Positions 1 to 39,809 of a stretch of 39,809 nt of DNA are shown here, one piece after another; position 1 is the first letter of the stretch, and each line of letters starts with the position of its first letter. Source of the DNA: Ruminococcus sp. GTDB taxonomy: Bacteria > Bacillota > Clostridia > Oscillospirales > Ruminococcaceae. Below the pieces are notes generated by a model. That model was not told where the DNA came from. It did no database searches and worked only from the letters and a program-made list of their open reading frames with translations. The stretch lies in assembly GCA_017513795.1 (NCBI GenBank), contig JAFXEJ010000143.1, forward strand, positions 1 through 39,809, in the 5' to 3' direction. The translations under genes and the position numbers were made by a program.

Positions 1-94
1 ATAACAATACATATTCATTTTATTATAACATATTCTCTTTCATAAATCAAGTATTTTGGAGATATCGGTATGTGTAAAATAAATATGGACATTG

Positions 95-271
95 TAGGGT
101 GCGATGCCCACATCGCACCGTAAACATATTACGTTCATTACGGGCGGATGAAGGCATCCGCCCCTACAGATGGCTATTTTACGTATTATGAATGTAGGGG
201 CGAACTGTGTTCGCCCGCAAACAACAATGTTTATCGACAATCTCGGGTGCGCTGCCCACATCGCACCCTAC
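95..271. repeat. Cluster of four palindromic GTAGGG-type repeat units
   Basis: Four hairpin-forming units lie in a row: 95-120 (GTAGGGTGCGATG...CATCGCACC), 141-166 (GGGCGGATG...CATCCGCCCCTAC), 194-216 (GTAGGGGCGAA...TTCGCCC) and 245-271 (GGGTGCGCTG...CGCACCCTAC). Each is a GC-rich palindrome bounded by GTAGGG or its complement in AT-rich DNA. The part from 161 to 246 recurs in inverted orientation at 10399-10484 with one mismatch. The units contain no credible gene. They resemble dispersed REP/MITE-like intergenic repeats of gut Firmicutes; the mobilising enzyme is unknown and none is encoded here. The rest of 1-376 is AT-rich with only the promoter described separately. Confidence 0.85.
161..246 (+). 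repeat. 86-bp dispersed repeat, copy 1
   Basis: This 86-bp block is the reverse complement of 10399-10484, with a single difference (T/C) near the 246 end. It contains the central palindrome GGGCGAACTGTGTTCGCCC-like unit plus unique flanking sequence. Near identity of non-palindromic flanks shows that the two copies share a recent common origin rather than convergent hairpins. Confidence 0.93.
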
Positions 272-313
272 ATTGCCTATATATTTTTTACACATACTTT
301 CCATGAGCTGTCA

Positions 314-342
314 TTGACTTTTAAATATTACAGTAGTATAAT
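314..342 (+). promoter_or_regulatory. Sigma-A promoter for the amidohydrolase gene
   Basis: TTGACT (314-319) and TATAAT (337-342) are separated by exactly 17 bp, 35 bp before the start codon at 377. Confidence 0.8.
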
Positions 343-376
343 TATAGATAGAAAATTACCGGAGGTATAAATACAC

Positions 377-1186
377 ATGAAAAAAGAACTTTGCACAGAT
401 TACGAGATCATTGACGCTCATTCACATATATTTCCCGCTTCTATTGCGGAAAAGGCAACTGTAAATATCGGTCATTTCTACGATCTTCACATGAACAACT
501 GCGGAAGCTCGGAGGAGCTCATAAAATCCGGCAGCAAAATAGGAACATCACTTTATCTTGTATGCTCCGTTGCTACTACTCCTCATCAGGTAAGCAGCAT
601 AAACGATTTCATCGCTCAGGAATGCGGCAAGTACGATTGCTTTTTCGGACTTGGTGCGGCTCATCCGCTTTCCGAAGATATAGAGGGCGATATTGAACAG
701 ATAAGAGCTCTCGGACTTAAAGGCGTTAAGCTTCACCCCGATTTCCAGACATTCAATGCCGATTCTCCCGAAGCTTTCAGAATTTACGAAATAATTGAAG
801 GCTCCATGCCGCTTCTGATACACTGCGGCGATGAGCGTTATGAATATTCCCGCCCCGAAAGAATCGCCAATATAGCAAAGAATTTCCCGAAGCTCAAACT
901 CATTGCTTCTCACCTCGGAGGATATCAGCTCTGGGATGAAGCTCAGTCCTGTCTGCGTGGATTTGAAAACGTCCGTGTTGACCTGTGCAGCTCTCTTGCC
1001 TTCATGCCGGCTGAAACTGCACTTTCACGCATCCGTGGCTTCGGAGCAGAAAACTGCTTCTTTGGCACTGACTTCCCTATGTGGTCGCACGACATCGAGC
1101 TTGAACGCATCATGTCACTTGGTCTTACAGACGCAGAGCTGAAAGGAATTCTTGCCGGAAACTTCCGTGAATTCATGAATATCTGA
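377..1186 (+). CDS. Amidohydrolase (PF04909-like metal-dependent TIM-barrel hydrolase)
   Basis: A 269-aa cytoplasmic protein with the marks of the amidohydrolase_2 family: an N-terminal metal-binding DAHSHIF motif at about residues 14-20, HPDFQ after strand 4, LLIHCGDE, ASHLGG and a C-terminal GTDFPMW carrying the last metal-ligand Asp. The set of His and Asp residues supports a divalent-metal hydrolase or decarboxylase; the substrate cannot be read from sequence. The start at 377 is preceded by GGAGG (361-365) and a consensus promoter. It appears monocistronic, followed by an AT-rich hairpin. Family confidence is high, substrate unknown. Confidence 0.85.
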   Translation: MKKELCTDYEIIDAHSHIFPASIAEKATVNIGHFYDLHMNNCGSSEELIKSGSKIGTSLYLVCSVATTPHQVSSINDFIAQECGKYDCFFGLGAAHPLSEDIEGDIEQIRALGLKGVKLHPDFQTFNADSPEAFRIYEIIEGSMPLLIHCGDERYEYSRPERIANIAKNFPKLKLIASHLGGYQLWDEAQSCLRGFENVRVDLCSSLAFMPAETALSRIRGFGAENCFFGTDFPMWSHDIELERIMSLGLTDAELKGILAGNFREFMNI

Positions 1187-1229
1187 CCATAATATTCTCA
1201 TAATATTTATGATGTTAGTCTCTGATAAC

Positions 1230-1268
1230 AACTTTTTCAAAAAATTTTCAAAAAAGTTCGTCTTTTTT
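1230..1268 (+). terminator. Possible AT-rich terminator after the amidohydrolase
   Basis: AACTTTTT (1230-1237) can pair with AAAAAGTT (1251-1258), and a short T run follows at 1262-1268. The stem is AT-rich, so termination efficiency is doubtful. Confidence 0.4.
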
Positions 1269-1290
1269 GCCCTCTAAAATCACTTATTAG

Positions 1291-1327
1291 TGAAAGCTTT
1301 CATCAGGCGGCTTTTCAACACCGTCTG
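1291..1327 (+). promoter_or_regulatory. Palindrome and hairpin in the sigma-factor leader
   Basis: TGAAAGCTTTCA (1291-1302) is a perfect 12-bp palindrome. CAGGCGG (1304-1310) pairs with CCGTCTG (1321-1327) allowing one G-U. Both sit just before the sigma-factor RBS, so they could be an operator or a leader hairpin. Function is inferred from position only. Confidence 0.35.
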
Positions 1328-1352
1328 AATCATCAAAAAAGAGGGTGAGACT

Positions 1353-1949
1353 ATGCTTGCCAACACTAAGACCAATCCCGGAGGTGACCTTATCATTTTT
1401 GCATTCAATCATAATAATAGTAATACATCCTCCGCCGATATGGGTGAAGTCAACCGGCTTATCAGTACATGCGCAACCTCCAGAGACAGCCTTGAACAGC
1501 TTTATATCATGTTCAAATCTGCCGTTTTTGCAGTAGCCTATGGTATAACCTCTGACTACCACCTTTCAGAGGACTGCGTTGCGGAAACCTTTGTAAGACT
1601 TACTCAGGTCAGAAATTTCAATCCGCATAAAGGTGACGGCAAGGGCTTCATCCTGACAACAGCACGCAACGTTGCATCAGAGCTTCGCCGCCGCTATAAA
1701 AAAGAAATCAACAGCTACATCATTCAGAGCTACGGCGACGCTGAAAAAACTGTCGAGGACAGTATTTATATAAATCAGCTCCTTAAACATCTTAACGACA
1801 AGCAGCGGCAGATTGTTATTATGAAATGCTGCGCTGAAATGACCTTCAAGGATATAGCAATGGTTCTGAAATGTCCCGAAACTACGGTCAAATCAAGGTA
1901 TAAACGAGCAATGGATATTCTACAGGAAAAGGCAGGTGCAGACAAGTGA
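1353..1949 (+). CDS. ECF-type RNA polymerase sigma factor
   Basis: A 198-aa sigma-70 family protein. Region 2 is visible around residues 70-110, including EDCVAETFVRLTQV and the basic TARNVASELRRRYKKE segment. Region 4 lies at about 136-190 with the helix-turn-helix MTFKDIAMVLKCPETTVKSR. The first ~35 residues are an unusual leader ahead of region 2. The ATG at 1353 has GAGGGTGA upstream. Its stop codon overlaps the GTG start of the next gene (GTGA), the classic arrangement of an ECF sigma factor and its regulator. The target regulon is unknown. Confidence 0.87.
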   Translation: MLANTKTNPGGDLIIFAFNHNNSNTSSADMGEVNRLISTCATSRDSLEQLYIMFKSAVFAVAYGITSDYHLSEDCVAETFVRLTQVRNFNPHKGDGKGFILTTARNVASELRRRYKKEINSYIIQSYGDAEKTVEDSIYINQLLKHLNDKQRQIVIMKCCAEMTFKDIAMVLKCPETTVKSRYKRAMDILQEKAGADK

Positions 1950-3616
1950 AAAAGAACGATTTCAGTTCAGATCAGGAATTTGAAAAAATACTGAAGGAAA
2001 AAATGAATGAACTTTCGGCCTCTGTGGATTGCTTTGACAAAATTTCCGCAAGAGCTTTTCCTGAAAAGGACTCGGATTTTTCCGAATGCGGGTTTACCGT
2101 GAGCGACCTTGAAAACGTAACGGGAAAACGCAGATTTCCTCCTGTACTCAGATGGGTGTCTGCGGCGGCGGCTATCGTCCTCTGCATAGGCGTAATTCCT
2201 AAAACCGCCATCATTAACAGTCTGCGGGACCCCGCAGAAAAATCCTCCGGCAAGTCCACATACACCAGACTTCTCAGCGAAATCAAAGATGAAACACAAT
2301 CCGGAAGCTACTATATCTGCGACCTCTCTCTCGATGACTATATCAGCCGTGATGTTCTTGTGACTCCTCTTTACAGCTGTCCTTTTGAGGAAAGCAATGA
2401 GGATATGAATGTGCGGTTATATATCAGATATATCGGCGGAATCAGGACAAATCAGATATATGCGGTGAAATACCGTGGTAATTATTCCGAAGACAACATC
2501 GTGGCAGCCGCTGAAACCGGTGTAAGCTTCTCCGAAAAGGAAGAAGAAATTCTTGAACAGAATCCTACGTTCAGCTTCAGCACTCAGGATAATGCTGTTA
2601 CTGCTGTTTCAGCTGCATTCAGGGGCACCAATAACGGACAGCTTATCGACCATGACGGAAATGAAGTCTCAGCAGCAAGCTTCTCCGGCTTCTCGTTATA
2701 CAAAAAAGGAAAAAATACAGAAACTATCAGCACAGATGTAGTTTATTACCGCAGCAGTTCAGATGAGACATACTACTACGACACACTCACTACTGACAGC
2801 AGCAATAATGTTATTGATATCGCAAGAGATTCATGGGAAACCTCTGTCAGCAGCGACGGTTCAGCTGAAAATCCGGCTGAAAATACTGACGTTATGACAA
2901 GAACTCAGCTGTTTACGGGAACATACGAAAATAAAAACAATATATGGTATTTCACTCCTACATGCGTATACCCGTGGATTGATGAAAATGTTTCGCTTCC
3001 TGAAAACGAGTACATCACCGAAGTTCATAACAGCTATGAAACTACAGGAAAAATCCTCAGTCAGATAGCTTTACCGGATGATACTTCGTTCCAGCGCAGT
3101 CTTAATGTCTATATCGGACAAAAATCTCCGATTGCACTGTATCCCGAAAATCATCGGGAAAACAAGCAGTTCTACAGCACACTCAGTCTCGAATGCATAT
3201 TCTACAGCAGCATTACAGCAAATTCGATCAGTACCGAATATGACAAGCTGGAAAATGAACTTACACATATCCAGCTTAGTGAAAAAAATGAGACTATAAT
3301 GCAGGCTTCAAAGGAGGCTCTTGAACTGGAGGAGCAGAAGATTCTTGCTGAAATGAAGCAGCTCCAGCAGCATGTGGTGTTCCTTGAAGAAACAGAAAAA
3401 GCACTGAATGCTGAAGAAGAACGGCAGAATGCAGAAGCAGCAGAAAAAAGACGTGAGGAAATTGAAAACTATCAGAAAAAAATGCAGGATATTTTAACAG
3501 ATAGGGATCAGAATACCGAGGAAGCAGAGCAGGATCGTCAGAAAGCTGAAGAAGCATTGAAAAAGCTTTTAGAAAATCAGGAAGATACTATCACACAGAA
3601 CAATAATACGCCATAA
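1946..3616 (+). CDS. Membrane-anchored putative anti-sigma factor with coiled-coil tail
   Basis: A 556-aa protein starting at a GTG that overlaps the sigma-factor stop by 4 bp, so the two are probably translationally coupled. Residues 1-65 are polar and would be cytoplasmic. One transmembrane segment spans about 68-90 (after RWVSAAAAIVLC). A long extracytoplasmic region follows, and residues ~435-550 form a Glu/Lys/Gln-rich coiled coil. No zinc-binding HxxxCxxC anti-sigma motif is present and no known domain was recognised; the anti-sigma role is inferred from gene order, overlap and topology. It is much longer than typical ECF anti-sigma factors and has no visible carbohydrate-binding module. 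A signal-sensing or cell-wall function is plausible but untested. Confidence 0.65.
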   Translation: MKKNDFSSDQEFEKILKEKMNELSASVDCFDKISARAFPEKDSDFSECGFTVSDLENVTGKRRFPPVLRWVSAAAAIVLCIGVIPKTAIINSLRDPAEKSSGKSTYTRLLSEIKDETQSGSYYICDLSLDDYISRDVLVTPLYSCPFEESNEDMNVRLYIRYIGGIRTNQIYAVKYRGNYSEDNIVAAAETGVSFSEKEEEILEQNPTFSFSTQDNAVTAVSAAFRGTNNGQLIDHDGNEVSAASFSGFSLYKKGKNTETISTDVVYYRSSSDETYYYDTLTTDSSNNVIDIARDSWETSVSSDGSAENPAENTDVMTRTQLFTGTYENKNNIWYFTPTCVYPWIDENVSLPENEYITEVHNSYETTGKILSQIALPDDTSFQRSLNVYIGQKSPIALYPENHRENKQFYSTLSLECIFYSSITANSISTEYDKLENELTHIQLSEKNETIMQASKEALELEEQKILAEMKQLQQHVVFLEETEKALNAEEERQNAEAAEKRREEIENYQKKMQDILTDRDQNTEEAEQDRQKAEEALKKLLENQEDTITQNNNTP

Positions 3617-3655
3617 CGGAAACCCGCTTATCACAAAAGAAAGTTCAATAAAAAG

Positions 3656-3682
3656 TCCCCCGGAGCAGCACTCTCCGGGGGA
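3656..3682. terminator. Bidirectional terminator between convergent genes
   Basis: TCCCCCGGAG pairs with CTCTCCGGGGGA around the short loop CAGCA. The hairpin lies between the + gene ending at 3616 and the - gene ending at 3690; T/A-rich sequence on both sides suits termination in either direction. Confidence 0.8.
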
Positions 3683-3689
3683 TTTATTA

Positions 3690-5519
3690 TTATACTAAGC
3701 GTATTTTATATCTTCTCATCCAGTAGTCAAGCTGCGTGAAAAATGCTATCGTCTGCGGCAGATTCATCAGCTGTCCGTACCATTGAACGTGGTCTTCATG
3801 CGTCAGAAGTTTTTCCAGCGCCGGACGGCTTACAAGCTCTGTCAGCGGACTGTCCCTGTCATCAAGTATACTGCGCAGCTTCAATGTAACCGCCTCCAGA
3901 AACGCCGGATTGTGCGTCTTGGGATACGGGCTTTTCTTGCGGTTAAGAACCTTTTCCGGCAGCCATTCCTTCATTGCCTCACGAAGAAGTCCCTTTTCCT
4001 GTCCGTTGTGATCCTTGTACTCCCAGCGCACATTGTAGAGATACTCCGCAATACGATAATCACAGAACGGCACTCTGACTTCAAGTCCGCTGAACATACT
4101 CATCCTGTCCTTGCGGTCAAGAAGATTCTGCATAAACCAGCTGAAATTCAGCTGTGTCATCTCTCTCATCCGTGATTCAAGACTGCTTTCGCCATGAAGC
4201 TTCACGGCGCTGTCAGCTGTTTTTCTATACGCACTGTATACATAATCGTCAGCGTCAATTTTCCGGATGTAGTCCTCACCAAGAAAAGTCCGGCGGTATG
4301 CAGTACTCTGCGCCCACGGAAATCCGTCCGTCATGCGGATATCCTTGTCACGATACCACGGATAACCTCCGAATATCTCATCGGCACACTCGCCGGAAAG
4401 CGCAACTGTACCGTATTTTTTTATCTCACGGCAAAGCAGAAGCATTGATGCGTCAACATCTGCCATTCCGGGAAGTCCTCTTGCTTCGACTGCTTCATCG
4501 AGAGCATTGACAAGCTCCGGCGTATCGACTACAAGCCAGTGATGATCGCTGCCAAGATATTCAGCCATGCACTTTATATATTCGGGATCGCTGTTCGGCT
4601 GAAAATGGCTTTTCGTGAAATATCTGTCGTTATCACGGTAATCAACGGAAAATGTACTCAGCTTTTTTCCCTGTTTTCTGAATTCATCCGCCGCAATGCT
4701 TGATATCAGGCTTGAATCAAGACCTCCCGAAAGAAATGTACACACCGGAACATCCGACACAAGCTGACGGCGTATCGAATCAAGAAGAAGCTCACGGACG
4801 TGCTCAGCTGTCTGCTCAAATGTCTCGTCAAGCGGATAAGCACGAAGCCGCCAGTATTCCTCAAGCTTCAGCCCACGCTCGCTGTAGAATCCTCTCCAGC
4901 CGGGCAAAACTTCCTTTACTCCCCTGACAACGCCGCATCCGGGAGTTCTTCCGGGAGCCATAAGTATCAGCTCTGCCGCACCGTTTTCGTCTATTTCATG
5001 CGGAATATCGGGATGTTCCAGCAATACCGGCAGTTCCGAAGCAAAAATCAGCTTATCTCCGGTATCATAATAAAAAAGCGGCTTTACACCTATCCTGTCT
5101 CTCGCAAGAAAAACAGTGTGCCCGTGCTCGTCATAGACGGCAAATGCGAATATTCCGTTGAAGCGGTCAACGCATGATTTTCCCCATTTGATGTAGCTTT
5201 TCAGCACTACTTCCGTATCAGAATCAGTCTCAAAAGCAAAATCCGTCTCAAGTTCGTCACGAAGCTCACTGGTATTGTAAAGCTCGCCATTATAAACGAT
5301 GATGTAATTTTTTTCTCCGTAAGAACAGCTCATCGGCTGACGTCCTCCGGAAATATCTATAACCGCCAGTCTTGTGTGGATAAGCGCAGCCTCACGGGTA
5401 AGAACGATTCCACGCTGATCGGGACCACGATGTATCATTGCCCGCTGCATTCTCTCGTATATTTTCATGTCGCTGCGCATATCCTCAGAAAAGCTTATAG
5501 CTCCTGCAATTCCGCACAT
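3690..5519 (-). CDS. Asparagine synthetase (glutamine-hydrolysing)
   Basis: A 609-aa AsnB-type enzyme that converts aspartate, glutamine and ATP to asparagine. The N-terminal class II glutaminase domain begins MCGIAGAIS with the catalytic Cys2 and has IHRGPDQRG and YNGELYN motifs. The synthetase domain carries the pyrophosphate loop FLSGGLDSSL near residue 262 and downstream ALSGECADEIFGGY. Length matches Gram-positive AsnB/AsnO proteins. The ATG at 5519 is preceded by GGAGGA on the minus strand. It ends at the bidirectional terminator at 3656-3682. A 245-bp, hairpin-rich leader separates it from the DUF4317 gene. Confidence 0.95.
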   Translation of the reverse strand: MCGIAGAISFSEDMRSDMKIYERMQRAMIHRGPDQRGIVLTREAALIHTRLAVIDISGGRQPMSCSYGEKNYIIVYNGELYNTSELRDELETDFAFETDSDTEVVLKSYIKWGKSCVDRFNGIFAFAVYDEHGHTVFLARDRIGVKPLFYYDTGDKLIFASELPVLLEHPDIPHEIDENGAAELILMAPGRTPGCGVVRGVKEVLPGWRGFYSERGLKLEEYWRLRAYPLDETFEQTAEHVRELLLDSIRRQLVSDVPVCTFLSGGLDSSLISSIAADEFRKQGKKLSTFSVDYRDNDRYFTKSHFQPNSDPEYIKCMAEYLGSDHHWLVVDTPELVNALDEAVEARGLPGMADVDASMLLLCREIKKYGTVALSGECADEIFGGYPWYRDKDIRMTDGFPWAQSTAYRRTFLGEDYIRKIDADDYVYSAYRKTADSAVKLHGESSLESRMREMTQLNFSWFMQNLLDRKDRMSMFSGLEVRVPFCDYRIAEYLYNVRWEYKDHNGQEKGLLREAMKEWLPEKVLNRKKSPYPKTHNPAFLEAVTLKLRSILDDRDSPLTELVSRPALEKLLTHEDHVQWYGQLMNLPQTIAFFTQLDYWMRRYKIRLV

Positions 5520-5532
5520 ACTATCTCCTCCG

Positions 5533-5764
5533 TATTCTGGTGTTGCACCATGCAGACCGGTGCCATACAGAGTATATGCGGAAGCAGTCAGAATTATGAA
5601 TCATACCAATCCTTTTAATTCCAGCAGAAAAAAGTCTGCTGGAATTTAGCTGTCAATGACAGCGTAAAGGATTGTATGAGACGGTAATTAGTGCAGCTAA
5701 TTGCAGCCTGATTTGCAGGCGTCCCCAATAAATTCTGTGTATACAGGATTTATTGGAATTAGTA
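5533..5764 (-). promoter_or_regulatory. Hairpin-rich leader upstream of asnB
   Basis: Minus-strand DNA between the DUF4317 gene and asnB holds several inverted repeats: CCAATAAAT...ATTTATTGG (5726-5756), GCCTGATTTGCAGGC (5706-5720), the three-way junction at 5601-5679, and GCACC...GGTGC near the asnB RBS (5545-5564). No T-box consensus, glutamine-riboswitch core or other named riboswitch was recognised. The 5726-5756 hairpin may terminate the DUF4317 transcript. Confidence 0.5.
5601..5679 (-). ncRNA. Candidate three-way-junction RNA structure
   Basis: An outer stem pairs 5601-5615 (TCATACCAATCCTTT) with 5666-5679 (AAAGGATTGTATGA), with one bulged base. Inside it are two complete hairpins: AATTCCAGCAG (5617-5627) with CTGCTGGAATT (5636-5646), and GCTGTC (5649-5654) with GACAGC (5658-5663) around a 3-nt loop. 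Almost every base is paired. It could be a cis-regulatory leader of asnB or a fossil mobile hairpin element; orientation and function are inferred. Confidence 0.45.
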
Positions 5765-6895
5765 TCAGTTAAGTGTTACCGGCAGACCGTTTATCTCAAT
5801 TGTAGGATCGTCAATGTCGATAAGAAGGCATCTTCTGCCGTCAACAACGCTTGTGCGTACCTTATCGGCAGCGGAAGGCTTGATGTTCACGGTGATTCCA
5901 GGCGAAGAAAGAACTGTCTTTGTCTCCACAAGATTCACAGCAGTAAGCGGAGCATTTCCGCAGACCTTCTCATATACAGGCTGAACCATATCAACACGCT
6001 CCTGCGGCAGACCGGCGTCAATGAAAATATCCCTGAGAACAGTCGGCTCGATAACGGCTTTATCGGTTTCATCCTTGCATTCCTCGACAACATCGCTGAT
6101 TTTTTCGTTCACTGTTTTTATGAGCATGTAGTCAAGATCATCGCCGGCAACGCTTTTGAGAATGCTCTGGAAATTAGCCTTTTCGTTATCTGCGGACATC
6201 ACGAAATTACAGCCTAGAACGTTCTCAACAACTGAAATATCTGGAGATTTCGCTGATTTTGTGTAGTACATGACATGGTTGATATCACTGCTTCTGTTGC
6301 TGAAAACAGGGAACAGAAAACCATCTGACGGCGATTTGCTTATGATAAGCTCTGTATTTACCTTCTTGGTGATTTCGTTGTTGAAGGAATCAAAAATAAA
6401 TCCGTCGCTTCCGGTATTTACAGGGCAGAGCGCAGTAAGTATGTAGCGGTAGACCTCATCTTCACCGTCAGCAAACTCGTCATTTTTGTCCTTGCGTCTG
6501 ATCGTGTATGTACAATATGCGGTAAGTACGGCAAAAGGTCCCTCGCACACTCTGTTATTTGCAATGTGATTGAGGAAATCCTCACAGACCGTTTCATCCT
6601 TCAGCTCGGATTTGAGAAGTGTATACAGGATATTCTGCGGTTTGCCTTCTTCATATGCTTCATTGGGAAATTCATACTCCACAAAGGACTTTCCGACGTT
6701 GGTGTTGAGAACTTTTTTGAGTGTTTCCTCGTAGACATCGTGCTCCTCAACGGACATGGTGAGACATGAGTTTATCTGATGACAGCGGAGATTCTTCTCG
6801 GCGTCGATAAAGCCTGTAAGAAGCCTTTCCATGATGAAAAATCCGCTTTTATCTGAAAAATTCTTTTTTATTTCTGCTGTTTCCTTTTTATTCAT
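5765..6895 (-). CDS. DUF4317 family protein
   Basis: A 376-aa soluble protein beginning MNKKETAEIKKNFSDKSG, matching the typical N-terminus of the uncharacterised DUF4317 family of Clostridia, including the following GFIDAEKN segment. No catalytic motif or membrane segment is visible. The ATG at 6895 follows AAAGGA on the minus strand and a consensus promoter at 6929-6957. It lies ahead of asnB on the same strand, with a hairpin in between. No function is known for the family, and none is inferred here. Confidence 0.75.
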   Translation of the reverse strand: MNKKETAEIKKNFSDKSGFFIMERLLTGFIDAEKNLRCHQINSCLTMSVEEHDVYEETLKKVLNTNVGKSFVEYEFPNEAYEEGKPQNILYTLLKSELKDETVCEDFLNHIANNRVCEGPFAVLTAYCTYTIRRKDKNDEFADGEDEVYRYILTALCPVNTGSDGFIFDSFNNEITKKVNTELIISKSPSDGFLFPVFSNRSSDINHVMYYTKSAKSPDISVVENVLGCNFVMSADNEKANFQSILKSVAGDDLDYMLIKTVNEKISDVVEECKDETDKAVIEPTVLRDIFIDAGLPQERVDMVQPVYEKVCGNAPLTAVNLVETKTVLSSPGITVNIKPSAADKVRTSVVDGRRCLLIDIDDPTIEINGLPVTLN

Positions 6896-6928
6896 TTCTG
6901 GTATTCCTTTCTTTTAGTCGGTTATTTT

Positions 6929-6957
6929 ATTATACATCATTGCCGGATTTTTTGCAA
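6929..6957 (-). promoter_or_regulatory. Sigma-A promoter for the DUF4317 gene
   Basis: On the minus strand TTGCAA (6957-6952) and TATAAT (6934-6929) are 17 bp apart and lie 34 bp upstream of the ATG at 6895. Confidence 0.75.
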
Positions 6958-6992
6958 GCAGAATTTTCTGCTGAAATATAGAATATACATTA

Positions 6993-7040
6993 AGGCAATA
7001 CCGCACAAATCACGCAAGACGGCTTTGTACGGTATTGCCT
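6993..7040. repeat. Long inverted repeat AGGCAATACCG...CGGTATTGCCT
   Basis: AGGCAATACCG (6993-7003) is perfectly complementary to 7030-7040, and the pairing continues inward through ACAAA/TTTGT after one mismatch. The loop is about 14 nt. It is flanked by TTA on the left and by eight A residues on the right, so it does not look like a + strand terminator. It resembles a small MITE-like element between divergent genes. Confidence 0.6.
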
Positions 7041-7063
7041 AAAAAAAACGAAAGGATGTCCCC

Positions 7064-8215
7064 ATGAAATTTTTATTACTTCTTATTTTACCGCTTATTT
7101 TCTGCTCATGCAGTACCCACGTCAGCGAAAATTCCACTGTCTCGGATATTCCGGCAACATCCTATGTTCAAGACTTCGAACATCTTCACATGGACTTGCC
7201 GGAGGGATACTCCCCCATAAACTACAGCTATCAGACAGGTCAGTGGTTCCCGTATATGCAGTATGAGGAGTATATGTACGGCAAGTCGGCAGAGGAATTC
7301 CGGAACGCCGTCCGTGACCGCTTCACACAGGCGAAAAACAACGGAATAAACACCGTATATCTGCATATTCACCCTTGCGGCGACGCTTACTATGAATCGG
7401 ATATCTTTCCGAAAGGCGTTTTCCTTGACGGCGATTACGATCCGCTTGCGATCATGCTGGAAGAAGCCCACAAACTTGGACTTTCGGCGCATGGCTGGCT
7501 GAATCCTCTGCGCTGTCAGACTGCACAGCAAATGGCGGAACTTCCGGATGATTTCATCATAAAAAAATGGACTGAGGATAAAGAACATCCCATTGCAAAG
7601 CTTGTCGGCGACCGCTGGTATCTCGATCCGTCATACTCCGAAACAAATGAGCTTCTCCGCAGCTGCGTGACAGAGCTTCTTGAAAATTATGAGCTGGACG
7701 GAATCCACATTGATGATTATTTCTACCCCACAACGGACGAAAATTTCGACAAAGCGGAATTTCAGAAAAGCGGCAGAACTGATCTTGCACAGTGGCGGCT
7801 TTCCAACTGCACACGCCTTGTCAGAACTCTCTATGATTCGGTAAAATTTCATGATAAGCGTATTCTTTTCGGAATAAGTCCTCAGGGAAATATCGAGGCA
7901 AATTATACTTCTCAGTACGCTGACGTGAAACTCTGGGCTGGCAGTGAGGGCTACTGCGATTACATCGTGCCGCAGATTTACTTCGGATTTGAAAATGCTG
8001 CGTGCCCGTTTGAGCCGACTCTGCGCCGCTGGGAGGAGCTTCGCAGTGACAGTCCCGTAAAGCTGATAATCGGACTTGCCGCCTATAAACAGGGAAAATA
8101 CGACAAATGGGCTGGAGTTTCCGGCGAAAACGAATGGATAGACAATCCCGATATAATCAGCCGTCAGATCGAACTCGTGAAGTCGTCCTCTGCCGACGGA
8201 TACGCACTCTACTGA
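7064..8215 (+). CDS. Lipoprotein-like GHL10 (DUF187) family glycosyl hydrolase-like protein
   Basis: A 383-aa exported protein. The hydrophobic N-terminus MKFLLLLILPLIFCSCSTH suggests a lipoprotein signal with Cys at about 16, though the lipobox is imperfect. The remainder matches the GHL10/DUF187 TIM barrel: NGINTVYLHIHPCGDAYYES, AHKLGLSAHGWLNPLRC, RWYLDPS and the likely active-site strand LDGIHIDDYFYP, then GISPQGNIE and YCDYIVPQIYFGFE. Members are proposed to act on cell-wall or other glycans; the substrate is unproven. The ORF stops right after DGYALY, where relatives often continue with a final helix, so the C-terminus may be slightly trimmed. AAAGGATG precedes the ATG. Confidence 0.85.
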   Translation: MKFLLLLILPLIFCSCSTHVSENSTVSDIPATSYVQDFEHLHMDLPEGYSPINYSYQTGQWFPYMQYEEYMYGKSAEEFRNAVRDRFTQAKNNGINTVYLHIHPCGDAYYESDIFPKGVFLDGDYDPLAIMLEEAHKLGLSAHGWLNPLRCQTAQQMAELPDDFIIKKWTEDKEHPIAKLVGDRWYLDPSYSETNELLRSCVTELLENYELDGIHIDDYFYPTTDENFDKAEFQKSGRTDLAQWRLSNCTRLVRTLYDSVKFHDKRILFGISPQGNIEANYTSQYADVKLWAGSEGYCDYIVPQIYFGFENAACPFEPTLRRWEELRSDSPVKLIIGLAAYKQGKYDKWAGVSGENEWIDNPDIISRQIELVKSSSADGYALY

Positions 8216-8262
8216 ATACAATTTCTCCAAATATGTACTGATATTATTGTAGGATTCAGCAA

Positions 8263-8291
8263 TTGAATACGGGCGATAAATATGGTATAAT
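8263..8291 (+). promoter_or_regulatory. Sigma-A promoter for the zinc-ribbon/DUF4234 gene
   Basis: TTGAAT (8263-8268) and TATAAT (8286-8291), 17-bp spacer. Transcription would start near 8298, which favours the ATG at 8330 over the one at 8300. Confidence 0.8.
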
Positions 8292-8329
8292 GTACATGTA
8301 TGAGAAATTTACACGAAATGGGTGATTTA

Positions 8330-8827
8330 ATGAAATGTGAATACTGCGGATTTGAATTTGATGCGCCAAAATGTCCCAACTGCGGTGCGTTTGCTCCGAA
8401 AATCGACCAGCCTTCCGGCTATGATCCGGTCAGAAAAACGCTTCCTTCAAATTCATATACGAAATATTATGCGGGAGTAAAAGTGCGTTCCGTTCTGGTG
8501 TGTATTATTCTTACGATCATTACATGCGGACTTTATTCTTTGCTATGGATATCATATCTCAATGATGAATCAAACTTCCTTTCTGATGAACAAGAACCGA
8601 CATCCGGTACAACAGCAGTTTTACTGATTATATTCACATGCGGAATCTATGGCTTTTACTGGGTTTACAAACAGTGCAAAAGAATAGACCGTGCATTCAC
8701 GATCAGGAATTTTCCGCCGCCGCATATGAGTCTTGCCTACTGTCTCCTTTTAATTATACCGTATATCGGCTTATTTATCGTACTCGGCATGATGCAGAAC
8801 GATATCAACAATCTTGCCGTAATGTAA
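8330..8827 (+). CDS. Zinc-ribbon and DUF4234 membrane protein
   Basis: A 165-aa protein starting MKCEYCGFEFDAPKCPNCG, a four-Cys zinc ribbon (CxxC...CxxC). Three membrane segments follow. The first two fall in two related DUF4234-like units, each with the pattern T-C-G-[LI]-Y-x-[LF]-x-W (residues ~48-70 and ~95-115), and the third is near the C-terminus. An in-frame ATG at 8300 would add ten residues but lies at the predicted transcription start, so 8330 with upstream GGGTGA is preferred. Function unknown; such proteins sit in the cytoplasmic membrane. It is followed by a hairpin terminator at 8830-8853. Confidence 0.8.
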   Translation: MKCEYCGFEFDAPKCPNCGAFAPKIDQPSGYDPVRKTLPSNSYTKYYAGVKVRSVLVCIILTIITCGLYSLLWISYLNDESNFLSDEQEPTSGTTAVLLIIFTCGIYGFYWVYKQCKRIDRAFTIRNFPPPHMSLAYCLLLIIPYIGLFIVLGMMQNDINNLAVM

Positions 8828-8829
8828 TT

Positions 8830-8853
8830 AATTGCCCCTTAAAAGGGGCAATT
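8830..8853 (+). terminator. Intrinsic terminator-like hairpin
   Basis: AATTGCCCCTT pairs perfectly with AAGGGGCAATT around a 2-base gap, followed by TT. It directly follows the DUF4234 gene and just precedes the DUF2752 gene, so it may be only a partial terminator. Confidence 0.6.
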
Positions 8854-8860
8854 TTGGTGT

Positions 8861-9226
8861 GTGATGCATATTATGAAAATGAATATATATAAATTAAAGA
8901 AGATCATAGCTGTACTTATTCTCGGAGCAGTCTATTTTATTTTTGCAAAACTGACCGGTTTCGGAATCCCCTGTCCCATAAATCTTGCGTCCGGAAACAG
9001 AATTCAATGTCCCGGATGCGGTATTTCCCGAATGTTCATGCGGCTTGCAGAACTCGATATCGCCGGAGCTTTCCGCTGTAATCAGGCGATTTTTTCACTG
9101 CTTCCGGTGTGGTGTATCTGCATTGTTCTATGGCTTTTCGACAAAGGTGAAAAATTTCTGAAGGCTGTGGGGATAATTTCAGTTATTTTACTTATTCTGT
9201 TCGGTATATGGAGAAATTTCCCCTAA
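8861..9226 (+). CDS. DUF2752 family membrane protein
   Basis: Up to 121 aa. The signature IQCPGCGISRMFMRLAELDI is the CPGCGxxR motif of DUF2752 membrane proteins, preceded by a membrane segment (AVLILGAVYFIFAKL) and followed by two more (FSLLPVWCICIVLW and AVGIISVILLILFG). The start is uncertain: GTG 8861 opens the frame, and ATGs at 8864, 8873 and 8879 are also possible; no strong RBS distinguishes them. The function of the family is unknown. It follows the DUF4234 gene by 33 bp and may share its promoter by readthrough. Confidence 0.78.
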   Translation: MMHIMKMNIYKLKKIIAVLILGAVYFIFAKLTGFGIPCPINLASGNRIQCPGCGISRMFMRLAELDIAGAFRCNQAIFSLLPVWCICIVLWLFDKGEKFLKAVGIISVILLILFGIWRNFP

Positions 9227-9230
9227 GTTA

Positions 9231-9259
9231 TTGCAAATATCTGCAAAATGGTATATAAT
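9231..9259 (+). promoter_or_regulatory. Sigma-A promoter for the cysteine synthase gene
   Basis: TTGCAA (9231-9236) and TATAAT (9254-9259) with a 17-bp spacer, beginning immediately after the stop codon of the DUF2752 gene. Confidence 0.8.
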
Positions 9260-9291
9260 AGTAATGCAGCTTTTTTGAAGGAGATATTTAA

Positions 9292-10221
9292 ATGATTTAC
9301 AATAACATTATAGAAGCAATGGGGCATACTCCCATGATAAGACTCAGCCGTATGAATAAACCCGGAAATGCCGAGGTTCTCGTAAAATTTGAAGGTCTTA
9401 ACGTTGGCGGCTCTATCAAGACAAGAACTGCCTACAACATGATACGCAATGCTGAGCGTGAAGGAAAAATCAACAAGGATACTATTATAGTAGAGCCTAC
9501 AAGTGGAAATCAGGGAATAGGTCTTGCTCTTGTGGGCGCTGTAAGAGGCTACAAAACTATAATCATTATGCCAGATTCCGTCAGCGAAGAACGCAGAAAG
9601 CTCGTGCGTCACTACGGTGCGGATGTAATTCTCATCCACGATGCCGGCGATATCGGAAAATGCATTGAGGAATGTCTCAATACTGCTCTTAAAATGGCAG
9701 AAGAAAACGAAAATGTCTTTGTTCCTCAGCAGTTTGCAAATCCCAATAATATCTATGCTCACAAGTATCATACCGCACTTGAAATTCTTGAACAAACAGC
9801 CGGAAGAATCGACGGTTTCTGCTCCGGAATCGGTACGGGCGGAACTATCACAGGTATCGGTGAAGCTCTCAGAGCACAGTACCCCGATCTTGAAATATGG
9901 GCTGTTGAACCTGAAAATGCCGCTATTCTCGCCGGAGGAACTATCGGAACTCATCTTCAGATGGGTATCGGCGACGGTATTATCCCTGATATCCTCAATA
10001 CAAAAATCTATGATAATATCTACATCGTAAGCGACGAAGAAGCTATTCAGACCGCAAGAGATCTTGCTTCAAAGGAAGGTATCATGTGCGGAATTTCCAG
10101 CGGAACTAATGTCGCTGCTGCTCTGAAATTGGCCGAAAAACTCGGTGAAGGAAAAACTGTCGTAACTATCCTTCCAGATACAGCAGAACGCTACTTCTCA
10201 ACTCCGCTTTTCTTTGACTAA
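9292..10221 (+). CDS. Cysteine synthase (O-acetylserine sulfhydrylase) family enzyme
   Basis: A 309-aa fold-type II PLP enzyme that would make cysteine from O-acetylserine and sulfide. The PLP Lys is K43 in GGSIKTR. The substrate loop is PTSGNQGIG (69-77) and the phosphate-binding Gly loop is GIGTGGTITGIGE. Two positions differ from the usual pattern: KTR instead of KDR after the PLP Lys, and SGNQ instead of SGNT in the substrate loop. These may be lineage changes or reflect another acyl-serine substrate. AAGGAG (9278-9283) lies 8 bases before the ATG. It is monocistronic, downstream of a consensus promoter. Confidence 0.87.
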   Translation: MIYNNIIEAMGHTPMIRLSRMNKPGNAEVLVKFEGLNVGGSIKTRTAYNMIRNAEREGKINKDTIIVEPTSGNQGIGLALVGAVRGYKTIIIMPDSVSEERRKLVRHYGADVILIHDAGDIGKCIEECLNTALKMAEENENVFVPQQFANPNNIYAHKYHTALEILEQTAGRIDGFCSGIGTGGTITGIGEALRAQYPDLEIWAVEPENAAILAGGTIGTHLQMGIGDGIIPDILNTKIYDNIYIVSDEEAIQTARDLASKEGIMCGISSGTNVAAALKLAEKLGEGKTVVTILPDTAERYFSTPLFFD

Positions 10222-10252
10222 GCTGCAATCATTGGTGATTGATATAATACTG

Positions 10253-10360
10253 GGTTTCCAAATGGTTGATAACCCTTTGGCGAAGTCCAGAGGCAGCGAC
10301 TCTGGTGGGGTGTGGAGTCCCCCCACATAATGCCTTAAAAGCGCTCTGCAAGAGAGAGCG
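10253..10360. repeat. Palindromic repeat block (CCAGAG/CTCTGG type)
   Basis: Three adjacent hairpins: CCAGAG...CTCTGG (10287-10305), GTGGGG...CCCCAC (10305-10326) and CGCTCT...AGAGCG (10342-10360). GC-rich non-coding sequence just downstream of cysK. The form resembles dispersed intergenic repeats of gut Clostridia; no ORF is credible. Confidence 0.65.
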
Positions 10361-10380
10361 TCTCCTTACAACAAAAACAT

Positions 10381-10400
10381 GGACGACCGTCAGGTCGTCC
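10381..10400. repeat. GGACGACC palindrome, copy 1
   Basis: GGACGACCGTCAGGTCGTCC, a perfect-stem hairpin, nearly identical to 10590-10609 (one base different in the loop). It abuts the 86-bp inverted repeat copy. Confidence 0.85.
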
Positions 10401-10484
10401 GAGATTGTCGATAAACATCGTTGTTTGCGGGCGAACACAGTTCGCCCCTACATTCATAATACGTAAAATAGCCATCTGTAGGGG
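10399..10484 (-). repeat. 86-bp dispersed repeat, copy 2 (inverted)
   Basis: Reverse complement of 161-246 with one mismatch over 86 bp. Here it is flanked by other palindromic modules, which suggests nesting or modular assembly of the elements. Confidence 0.93.
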
Positions 10485-10563
10485 ACGGCGCACCTAACGG
10501 GTGCCCGTACCCTCTGTCCTTCGGACATCTCCCTACACAGTAGGGAGTCACCCGACGTCCCAT
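10481..10563. repeat. Composite palindrome with TGTCCTTCGGACA and CTCCCTAC units
   Basis: An outer inverted repeat (GGGACGGCG... with ...CGACGTCCC) encloses CACCTAACGGGTG, TGTCCTTCGGACA (perfect stem, TTCG-type loop) and CTCCCTACACAGTAGGGAG. Four nested hairpins in about 80 bp with no coding potential. It is a distinct module from the 86-bp repeat to its left. Confidence 0.75.
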
Positions 10564-10589
10564 TAATATACAGCTTTTTCTACAGTCTG

Positions 10590-10617
10590 GGACGACCGTC
10601 AAGTCGTCCTTTTTTTA
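10590..10617 (+). terminator. GGACGACC palindrome followed by T tract
   Basis: GGACGAC pairs with GTCGTCC around a 6-nt loop, followed by TTTTTTT, so this second copy of the palindrome works sterically as a + strand intrinsic terminator at the end of the 10222-10628 non-coding stretch. It could end any cysK readthrough before the convergent uvrC gene. Confidence 0.7.
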
Positions 10618-10628
10618 CAACTAATATA

Positions 10629-12452
10629 TCATTCATCATGAATAAGCTTCCACAGTTCCGTTCCTATTTCCTGAGAAACTCCGGCGGCGGCGGCGAGTTC
10701 TTCCGGTGAAGCGTTACTCAGATTTTCCTTTGTCTTATACTTCATCATAAGCTTTGCCGCCTTTTTTTCACCTATTCCACGAACTGACGTCAGTTCCGAG
10801 GCATAGGTTTTCTTTTTATGTCTTGAATGCATAAAGCTTACGGAATATCTATGAACCTCATCCTGTATTCTCGTCACGAGGTTGAACACGGATTTCAGCT
10901 CGTTTATCTGGATTTCCCGTCCCTCAGCAGCGATTGCTCTTGTCCGGTGCTTATTATCCTTGACCATTCCGAAAACAGGAATGTCAAGCCCAAGCTCACG
11001 GATAACCGGCTCAACTGCGTGAACGTGCCCCTTTCCGCCGTCAAGAAGTATCAGATCGGGAGTGCGTGTGAAATACTCATCGCCCTCGCCGGAAACAATA
11101 TGCATTAGTCTGCGCCGCAGAACCTCCTGCATGCTGCCGTAGTCGTTCTGATACTGCTGTTCCTTTATCGTGAATCTCTTGTATGCCTTTTTCAGCGGTC
11201 TGCCGTCCTCGAAGACCACCATTCCGGCTACCATTGATTCTGACGACAGGTTCGAAATATCATACGCTTCGATATATTTCGGTGTTTTTTTCAGTCCGAG
11301 ACTTCTTCCAAGCTGTTCAAGAGCCATGACTTCCTTGCCGGTACGATTGTTTTTCAGAGCGGCATATTCTGCGCTGTTGTTTTTCGCAAGACGCAGAAGC
11401 TCCGACTGCTTTCCCTTCTGAGGAACGTGAAATTTCACCTTATGACCTGACTGCTTCTCCATAAGCTCCTCAAGCAGAACAGCTTCTGCCGGAAGATTTT
11501 CCGTCACGACTGATTTCGGGATATCGCTTCTGCCGTAGTAGAACTGCATCAGGAACGTGCTCAGTATATCCTCTCCGGAATCAGGCTTTTCGAACTCAAA
11601 AACCGCCTTGTCATAGAGCCGGTTTTCACGATACATCAATACGGAAATAAACAATATATCGTCAAATTCTGCGATTCCGACAACATCTGCGGACTCAACA
11701 ACGCTGTTGATTATCTTCTGCTTTTCGGACGCTTTTTTCACGGCGATTATCCTGTCACGAAGCAAAGCGGCTTTCTCGAAATCAAGATTCTCCGCCGCCT
11801 TTTCCATTTCCTGCTGCATACGCTCAACCGATTCGATACTGCCGTTTTTTATGAATTCCACTGCCTGAGCGACGGTATTTTCGTATTCCTCACGGCTGAT
11901 TTTTCCACGGCAAAGTCCCATACAGTTCCTGATATGATAATTCAGACACGGTCTGCCCTTGCCGAAATCTCTCGGAAAAACCTTCGAACAGGTCGGCAGC
12001 ATGAATACACGATTGGCTTCGTTTACAGCTTCCCTGGTGATAAATCCGCTTGTGTAAGGACCAAGATATTTTCCGGCTTCCTTTGTGTTCTTTTCCGTAG
12101 TTATCCTCGGAAATTCTCCGGCTGATATCCTTATATAATGGTATCCCTTGTCATCCTTCAGCAGAATATTATACTTCGGCTTGTGCTGCTTTATGAGACT
12201 GCACTCCAGAAGCAAGGCTTCATATTCGCTGTCAGTCACAATGAAATCGTAGTCAAAAACATTCGATACCATTGCCGCAACCTTCGGCGTATGATCGGGA
12301 TTTTCACGGAAATAGCTGCTTACTCTGTTGCGGAGATTCTTAGCCTTTCCGATGTAAATAATTGCGCTTTCCTTGTTTTTCATTATATAAACGCCGGGCG
12401 AAGATGTCAGCTTCGAGGTTTTTTCACGAAGATAAGGAAGTCTCGGATTCAT
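10629..12452 (-). CDS. Excinuclease ABC subunit C
   Basis: A 607-aa UvrC, the dual-incision nuclease of nucleotide excision repair. The N-terminal GIY-YIG domain shows GVYIMKNKESAIIYIGKAKN with downstream RNRVSSYF. A Cys cluster (CLNYHIRNCMGLCRGK) follows. The UVR domain recognised by UvrB is at about 205-240 (AAENLDFEKAALLRDRI). The RNase H-like endonuclease domain includes ECFDISNLS-like EAYDISNLS, LILLDGGKG and DEVHRYSVSFMHSR, and a C-terminal helix-hairpin-helix includes SVRGIGEKKAAKLM. It is the last gene of the minus-strand Gld-type operon, 11 bp after the preceding gene; GGCGGTG serves as RBS. This coupling is positional and need not be functional. Confidence 0.95.
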   Translation of the reverse strand: MNPRLPYLREKTSKLTSSPGVYIMKNKESAIIYIGKAKNLRNRVSSYFRENPDHTPKVAAMVSNVFDYDFIVTDSEYEALLLECSLIKQHKPKYNILLKDDKGYHYIRISAGEFPRITTEKNTKEAGKYLGPYTSGFITREAVNEANRVFMLPTCSKVFPRDFGKGRPCLNYHIRNCMGLCRGKISREEYENTVAQAVEFIKNGSIESVERMQQEMEKAAENLDFEKAALLRDRIIAVKKASEKQKIINSVVESADVVGIAEFDDILFISVLMYRENRLYDKAVFEFEKPDSGEDILSTFLMQFYYGRSDIPKSVVTENLPAEAVLLEELMEKQSGHKVKFHVPQKGKQSELLRLAKNNSAEYAALKNNRTGKEVMALEQLGRSLGLKKTPKYIEAYDISNLSSESMVAGMVVFEDGRPLKKAYKRFTIKEQQYQNDYGSMQEVLRRRLMHIVSGEGDEYFTRTPDLILLDGGKGHVHAVEPVIRELGLDIPVFGMVKDNKHRTRAIAAEGREIQINELKSVFNLVTRIQDEVHRYSVSFMHSRHKKKTYASELTSVRGIGEKKAAKLMMKYKTKENLSNASPEELAAAAGVSQEIGTELWKLIHDE

Positions 12453-12463
12453 TTTTTCACCGC

Positions 12464-13072
12464 CTACTGCTTGTCAAAATATTTTTTTCCGGCACTCGGT
12501 CTGAAATACGTTCTGATGTATCCGTCCTGTGAGAGAACTACAAATTCATTTGTCTCCTCAAGGTAATAGACGTGATCTTTGTCCTCGGATTCAAGCTTGT
12601 AAAGTGCATCAGGATTGTTGATAACATCGCTTGCGCCCTTTTCGTAATCCTCGGCAGTTCTGTAGTCAAAATCGTCCTCAAACTCGCTGCCGTGCTTGCT
12701 GAAATGATCTTTCAGAAGTCTTTCGTTCCTGAAATAATAATCAACATAGACTGCTTCCGGCTCAGTAGGAGCTTCAGTTGCTCTTACAGTCGTTGTAACC
12801 TTGACGGTTGTCGTTGTTTTTTTCGCTTTTGTTTTTGCTGATGTTTTCTTTGCCGTTGTTTTTACAGCTGTAGTCTTTGCCGGCTTGCTTACGGCTGTTG
12901 TCTGTATTTCCTCGTATTCCGCCGATATTGTCGTTGTAGTTGTCTGAATATCAGAAGAAACAGATGACTGATCGTTTTTATCAGATGAAAGATTTATTCC
13001 GAATATTGCGCCGATAAGGAGCACAAGAACTGACGCTCCTGACGCTGCGATTCCCTTGATTTTCTTGCTCAT
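12464..13072 (-). CDS. Membrane-anchored Thr-rich protein with possible BECR-fold (RNase-like) C-terminal domain
   Basis: A 202-aa protein. Residues 9-27 are a hydrophobic signal anchor, residues 40-105 are an extended Thr/Lys/Ala-rich linker, and residues 110-202 form a compact domain. That domain shows YYFRNERLL, a KH pair (H123, K126, H127), AEDYEKGASDV, NEFVVLSQDGYIRTYFRP and a terminal YF-x-x-Q. The spacing of KH and the late G-x-I-x-T-x-F strand resembles Barnase-EndoU-ColicinE5/D-RelE (BECR) nuclease families; this is pattern recognition, not a search result. Start 13072 is preferred to 13090 because AGAGG stands 8 bases upstream. It sits between the DUF4340 gene and uvrC. No immunity gene is evident. 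Confidence 0.6.
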   Translation of the reverse strand: MSKKIKGIAASGASVLVLLIGAIFGINLSSDKNDQSSVSSDIQTTTTTISAEYEEIQTTAVSKPAKTTAVKTTAKKTSAKTKAKKTTTTVKVTTTVRATEAPTEPEAVYVDYYFRNERLLKDHFSKHGSEFEDDFDYRTAEDYEKGASDVINNPDALYKLESEDKDHVYYLEETNEFVVLSQDGYIRTYFRPSAGKKYFDKQ

Positions 13073-13104
13073 AATTCTACCTCTTTCCATTGGAACTTAC
13101 AAAT

Positions 13105-13126
13105 CAAGGGGGACTAAGCCCCCTTG
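13105..13126 (-). terminator. Intergenic hairpin after the DUF4340 gene
   Basis: CAAGGGGG and CCCCCTTG form an 8-bp perfect stem around a 6-nt loop. There is little T tract, so it may attenuate transcription into the last two operon genes rather than stop it. Confidence 0.6.
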
Positions 13127-13133
13127 TATCTGT

Positions 13134-14528
13134 TTATTTGATATTTGCTACTGATTTGAGAATATCGAAATAATTTCCGACAGAACTGTTGCCGATAAGA
13201 CAATCATCATTGATTATCTCGCCCGTATATTCACCGTCAATGAATACATAGCACTGCTCATTTCCGGCATCGACAAGCTGATAAACAATCTTTGTGCCGT
13301 CTATCATTTCATACTCTGCTGTAAACAGAGGATCTTTAAGCTCCGGCTTGATATCTGTATCAATTTCCTCGACAGTATAGATCGAGAAGGAATTATAGTA
13401 ATTCGTAAGTGCTGTAAGAACACTTGAAACAGCCATCTGGATAGTCTGCTCATTGTAGAAGCACTTCTTCTGCTCATGGTCGAAAGTGAACTCATACTTC
13501 TGATCGTTATAATCAATGCTGAATCCCTTGAGATCATACATAGTCGGATTATAGAGCGTTGTATTTATGAAGTCGATAGGCTCTGAATCAATAAAGTCAA
13601 CGTCTGATCTGAAATAAACCTCAACCTGGTTCTTGTCCTTATTTTCGCCGTCGTAAACAAGGAAGTTAGCATATACATTGTCGTTTGAGAAATCTCCGGC
13701 AATGAGATGACGTTCTGAACCATCCTTGCTCTTTACGATGACCTCTGCATAGGGATCATCGAAACCATACTTCGACATATCTGTAAGATCTTCATCGAGC
13801 ATCTGCTCAGCTTCAAGACGAGTCATTACATTTATCATTGATGTAACTGCTGTTGTATCCAGCTGGAAGGTGTCATATTCCTCAGGAAGACTCCATGCTT
13901 CGGTTTTCTCATCATAAGTCAGATCGCATACGACCTTATCATCTCTGATAACAGTGATCTGATTTACATCTGAGTCGCCGTATTCAACAAGCAGCTTTGA
14001 TTTAAGCATCATTTTATGAGTGCTGAAATTGCTTCCGCTTTCGTAGACTGTGGGCACAGAAAATATCTCTGATCTTCCGTCTACTGTGACATAGTAGCAT
14101 TCCTTTGTGGGAGAAGCGTCACCGATATTTACAGTGTAGCTCTGACCGCCGCCGCTCATAGTAATTGTGCTGATATTTTCCTGATTAAGCCCATACACTT
14201 CAGGCTCTCCGCTGTGCGTAGCCATAGCAGTAAGGCTTGAAAAATAAGTACAGATAAGATCCATATAGTCCTGATCGGGAACGAAATCTCCGCCTTCTGC
14301 AAGTACCCATTTGTCATCCTCGCTTACTACTGTGTAGCTTCCGTCAGGATTTGTGATCTCAATCTTGTCGATCGACTGTGAATCAAAGCGGAACAGGTTA
14401 AGGTCAGCTATTTCCTTTTCCTGCTGCTTTGTTTCCTTTTCTTTTTTATCTCTGACCTTCATGAAAACTCCCACGGAGCCTCCTGCTGCTAAAAGAAGTA
14501 TCAGAAATGCAATAATATGTTTTTTCAT
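13134..14528 (-). CDS. DUF4340 domain-containing protein
   Basis: A 464-aa protein with one N-terminal membrane segment (AFLILLLAAGGSVGVFM) and a large extracytoplasmic part. The repeating beta pattern beginning FDSQSIDKIEITNPDGSYTV, then DKWVLAEGGDFVPD, is typical of DUF4340. The ATG at 14528 has AGGAG 7 bases upstream and is preferred to an in-frame TTG at 14534. It follows the GldG-like gene by 34 bp; GldG and DUF4340 proteins often occur together with ABC-2 transporters and probably form an envelope-facing complex. No enzymatic motif was seen. Confidence 0.82.
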   Translation of the reverse strand: MKKHIIAFLILLLAAGGSVGVFMKVRDKKEKETKQQEKEIADLNLFRFDSQSIDKIEITNPDGSYTVVSEDDKWVLAEGGDFVPDQDYMDLICTYFSSLTAMATHSGEPEVYGLNQENISTITMSGGGQSYTVNIGDASPTKECYYVTVDGRSEIFSVPTVYESGSNFSTHKMMLKSKLLVEYGDSDVNQITVIRDDKVVCDLTYDEKTEAWSLPEEYDTFQLDTTAVTSMINVMTRLEAEQMLDEDLTDMSKYGFDDPYAEVIVKSKDGSERHLIAGDFSNDNVYANFLVYDGENKDKNQVEVYFRSDVDFIDSEPIDFINTTLYNPTMYDLKGFSIDYNDQKYEFTFDHEQKKCFYNEQTIQMAVSSVLTALTNYYNSFSIYTVEEIDTDIKPELKDPLFTAEYEMIDGTKIVYQLVDAGNEQCYVFIDGEYTGEIINDDCLIGNSSVGNYFDILKSVANIK

Positions 14529-14562
14529 TATCAAGCTCCTAAGTGGTTTTCATAATCCTGTA

Positions 14563-16140
14563 TTATGCGTGACGTCTCTTAAGCCATACAAGTACGCCGA
14601 TAATTGCCACACAGACCGGAACAATAACAGTGATAGCGATTGCTTTTGTAGCCTCATTTCCGTCCTTGAAGGTCATCTTGTCGATAGCTTCCTTCTTAAC
14701 GTCAACACCGGCGGATACTTCTGTATCATAGAGCCATGTGTTTGAGAAAAGTGCAAGCATATTTGAAGCATTTATCGACGGAGAAAGGTGATCTGCGTCG
14801 ATCATGTCTGTAGAACCGAAAAGAACTATCTTACTGTCATTTGTCTTGTTGTGTGAGTAGTATGCATAAGCAAGCTGATCTCCTGTAAGTCTTTCAGCTT
14901 CGGCAGCTGTGACATTGTCGCCGCCCATTGCGATACTTTCTGTAGTATAGCCGGAATAAGTTGTCATTCCTTCAACAGTCTCGGAATCTCCGGGAATATT
15001 TTCGATAAGCGAAGCTCTTTCGAACTGCTCATACTGCGGGAACTTATCATCGGGAATTCTTCCCACACTTCTTGTGTTTGAGATACCTGCTGAGAATCCT
15101 CCCTCGTTGCAGAGAGTGATTACGTCAGTTGTGAGATCAACTTTAAGATCCTCGGAAGGAAGCATGTAGTGAATTCTCATAATCTCAGGAAGCTGCTTGT
15201 TCTTGATATCGTAAAGCATGTTTACGGTATTTGTTTCCTTAACGAGGTTGTAGTCCATTGTAAGACCGTACTCGTAGAGAATTTCCTCGATATTGTCGAA
15301 AGTCCCCTCTGTATCGCAAGGCGCCATAAAGAATGCAACTGAACCGGGATTTACAGGGTTGCTGAGGTATCCTTTAAGAAGCGTCTTTTCGTTGTCTGTG
15401 ATATCTGTCTGAGGACCGGCAATACAGATTATCTCAGCATTTGCCGGAATTGCGCTTGCTTCGTCAAGGTTGAGTTCCTTTACGTCGTAGGTGTTTGCCT
15501 TGAGACGGTTTGCGTATACCAGATATTCATCTTCAATAGACTTTTCACCGTGTCCTGTGAGGAAGTATACAGTCGGGAGAGAGCCGTTTGTAACGATCTT
15601 GATAGCGTTGGCTATCTGTTCTTCACCGGCATAGTCAGAAGTCTTGTTTGTTTCGTTGTAATTCTGGAATATCATGTGCTTGTTGACTTTTTTTACAACA
15701 TCGCCGCATTTTACGAAGATATCGCCAGACTCAACACCGTGGATTCCTGTAGGATCAAGTTTCTTTGCCTTTTCAGGTTCATCATTCGGATCAAAGGTGA
15801 TAAGCTCGATATTGTCGTATGCGTCAAGTCTCGTAAGAGTGTGATAGAGAGGAAGATATGAAGGATCCTCTTTAAGACCTCTGAGCTCTGCAAGGAAGTA
15901 AACCTCAATATCCTTGTCCTTGTTTTCTTCAACAAGATCTACAGTCACGGAATCAAGAGTGTACTTCTTGTTGGGAGTCATATCATAAAAGTCGTCATAA
16001 TAAGAAATGATAAGATTTATCGGCACGAATACGAGAAGAACGAGAAACGCCATAACGAAAGCAATCGGGCCGGAAAGATTTATCTTCTTCTTTTTTGCCT
16101 TGTCAAGATTTAAAACTTCTTTTTCTTTTTTGTTTTCCAT
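14563..16140 (-). CDS. GldG-like ABC transporter auxiliary protein
   Basis: A 525-aa protein with an N-terminal membrane segment (IAFVMAFLVLLVFVPINLII), a large extracytoplasmic domain and a C-terminal membrane segment (AIAITVIVPVCVAIIGVLVW) followed by basic residues. The extracytoplasmic part has YFLTGHGEKSIED, a hallmark of GldG/ABC_transp_aux proteins, and LFGSTDMIDADHLSP near the end. Start ATG 16140 follows GGGGGT that overlaps the end of the permease gene. The partner permease and ATPase lie immediately upstream. In Bacteroidetes GldG belongs to a gliding-related ABC complex; in this Firmicute no gliding role is implied and the substrate is unknown. Confidence 0.85.
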   Translation of the reverse strand: MENKKEKEVLNLDKAKKKKINLSGPIAFVMAFLVLLVFVPINLIISYYDDFYDMTPNKKYTLDSVTVDLVEENKDKDIEVYFLAELRGLKEDPSYLPLYHTLTRLDAYDNIELITFDPNDEPEKAKKLDPTGIHGVESGDIFVKCGDVVKKVNKHMIFQNYNETNKTSDYAGEEQIANAIKIVTNGSLPTVYFLTGHGEKSIEDEYLVYANRLKANTYDVKELNLDEASAIPANAEIICIAGPQTDITDNEKTLLKGYLSNPVNPGSVAFFMAPCDTEGTFDNIEEILYEYGLTMDYNLVKETNTVNMLYDIKNKQLPEIMRIHYMLPSEDLKVDLTTDVITLCNEGGFSAGISNTRSVGRIPDDKFPQYEQFERASLIENIPGDSETVEGMTTYSGYTTESIAMGGDNVTAAEAERLTGDQLAYAYYSHNKTNDSKIVLFGSTDMIDADHLSPSINASNMLALFSNTWLYDTEVSAGVDVKKEAIDKMTFKDGNEATKAIAITVIVPVCVAIIGVLVWLKRRHA

Positions 16141-16146
16141 CAAAGT

Positions 16147-16893
16147 TTACCCCCTCTTCCAGCGTCTCTTCTCAATGGAGATGTAAGTCCACGCAAGAAG
16201 AACGATAATTGCTGATATAAAGAATATCAGGTCAGAACGTCTGATAACGCCCTGTGAGAAATAGTGGAATCTTGACTGAGCTGCAAATGCGATAAGCACA
16301 GACTGAAGTTTCGGGAACTGGCTGATAAATGCAGTATAAGCGAAGTCGTCAAGGAAAAGGAATACAAACATTACAAGTTCACCGATAATAGCCGCAATGA
16401 TAGAGCTTTCAGTGAAGGATGATATGAGCATTCCGAGTGTAATAAACATTGTTCCCCAGAAGAAGAAACCGATATATGCGCAGATAAGCTGGCTTTCGAT
16501 AACGCCGCCGCCCTCGCCGGCATAATGCTCTGTAATTATCGGGAAAATAGCTGTTCCAGCGAGCATGAAGATGAAAACAGTAACATTTGCAAAGAATTTT
16601 CCCATAACGATTTTGAAAACGCTGACGGGAGAAGTCATAAGCAGAACTTCGGTTCCGAATTTTCTCTCATCCGCAAAAGTTCTCATTGTGATAAGCGGAA
16701 TAAGGAACATAAAGAAGAAAATTACATCATAGAATATACTTACAAAAGGAACAAGAACGGTATTTCCCGATTCAAGCGAACCAATCTTGTTTGCGAATAT
16801 GTAAGTGAAAAGAAGCATAAACAGTGCAGTCAGTGCATAAGCAAAAGGTGTATAGAAAAAGGACTGCAGTTCCTTTTTATAGATCGAAAACAT
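16147..16893 (-). CDS. ABC-2 type permease (GldF-like)
   Basis: A 248-aa integral membrane protein with six predicted hydrophobic segments, beginning MFSIYKKELQSFFYTPFAYA, the usual start of GldF-type ABC-2 permeases. A RTFADERKFGTEVLLMTSPV segment is the typical cytoplasmic coupling region after the second membrane segment. Its ATG at 16893 directly abuts the stop codon of the ATPase gene, so the two are translated as a unit. It would form the channel part of the ABC complex with the GldA-like ATPase. Confidence 0.88.
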   Translation of the reverse strand: MFSIYKKELQSFFYTPFAYALTALFMLLFTYIFANKIGSLESGNTVLVPFVSIFYDVIFFFMFLIPLITMRTFADERKFGTEVLLMTSPVSVFKIVMGKFFANVTVFIFMLAGTAIFPIITEHYAGEGGGVIESQLICAYIGFFFWGTMFITLGMLISSFTESSIIAAIIGELVMFVFLFLDDFAYTAFISQFPKLQSVLIAFAAQSRFHYFSQGVIRRSDLIFFISAIIVLLAWTYISIEKRRWKRG

Positions 16894-17931
16894 TTATTCT
16901 TCCTCCTTTTCGCTGCTGTCATCCTCGTCGGAGCTGTTCTCAGAAGTTTCCGGAACTATCTCGTCAACAAGATCCATAAGGCTTGTCTTCTTGACAGGAC
17001 GGTTGATAAGCTCGATAAAGACATTTTCAAGATTTGGCTTGTCGGCATAGATTTCCATGATGCTGACCTTGTTTTTAACAAGCTCTGTCATAAGGTTATT
17101 ACGGATATCCTCTGCATTGCCGTCAAGGAGAACCTCAAATGACCAGATATCATTTCCCTCATCGTCGATGGAGACAATTTCCTTGATGCCGTCAGCAGTC
17201 TCGATGATAGAGGCTGCCTTGCTTTTTGCTCCCTTTATTTTAATATGAAGGGAGAGCGTAGCATTGAAGGATTTTTCAAGATTCTCGATAGTGTCGATAG
17301 CTCTGATATCACCCTTGTTGATGATAATAACTCTGTCGCACACCTCGCTTACCTCGCTGAGGATGTGGGAGCTGAATATGACAGTGTGATCTTTTTTAAG
17401 GCTCTTGATGAGCTTTCTCACCTCGATAACCTGATTCGGGTCAAGACCTACAGTAGGTTCGTCAAGGATGATGAATTTCGGATCGCCTAAAAGAGCCTGA
17501 GCGAAGCCTACACGCTGCTTATAGCCCTTTGACAGGTTGCGGATAAGCTTTCCGCTGACATCTTTAAGAGCAAGAAGTTCAGTAACACGCTTGATTTCGT
17601 CCTTGCGCTTACTTCCCCTGATGCCTTTAAGACCTGCGCAGAATGAAAGGTATTCAGATACCTTTAAATCGGGGTAAACCGGAGGATTTTCCGGCAGATA
17701 TCTGATATTTCTTTTTGCCTTTACCGGATCTTTGGTGATATCCGTGCCGTAGATGCTGACATTTCCGGCGGACATAGGCAGAAAACCGGAGATCATGTTC
17801 ATTGTGGTAGATTTTCCGGCGCCGTTAGGCCCGAGAAAACCAAGAATCTCATTATCATTGATTACAAAGCTGATATTATTAACGGCTTTATTCTTACCGT
17901 AAAACTTCGTCAAATTTTCAATTTTAATCAT
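16894..17931 (-). CDS. ABC transporter ATP-binding protein (GldA-like)
   Basis: A 345-aa ATPase. Walker A is GPNGAGKST (34-42), the signature is LSKGY (133-137), Walker B is FIILDEPTVGLDP (153-165) and the switch His is in HILSEV. A C-terminal regulatory region of about 120 residues ends in an acidic Asp/Glu/Ser tail, longer than in minimal ABC ATPases. AAAGGAG precedes the ATG at 17931. It is the first gene of the minus-strand operon that runs to uvrC. It powers the adjacent permease; whether the system exports or organises envelope components is unknown. Confidence 0.92.
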   Translation of the reverse strand: MIKIENLTKFYGKNKAVNNISFVINDNEILGFLGPNGAGKSTTMNMISGFLPMSAGNVSIYGTDITKDPVKAKRNIRYLPENPPVYPDLKVSEYLSFCAGLKGIRGSKRKDEIKRVTELLALKDVSGKLIRNLSKGYKQRVGFAQALLGDPKFIILDEPTVGLDPNQVIEVRKLIKSLKKDHTVIFSSHILSEVSEVCDRVIIINKGDIRAIDTIENLEKSFNATLSLHIKIKGAKSKAASIIETADGIKEIVSIDDEGNDIWSFEVLLDGNAEDIRNNLMTELVKNKVSIMEIYADKPNLENVFIELINRPVKKTSLMDLVDEIVPETSENSSDEDDSSEKEEE

Positions 17932-18292
17932 GAGTTTCTCCTTTCTGAAAAAATTGTAATCCCGTAATAGTATACTTTCATATTATGTCAGAAAAATATT
18001 GACACATTATTAACAGAATGTGAACAATTTATTAATTCCATGATTTTTACTATCTTAAATATGCAACGAACCGGATAAATCTTACATCTGCTTTGTGTAT
18101 ATTTAGTGAAAGTTTACTGAGTATGGGATGAATTTTAGGGTATTTAATTAAATGTTCGTGAATGTACATAATTCAGAAACATTTTAGAATAAGCTAAATT
18201 TTTTTGATGGACAAAATAGACAAAAAGGCTTCTGACATTGTGTGCATTGCACCAAAAAATTGATTGAGTAAAAATGAAAATGCATTAAACTG
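17932..18292. other. AT-rich intergenic region between divergent operons
   Basis: About 360 bp of AT-rich DNA with no credible ORF on either strand. A weak minus-strand -10 (TATACT, 17969-17974 region) may serve the Gld operon, but no convincing -35 accompanies it. The right edge leads into the consensus promoter of the cellulase gene. Nothing else was recognised. Confidence 0.5.
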
Positions 18293-18321
18293 TTGACAGG
18301 CAGTCAAATGTGGAATATAAT
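18293..18321 (+). promoter_or_regulatory. Consensus sigma-A promoter of the GH48 cellulase gene
   Basis: Perfect TTGACA (18293-18298) and perfect TATAAT (18316-18321) with a 17-bp spacer. Transcription should begin near 18328, giving a leader of about 144 nt. Confidence 0.93.
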
Positions 18322-18344
18322 TATATTGAAAATAACTTGAAAAT

Positions 18345-18412
18345 TGTATGCTTGTCCCGTCTGACAGCATACAGTACAATATTTTCATGGTTCTGTTCTT
18401 GGCAAAGAACAG
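18345..18412 (+). promoter_or_regulatory. Two stable hairpins in the cellulase mRNA leader
   Basis: TGTATGC (18345-18351) pairs with GCATACA (18367-18373), and CTGTTCTT (18393-18400) pairs with AAGAACAG (18405-18412) around the loop GGCA. Neither is followed by a T tract, so they are more likely mRNA-stabilising or regulatory than terminators. Confidence 0.6.
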
Positions 18413-18471
18413 GACAATCTACATTTTCCAAATCACTTTAAACTATATTTTATGAGAGGGGAAAAAAAACT

Positions 18472-20979
18472 ATGATTAGCAAAAAGAACAAGGCTCTCGT
18501 TGCTGGAATTCTCGCAGCAGCTACTTCTGCTTCAGCTGTAATGCCTGTAATGGGTTCAGCAGCTACTGAACCGACTAAGTACGCTACAGAGAACGGCGCT
18601 AACGAAAGCTACGCTGCAATGTTCGAGTCACTTTACGACGACGTTATCACTAACGGTCAGGCAAGCGGCTATCTCAGCAAGCAGAACAACGGCGGCGATT
18701 CATTCGGTATTCCTTACCACGCTAAGGAAACTCTCGTTATCGAGGCTCCTGACTACGGTCACGAAACAACATCTGAAGCTATGTCCTACATCGCTTGGGT
18801 AACAGCTATGCACGATGTTCTCGTTAAGCAGGGCGTTATCGACGGTTCTGCTGGCGACCTCGAAAAGGGCTGGAAAACTCTTGAAGCTATCATTCCTGGT
18901 TGGTCTGAGGCTTCAGGCATCAACAAAACAATCAAGTATGACTCTATCTGGCAGCAGGCAAGACTCAAGGCTGATACAGCTAAGGAGCTCGACCTTCCTG
19001 AACAGTATCCTACATCCAACGTTGGTGTAGACGCTATCAACCCGATCTTCAGCGAAATGAAGTCCAGCTACGGCGGTGACAATGGTTACTACCTCATGCA
19101 CTGGCTCGCAGACGTTGATGACTGGTACGGCTTCGGCGGCGGCAACGGCAACTTCACATTCATCAATACATTCCAGCGTGGTGAGCAGGAATCCTGTTTC
19201 GAAACAGTTCCTCATCCATGTATTGAAGAACTCAAGTATGGTAACACATCTGACGGTGTTAAGGGTATCTTCAACGGCGTAGGCAACGTTGCTCCTCAGT
19301 ACGCTTTCACAAACGCTCCTGACGCTGAAGACCGTGCTATCCAGGCTATCTACTTCGCTAATCAGTGGGGCGTAGACTGCGGCGAGCTTTCTGGTCTTGC
19401 TGGTAAGATGGGTGACCAGTGCCGTAACGACATGTTCGATAAGTACTACCACGCAATCGGCTGTCAGGACATCCAGTCTTCAGGCAGCGCTGGCACAAAG
19501 TCTCAGCACTACCTCATGGCTTGGTATACATCATGGGGCGGCGCTCTCGATAAGTATGACTGGGCATGGCAGATCGGATGCTCACATTCACATCAGTTCT
19601 ATCAGAACCCCCTCGCTGCTTACGCTCTCGTAACTGACGAGTGGATGAGCAGCGGTATGCAGTCTTCTAAGGCTGTTGCTGACTACGAAGAGTCTCTCAA
19701 GAGACAGGTTGAAATGTACCTCTGGCTCCAGTCTGTTGAAGGTCCTTTCGCAGGCGGATGTACAAACTCTTACAGAGGACGTTATGAGAAGTATCCGGCT
19801 GGATACCCAACATTCTATGAGATGGTTTACGTTCCCCACCCTGTATACGCTGACCCGGGTTCAAACCACTGGATCGGTAACCAGGTATGGTCAACACAGC
19901 GTCTTGCTGAGCTCTACTACTATGTAGCTACAAAGGGCGATACAAGCGGAGTTAAGCCTGCTGGTATGTCACTTGAAGAAGCTCTCGACGTACTCCTCGA
20001 AAGATGGATCTCTTGGTTCGAAGAGAACACACACTTTGATTACGCTACAGAAGATGGTAAGATTCTCTCTTACTGTATTCCTTCTAACCTCGACTGGGGT
20101 GACAATGATACAGACTACTCATGCGCTCCTGACACATGGACAGGTGAGTATGATCCTAACGGCAACCAGAACCTCCACTGCGAGATCACTGGTTACGGTC
20201 AGGGAGATATCGGTTGTGTATCTTCACTCTGTAACACTCTTATCTACTACGCTGCTGCTAAGGGCATTCCTGCTTCTGAAGCACAGGAAGCAACAGCTAA
20301 GGATGATTCAGTAGCTGCTAAGGGTCTCCGTCTTGCTAACAGACTCCTCACTTATCAGTGGAATCAGGGCCGTGATGATATCGGTATCGCATTCGAAGAC
20401 AGCAACGGAAGCCTTAAGAGAGTATTCACACAGGATGTTTACATTCCTACAAACTACAGCGGTAAAATGCCTGATGGTTCACCTCTTGAGAACGGTGCTA
20501 CATTTATCTCCATCCGTCAGAGCTACGAGAAGGATCCTATGTTCCAGGAACTCAAGAAGGTTTACGACGCTACTAAAGAAACAAAAGACTACAAGTTCAA
20601 GCTCCACAGATTCTGGCATATGGGTGACGCTCTTATGTCCTACGGTGGTATGGCACTTCTCTATCCTGATGTTGAGCCTTACAAGGACGGCGATATTCCT
20701 GACGATCCAGATCCAGTTCCTGGCGCAACTCTCTGGGGCGACGCTAACTGCGACGATCAGGTTCTCCTGAACGACGCTGTACTCGTTCTCCAGTCTCTCG
20801 GTAACGCTGACGCATTCGGCGAAAACGGCTCTGATGCTAACCGCATCACAGCTCAGGGTATTGCTAATGCTGACGTTTATGAGAACGGCACAGGCCTCAC
20901 AAACTCTGACGCTCTCCAGATCCAGAAGTACTGCCTCAAGCTCGTTGCTTCTCTCGATCCTAAGGATTTCGTTAAGTAA
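18472..20979 (+). CDS. Cellulosomal GH48 cellulase (processive cellobiohydrolase) with dockerin
   Basis: An 835-aa secreted enzyme. The signal peptide covers residues 1-30 (MISKKNKALVAGILAAA..., cleavage near GSA-A). The GH48 catalytic domain runs to about 740; EAPDYGHETTSEAMSY at 91-106 contains the family-conserved TTSE Glu (E102) believed to be the catalytic acid. An Asp/Pro linker (740-751) leads to a dockerin at 752-835: calcium loop 1 is DANCDDQVLLND, loop 2 DVYENGTGLTNSD, one residue longer than the canonical loop. No carbohydrate-binding module is present. GH48 enzymes release cellobiose from cellulose chain ends and are the main cellulosomal exoglucanase. The RBS is GAGAGGGG. Codon use is strongly biased (GCT, CTC, AAG, TAC), unlike neighbours, which points to very high expression. 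Confidence 0.96.
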   Translation: MISKKNKALVAGILAAATSASAVMPVMGSAATEPTKYATENGANESYAAMFESLYDDVITNGQASGYLSKQNNGGDSFGIPYHAKETLVIEAPDYGHETTSEAMSYIAWVTAMHDVLVKQGVIDGSAGDLEKGWKTLEAIIPGWSEASGINKTIKYDSIWQQARLKADTAKELDLPEQYPTSNVGVDAINPIFSEMKSSYGGDNGYYLMHWLADVDDWYGFGGGNGNFTFINTFQRGEQESCFETVPHPCIEELKYGNTSDGVKGIFNGVGNVAPQYAFTNAPDAEDRAIQAIYFANQWGVDCGELSGLAGKMGDQCRNDMFDKYYHAIGCQDIQSSGSAGTKSQHYLMAWYTSWGGALDKYDWAWQIGCSHSHQFYQNPLAAYALVTDEWMSSGMQSSKAVADYEESLKRQVEMYLWLQSVEGPFAGGCTNSYRGRYEKYPAGYPTFYEMVYVPHPVYADPGSNHWIGNQVWSTQRLAELYYYVATKGDTSGVKPAGMSLEEALDVLLERWISWFEENTHFDYATEDGKILSYCIPSNLDWGDNDTDYSCAPDTWTGEYDPNGNQNLHCEITGYGQGDIGCVSSLCNTLIYYAAAKGIPASEAQEATAKDDSVAAKGLRLANRLLTYQWNQGRDDIGIAFEDSNGSLKRVFTQDVYIPTNYSGKMPDGSPLENGATFISIRQSYEKDPMFQELKKVYDATKETKDYKFKLHRFWHMGDALMSYGGMALLYPDVEPYKDGDIPDDPDPVPGATLWGDANCDDQVLLNDAVLVLQSLGNADAFGENGSDANRITAQGIANADVYENGTGLTNSDALQIQKYCLKLVASLDPKDFVK

Positions 20980-20994
20980 TAATCAAATATAACC

Positions 20995-21024
20995 AAAGAC
21001 GGTGCCTCGGCACCGTCTTTTTTT
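20995..21024 (+). terminator. Intrinsic terminator of the cellulase gene
   Basis: AAAGACGGTGCC pairs perfectly with GGCACCGTCTTT (12-bp stem, 2-nt centre), followed by four more T residues. Makes the cellulase gene monocistronic. Confidence 0.95.
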
Positions 21025-21037
21025 GTTTACAAAAAGC

Positions 21038-21066
21038 TTGCATTTTCAGGAGTTTGGTGCTATAAT
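21038..21066 (+). promoter_or_regulatory. Sigma-A promoter of the yloC-spoVM operon
   Basis: TTGCAT (21038-21043) and TATAAT (21061-21066), 17-bp spacer, 60 bp before the yloC start. It is the only clear vegetative promoter ahead of the long operon. Confidence 0.8.
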
Positions 21067-21125
21067 ATATATGTATATTTATGCGCAGATACAGATGAAA
21101 TCATATTACGAAAGAGGGCGAAAAA

Positions 21126-22004
21126 ATGCTCAGAAGTATGACCGGCTACGGCAGATCTCAGAAAATCCTCAACGGACGTGATATTTCTGTCGAGATTCGT
21201 TCCGTAAACCATAGATACTATGAATATACATCAAGAATCCCGAGAACCTACAGCTATATCGACGAAAAACTTAAAGCTGTCCTCAAGACCTCCGTCGCAA
21301 GAGGTAAGGTAGAGGTCTCTGTAACTATCAACAATATCGAGGGAAAGGATTCTCAGATAGCAATCAACAAGGGCGTTGCAGAAGGCTATGTTACGGCTCT
21401 CAGAAGCATTTCCGAGGAGCTCGGTCTTAGTGATGATCTTACACTTTCCAACCTTATAAGAATCCCCGATGTATTCAATATACAGAAAACTCCCGACGAT
21501 GAGGAGCAGATATGCGCCGATGTTTCAGAAGTTACCGCTGAAGCTCTTGAACGCTTCGTCGCTATGAGGGAAACTGAGGGTACACGCCTTAAAAATGATA
21601 TCCTCGAAAAGGCTGACTTTATTATCGAACGTGTGAAAATGGTCGAGGAACTCTCCCCTCTCACCGTCGAAGCTTACAGAAACAAGCTTTACAAAAAGCT
21701 CAGCGAAGTTCTCGCTGACAAAAATATCGACGAACAGAGAATCATCACCGAAGCTGCGATTTTCTCCGAAAAAATCGCCGTTGACGAGGAAACTGTACGC
21801 CTCAGAAGCCACATTGCTCAGCTTCGTGATATCCTTGAATCAAACGAGGCTGTCGGCAGAAAGCTTGACTTCATCGTTCAGGAAATCAACCGTGAGGTCA
21901 ACACAATCGGCTCAAAGGCTCAGGATCTCAATATCACAAAAATTGTTGTTGATATGAAGTCCGAAATCGAAAAAATCCGTGAACAGATACAGAATGTCGA
22001 GTGA
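21126..22004 (+). CDS. YicC/YloC-family endoribonuclease
   Basis: A 292-aa protein with the family start [12 protein letters not shown], then [14 protein letters not shown], and the C-terminal signature [20 protein letters not shown] ending in a helix [13 protein letters not shown]. YicC/YloC proteins are RNases; E. coli YicC has been linked to small-RNA decay. The ATG at 21126 follows AGAGGG. It is the first gene of the operon and leads remA and gmk, as in B. subtilis. Confidence 0.93.
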
Positions 22005-22008
22005 TGCT

Positions 22009-22266
22009 ATGAAAATGATAAATATCGGCTACGGCAATATGATATCTCCGGCAAGAATCATTACCATTGTCAGCCCTGAATCAGCTCCCATAAAAAGACT
22101 GATTCAGGAGGCTCGTGACAGCGGAATGGCTATAGACGCAACTTTCGGCAGAAAAACAAGAGCCGTTATCATCATGGACAGCGGTCATGTTGTCCTTTCA
22201 TCGCTGATAACCGACACTCTTGCCGCAAGAATAAACGAAACAGGAGGCAACGACGAAAATGACTAA
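22009..22266 (+). CDS. RemA family DNA-binding regulator
   Basis: An 85-aa RemA/DUF370 protein beginning [20 protein letters not shown], with [14 protein letters not shown] and a C-terminal VVLSS stretch. In B. subtilis RemA is a DNA-binding activator of biofilm matrix and osmoprotection genes. The start at 22009 (or ATG 22015) is chosen because the family begins at this point; the longer frame from 21979 would overlap yloC. It lies 4 bp after the yloC stop and overlaps gmk by 8 bp. Confidence 0.92.
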
Positions 22267-22864
22267 AGGCAGACTGATCGTATTTTCCGCCCCATCCGGC
22301 TGCGGAAAAGGTACTATGCTTGAGGAAATTCTCAAAAATGACAGCTTCAGAACAGCAGTTTCAGCTACTACAAGAAATCCCCGTCAGGGCGAAGTGAACG
22401 GAGTTTCCTACCACTTCCTCAGCCGTGAGGATTTCAATAAAAAAGTAGAAGCAGATGAGTTCCTTGAACACGCTGTATACTGCGAAAACAACTACGGAAC
22501 TCTCAAAAGCGAGGTTGATCCCTACCTCGAAAAGGGAATTGACGTTATCCTCGAAATCGAGGTTCAGGGCGCAATGAAGATAAGAACTATCCGTCCGGAC
22601 GCTCTTTTCGTTTTCATCGTTCCACCGTCAATAAAGGAACTCCGCCGCCGCCTTAACAAGAGAGGTACGGAGTCAGAAGAAGTTATTGAGAAACGTGTCG
22701 CTCAGGCCGCCGGTGAAATTGCTCTCGCCGGAAATTATGACTATATTATCGTTAATGATGCTCTCGAGGACGCTGTAAGCGACTTTTTTGCCGTTATCCG
22801 TGCAGAAAAGCTTAAAAGCGAATATTCCAGAGAGCTTATAGATAAAATTTTAGATGAGGTGTAA
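22259..22864 (+). CDS. Guanylate kinase
   Basis: A 201-aa GMP kinase (GMP + ATP to GDP + ADP). The P-loop is [12 protein letters not shown] near residues 9-20; the GMP-binding region shows [20 protein letters not shown]; the LID region includes [18 protein letters not shown], and the terminal [15 protein letters not shown] is standard. Full family length. The ATG overlaps the end of remA. It supplies GDP for RNA, DNA and (p)ppGpp pools. Confidence 0.95.
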
Positions 22865-22868
22865 TAAT

Positions 22869-23078
22869 ATGCTCAGACCAGCTGTAAACCAGATCATTTC
22901 AAAGAACGAAAGCTGCTACTCACTTGTTATCGGTGTTGCAAAGCGTGCAAGAGAAATCTCAGAGGAGCTTTACAAGAACAACGAAACTCTTGAGGAAAAA
23001 CCTGTAAAAACCGCTGTAGAGGAAATCGCAAGCGGAAAATGCAAAATCGTAAGCACTGCTGCTCAGAACGCTGAGTAA
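22869..23078 (+). CDS. RNA polymerase omega subunit
   Basis: A 69-aa RpoZ: MLRPAVNQIISKNESCYSLV, then the conserved VAKRAREI and a C-terminal KPVKTAVEEIASGKCKIV. It stabilises the beta-prime subunit of RNA polymerase. The ATG at 22869 follows GAGGTG and is preferred to an in-frame ATG at 22854 inside gmk. It lies between gmk and priA, the normal Firmicute order; its stop overlaps the priA start (TAATG). Confidence 0.92.
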   Translation: MLRPAVNQIISKNESCYSLVIGVAKRAREISEELYKNNETLEEKPVKTAVEEIASGKCKIVSTAAQNAE

Positions 23079-25528
23079 TGCCGCTTATCGCTGAGACTGC
23101 CGTCAGCGGAACTGCTTATTCCTTTGATATGCTGTTCAGCTACGGCGTTCCACATTTTCTGGAGAAGGATATCTCGTGCGGATGCCGTGTCCTCGTTCCT
23201 TTCGGAAAGGGCAACAAGCAAAGAATCGGCATTGTTATGAGGATCTCAGAGGGCGATACGTCCGGTCTGAAATCCGTGATATCCCTCGCAGACAATGAAC
23301 CCGTTATCTCCGGCGAGCTGCTTCAGCTTGCCTTTTATCTCCGTGACCATACCTTCTGCACCTATTTCGATGCAGTAAGAGTAATGCTCCCCCCTGCTAT
23401 GAGCATTTCCGTCCGTGAGAAATTCTCACTGCCGGCAAAAACGGCAGAATATACCGGATTGTCAGAGAATGCCGCAGAGCTTCTTGAAAATCTGAGATTT
23501 GCCGGAAATTCCAAGGAACTTAACCAGCTTATCGAAGATTTCATCGACAGAAACGGCAGAGCTCTTATTGACGAGCTTACCGCCGCCGGAGCAATCCTCT
23601 CGGACAATATCTTCCACAGGGCAGCCGGAGACGCCTCCGTGAAAATGGTGCGTCTTTCCGATGAATACCTCAGTTCTCCGGAAAAATTCAGCCTTACTCC
23701 AAAGCAGAAGAAAACGGCTGATTTTCTGGAAGAATACGGTTCTGCCGCCGTCAGAGAAGCTGCATATATGTGCGGCGTTACGGCGGATGTTGTCAAAAGA
23801 TTATGCGCTAACGGAGCCGCTGTCGAATATGAAGCCGAAGTTCTCAGAGGCGTTGACGACGGCGCAGAAGAACGCTGCAATCCGGATGATATAATCCTCT
23901 CGGATGAACAGCAGGCGGCTCATGACGCCGTTTTTGCAAAGATATTCGAGAAAAAATATGCGCCGTTCCTACTTCACGGCGTTACAGGAAGCGGAAAAAC
24001 TTCCGTTTTTGAAAAGCTTATTTCCGATACAATCAGACTCGGACGTCAGGCATTGCTTCTCGTTCCGGAAATCGGTCTTACTCCTCAGGTTTTAAGGCGG
24101 TTCAGATCGCTTTTCGGGGAAAGAGTTGCCGTTATCCACAGCGGGCTTTCAATGGGACAGCGTCTTGATGAATACAAGCGGATAAAGCGTGGTGACGCTG
24201 ATATAGTTATCGGCACACGAAGCGCAGTATTTGCTCCTCTTGACAATATCGGACTTATAATTATCGACGAGGAGGGCGAGCGTTCCTACAAATCCGAGAC
24301 CTCTCCCCGTTATTCCACGCATGATGCGGCAAAACAGAGATGTGCATATCACGGTGCGGCTCTGCTTCTCGCCTCTGCAACTCCTTCAATCGAAAGCTAT
24401 TATCTTGCCGAAAAAGGCGTTTACAGACTGCTTGAAATGAAAAAAAGATTTCACAGCAATTCGCTGCCGGAGGTAAGCATTATAGATATGAACACTGAAC
24501 GCATGGAGGGTAATCCCTCGGAGTTCAGCCGTTCTCTTACAGCACAGATAAGCGATAATCTGCAGAACGGTGAGCAGACTATACTTCTGCTGAACCGCAG
24601 AGGCTTCCACACGATCGTAAGCTGCTGCGACTGCTATCAGCCGGTTTACTGCCCGAACTGCTCAGTTCCGCTGACATATCACAAGAAAAATGATATGATG
24701 ATGTGCCACTACTGCGGACACACCTGCGAACCTGTAACCGTCTGCCCGTCATGCGGTTCACAAAGGCTAAAAAATATGGGATTCGGCACACAGAAGCTCG
24801 AAGCTGAGCTTTCTGTTATGTTCCCTCAGGCAAGGATTCTCCGCATGGACGCAGATACCGCTTTTTCACGCCATTCCTACGAAAAGAACTTCACTGACTT
24901 CCGCAATGGAGAATACGACATAATGATCGGTACGCAGATGATAGGCAAGGGACTTGATTTCCCCGATGTCACGCTGGTCGGAGTACTTTCCGTTGACAAG
25001 GCTCTCTATGCCGGAGATTTCCGCAGCTATGAGCGTACCTTCTCGCTTATCACTCAGGTGGTCGGCAGAAGCGGCAGAGGACACCGTCAGGGAAGAGCTG
25101 TTCTCCAGACCTTCATGCCGGAGCATTATGTGATGAATCTTGCCGCAATGCAGGATTACAAGGGCTTCTACAATGAGGAAATAGCTATCAGGAGGGCAAT
25201 GATATTTCCGCCGCTGTGCGATATGTGTATTCTCTGCTTTTCCGCCGCTGATGAAGCTCTCGTCAGAAACGGTGCGGATGCAGTTCTTTCACTTATGAAT
25301 ACCATGCTTCGTGAGCTTCAGCCGAAAACTCCGATAAGAGTTCTCGGACCGGTAAGATGCTCCTACGGCAGAATCAGCGGAAAATATCGCTACAGAATCA
25401 TTATGAAATGCAAAAACACCGCCGAAATACGGGGATTTATCAGAGATCTCACGTCAAAGGCGGCACAGATAAAAGAAATGAAAAAAGTTGCCCTGTACGC
25501 CGATATGAACGGCGATACGGGCGTATAA
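23078..25528 (+). CDS. Primosomal replication-restart helicase PriA
   Basis: An 816-aa superfamily 2 helicase that reloads the replisome at stalled forks. The 3'-end-binding domain is N-terminal. Walker A is HGVTGSGKTSVFE near residue 300. The helicase II box reads IIIDEEGERSYKSE (~395-408), Gly replacing the His of the common DEEH. Two zinc sites are formed by Cys pairs from CCDC to CPSC (~515-565). Motif V-like IGTQMIGKGLDFP has Leu where His is usual. Motif VI is QVVGRSGRGHRQGR. Length is normal for PriA. In B. subtilis coaBC lies between rpoZ and priA; here it is missing. Confidence 0.94.
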   Translation: MPLIAETAVSGTAYSFDMLFSYGVPHFLEKDISCGCRVLVPFGKGNKQRIGIVMRISEGDTSGLKSVISLADNEPVISGELLQLAFYLRDHTFCTYFDAVRVMLPPAMSISVREKFSLPAKTAEYTGLSENAAELLENLRFAGNSKELNQLIEDFIDRNGRALIDELTAAGAILSDNIFHRAAGDASVKMVRLSDEYLSSPEKFSLTPKQKKTADFLEEYGSAAVREAAYMCGVTADVVKRLCANGAAVEYEAEVLRGVDDGAEERCNPDDIILSDEQQAAHDAVFAKIFEKKYAPFLLHGVTGSGKTSVFEKLISDTIRLGRQALLLVPEIGLTPQVLRRFRSLFGERVAVIHSGLSMGQRLDEYKRIKRGDADIVIGTRSAVFAPLDNIGLIIIDEEGERSYKSETSPRYSTHDAAKQRCAYHGAALLLASATPSIESYYLAEKGVYRLLEMKKRFHSNSLPEVSIIDMNTERMEGNPSEFSRSLTAQISDNLQNGEQTILLLNRRGFHTIVSCCDCYQPVYCPNCSVPLTYHKKNDMMMCHYCGHTCEPVTVCPSCGSQRLKNMGFGTQKLEAELSVMFPQARILRMDADTAFSRHSYEKNFTDFRNGEYDIMIGTQMIGKGLDFPDVTLVGVLSVDKALYAGDFRSYERTFSLITQVVGRSGRGHRQGRAVLQTFMPEHYVMNLAAMQDYKGFYNEEIAIRRAMIFPPLCDMCILCFSAADEALVRNGADAVLSLMNTMLRELQPKTPIRVLGPVRCSYGRISGKYRYRIIMKCKNTAEIRGFIRDLTSKAAQIKEMKKVALYADMNGDTGV

Positions 25529-25545
25529 AAGAAAGGATATTTAAC

Positions 25546-26004
25546 ATGGCACTCAGAAAAATTTTGACTGACAAGGACGAAATTCTCCACAAGGTCTGCA
25601 AGCCTGTAGAGAAATTCGATGAAAAGCTCGCACAGCTTCTTGACGATATGCACGAAACTCTCGACAAGGCTCAGGGCGTAGGTCTTGCGGCTCCGCAGAT
25701 AGGAATCTGCCGCAGAATCTTCATTATGCACCTCGAAGACGGCGTTATTGAAGCTATAAATCCCGAAGTTACAAACTGCGAAGGCAAACAGCGTGTCGAG
25801 GAAGGATGTCTCTCCTGTCCTAATGTATGGGGATACGTTACACGTCCGATGAAATGCCGCCTCAAGGCTCAGGACCGCAGCGGAAACTGGTTCGAGCGTG
25901 ATTTCACAGAGCTTGGCGCACAGTGCACCTGTCATGAAAACGATCATCTTGACGGTCACGTTTTTACTGAAATAGTAGAAGAATTTTTCGTTCCTGAGGA
26001 GTGA
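25546..26004 (+). CDS. Peptide deformylase
   Basis: A 152-aa metalloenzyme that removes the N-formyl group from new proteins. All three motifs are present: GVGLAAPQ, EEGCLSCP (metal Cys) and CHENDHLDG (HExxH, metal and catalytic residues). The start at 25546 follows GAAAGGAT and gives the usual family N-terminus MALRKILTDKDE; the longer open frame overlaps priA. It lies 17 bp after priA and just ahead of fmt, its functional partner. Confidence 0.95.
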   Translation: MALRKILTDKDEILHKVCKPVEKFDEKLAQLLDDMHETLDKAQGVGLAAPQIGICRRIFIMHLEDGVIEAINPEVTNCEGKQRVEEGCLSCPNVWGYVTRPMKCRLKAQDRSGNWFERDFTELGAQCTCHENDHLDGHVFTEIVEEFFVPEE

Positions 26005-26012
26005 TAATATAT

Positions 26013-26951
26013 ATGAAGACAATTTTCATGGGAACTCCAGACTTCGCTGTACCCTGTCTGAAAGCTCTTGCTGAAAGCAGCCACGAAGTAATGGCAGTTT
26101 TTACACAGCCCGACAAGCCAAAGGGACGTGGCTACAAGATGATTCCTACGCCCGTCAAGACTGCTGCGGCTGAATATGACATCCCCGTTTATCAGCCTCT
26201 TTCACTAAGAAAAGGCGATGATGCTGAAGAATCTATGAAACTTCTGCGTGAGCTCGCTCCAGATATTATAATCGTTGCGGCTTACGGACAGATACTCCCC
26301 AAGGAAGTTCTTGAACTCCCGAAATACGGCTGCGTGAATATCCATGCATCACTTTTGCCGAAATACAGAGGTGCTGCTCCTATAAACTGGGTGATTCTCA
26401 ACGGCGAAAAGGAAACAGGAATCACCTCCATGCAGATGGGCGAGGGACTTGATACCGGCGATATGCTCATAAAAAGAGCAACCGAAATAGGTGAAAACGA
26501 GACTTATCAGGAGCTTTACAGCCGCCTGTCAGATATGGGCGCTGAGGTTCTTATGGATACTCTTTCCGCTATTGAAAACGGTACTCTTACTCCGGAAAAA
26601 CAGGATGATTCCCTCACCTGCTACTCCCCTATGATAACAAAGGAAATGTGTGCCCTCGACTTTAATAAATCTGCCGCTGAGGTACACAATACTATCAGAG
26701 GCGTTACCGGATTTGCTATGCTCGACGGAAAAAGACTCAAAATTTTCGCTTCATCGCTCACCGGAAAAACATCAGCAGACGCAGCAAACGGCGAAATCGT
26801 TGATACTGCTTCCTTCGATGTAAAATGCGGTGACGGACAGATCATCCGATTCCTCGAAGTTCAGCCCGAAGGCAAAAAACGCATGAAGGTATCTGATTTT
26901 CTTCGTGGAAATAAACTCTCAACAGGTAAAATTTTTAATCAGGAGGTATAA
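26013..26951 (+). CDS. Methionyl-tRNA formyltransferase
   Basis: A 312-aa enzyme that formylates initiator Met-tRNA. It begins MKTIFMGTPDFAVPCL, has the formyl-transfer signature HASLLPKYRGAAPINW (catalytic Asn/His region) and MQMGEGLDTGDML, and a C-terminal tRNA-binding domain ending in SDFLRGNKL. The ATG at 26013 has GAGGAG upstream within the def stop region. Def and Fmt act on the same formyl-Met cycle. Confidence 0.95.
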   Translation: MKTIFMGTPDFAVPCLKALAESSHEVMAVFTQPDKPKGRGYKMIPTPVKTAAAEYDIPVYQPLSLRKGDDAEESMKLLRELAPDIIIVAAYGQILPKEVLELPKYGCVNIHASLLPKYRGAAPINWVILNGEKETGITSMQMGEGLDTGDMLIKRATEIGENETYQELYSRLSDMGAEVLMDTLSAIENGTLTPEKQDDSLTCYSPMITKEMCALDFNKSAAEVHNTIRGVTGFAMLDGKRLKIFASSLTGKTSADAANGEIVDTASFDVKCGDGQIIRFLEVQPEGKKRMKVSDFLRGNKLSTGKIFNQEV

Positions 26952-26954
26952 TTT

Positions 26955-27626
26955 ATGTCACCTATCGTATTCTTTATCATAATGCTTATTCTGCCGCTTA
27001 TCGCACAGATAATGGTATCATCCACCTTCAACAAGTATAAGGATGTCCGCAATTCAAGAGGACTTACTGCCGATCAGGTAGCAAGACAGATACTCGACAG
27101 CAACGGACTTTACCACATCCGTGTAGAAAGAATCGGCGGAAATCTCACTGACCATTACGATCCTACTGCAAACGTTATCAGACTTTCTGACTCCGTTTAC
27201 GGAAGTACTTCCGTTGCGGCTATCGGTGTTGCCGCTCACGAGTGCGGTCACGCTTGTCAGCACGCTGAGGATTACGCTCCTATCAGACTCAGAACTGCTA
27301 TCGTTCCTGTTACAAACATATGCTCAAAGCTCTGGTATATCACATTCCTTCTTGGTGTATTCCTTTTCGAGGCATTTCCGGCACTTGCTTACCTCGGAAT
27401 CATCATGTTTGCAGCTGTTGTTATTTTCCAGGCTGTAACTCTCCCCACTGAGCTTGACGCAAGCGGCAGAGCTCTCAGAACTCTTGAAGCTGACGGAATC
27501 CTCGATTACAGAGAAGTTCCCATGGCTAAGAAGGTTCTCAAGGCAGCTGCTTTCACATACGTTGCAGCACTCATCACATCTATCATGCAGCTTCTCAGAC
27601 TTCTTGCTGCTGTAAGAAATAACTGA
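26955..27626 (+). CDS. YugP-type neutral zinc metallopeptidase (PF04298)
   Basis: A 223-aa integral membrane protease-like protein. After one N-terminal membrane segment it has RIGGNLTDHYDPTANVIRLS and the zinc motif AAHECGHACQH (HExxH at about 96-100), and then three hydrophobic segments. AGGAGG directly precedes the ATG. In B. subtilis the fmt-rsmB junction lacks this gene, so here it has been inserted into the operon. The substrate is unknown. Confidence 0.92.
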   Translation: MSPIVFFIIMLILPLIAQIMVSSTFNKYKDVRNSRGLTADQVARQILDSNGLYHIRVERIGGNLTDHYDPTANVIRLSDSVYGSTSVAAIGVAAHECGHACQHAEDYAPIRLRTAIVPVTNICSKLWYITFLLGVFLFEAFPALAYLGIIMFAAVVIFQAVTLPTELDASGRALRTLEADGILDYREVPMAKKVLKAAAFTYVAALITSIMQLLRLLAAVRNN

Positions 27627-27628
27627 TA

Positions 27629-28933
27629 ATGGCTGATTCACGTCATCTTGCAGTAAAGCTTCTGTGCAAGACCTTCGAGAACGGAAGCTATTCAAATATT
27701 CAGCTGGGCAGCGCACTCAGTTCTGCGGACATGGATCCAAGAGAAAAAAAGCTCTGCTCGGCACTTTATTACGGCGTTATCGAGAGAAAGCTCACCCTCG
27801 ATCACATCATCGGCGGACTTTCCTCACGCCCTCTTTCCAAGCTTGACGCTTCTGTACTGAATATTCTCCGCTGCGGCATTTTCCAGATAATGTATATGGA
27901 CGGAATCCCCGATAATGCGGCAGTAAACGAAAGTGTAAAGCTTGCAAAAACCATGAAAAAAACAAGCGCTTCGGGTATGATAAACGCTATTCTGCGTAAT
28001 TTTATCCGAAGCGGCAAAAAAATAAAGCTTCCGGCTGATGATATCATGCGGGCTTCTGTTGAGTATTCTGCTCCGCCTGAGCTTGTGAAGGCTCTTATTT
28101 CCGATTATGGACGTGAGAATGCAGAAAACCTCCTTGAAGCCGCTCTCGGAAAGCCGGATATCTCCGTAAGGCACAATCAGCTGAAATGCTCCGACGAGGA
28201 ATTCCTTGCGGCTCTTGACGGAATAAATGCGGAAAAATCGAAGCTTCTGGAGCATTGCTACCACCTTGAATGCAGCGATCCCGCCGGACTTGAAGCCTTC
28301 AGAAAAGGCTTATTCCACGTTCAGGATCTCTCCTCACAGCTTTGCTGCGCCGCCCTTGCGCCGACTGAAAATGATATCGTCCTCGATATCTGCGCCGCTC
28401 CCGGAGGAAAAACCTTCACAATGGCGGAAATGATGAACGGCAAGGGAAAGATCTTCGCATTCGATCTTCACGAAAAACGTGTGAAGCTTATCCGTGACGG
28501 CGCTGAAAGACTTGGTCTTGAAAATATCATAGCTGCCGCCGGTGACGCTTCAAAGTTCAATCCGGAACTTCCGCAGTTCACAAAAATTCTCTGCGATGTG
28601 CCGTGCTCCGGTATCGGTGTTATCGGCAGAAAACCGGAAATAAAATACAAGGATATCTCGGATTTCAGAACTCTCCCCGATATCCAGTTTGCTATCGCTG
28701 ACAACGCTGTGAAATATCTTGCATCCGGCGGAGAAATGGTCTATTCCACCTGTACTCTCCGGAAGGACGAAAACGACAGCGTATGCGACAGACTTCTCAA
28801 GGCTCATCCGGAGCTTGAACCATGCACACTCGGCGGAATTGCCGGCGAAAAATTCGGGGCAAGAGCAAGCATCTTCCCCATGCACTTCGGAAGCGACGGC
28901 TTCTTCATTGCAAAATTCAGAAAAATCAGATAA
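27629..28933 (+). CDS. 16S rRNA (cytosine-967-C5)-methyltransferase
   Basis: A 434-aa RsmB. An N-terminal NusB-like RNA-binding domain (~1-130) precedes the methyltransferase. SAM-binding motif DICAAPGGKTF is near residue 253, the PC motif is CDVPCSGIGVIGRKPE (~322), and the catalytic-Cys motif is VYSTCTLRKDEND. Its ATG lies 2 bp after the peptidase stop. Modifies the small ribosomal subunit; paired with rlmN, which modifies the large subunit. Confidence 0.94.
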   Translation: MADSRHLAVKLLCKTFENGSYSNIQLGSALSSADMDPREKKLCSALYYGVIERKLTLDHIIGGLSSRPLSKLDASVLNILRCGIFQIMYMDGIPDNAAVNESVKLAKTMKKTSASGMINAILRNFIRSGKKIKLPADDIMRASVEYSAPPELVKALISDYGRENAENLLEAALGKPDISVRHNQLKCSDEEFLAALDGINAEKSKLLEHCYHLECSDPAGLEAFRKGLFHVQDLSSQLCCAALAPTENDIVLDICAAPGGKTFTMAEMMNGKGKIFAFDLHEKRVKLIRDGAERLGLENIIAAAGDASKFNPELPQFTKILCDVPCSGIGVIGRKPEIKYKDISDFRTLPDIQFAIADNAVKYLASGGEMVYSTCTLRKDENDSVCDRLLKAHPELEPCTLGGIAGEKFGARASIFPMHFGSDGFFIAKFRKIR

Positions 28934-28950
28934 CAGAAAGGGTGAATCAA

Positions 28951-29997
28951 TTGGAAAAAACAGATATCCTCAGTCTCAGTCTTGAAGAACTTGAACAGCT
29001 GCTTATCGCCGCAGGAGAGAAGAAATTCCGTGCAAAGCAGATTTTTCAGTGGCTTCATGTAAAAAGAGTCATGAATTTCGACAAAATGACTGATATATCT
29101 GTCCAACTGAGGCAGCACCTTAAAGAAAATTTTTGTATAAATGGACTATTTATGCAAAAAAGACTTGAATCTGCTATAGATAATACTGTAAAATATCTTT
29201 ATAGACTCTCTGACGGGAACTTTGTCGAAACTGTTCTGATGGACTACAACTACGGAAAAAGTATATGTGTATCCACTCAGGTAGGCTGCAAAATGGGATG
29301 TAATTTCTGCGCTTCGGCTATCGCCGGATTCGTGAGATCACTTGAACCATCTGAAATACTTATGCAGATCTACGAGACAGAACGTGACGCCGGCACAAGA
29401 GTTTCCGGAGTCGTACTTATGGGTATCGGTGAGCCGCTTGATAATTTCGACAACGTTCTGAAATTTCTTAGCCTGCTTTCCGACAAGAACGGAAATAATC
29501 TCAGTCTCCGTCATGTTGCGCTGTCTACCTGCGGAATCGTTCCGAGGATATACAAGCTGGCGGATATGAAGCTTCAGCTTACGCTGTCGGTTTCCCTTCA
29601 CAGTCCCTACAACGACAAAAGAAGTGAAATAATGCCCGTCAACAGGACATATAATATAGACGAGCTTATGAAAGCCTGTCGGTATTACATTGATAAGACC
29701 GGCAGACGCATTACCTTTGAATACGCTGTTATCGACAACGTCAATTCATCGGATAAGGATGCGGACAGGCTGGCGGCTCTCCTCAGGGGTATGAACTGCC
29801 ATGTCAACCTTATCCCCGTAAACAGGGTTAAGGAAAGAAATTACAAAACTGCCCGTTCGGGGGTTGCGGATTTCGCAAAACGTCTCGGTCAAAGAGGCAT
29901 AAACGCTACTGTCAGACGAACTCTTGGCAGCGATATAGAAGCGGCGTGCGGTCAGCTCAGACGTGACGCCGGAAGCAAAGGAGGTACAGATAATTGA
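28951..29997 (+). CDS. 23S rRNA (A2503-C2) / tRNA (A37-C2) methyltransferase RlmN
   Basis: A 348-aa radical SAM enzyme. The [4Fe-4S] motif is CKMGCNFC (CxxxCxxC, ~112-119). Also visible are GIGEPLDNFDNV, LSVSLHSP and the C-terminal VRRTLGSDIEAACGQL with the second catalytic Cys. The most likely start is the TTG at 28951, preceded by AAAGGGTG, giving LEKTDILSL; upstream ATG frames overlap rsmB. Its stop overlaps the TTG start of the phosphatase gene (TTGA). Confidence 0.94.
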   Translation: MEKTDILSLSLEELEQLLIAAGEKKFRAKQIFQWLHVKRVMNFDKMTDISVQLRQHLKENFCINGLFMQKRLESAIDNTVKYLYRLSDGNFVETVLMDYNYGKSICVSTQVGCKMGCNFCASAIAGFVRSLEPSEILMQIYETERDAGTRVSGVVLMGIGEPLDNFDNVLKFLSLLSDKNGNNLSLRHVALSTCGIVPRIYKLADMKLQLTLSVSLHSPYNDKRSEIMPVNRTYNIDELMKACRYYIDKTGRRITFEYAVIDNVNSSDKDADRLAALLRGMNCHVNLIPVNRVKERNYKTARSGVADFAKRLGQRGINATVRRTLGSDIEAACGQLRRDAGSKGGTDN

Positions 29998-30719
29998 GAT
30001 TCAGATTCGGAACAGATATCGGTCTGAAGCGTGACGAAAATCAGGACGCTGTCAGATGTGAATATTTCGGGCATAACGTCCTCGCCGTTGTATGCGACGG
30101 TATGGGCGGTGAACGTGCCGGAAAAGAAGCAAGTGCTCTTGCTATCGAGGAATTCTTCCAGCGTTTCTCTGCTGGCTACTCCGAAAGTCTTGATGATGAG
30201 GGAATACGCAAGCTTCTTATATCATCGGTTTCTGCGGCAAACTCTGTTATCTATACCCGTGCCCGCCTTGATTTCAAGAATTTCGGCATGGGAACAACCT
30301 GCGTTGCAGCATATATCAACAGCACATCGGCGTTTATAATAAATGTCGGTGACAGCAGAGCGTATCTTATTACTGACCAGAAGCTGCTTCAGGTCACTAC
30401 CGACCATAATGTAGCTACCCTCCTCTATGAAAAGGGGAAAATTACTGAGGAGGAAATGGAAAATCATCCTCAGCGGCATATGCTTGTAAGAGCTGTCGGC
30501 GTTGAAAAAACGGTGCTCCCTGATACGTTTATCCTTGACTATGAGGGTAAAATCAGTCTGCTGCTGTGCTCTGACGGTCTTTCGGGATATTGCAGCGATG
30601 ATGAGGTATATAACGTTATCCTTAACTCGGAATTTGATAACGTTGCAGATGAATTGATAAAGCTTGCTAACAGCAAGGGTGGCAGCGATAATGTAACAGT
30701 CGCAGTCATATCGGATTAG
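29994..30719 (+). CDS. PP2C-type serine/threonine phosphatase (PrpC/Stp)
   Basis: A 241-aa PPM-family phosphatase that reverses PASTA-kinase phosphorylation. Metal-binding motifs: GTDIGLKRDENQDA, VVCDGMGGERAGKEAS and GSDNVTVAVI at the C-terminus. It starts at TTG 29994, overlapping rlmN by 4 bp, with GGAGG at 29980-29984. It lies 10 bp before the kinase gene, the universal prpC-prkC pairing. Confidence 0.95.
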   Translation: MRFRFGTDIGLKRDENQDAVRCEYFGHNVLAVVCDGMGGERAGKEASALAIEEFFQRFSAGYSESLDDEGIRKLLISSVSAANSVIYTRARLDFKNFGMGTTCVAAYINSTSAFIINVGDSRAYLITDQKLLQVTTDHNVATLLYEKGKITEEEMENHPQRHMLVRAVGVEKTVLPDTFILDYEGKISLLLCSDGLSGYCSDDEVYNVILNSEFDNVADELIKLANSKGGSDNVTVAVISD

Positions 30720-30729
30720 GAGGAACAAA

Positions 30730-33114
30730 ATGGATAAAAACATTGGCAAAAAGCTCGACGGAAGATACGAGATAACCGAACTTATCGGCGTCGGCGGAAT
30801 GGCTGAGGTGTACAAGGGCGTTGATGTTATCGACAACAAGACCGTAGCCATCAAGATTCTGAAAAAAGAATATGCAGAAAATGAAGAATTCCTGCGCAGA
30901 TTCAGAAATGAATCAAAGGCAATTGCAGTTCTTTCACACCCTAACATCGTAAAGATATATGATGTCGGATTTTCTGAGAAAATTCAGTATATCGTCATGG
31001 AATACATCGACGGTATTACTCTCAAGGAATACATCGAGGAGGAAAAAGTCCTCACATGGAAGGATACTGTTCACTTCGTAATACAGATTCTCAGAGCTTT
31101 GCAGCATGCCCACGACAAGGGTATAGTTCACCGTGATATCAAGCCGCAGAACATCATGATGTTCACTGACGGTACTATCAAGGTCATGGACTTCGGCATT
31201 GCAAAGTTCGCCCGTGAAGAAGGAAAGACAGCTACCGATCAGGCTATCGGAAGCGTTCACTATATCAGCCCTGAACAGGCAAGCGGAAACGTTACTGACG
31301 CAAAGAGCGATATCTACTCCGTAGGCGCTATGATGTACGAGATGCTCGCTGGAAAAAAGGCTTTCGACAGCGATAACCCCGTTGCTATTGCAGTTATGCA
31401 CATGCACGATATTCCGGAGCGCCCAAGAGCAATCAACCCTGACATTCCGGACGGTCTTGAAGAAATTGTTCTCAGAGCTATGGAAAAGAAGCCCGAGGAC
31501 AGATATGCAACAACTGCTGATATGATCGCTGATATCGAGAAATTCAAGGCTAATCCTTCTATTTCATTCGGATATTATCAGGAAGAAGATGATACATCCG
31601 CTGATGATACGATCAATTTCAGCGCTCCTGTAGGCAATGAAACTTATCCCGAAGTTGCAGACAGCAATGATTCTGCATTTGCTCCGGTTGGCGCAGCTGT
31701 TGCAGCAGGCGCAGGAGCAGCCGCTTATGCAGGCGCTTCAGCAGCTCAGAGATATGCTCCTCCGCAGAAGCCTATAACCTACAAGGATTACTACGACGAC
31801 GAAGACGATGATGATGACGATGAAGAACGTTCATCACTTGTTATCCCTGTACTTACCGCTGTTGTAGTTGTAGTAATTATCGTTGCTGTTATCTTCGTTG
31901 CAACGATGCTCAGCGGTCTTCTTAAAGGCGACAAGGCTAAGAACGACTACAAAATGAACGACTTCACAGGCATGGATTACAACACAGCTCAGAGCAAGTA
32001 CGGTAACAATATCAAGTTTAACGTTGAAGGCTATGAGTTTGACGCCGCTGATGAAAATACTATCATCTGGCAGAGTATTGATCCCGGCTCTGAATACAAA
32101 AAAGGCGATACGCTGAGAGTAAAGCTCAGTAAGGGACAGGAAAAAACTACAGTTCCTGATATCGTTGATATGAATCAGGCACTTGCTGAGGATCAGATAA
32201 GAATGAAAGGTCTTGAACCAAAAATCATCACTCAGTCTGATCCGGTAATCAAAGAAAACAACGTAATCAAAACTGAACCAAAGGCTGGCGAAGAAGTACA
32301 CAAGGGCGATACGATTCTTGTGTATGTCAGCATGGGCGCAAATACAGAACAGATCGAAGTTGAAAGCTATGTCGGCATGGACGCCAAGGATGCCGTTGCT
32401 ATTGCACAGTACAAGGGACTTAAAGTCAAGACAGACACTAAGGACTCCTATGAAGACGAAGGCAAGGTTGTTGAACAGAGCATCGCTAAGGGAGAAAAAG
32501 TAGAACAGGGTACAGAAATTATCCTCTACATCAGTACAGGTGTAAACCCTGAGGGAGAAATTCCGTTCACTGTAAACTTCCCTGTTGACGCAAAGGGCAG
32601 ATTCGTTATCGACTTCATCCTCAAGGGCGAGGAAAACAGAACAACTACAATTTCATCATCCAATCTTATCGTTCCTGAAATGCCTTCATGGACTCAGGAT
32701 ATCAAGGGTGCCGGCGAAAATGTTCTTGTAACTGTTTCACTCACAAATCTCAATACCGGCGCAAATGCAAACATCGGAACTTATTACTTCAATTTTGCTG
32801 CTGGCACGGTAGAAGCAATCAGCGAGGACGTTGACTACGCATTCATGCTTGTCGGCGGATTCCCTGAGCCGGAAGAACCCGTAACTGATCCTCCTGTTGA
32901 GGAGCCTCCTGTTGAGGAGCCTCCTGTTGAAGAACCTCCTGTAGTTGAGCCTCCTGTTGAGGAGCCTACTTCTCAGGAACCTCAGCCTGGATATGTTCCC
33001 GGTGTTGACGGTGAATATCACCTTACAACAGGCGAATGGATTCCATATCAGCCCGGTGTAAACGGTGACTGGGTAACTCAGGATACAGGCGAAACCATCT
33101 GGGTATGGTATTGA
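30730..33114 (+). CDS. PASTA-domain serine/threonine kinase (PrkC/Stk1)
   Basis: A 794-aa membrane kinase. The cytoplasmic kinase has the glycine loop GVGGMAEVYKG (20-30), ATP Lys K42, HRDIKPQN (catalytic D136) and DFG (D154). An Ala-rich and then Asp/Glu-rich juxtamembrane region precedes one membrane segment (~370-393). Three PASTA units follow at about 410-473, 474-540 and 541-605; these normally bind peptidoglycan fragments. A further extracellular domain and a Pro/Glu repeat (~720-745) lead to an aromatic tail ending WVWY. Its stop overlaps the rsgA ATG (TGATG). Substrates cannot be read from the sequence. Confidence 0.95.
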   Translation: MDKNIGKKLDGRYEITELIGVGGMAEVYKGVDVIDNKTVAIKILKKEYAENEEFLRRFRNESKAIAVLSHPNIVKIYDVGFSEKIQYIVMEYIDGITLKEYIEEEKVLTWKDTVHFVIQILRALQHAHDKGIVHRDIKPQNIMMFTDGTIKVMDFGIAKFAREEGKTATDQAIGSVHYISPEQASGNVTDAKSDIYSVGAMMYEMLAGKKAFDSDNPVAIAVMHMHDIPERPRAINPDIPDGLEEIVLRAMEKKPEDRYATTADMIADIEKFKANPSISFGYYQEEDDTSADDTINFSAPVGNETYPEVADSNDSAFAPVGAAVAAGAGAAAYAGASAAQRYAPPQKPITYKDYYDDEDDDDDDEERSSLVIPVLTAVVVVVIIVAVIFVATMLSGLLKGDKAKNDYKMNDFTGMDYNTAQSKYGNNIKFNVEGYEFDAADENTIIWQSIDPGSEYKKGDTLRVKLSKGQEKTTVPDIVDMNQALAEDQIRMKGLEPKIITQSDPVIKENNVIKTEPKAGEEVHKGDTILVYVSMGANTEQIEVESYVGMDAKDAVAIAQYKGLKVKTDTKDSYEDEGKVVEQSIAKGEKVEQGTEIILYISTGVNPEGEIPFTVNFPVDAKGRFVIDFILKGEENRTTTISSSNLIVPEMPSWTQDIKGAGENVLVTVSLTNLNTGANANIGTYYFNFAAGTVEAISEDVDYAFMLVGGFPEPEEPVTDPPVEEPPVEEPPVEEPPVVEPPVEEPTSQEPQPGYVPGVDGEYHLTTGEWIPYQPGVNGDWVTQDTGETIWVWY
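32890..32966 (+). repeat. Tandem 15-bp repeats encoding PPVEE in prkC
   Basis: CCTCCTGTTGAGGAG is repeated about five times with minor changes and encodes PPVEE-type units in the extracellular tail of the kinase. Such a tract is prone to length changes between strains. Confidence 0.85.
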
Positions 33115-33992
33115 TGAACAGCACTGTAAAAAGCGGAATTATAACGAAATGCTTAGGGGGACTCTATACAGTAGAGTCCCCTGACGGCATATTCAGCTGC
33201 AAAGCAAGAGGTGTTTTCCGCAGCAAGGGCATTAGTCCGTGCGTAGGCGACAGCGTGGAATTTCAGGACGAAGTGATAACCGCTGTGGCTGAACGCAGAA
33301 ATTGCATTATCCGACCCCCTCTTGCAAATCTCGATCAGCTTATTTTTATTGTTTCCACATGCGATCCGGCACCTAATTATCTTCTGCTTGACAAGTTCAT
33401 TGCCATCGCAGAATACAAGGGTATCAAGCCGGTAGTTGCCGTTACAAAGACCGACCTCGGCAGCAGCAGCGATATAACCGATATCTACGGAAAAATAGGC
33501 ATTGACGTCATTGAAATAGACTACAGCGACAAAAATACTATCGACGCTGTGAAAAATATCCTTACCGGAAAAATCAGCGCATTTACGGGAAATTCCGGTG
33601 CCGGAAAATCAACTCTGCTCAATGCAGTTGATCCGACGCTCGATATCCCTACAGCTGAAATCAGCAAAAAACTTGGCAGAGGACGTCACACAACACGTCA
33701 TGCGGAGCTTTACAAGCTCGAAAGCGGCGGATATATCGCCGATACTCCGGGATTCTCCACCTTTGAGACAAACCGCTACGACATCATCCGCAAGGAAGAA
33801 CTCGCCGGATGCTTCCGTGAAATGGCTGAATTTACCGATCAGTGCCGCTTCAAGGACTGCTCTCATACCTGTGAAAAAGGCTGTGCAGTACTTGACGCTC
33901 TCGGTGAAGGAAAGATTTCCGAAAGCCGCCACACAAGCTACTGTACGATGTACGACGAGGCAAAACAACTCAAGGAGTGGGAGCTTAAATGA
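33114..33992 (+). CDS. Ribosome small-subunit-dependent GTPase RsgA
   Basis: A 292-aa circularly permuted GTPase that checks 30S subunit maturation. N-terminal OB fold, then the G4 motif VTKTDL, the P-loop GNSGAGKSTLLNAV, G3 motif DTPGFSTF, and a C-terminal zinc site CRFKDCSHTCEKGC. The ATG at 33114 overlaps the kinase stop; an in-frame ATG at 33105 would add three residues. In B. subtilis the homologue CpgA is a PrkC substrate and also adjacent to prkC. The rpe gene usually found next is missing here. Confidence 0.94.
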   Translation: MNSTVKSGIITKCLGGLYTVESPDGIFSCKARGVFRSKGISPCVGDSVEFQDEVITAVAERRNCIIRPPLANLDQLIFIVSTCDPAPNYLLLDKFIAIAEYKGIKPVVAVTKTDLGSSSDITDIYGKIGIDVIEIDYSDKNTIDAVKNILTGKISAFTGNSGAGKSTLLNAVDPTLDIPTAEISKKLGRGRHTTRHAELYKLESGGYIADTPGFSTFETNRYDIIRKEELAGCFREMAEFTDQCRFKDCSHTCEKGCAVLDALGEGKISESRHTSYCTMYDEAKQLKEWELK

Positions 33993-34615
33993 AAAGATGC
34001 CATATTTTTGCCGGCGGCGATCTCGGAAAAATCGACCGGTCATGGTTTTCCACACACCACGGATTTATCATTTGTGCCGACAGCGGCTACAAGCATGCAG
34101 TAAATCTCGGTCTTGAACCTGATATCATCGTGGGAGATTTTGATTCCTATACCGGCAGACTTCCGGAGAATACCGAGATATACCGTACTGTTCCGGAAAA
34201 GGATGATACCGACACGCTCATGGCTGTGAAAATCGCTATAGAACGTGGATATGATCTGATCTATCTTTACGGTGCGATAGGAGGTTCACGCTTCGATCAT
34301 GCTTTTGCGAATATCCAGACCATGATATACGCCCACGAACACGGAGCAAAGCTCATCTGCATCGGTGACGAAAATATATATCTGCAAGGTGCCGGAGAAG
34401 CTATGTATCCCCGTGGAAAAAAGTACGGCGAAAAGTATTTCTCTGTGTTTGCCGTTACTGATACGGTGAAAATCAAAAGTCTCAGAGGAGTAAAATATCC
34501 CCTTGAAAATTACGATATGAAGCCATCATTCCCCATAGGAGTGAGCAATGAGATTACCGAGGGGCAGGCTTTCCTTGATATTGAATACGGTCTTGCACTT
34601 GTCATTCAGTCGTGA
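33989..34615 (+). CDS. Thiamine pyrophosphokinase
   Basis: A 208-aa enzyme that converts thiamine to thiamine diphosphate. Motifs: IICADSGYKHAVNLGLEPDI, VGDFDSY, EKDDTDTLMAVKIA and YGAIGGSRFDHAFANI, all standard for ThiN. It overlaps rsgA by 4 bp (ATGA). Its position just before spoVM matches B. subtilis. Confidence 0.94.
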   Translation: MKRCHIFAGGDLGKIDRSWFSTHHGFIICADSGYKHAVNLGLEPDIIVGDFDSYTGRLPENTEIYRTVPEKDDTDTLMAVKIAIERGYDLIYLYGAIGGSRFDHAFANIQTMIYAHEHGAKLICIGDENIYLQGAGEAMYPRGKKYGEKYFSVFAVTDTVKIKSLRGVKYPLENYDMKPSFPIGVSNEITEGQAFLDIEYGLALVIQS

Positions 34616-34673
34616 AGTAACAAAATTCCTTCCTGTGAATATAATGTTATATCACGATAAGGAGGAACAGCTT

Positions 34674-34760
34674 ATGAAGGTAGTTGTTATCAAAAGCCCG
34701 AAATTTCTCTCAGGAATTCTCAGAGTCATATTCAGAATAAAAAAGGAAGACTGTGAATAA
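34674..34760 (+). CDS. Stage V sporulation protein M (SpoVM) homologue, 28 aa
   Basis: A 28-codon ORF: MKVVVIKSPKFLSGILRVIF then RIKKEDCE. Aligned without gaps to B. subtilis SpoVM (26 aa), it keeps M1, K2, I6, K7, P9, K10, F11, L12, G14, I15, R17 and D26, including Pro9, which shapes the curvature-sensing amphipathic helix. AAGGAGG (34659-34665) stands 8 bases before the ATG. It occupies exactly the B. subtilis locus position after thiN. SpoVM marks the convex forespore membrane and anchors SpoIVA for coat and cortex assembly. It is too short for most gene finders. Confidence 0.9.
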   Translation: MKVVVIKSPKFLSGILRVIFRIKKEDCE

Positions 34761-34777
34761 TCCCCATACTTATTGCG

Positions 34778-34806
34778 GAACTGCTGTGCATAACGGCAGT
34801 TCTTTT
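34778..34806 (+). terminator. Intrinsic terminator of the yloC-spoVM operon
   Basis: GAACTGCTGT (34778-34787) pairs with ACGGCAGTTC (34793-34802) with one G-U pair, loop GCATA, followed by TTTTGTTT. Confidence 0.9.
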
Positions 34807-34836
34807 GTTTATTCATAAATAAATTTGCTTTACCTA

Positions 34837-34865
34837 TTGCATTATCACGAAATGTATGATATAAT
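34837..34865 (+). promoter_or_regulatory. Sigma-A promoter of purA
   Basis: TTGCAT (34837-34842) and TATAAT (34860-34865), 17-bp spacer. The leader is about 85 nt and shows no purine-riboswitch core. Confidence 0.82.
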
Positions 34866-34956
34866 AAAGTGTAATTGTGCTTTTGTACAAAAAGGCAGCT
34901 CTGCGCAAGGCTTGTTCAGCGCCGCCTAAATCAATTTTATGAAAAGAGGAAAACAA

Positions 34957-36234
34957 ATGCCTGCTAATATTGTTATCGGAACTCAGTGGGGAGATGAAGG
35001 AAAGGGTAAAATCATTGATATCCTTGCTTCCCGTGCAGACGTAGTCGTTCGTTCACAGGGCGGTAATAATGCCGGTCATACTGTTGTAAACAACGGAGAG
35101 GTCTACAAGCTTCACCTTATCCCCTCTGGTATTCTCTATCCGAATACTCTCTGCCTTATCGGTGCCGGAGTTGTACTCGATCCCAAGGACTTCATCGGCG
35201 AGCTTGACAGTCTTGCTGAAAGAGGTATCGTAACTGAGGGACATCTTAAAATAGATCCCCGTGCTCATGTTGTAATGCCATGGCACATCACTCTTGATGG
35301 ACTTTCTGAAGCTTTCAGAGGCGGAAAGGATATCGGCACAACAAAGCGTGGCATAGGCCCTACATATATGGATAAGTATGAACGCTGCGGAATCAGAATG
35401 TACGACCTTATCCACCCCGAAGTTCTTGCTGAAAAAATCCAGTCAACCGGCAAGCTCAAGAATAAGATTATCACTGAAGTTTACGGCGGCGAAGCTTTCG
35501 ATCTCGACGCTGTAACTGCTGAATACATCGAATACGGCAAGCGTCTTGCTCCTTATGTTGATGACGTTTCAGTTCTCACATTCGAAGCTGACAAGGCTGG
35601 AAAAACTATCATGTTCGAGGGTGCTCAGGCTACTCTCCTTGATATCGACTATGGTACATATCCCTATGTTACTTCCTCCCACCCTGTTTCAGCAGGCGTA
35701 TGCGTAGGAACAGGCGTAGGCCCTAAGGTTATCACAAACATCATCGGTGTTGCAAAGGCTTATACTACCCGTGTAGGCAAGGGACCTTTCCCGACAGAGC
35801 TTGATGACGAGATCGGCGAGCGTATCAGAAATGTCGGCGGTGAATTCGGTACTACTACCGGACGTCCAAGAAGAACAGGCTGGTTCGATGCTGTTATCAT
35901 CCGTCACTCCGTAAGAGTAAACGGTCTTGACAGCCTTGCTATCAACAAGCTTGATACACTTTCCGGTATTGATACACTCAAGATGTGCGTAGCTTACAAG
36001 AAGCCCGACGGCACTGTAACTGAGCACTTCCCGGCTGCTCTTGAAGATCTTGAAGGCTGCGAGCCTGTATATGAGGAATTCCCCGGATTTACTGAGGATA
36101 TCTCAAAGTGCGCAAGCTTCGACGAGCTTCCTGAGAACTGCAAGAAGTATATCGCTCGTCTTGAAGAACTCGTAGGATGTCATGTAAGCATGGTAGGTAT
36201 CGGTCCTGACAGATCACAAATTCTCGAAAGATAA
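34957..36234 (+). CDS. Adenylosuccinate synthetase
   Basis: A 425-aa enzyme for the first committed step from IMP to AMP (IMP + Asp + GTP). N-terminal GTQWGDEGKGKIIDIL (P-loop and catalytic Asp/His region), GGNNAGHTVV, GTTKRGIGPTYMDK, and GTTTGRPRRTGW. Full length. ATG 34957 follows AGAGG and gives the family start MPANIV; an ATG at 34939 would add six residues. It has its own promoter and is separated from the spoVM operon by a terminator. Confidence 0.95.
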   Translation: MPANIVIGTQWGDEGKGKIIDILASRADVVVRSQGGNNAGHTVVNNGEVYKLHLIPSGILYPNTLCLIGAGVVLDPKDFIGELDSLAERGIVTEGHLKIDPRAHVVMPWHITLDGLSEAFRGGKDIGTTKRGIGPTYMDKYERCGIRMYDLIHPEVLAEKIQSTGKLKNKIITEVYGGEAFDLDAVTAEYIEYGKRLAPYVDDVSVLTFEADKAGKTIMFEGAQATLLDIDYGTYPYVTSSHPVSAGVCVGTGVGPKVITNIIGVAKAYTTRVGKGPFPTELDDEIGERIRNVGGEFGTTTGRPRRTGWFDAVIIRHSVRVNGLDSLAINKLDTLSGIDTLKMCVAYKKPDGTVTEHFPAALEDLEGCEPVYEEFPGFTEDISKCASFDELPENCKKYIARLEELVGCHVSMVGIGPDRSQILER

Positions 36235-36282
36235 TCAGATTCTGCCGGAATTATCACATATTTCTACATTGAGGTGAAATAA

Positions 36283-37392
36283 ATGAACGATGGAAACAAC
36301 TTCGGCGGCTCTCCGCTGGACGAAATTGAATACAATACTCCCGAAAAGAAAAACGGTATATCTCAGAATGTAACTGCGCCGGTTCTTGACGACATAGATT
36401 ATGTTGCTCCGACATCGAAAAAGGACGGCCCTCAGGGAGTTTCTGCTCCTGTACTCGATGACATGGCATCATATTCCCCCGATACATCGAAAAAAGGCGG
36501 TCCCACCGGTGTTTCCGCTCCGGTGCTGGATGATGCAGATACTCCGTATCAGTCCTCTGAGCCTGAAAAGGTTGTCATGACCGATGAGGAGATAATCGCC
36601 GGATTTACTCCGGATCAGCTTGAAACATTCAACAAGCTTCCCGCTGCAAATCAGCAGAAGGTTCTTGATTTAAGACGTTCACAGCTTGGAGTTGAAGCTC
36701 CTAAGCCTGTTGTCACAGCACCCGTTCTTGACGAGGACAATTATACACCTCCCCCGAAAAAGGAAGAACCTCCGAAGCCGGCTGAGCCGATAACTGCTCC
36801 GATTCTTGATGACGCTCCGGAACCGACAAAATACGTTCCCAAATTCGTTGACGAGGATCTCGAAAGAGCCAAAAGAGAAGGCGCAAAAAAGGCTGTATCT
36901 TCCCAGCTTGTATCAGATCAGAAGGATTCAAAGGAAAGTCTGCGAATGATGCTTCAGCTCAAGGAAGAACGCAGAGCCGAGCTTGCCAAGAAGGGCTTCA
37001 AGGTATCTCTTATCATCGCATTGATAGGCATTATCGCCGCAGTAGCATTCTATCTGCTTTATTCCGGAACGATTGTCGGTTATGATAAGGATTTCAGCGG
37101 CATGGGCGAAACTGTTAAAGAATGTTCACTGTACATCGCCGCTATCATGGGAATAGTTTCATTCCTTCTCGTTACGGGCGTCGGCGCATGCAAATCGTTT
37201 GCTTCGCTTGTATATGTGCTGTCTGGTATAATACAGCTATTCCCCGGAGTAGTCATGATACCGCAGCATGATGGAAATATGGCTGTTGTAGGAATTCTCT
37301 ATGGTGTATCGCTTATCTGCACTGTACTTGCGTTCTTCATGCTTTCTTCAAGTGAAGCCGTAGGACTTTACTTCAAAAAAGACAGCGATTGA
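36283..37392 (+). CDS. APVLDD-repeat protein with four C-terminal membrane segments
   Basis: A 369-aa protein of no recognised family. The N-terminal half is disordered and Pro/Asp-rich, with a short motif [TS]APVLDD at residues 31-37, 54-60, 78-84, 145-151 and 171-177 (the last APILDD), plus a degenerate copy near 10-16. A small helical segment at 99-133 (DEEIIAGFTPDQLETFNKLP) separates repeats three and four. A charged helix (~190-238) leads to four membrane segments at about 241-260, 283-303, 306-325 and 335-355. The ATG at 36283 follows GAGGTG. It lies 48 bp after purA. Repeated identical motifs suggest a multivalent docking site in the cytoplasm; the partner is unknown. Confidence 0.75.
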   Translation: MNDGNNFGGSPLDEIEYNTPEKKNGISQNVTAPVLDDIDYVAPTSKKDGPQGVSAPVLDDMASYSPDTSKKGGPTGVSAPVLDDADTPYQSSEPEKVVMTDEEIIAGFTPDQLETFNKLPAANQQKVLDLRRSQLGVEAPKPVVTAPVLDEDNYTPPPKKEEPPKPAEPITAPILDDAPEPTKYVPKFVDEDLERAKREGAKKAVSSQLVSDQKDSKESLRMMLQLKEERRAELAKKGFKVSLIIALIGIIAAVAFYLLYSGTIVGYDKDFSGMGETVKECSLYIAAIMGIVSFLLVTGVGACKSFASLVYVLSGIIQLFPGVVMIPQHDGNMAVVGILYGVSLICTVLAFFMLSSSEAVGLYFKKDSD

Positions 37393-37423
37393 TAAAAAGT
37401 CACAATAAATATAGTTATTACGG

Positions 37424-37452
37424 GGACGCCTTCACTTGCAAGGCGTCCTTTT
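37424..37452 (+). terminator. Intrinsic terminator after the APVLDD-repeat gene
   Basis: GGACGCCTT (37424-37432) pairs with AAGGCGTCC (37440-37448), followed by TTTT. Confidence 0.9.
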
Positions 37453-37487
37453 AAATCCCATTACTTTAACTAATTCAGCAAACAAAA

Positions 37488-37520
37488 AAGGCTGCCGCAT
37501 CTCAATGATGCAGCAGCCTT
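37488..37520 (-). terminator. Intrinsic terminator of the pspA operon
   Basis: On the minus strand AAGGCTGCTGCATC pairs with GATGCGGCAGCCTT (14 positions, one wobble) and runs into TTTTTTG. It lies 10 bp past the stop of the 54-aa membrane protein. Confidence 0.9.
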
Positions 37521-37530
37521 GATTTTTTGA

Positions 37531-37695
37531 TCAGATTCCGCAGTCCTCGTAATCCTTCCATTTTTCGGCATAAAGCTTATTGCTCCAGCTCTTGCACAGG
37601 ATATATGCAACGGAAGCAATAGCAACAAAAACTGCGCCGAGTATGGGAAGTGATTCACTTATTAATCTTCTGGATTGACAGTCTCTTTCATTCAT
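37531..37695 (-). CDS. 54-aa single-pass membrane protein downstream of pspA
   Basis: A 54-aa protein beginning MNERDCQSRRLISESLPILG, with one membrane segment at about 16-35 (ILGAVFVAIASVAYILC) and a charged, aromatic C-terminus (WSNKLYAEKWKDYEDCGI). AGAGG lies 8 bases before the ATG. It starts 20 bp after the pspA stop and shares the pspA terminator, so the two are almost certainly co-transcribed. No known family was recognised. By position it could be a membrane partner of PspA, similar in role to PspB/C or LiaI/F, but it shares no visible sequence with them. Confidence 0.75.
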   Translation of the reverse strand: MNERDCQSRRLISESLPILGAVFVAIASVAYILCKSWSNKLYAEKWKDYEDCGI

Positions 37696-37715
37696 TATGA
37701 AAACCTCTATTCAAA

Positions 37716-38444
37716 TTATTCTGCAGCAGGAGCTTCTGCAGCAGGAGCTTCTACAGCCGGCTCAGCGCTTGGTTCGCCGTTTATTTCAGCCATAAGTCTT
37801 GCAAGTTCTGCGTCAACCTTAGCTGCAGACTCGATCTGCTCGAAAGCATCGTTAAGATCGTCGTCTTCGCCGGCATCAGCGATTTCAGTAAATGCAGCAG
37901 CTTCTGCTTCCTTTACTCTGATTTTTTCTTCCATTCTGTTGAATTTTTCCATTGCTGAATTTCCGTCAAAGCCGCCTGTGGACTTTGCAAGATTCTTCTG
38001 AGTATCAGCCATCTGTGAGCGTGCAATAAGCATTGCCTGACGTGCCTTAGCCTCATCGAGCTTTGACTTGAGAACCTCTACCTGATCGCCGATAGCATCA
38101 GTCTGAGCTGAAATGGAATCATACATTTCCTTATATGCAGCAACATCCTCGTCTGCCTTTACCTTCTTTGCAAGAGCCTGCTTTGCAAGATCAGCATTTC
38201 CCTGAGAGAGAGCCATCTTCGCCTTGCTTTCCCAGTTTTCGGAAACCTTCTTAGCTTCGAGATACTTCTTTTCAGCGAGGCGTTCACTTGCCTTAGCCTT
38301 TCCGTAATTCTGAGTAGCATTTGTGAGTTCCTTCTGCATATCAATGATGATCTGCTTGACCATCTTCTCCGGATCCTCAGCTCTGTCAATAAGATCGTTA
38401 ACATTTGACTTAAGTATATCGCTTAATCTACGAAAAATACCCAT
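37716..38444 (-). CDS. PspA/IM30 (ESCRT-III-like) membrane-stress protein
   Basis: A 242-aa peripheral membrane protein. It begins MGIFRRLSDILKSNVNDLID, the amphipathic membrane-binding helix plus core of PspA, then has AEDPEKMVKQIIIDMQKEL and long coiled-coil helices to about 210. The last ~20 residues are an Ala/Pro/Glu tail built from PAAEA repeats, absent from E. coli PspA. PspA assembles on damaged membranes. GGAGG precedes the ATG and a perfect consensus promoter lies upstream, so expression may be constitutively high or controlled by an unseen operator. Confidence 0.92.
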   Translation of the reverse strand: MGIFRRLSDILKSNVNDLIDRAEDPEKMVKQIIIDMQKELTNATQNYGKAKASERLAEKKYLEAKKVSENWESKAKMALSQGNADLAKQALAKKVKADEDVAAYKEMYDSISAQTDAIGDQVEVLKSKLDEAKARQAMLIARSQMADTQKNLAKSTGGFDGNSAMEKFNRMEEKIRVKEAEAAAFTEIADAGEDDDLNDAFEQIESAAKVDAELARLMAEINGEPSAEPAVEAPAAEAPAAE

Positions 38445-38483
38445 TTTTTAATCCTCCTGTTTCATGTTTAATTTATTTTCATG

Positions 38484-38502
38484 TACGGCAACCCCTCTGC
38501 CG
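38484..38502 (-). promoter_or_regulatory. Leader hairpin of pspA
   Basis: ACGGCA and TGCCGT form a 6-bp stem around ACCCCTC just after the predicted pspA transcription start. Confidence 0.45.
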
Positions 38503-38510
38503 TTATATTT

Positions 38511-38539
38511 ATTATAGTCGCAAACGGTCAGGTTGTCAA
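38511..38539 (-). promoter_or_regulatory. Consensus sigma-A promoter of pspA
   Basis: On the minus strand TTGACA (38539-38534) and TATAAT (38516-38511) are both perfect and 17 bp apart. Confidence 0.92.
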
Positions 38540-38587
38540 GAATTCCCGTACAATTTCATCAAATTTTCATCAATTTGTTATATCCGG

Positions 38588-38860
38588 TTACTTTTCTATA
38601 TTTTCTTCCACTTCTTTGAGATACTGTTCAAGCTCCTCAATAGTGACGCCTTTTTCCTGAAAAAGTTCTTCCTCGTTCACACGGAGAAGCTTTTCCCTCA
38701 GATCAAGCATTTTTTTACGGCGCATATACGCATCAGCATTTATTGCAATGATATCAGGCGCACCTGTCTTGGTAATTCTCACCGGTTCAGAAGTTATTTC
38801 GCAAAGTCTGGCAAACAGTTCGTAATTTTTTCCGAAATCGTCATGTTTTATATTTATCAT
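38588..38860 (-). CDS. Phd/YefM-like antitoxin-type protein, no adjacent toxin
   Basis: A 90-aa protein starting MINIKHDDFGKNYELFARLC. The segment SEPVRITKTGAPDIIAINADAY is the typical DNA-binding part of Phd/YefM antitoxins (repression of own promoter), and the C-terminal half is helical and acidic as in toxin-binding tails. AAGGAG lies upstream of ATG 38860; an in-frame ATG at 38911 lacks this. No toxin ORF (RelE, Doc or other) is adjacent on either side, so this is an orphan or has a distant partner. It has its own promoter. Confidence 0.75.
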   Translation of the reverse strand: MINIKHDDFGKNYELFARLCEITSEPVRITKTGAPDIIAINADAYMRRKKMLDLREKLLRVNEEELFQEKGVTIEELEQYLKEVEENIEK

Positions 38861-38922
38861 GTTATGCACTCCTTTCAAAAGACGCTGTGTGCATTTAACA
38901 AATGTCTGCACAATCTATTATT

Positions 38923-38951
38923 ATTTTAACTCATAGTGTACAAAATGTCAA
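38923..38951 (-). promoter_or_regulatory. Sigma-A promoter of the antitoxin-like gene
   Basis: On the minus strand TTGACA (38951-38946) and TAAAAT (38928-38923), 17-bp spacer. Confidence 0.75.
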
Positions 38952-39012
38952 CGGCTTTTTTATAATTTAGGGGCACAAAATATGAACAAACTGTAAACAT
39001 TTCTCTGTGTGC

Positions 39013-39041
39013 TTGATTTTTAAGTTCAAAAGTTATATAAT
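39013..39041 (+). promoter_or_regulatory. Sigma-A promoter of htpG
   Basis: TTGATT (39013-39018) and TATAAT (39036-39041), 17-bp spacer, overlapping the CIRCE operator region just downstream. Confidence 0.85.
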
Positions 39042-39045
39042 ATTT

Positions 39046-39072
39046 TTAGCACTCAACAACCGAGAGTGCTAA
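39046..39072 (+). promoter_or_regulatory. CIRCE operator (HrcA binding site)
   Basis: A perfect TTAGCACTC-N9-GAGTGCTAA inverted repeat. It begins 5 bp after the -10 box and covers the expected transcription start, so bound HrcA should block htpG transcription until heat shock. Confidence 0.97.
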
Positions 39073-39127
39073 AAACACATCGTTCATTACGCCTGCTTAT
39101 CAGGCAGATATAGAAAGGATCTTTAAA

Positions 39128-39809
39128 ATGGAAACAAAACAGTTCAAGGCTGAATCCAAAAAACTTCTCGAAATGATGATTCATTCGATCTATACCCATA
39201 AGGAAATTTTCCTCAGAGAGCTTATCTCCAATGCCAGCGACGCTATCGACAAGCTCTATTTCAAGTCGCTTACAGACGATAAGGTAGGTCTTAACAAGGA
39301 AGATTTCGCTATCTGGCTTTCCGTTGACAAGGAAGGAAACAGACTTAAAATCTCCGACAACGGTATCGGTATGACCGCTGAGGAACTTGAATCTCACCTC
39401 GGAACTATCGCAGAAAGCGGCTCTCTTAAATTCAAGAGCGAAAACAAGCTTGATGAGGATAATCAGATCATCGGTCAGTTCGGTGTAGGCTTCTACTCCG
39501 CTTTCATGGTTGCAAAAAAGGTTACTGTAATCTCAAAGGCTTACGGCAGCGACAAGGCTTATCAGTGGGAATCTGAAGGCGTTGACGGCTACACTATCAC
39601 CGAGGCTGACAAAAAATCTGTCGGTACAGATATTATCCTTGAACTTCTCCCTGATTCTGAGGACGAGGATTACTCCGGTTTCCTCGATCAGTACAGACTG
39701 AAATCTCTCGTTAAGAAGTATTCCGACTACATCCGCTTCCCCATTAAAATGGAGGTTACTCACAGCCGTCAGGTTGAGATGTCCGACGAGGACAGAGAAG
39801 CCGGCAAAT
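39128..39809 (+). CDS. Chaperone HtpG (Hsp90), 5' part
   Basis: The first 227 codons of an Hsp90 family ATPase, cut by the window end. It begins [20 protein letters not shown]; the ATP-binding fold shows [19 protein letters not shown], and [14 protein letters not shown]. Start ATG 39128 follows GAAAGGAT. It helps refold or mature client proteins and is here under a CIRCE operator. The remaining two thirds of the gene lie outside. Confidence 0.95.

Follow-up and report, generated by a model that had tools for sequence, protein, structure and literature searches.

The window analyzed here, a 39,809-nucleotide stretch of DNA from Ruminococcus sp., contains a tiny open reading frame of 28 codons situated between the gene for thiamine diphosphokinase (thiN) and purA, and this ORF was assigned as spoVM. 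The order of genes in this part of the window is rlmN, PP2C phosphatase, PASTA kinase, rsgA, thiN, spoVM and purA, and the features of relevance to the assignment are the following:

18472-20979: GH48 cellulase gene (602 bits)
30730..33114, plus strand: PASTA-domain Ser/Thr kinase (NF033483, 550.7 bits)
33105..33992, plus strand: rsgA, ribosome-associated GTPase (TIGR00157, 201.9 bits)
33989..34615, plus strand: thiN, thiamine diphosphokinase (TIGR01378, 133.5 bits, cut-off 76.4), the conserved upstream neighbor
34618..34624, plus strand: putative sigma-E -35, TAACAAA, 13 nt before the -10, 6/7 to KMATAWW, in a conserved block
34638..34645, plus strand: putative sigma-E -10, AATATAAT, with GAATAT conserved there in 76/79 regions
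34659..34665, plus strand: Shine-Dalgarno sequence AAGGAGG, similar in 26/26 loci of the genus
34674..34760, plus strand: spoVM, 28 codons plus stop, assigned by NF033436, conservation and selection
34939..36234, plus strand: purA (PF00709, 607.6 bits), the downstream neighbor

The GH48 gene supports the label "cellulolytic" that the initial annotation gave to the genome. By ThiN identity, Ruminococcus sp. MAGs are closest among the named records (97% and 95%), followed by records of R. flavefaciens from 81% downward; the close relatives of the window are R. flavefaciens-type records, unlike R. bromii. Two ORFs in the window (1946-3616 and 36283-37392) were without any Pfam match, and the former, which directly follows a sigma-70-family ORF, might encode the corresponding anti-sigma factor.

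The assignment of the ORF as spoVM was based on the NCBIfam model NF033436 (SpoVM_broad), which it matched at 55.8 bits (E 3e-15) relative to a cut-off of 31 and for which it was the sole match in the whole genome from which the window derives (E 9e-14). Two other models did not reach their cut-offs on this ORF: Pfam PF08183 (SpoV) scored 11.8 bits against a cut-off of 20.6, with no match anywhere in the genome, and PRK14741 scored 18.9 against a cut-off of 55. The score of PF08183 indicates that the Pfam SpoV model does not accept this clade, and the conclusion to which that model alone would lead, a genome without SpoVM, was overturned by NF033436. The SpoVM family is already established and has its own named model, and this gene is an unsurprising member of it; what is added here is the clustering of the coat genes spoVM, sipL and spoIVA, the inserts in sigK and the sigma-E-like element.

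In an ungapped comparison with SpoVM of B. subtilis (a query sequence of which residues 1-21 were confirmed by the PDB 2MVH alignment), 12 of the first 26 residues were identical, including K2, I6, P9, G14, I15 and R17. The window contains 1277 stop-free stretches of 26 codons with an ATG, GTG or TTG start, and the runner-up among them had 7 identities. A search of solved structures matched only PDB 2MVH and 2MVJ, both Stage V sporulation protein M, at weak E values of 0.04 and 0.73. The window peptide thus has all four of K2, I6, Pro9 and I15; PMC5607322 associates Pro9 with the recognition of curvature in B. subtilis, I6 with the binding of SpoIVA, and both K2 and I15 with the cortex checkpoint. 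The differences from the B. subtilis peptide are VVV at positions 3-5 in place of FYT, a basic tail of RIKKED in place of GSFRKD and a length of 28 rather than 26 residues. Residues 10-23 have a hydrophobic moment of 0.70, a value that was equalled by 3% of shuffles. A longer ORF of 70 residues, opening at an in-frame ATG at 34548 within thiN, was also considered, but a Shine-Dalgarno-like sequence lies immediately upstream of 34674 in all 26 of the genus loci, which favors that position as the start. Each of the properties on which the initial annotation had founded its proposal of a SpoVM homolog, namely the ungapped resemblance at 12 of 26 positions with Pro9 retained, the good ribosome binding site and the location behind thiN, was confirmed, as was the homology itself.

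SpoVM was identified in 24/25 genomes of the genus, in all 24 above the cut-off, and the one genome in which it was missing is 79% complete. Across the family it was found in 169/197 genomes (148 above the cut-off) representing 85/95 genera, with at least three of the matches listed having a stop inside the matched stretch. Among named Ruminococcus-type loci, 69/80 have SpoVM within 700 nt after thiN, including those of the cultured R. flavefaciens strains FD-1, 007c, YL228, MA2007, XPD3002 and YRD2003; of the 11 named loci without SpoVM, three stop no more than 180 nt past thiN, and the other eight have room for the gene and gave no match. Conservation of the ORF in related genomes, on which the initial annotation had made its proposal depend, was thereby established in the genus genomes and in the named loci. 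Pairwise pN/pS values for the window spoVM versus 25 genus loci were 0.07-0.30 over 25 codons, as obtained from a simple count uncorrected for multiple hits, and show that purifying selection acts on spoVM across the genus.

At the level of individual residues, K2, P9, G14 and R17 were invariant in the named loci, whose 68 full-length peptides were found with a profile built from extracted peptides, and I6 was present in 64 and I15 in 39 of these. An earlier pattern was restricted to peptides with K or R at position 2, a proline at position 9 and one of G, A and S at position 14; the invariance it returned (50/50) was therefore partly by construction and is given no weight here. It caught 26/27 genus loci (L067 was missed) and 24/26 other family loci (the exceptions being L021, which has Pro at 14, and L025). 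Variation was greater in more distant members of the family: in ten family clusters of spoVM and spoIVA that were read without the pattern, Pro9 was retained, but position 2 was Q in three clusters and position 14 was P or C in four. In L067 (G219:C24) spoVM reads through position 1, with Thr in place of a usual start codon.

The association with thiN is also conserved, as thiN lies upstream of spoVM on the same strand in 25/26 genus loci, the exception being L024 in genome G195, with a gap of 55-87 nt in 24 loci and of 241 nt in one. Similarly, rsgA is upstream in 25 of the 26 genus loci, and thiN precedes spoVM in 20/24 other loci of the family. The presence of purA downstream in only 3/26 genus loci places it outside the conserved unit. 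We take thiN to precede spoVM in B. subtilis as well, where a ribulose-phosphate epimerase gene presumably stands between rsgA and thiN. An ORF that appears by eye to be ribulose-phosphate epimerase-like was seen at 455-1111 of locus L040 (G000:C89), adjoining sigK.

The 95 available thiN-spoVM upstream regions collapse to 79 that are distinct, and in 76 of these GAATAT occurs no more than 75 nt from the start codon, another conserved block being located about 20 nt upstream of GAATAT. To score these regions we used a pattern based on the B. subtilis sigma-E consensus, KMATAWW followed after 13 to 15 nt by MATANNWT, with at least 5/7 and all 6/6 defined positions matched. An element of this type was present upstream of spoVM in 69/79 regions, versus 102/1580 shuffles and 165/4000 native background windows, the first base of the -10 having been relaxed to A or C after looking at the sequences. 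A plain scan for CATAnnnT was not enriched (9/95 versus a shuffled mean of 12), and the enrichment depends on admitting either A or C as the first base of the -10. The element was also found before spoIIIAA in 13/17 regions (shuffles 17/340), with 7/7 and a spacing of exactly 14 nt in 8/17; before sipL it was present in 4/5 (shuffles 11/100). In the spoVM regions a spacing of 13 predominates, and TAACAAA, the -35 in the window, is a conserved departure from the consensus; set beside the B. subtilis sigma-E consensus, the promoter has a -35 type of its own. After the comparison with spoIIIAA and sipL, sigma-E was preferred to sigma-A as the reading of this element, and spoVM is probably under sigma-E control. 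In B. subtilis spoVM requires SpoIIID in addition to sigma-E, according to PMC5607322, and our guess is that the weak -35 before spoVM would fit an activator. The -10 of the element common to spoVM, spoIIIAA and sipL often starts with A and not C.

The proteins with which SpoVM would be expected to work were identified in the same genome, with spoVM on contig C143 and the genes for the two partners on C33. SpoIVA, whose presence had been set as a check on the assignment, is full-length at 705 bits (cut-off 459.9), with its ATPase, middle and C domains each above the respective Pfam cut-off. Directly upstream of spoIVA and on the same strand is sipL, encoding a protein of 517 residues (101 bits, cut-off 23.6) in which LysM was just below its cut-off (19.3 versus 20.9). 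Among 197 family genomes, 165 have both SpoVM and SpoIVA, 4 have SpoVM alone, 15 have SpoIVA alone and 13 have neither, eight of the genomes having been placed by elimination; this co-occurrence has a Fisher p of 9e-10, uncorrected for relatedness. Among the matches listed, which cover 150/169 SpoVM genomes and 149/180 SpoIVA genomes, spoVM and spoIVA are less than 4 kb apart in 22/126 genomes with both, compared with ~0.6 expected by chance. In all ten of the family clusters examined (L045-L054), which were picked for the closeness of spoVM and spoIVA, sipL is located between the two genes; thiN precedes spoVM within 120 nt in four of these clusters and at ~0.5 kb in a fifth.

The remainder of the sporulation gene set in this genome was represented by matches at a range of scores. 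Spo0A (218 bits), SpoIIR (TIGR02837, 158) and SASP (74) were above their cut-offs, and SigE (338.9, cut-off 348.6), SpoVAC (162.6, cut-off 164), a SigG-like factor (366.8, cut-off 372) and YlbJ (TIGR02871, 103, cut-off 304.65) were below theirs. SpoIIGA, which adjoins SigE, was above the Pfam cut-off (160 bits) and below that of NCBIfam (116). SpoIIIAA (193.6, cut-off 281.3) is followed in order by AB, AC, AD, AE, AF, AG and an ORF at the place of AH: SpoIIIAB was below the NCBIfam cut-off (45.5) and above that of Pfam (80.2), SpoIIIAC was above its cut-off, SpoIIIAD, AE and AG were below theirs, SpoIIIAF was weak (E 0.008) and the SpoIIIAH model had no match. The many spore proteins under NCBIfam cut-offs indicate that the programme is divergent from the models. 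The initial annotation had named spo0A and sigE as genes to be looked for and had inferred that a spore-envelope programme is kept; both genes were matched, SigE below its cut-off, and at the level of genes the inference held, given SpoIVA, Spo0A, SigE, SpoIIGA, SpoIIR, SpoIIIA, SpoVAC and SASP, several of them below cut-offs. With spoVM and these many other spore genes in the genome, members of a genus described as non-spore-forming probably would retain the ability to form spores.

We conclude, at a probability of roughly 0.88, that the ORF is spoVM and that its peptide likely binds the curved forespore membrane, where it is predicted to recruit SpoIVA together with SipL, probably under the control of sigma-E. 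This explanation is based on the family model, conservation, purifying selection, the co-occurrence with SpoIVA, the clustering of the genes in relatives and the shared promoter-like element. Curvature sensing through Pro9, SpoIVA binding through Ile6 and the timing by sigma-E are attributed to this peptide by analogy with B. subtilis and C. difficile. By that analogy the peptide, with its basic N-terminus, Pro9 and putative amphipathic stretch (residues 10-23), would insert into the outer membrane of the forespore from the mother-cell side, favoring positive membrane curvature and holding SpoIVA there; SpoIVA would then polymerize as the base of the spore coat, onto which SipL would tie the outer coat. 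The C. difficile SpoVM provides a clostridial counterpart that is sigma-E controlled and works beside SpoIVA and SipL, as reported in PMC5607322. The same source describes modest effects of the loss of SpoVM in C. difficile, where the protein is largely dispensable; in view of this, and of the 15 SpoIVA-bearing family genomes (of 180) that have no SpoVM match, SpoVM need not be essential in this organism.

Other explanations for the ORF and its surroundings were weighed against the spoVM assignment. That it is a chance small ORF resembling SpoVM could be argued from its mere 28 codons and its rejection by the Pfam model, but the genome-wide E value, the occurrence in 24/25 genus genomes, the synteny and the selection reduce the likelihood of this to a negligible level. 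We regard it as very improbable that the lineage has given up sporulation and that a SpoVM-derived peptide, expressed from a sigma-A promoter (GTAACA-17-TATAAT), now has a vegetative membrane role. It is true that the upstream element holds a perfect TATAAT 17 nt from GTAACA, and that the genus is described as non-sporing, the consulted portion of PMC5359413 stating that Ruminococcus species do not produce endospores. However, SpoIVA, SASP, SpoIIR, SigE and SpoVAC are retained in the same genome, SpoVM and SpoIVA co-occur, and the same type of -10 stands before spoIIIAA (13/17) and sipL (4/5).

A relic, in which SpoVM and its partners are present and the programme has recently lost a step so that no spores are formed, also appears unlikely to us, given the purifying selection on spoVM across the genus, the finding in this genome of the spore genes that were searched for, the SpoIIIAH model apart, and the record in the available text of PMC4890681 of 1% spore bodies by TEM in the isolate 'Ruminococcus flavefaciens_93%'. 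Consistent with such a loss are the divergent scores of many spore proteins, the under-representation of sporulation Pfams in rumen genomes that PMC6118326 (Hungate1000) describes, and R. albus 7, which in the portion of PMC3533761 consulted is listed without spoIIR, spoIIIAB and spoIIIAF among others. 

The literature searched treats SpoVM together with Ruminococcus in PMC3533761, which notes that annotations seldom recognize SpoVM and that the protein could not be found in some clostridia. In R. bromii (PMC5814915) ruminococcal spore genes were accompanied by spores in microscopy; the term spoVM is absent from the main text of that report. The formation of spores by ruminococci has been described as meriting study (PMC7801112, as far as its available text goes).

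Further evidence on the programme in this genus came from sigK, which in two congeners was found to be split at one identical site, RCI-ENEIL, by inserts of about 8.5 kb in G195 and 5.5 kb in G209:

L042 (G195:C13), 7416-16647: sigK with insert, containing a large serine recombinase and HTH genes
L043 (G209:C60), 5064-11390: sigK with insert, containing a large serine recombinase and HTH genes

In each insert the large serine recombinase gene adjoins the 3' half of sigK and has the same direction, and the two enzymes share 64% identity over 583 residues. The flanks of sigK would, by eye, rejoin in frame, and the inserts resemble the skin element known from B. subtilis and C. difficile. A literature search for a skin or intervening element in sigK of Ruminococcus turned up no report among the texts consulted, the sigK intervening element treated in PMC5154133 being that of C. 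difficile; PMC11406385 also matched the search. The inserts support a working programme in the genus without proving it, because sigK would simply be disrupted by an insert that is never excised. Taking the inserts together with the coat module, we see a somewhat better than even chance that the cellulose-degrading Ruminococcus form spores cryptically and have a coat module (spoVM, sipL and spoIVA) under active selection, and that some species would activate the last mother-cell sigma factor by a programmed rearrangement, the excision of a 5.5 or 8.5 kb skin-type element from sigK.

Ruminococci, which are among the main fiber degraders of the rumen and gut, are strict anaerobes that pass between hosts. 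Given a coat anchor under selection, together with its partners and its sigma-E-like promoter, transmission by spores becomes a directly testable hypothesis in the R. flavefaciens group. With the upstream element, the sigma-E regulon of Ruminococcus could be mapped, and excision of the sigK element of the two congeners could serve as a DNA-level assay for sporulation where spores are rare.

In the genome of the window itself, sigK is also in two pieces, and the idea that a skin element splits it there was rejected: the gene is continuous across the insertion site, and its two pieces stop simply where the contigs end, a single codon being absent between them. Intact sigK was read by pattern in 2/9 loci, the other seven having escaped the pattern. 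In a third congener, possibly with another insert in sigK (L044, G217:C85, 5621-5962), the 5' part of the gene stops early and other genes lie behind it.
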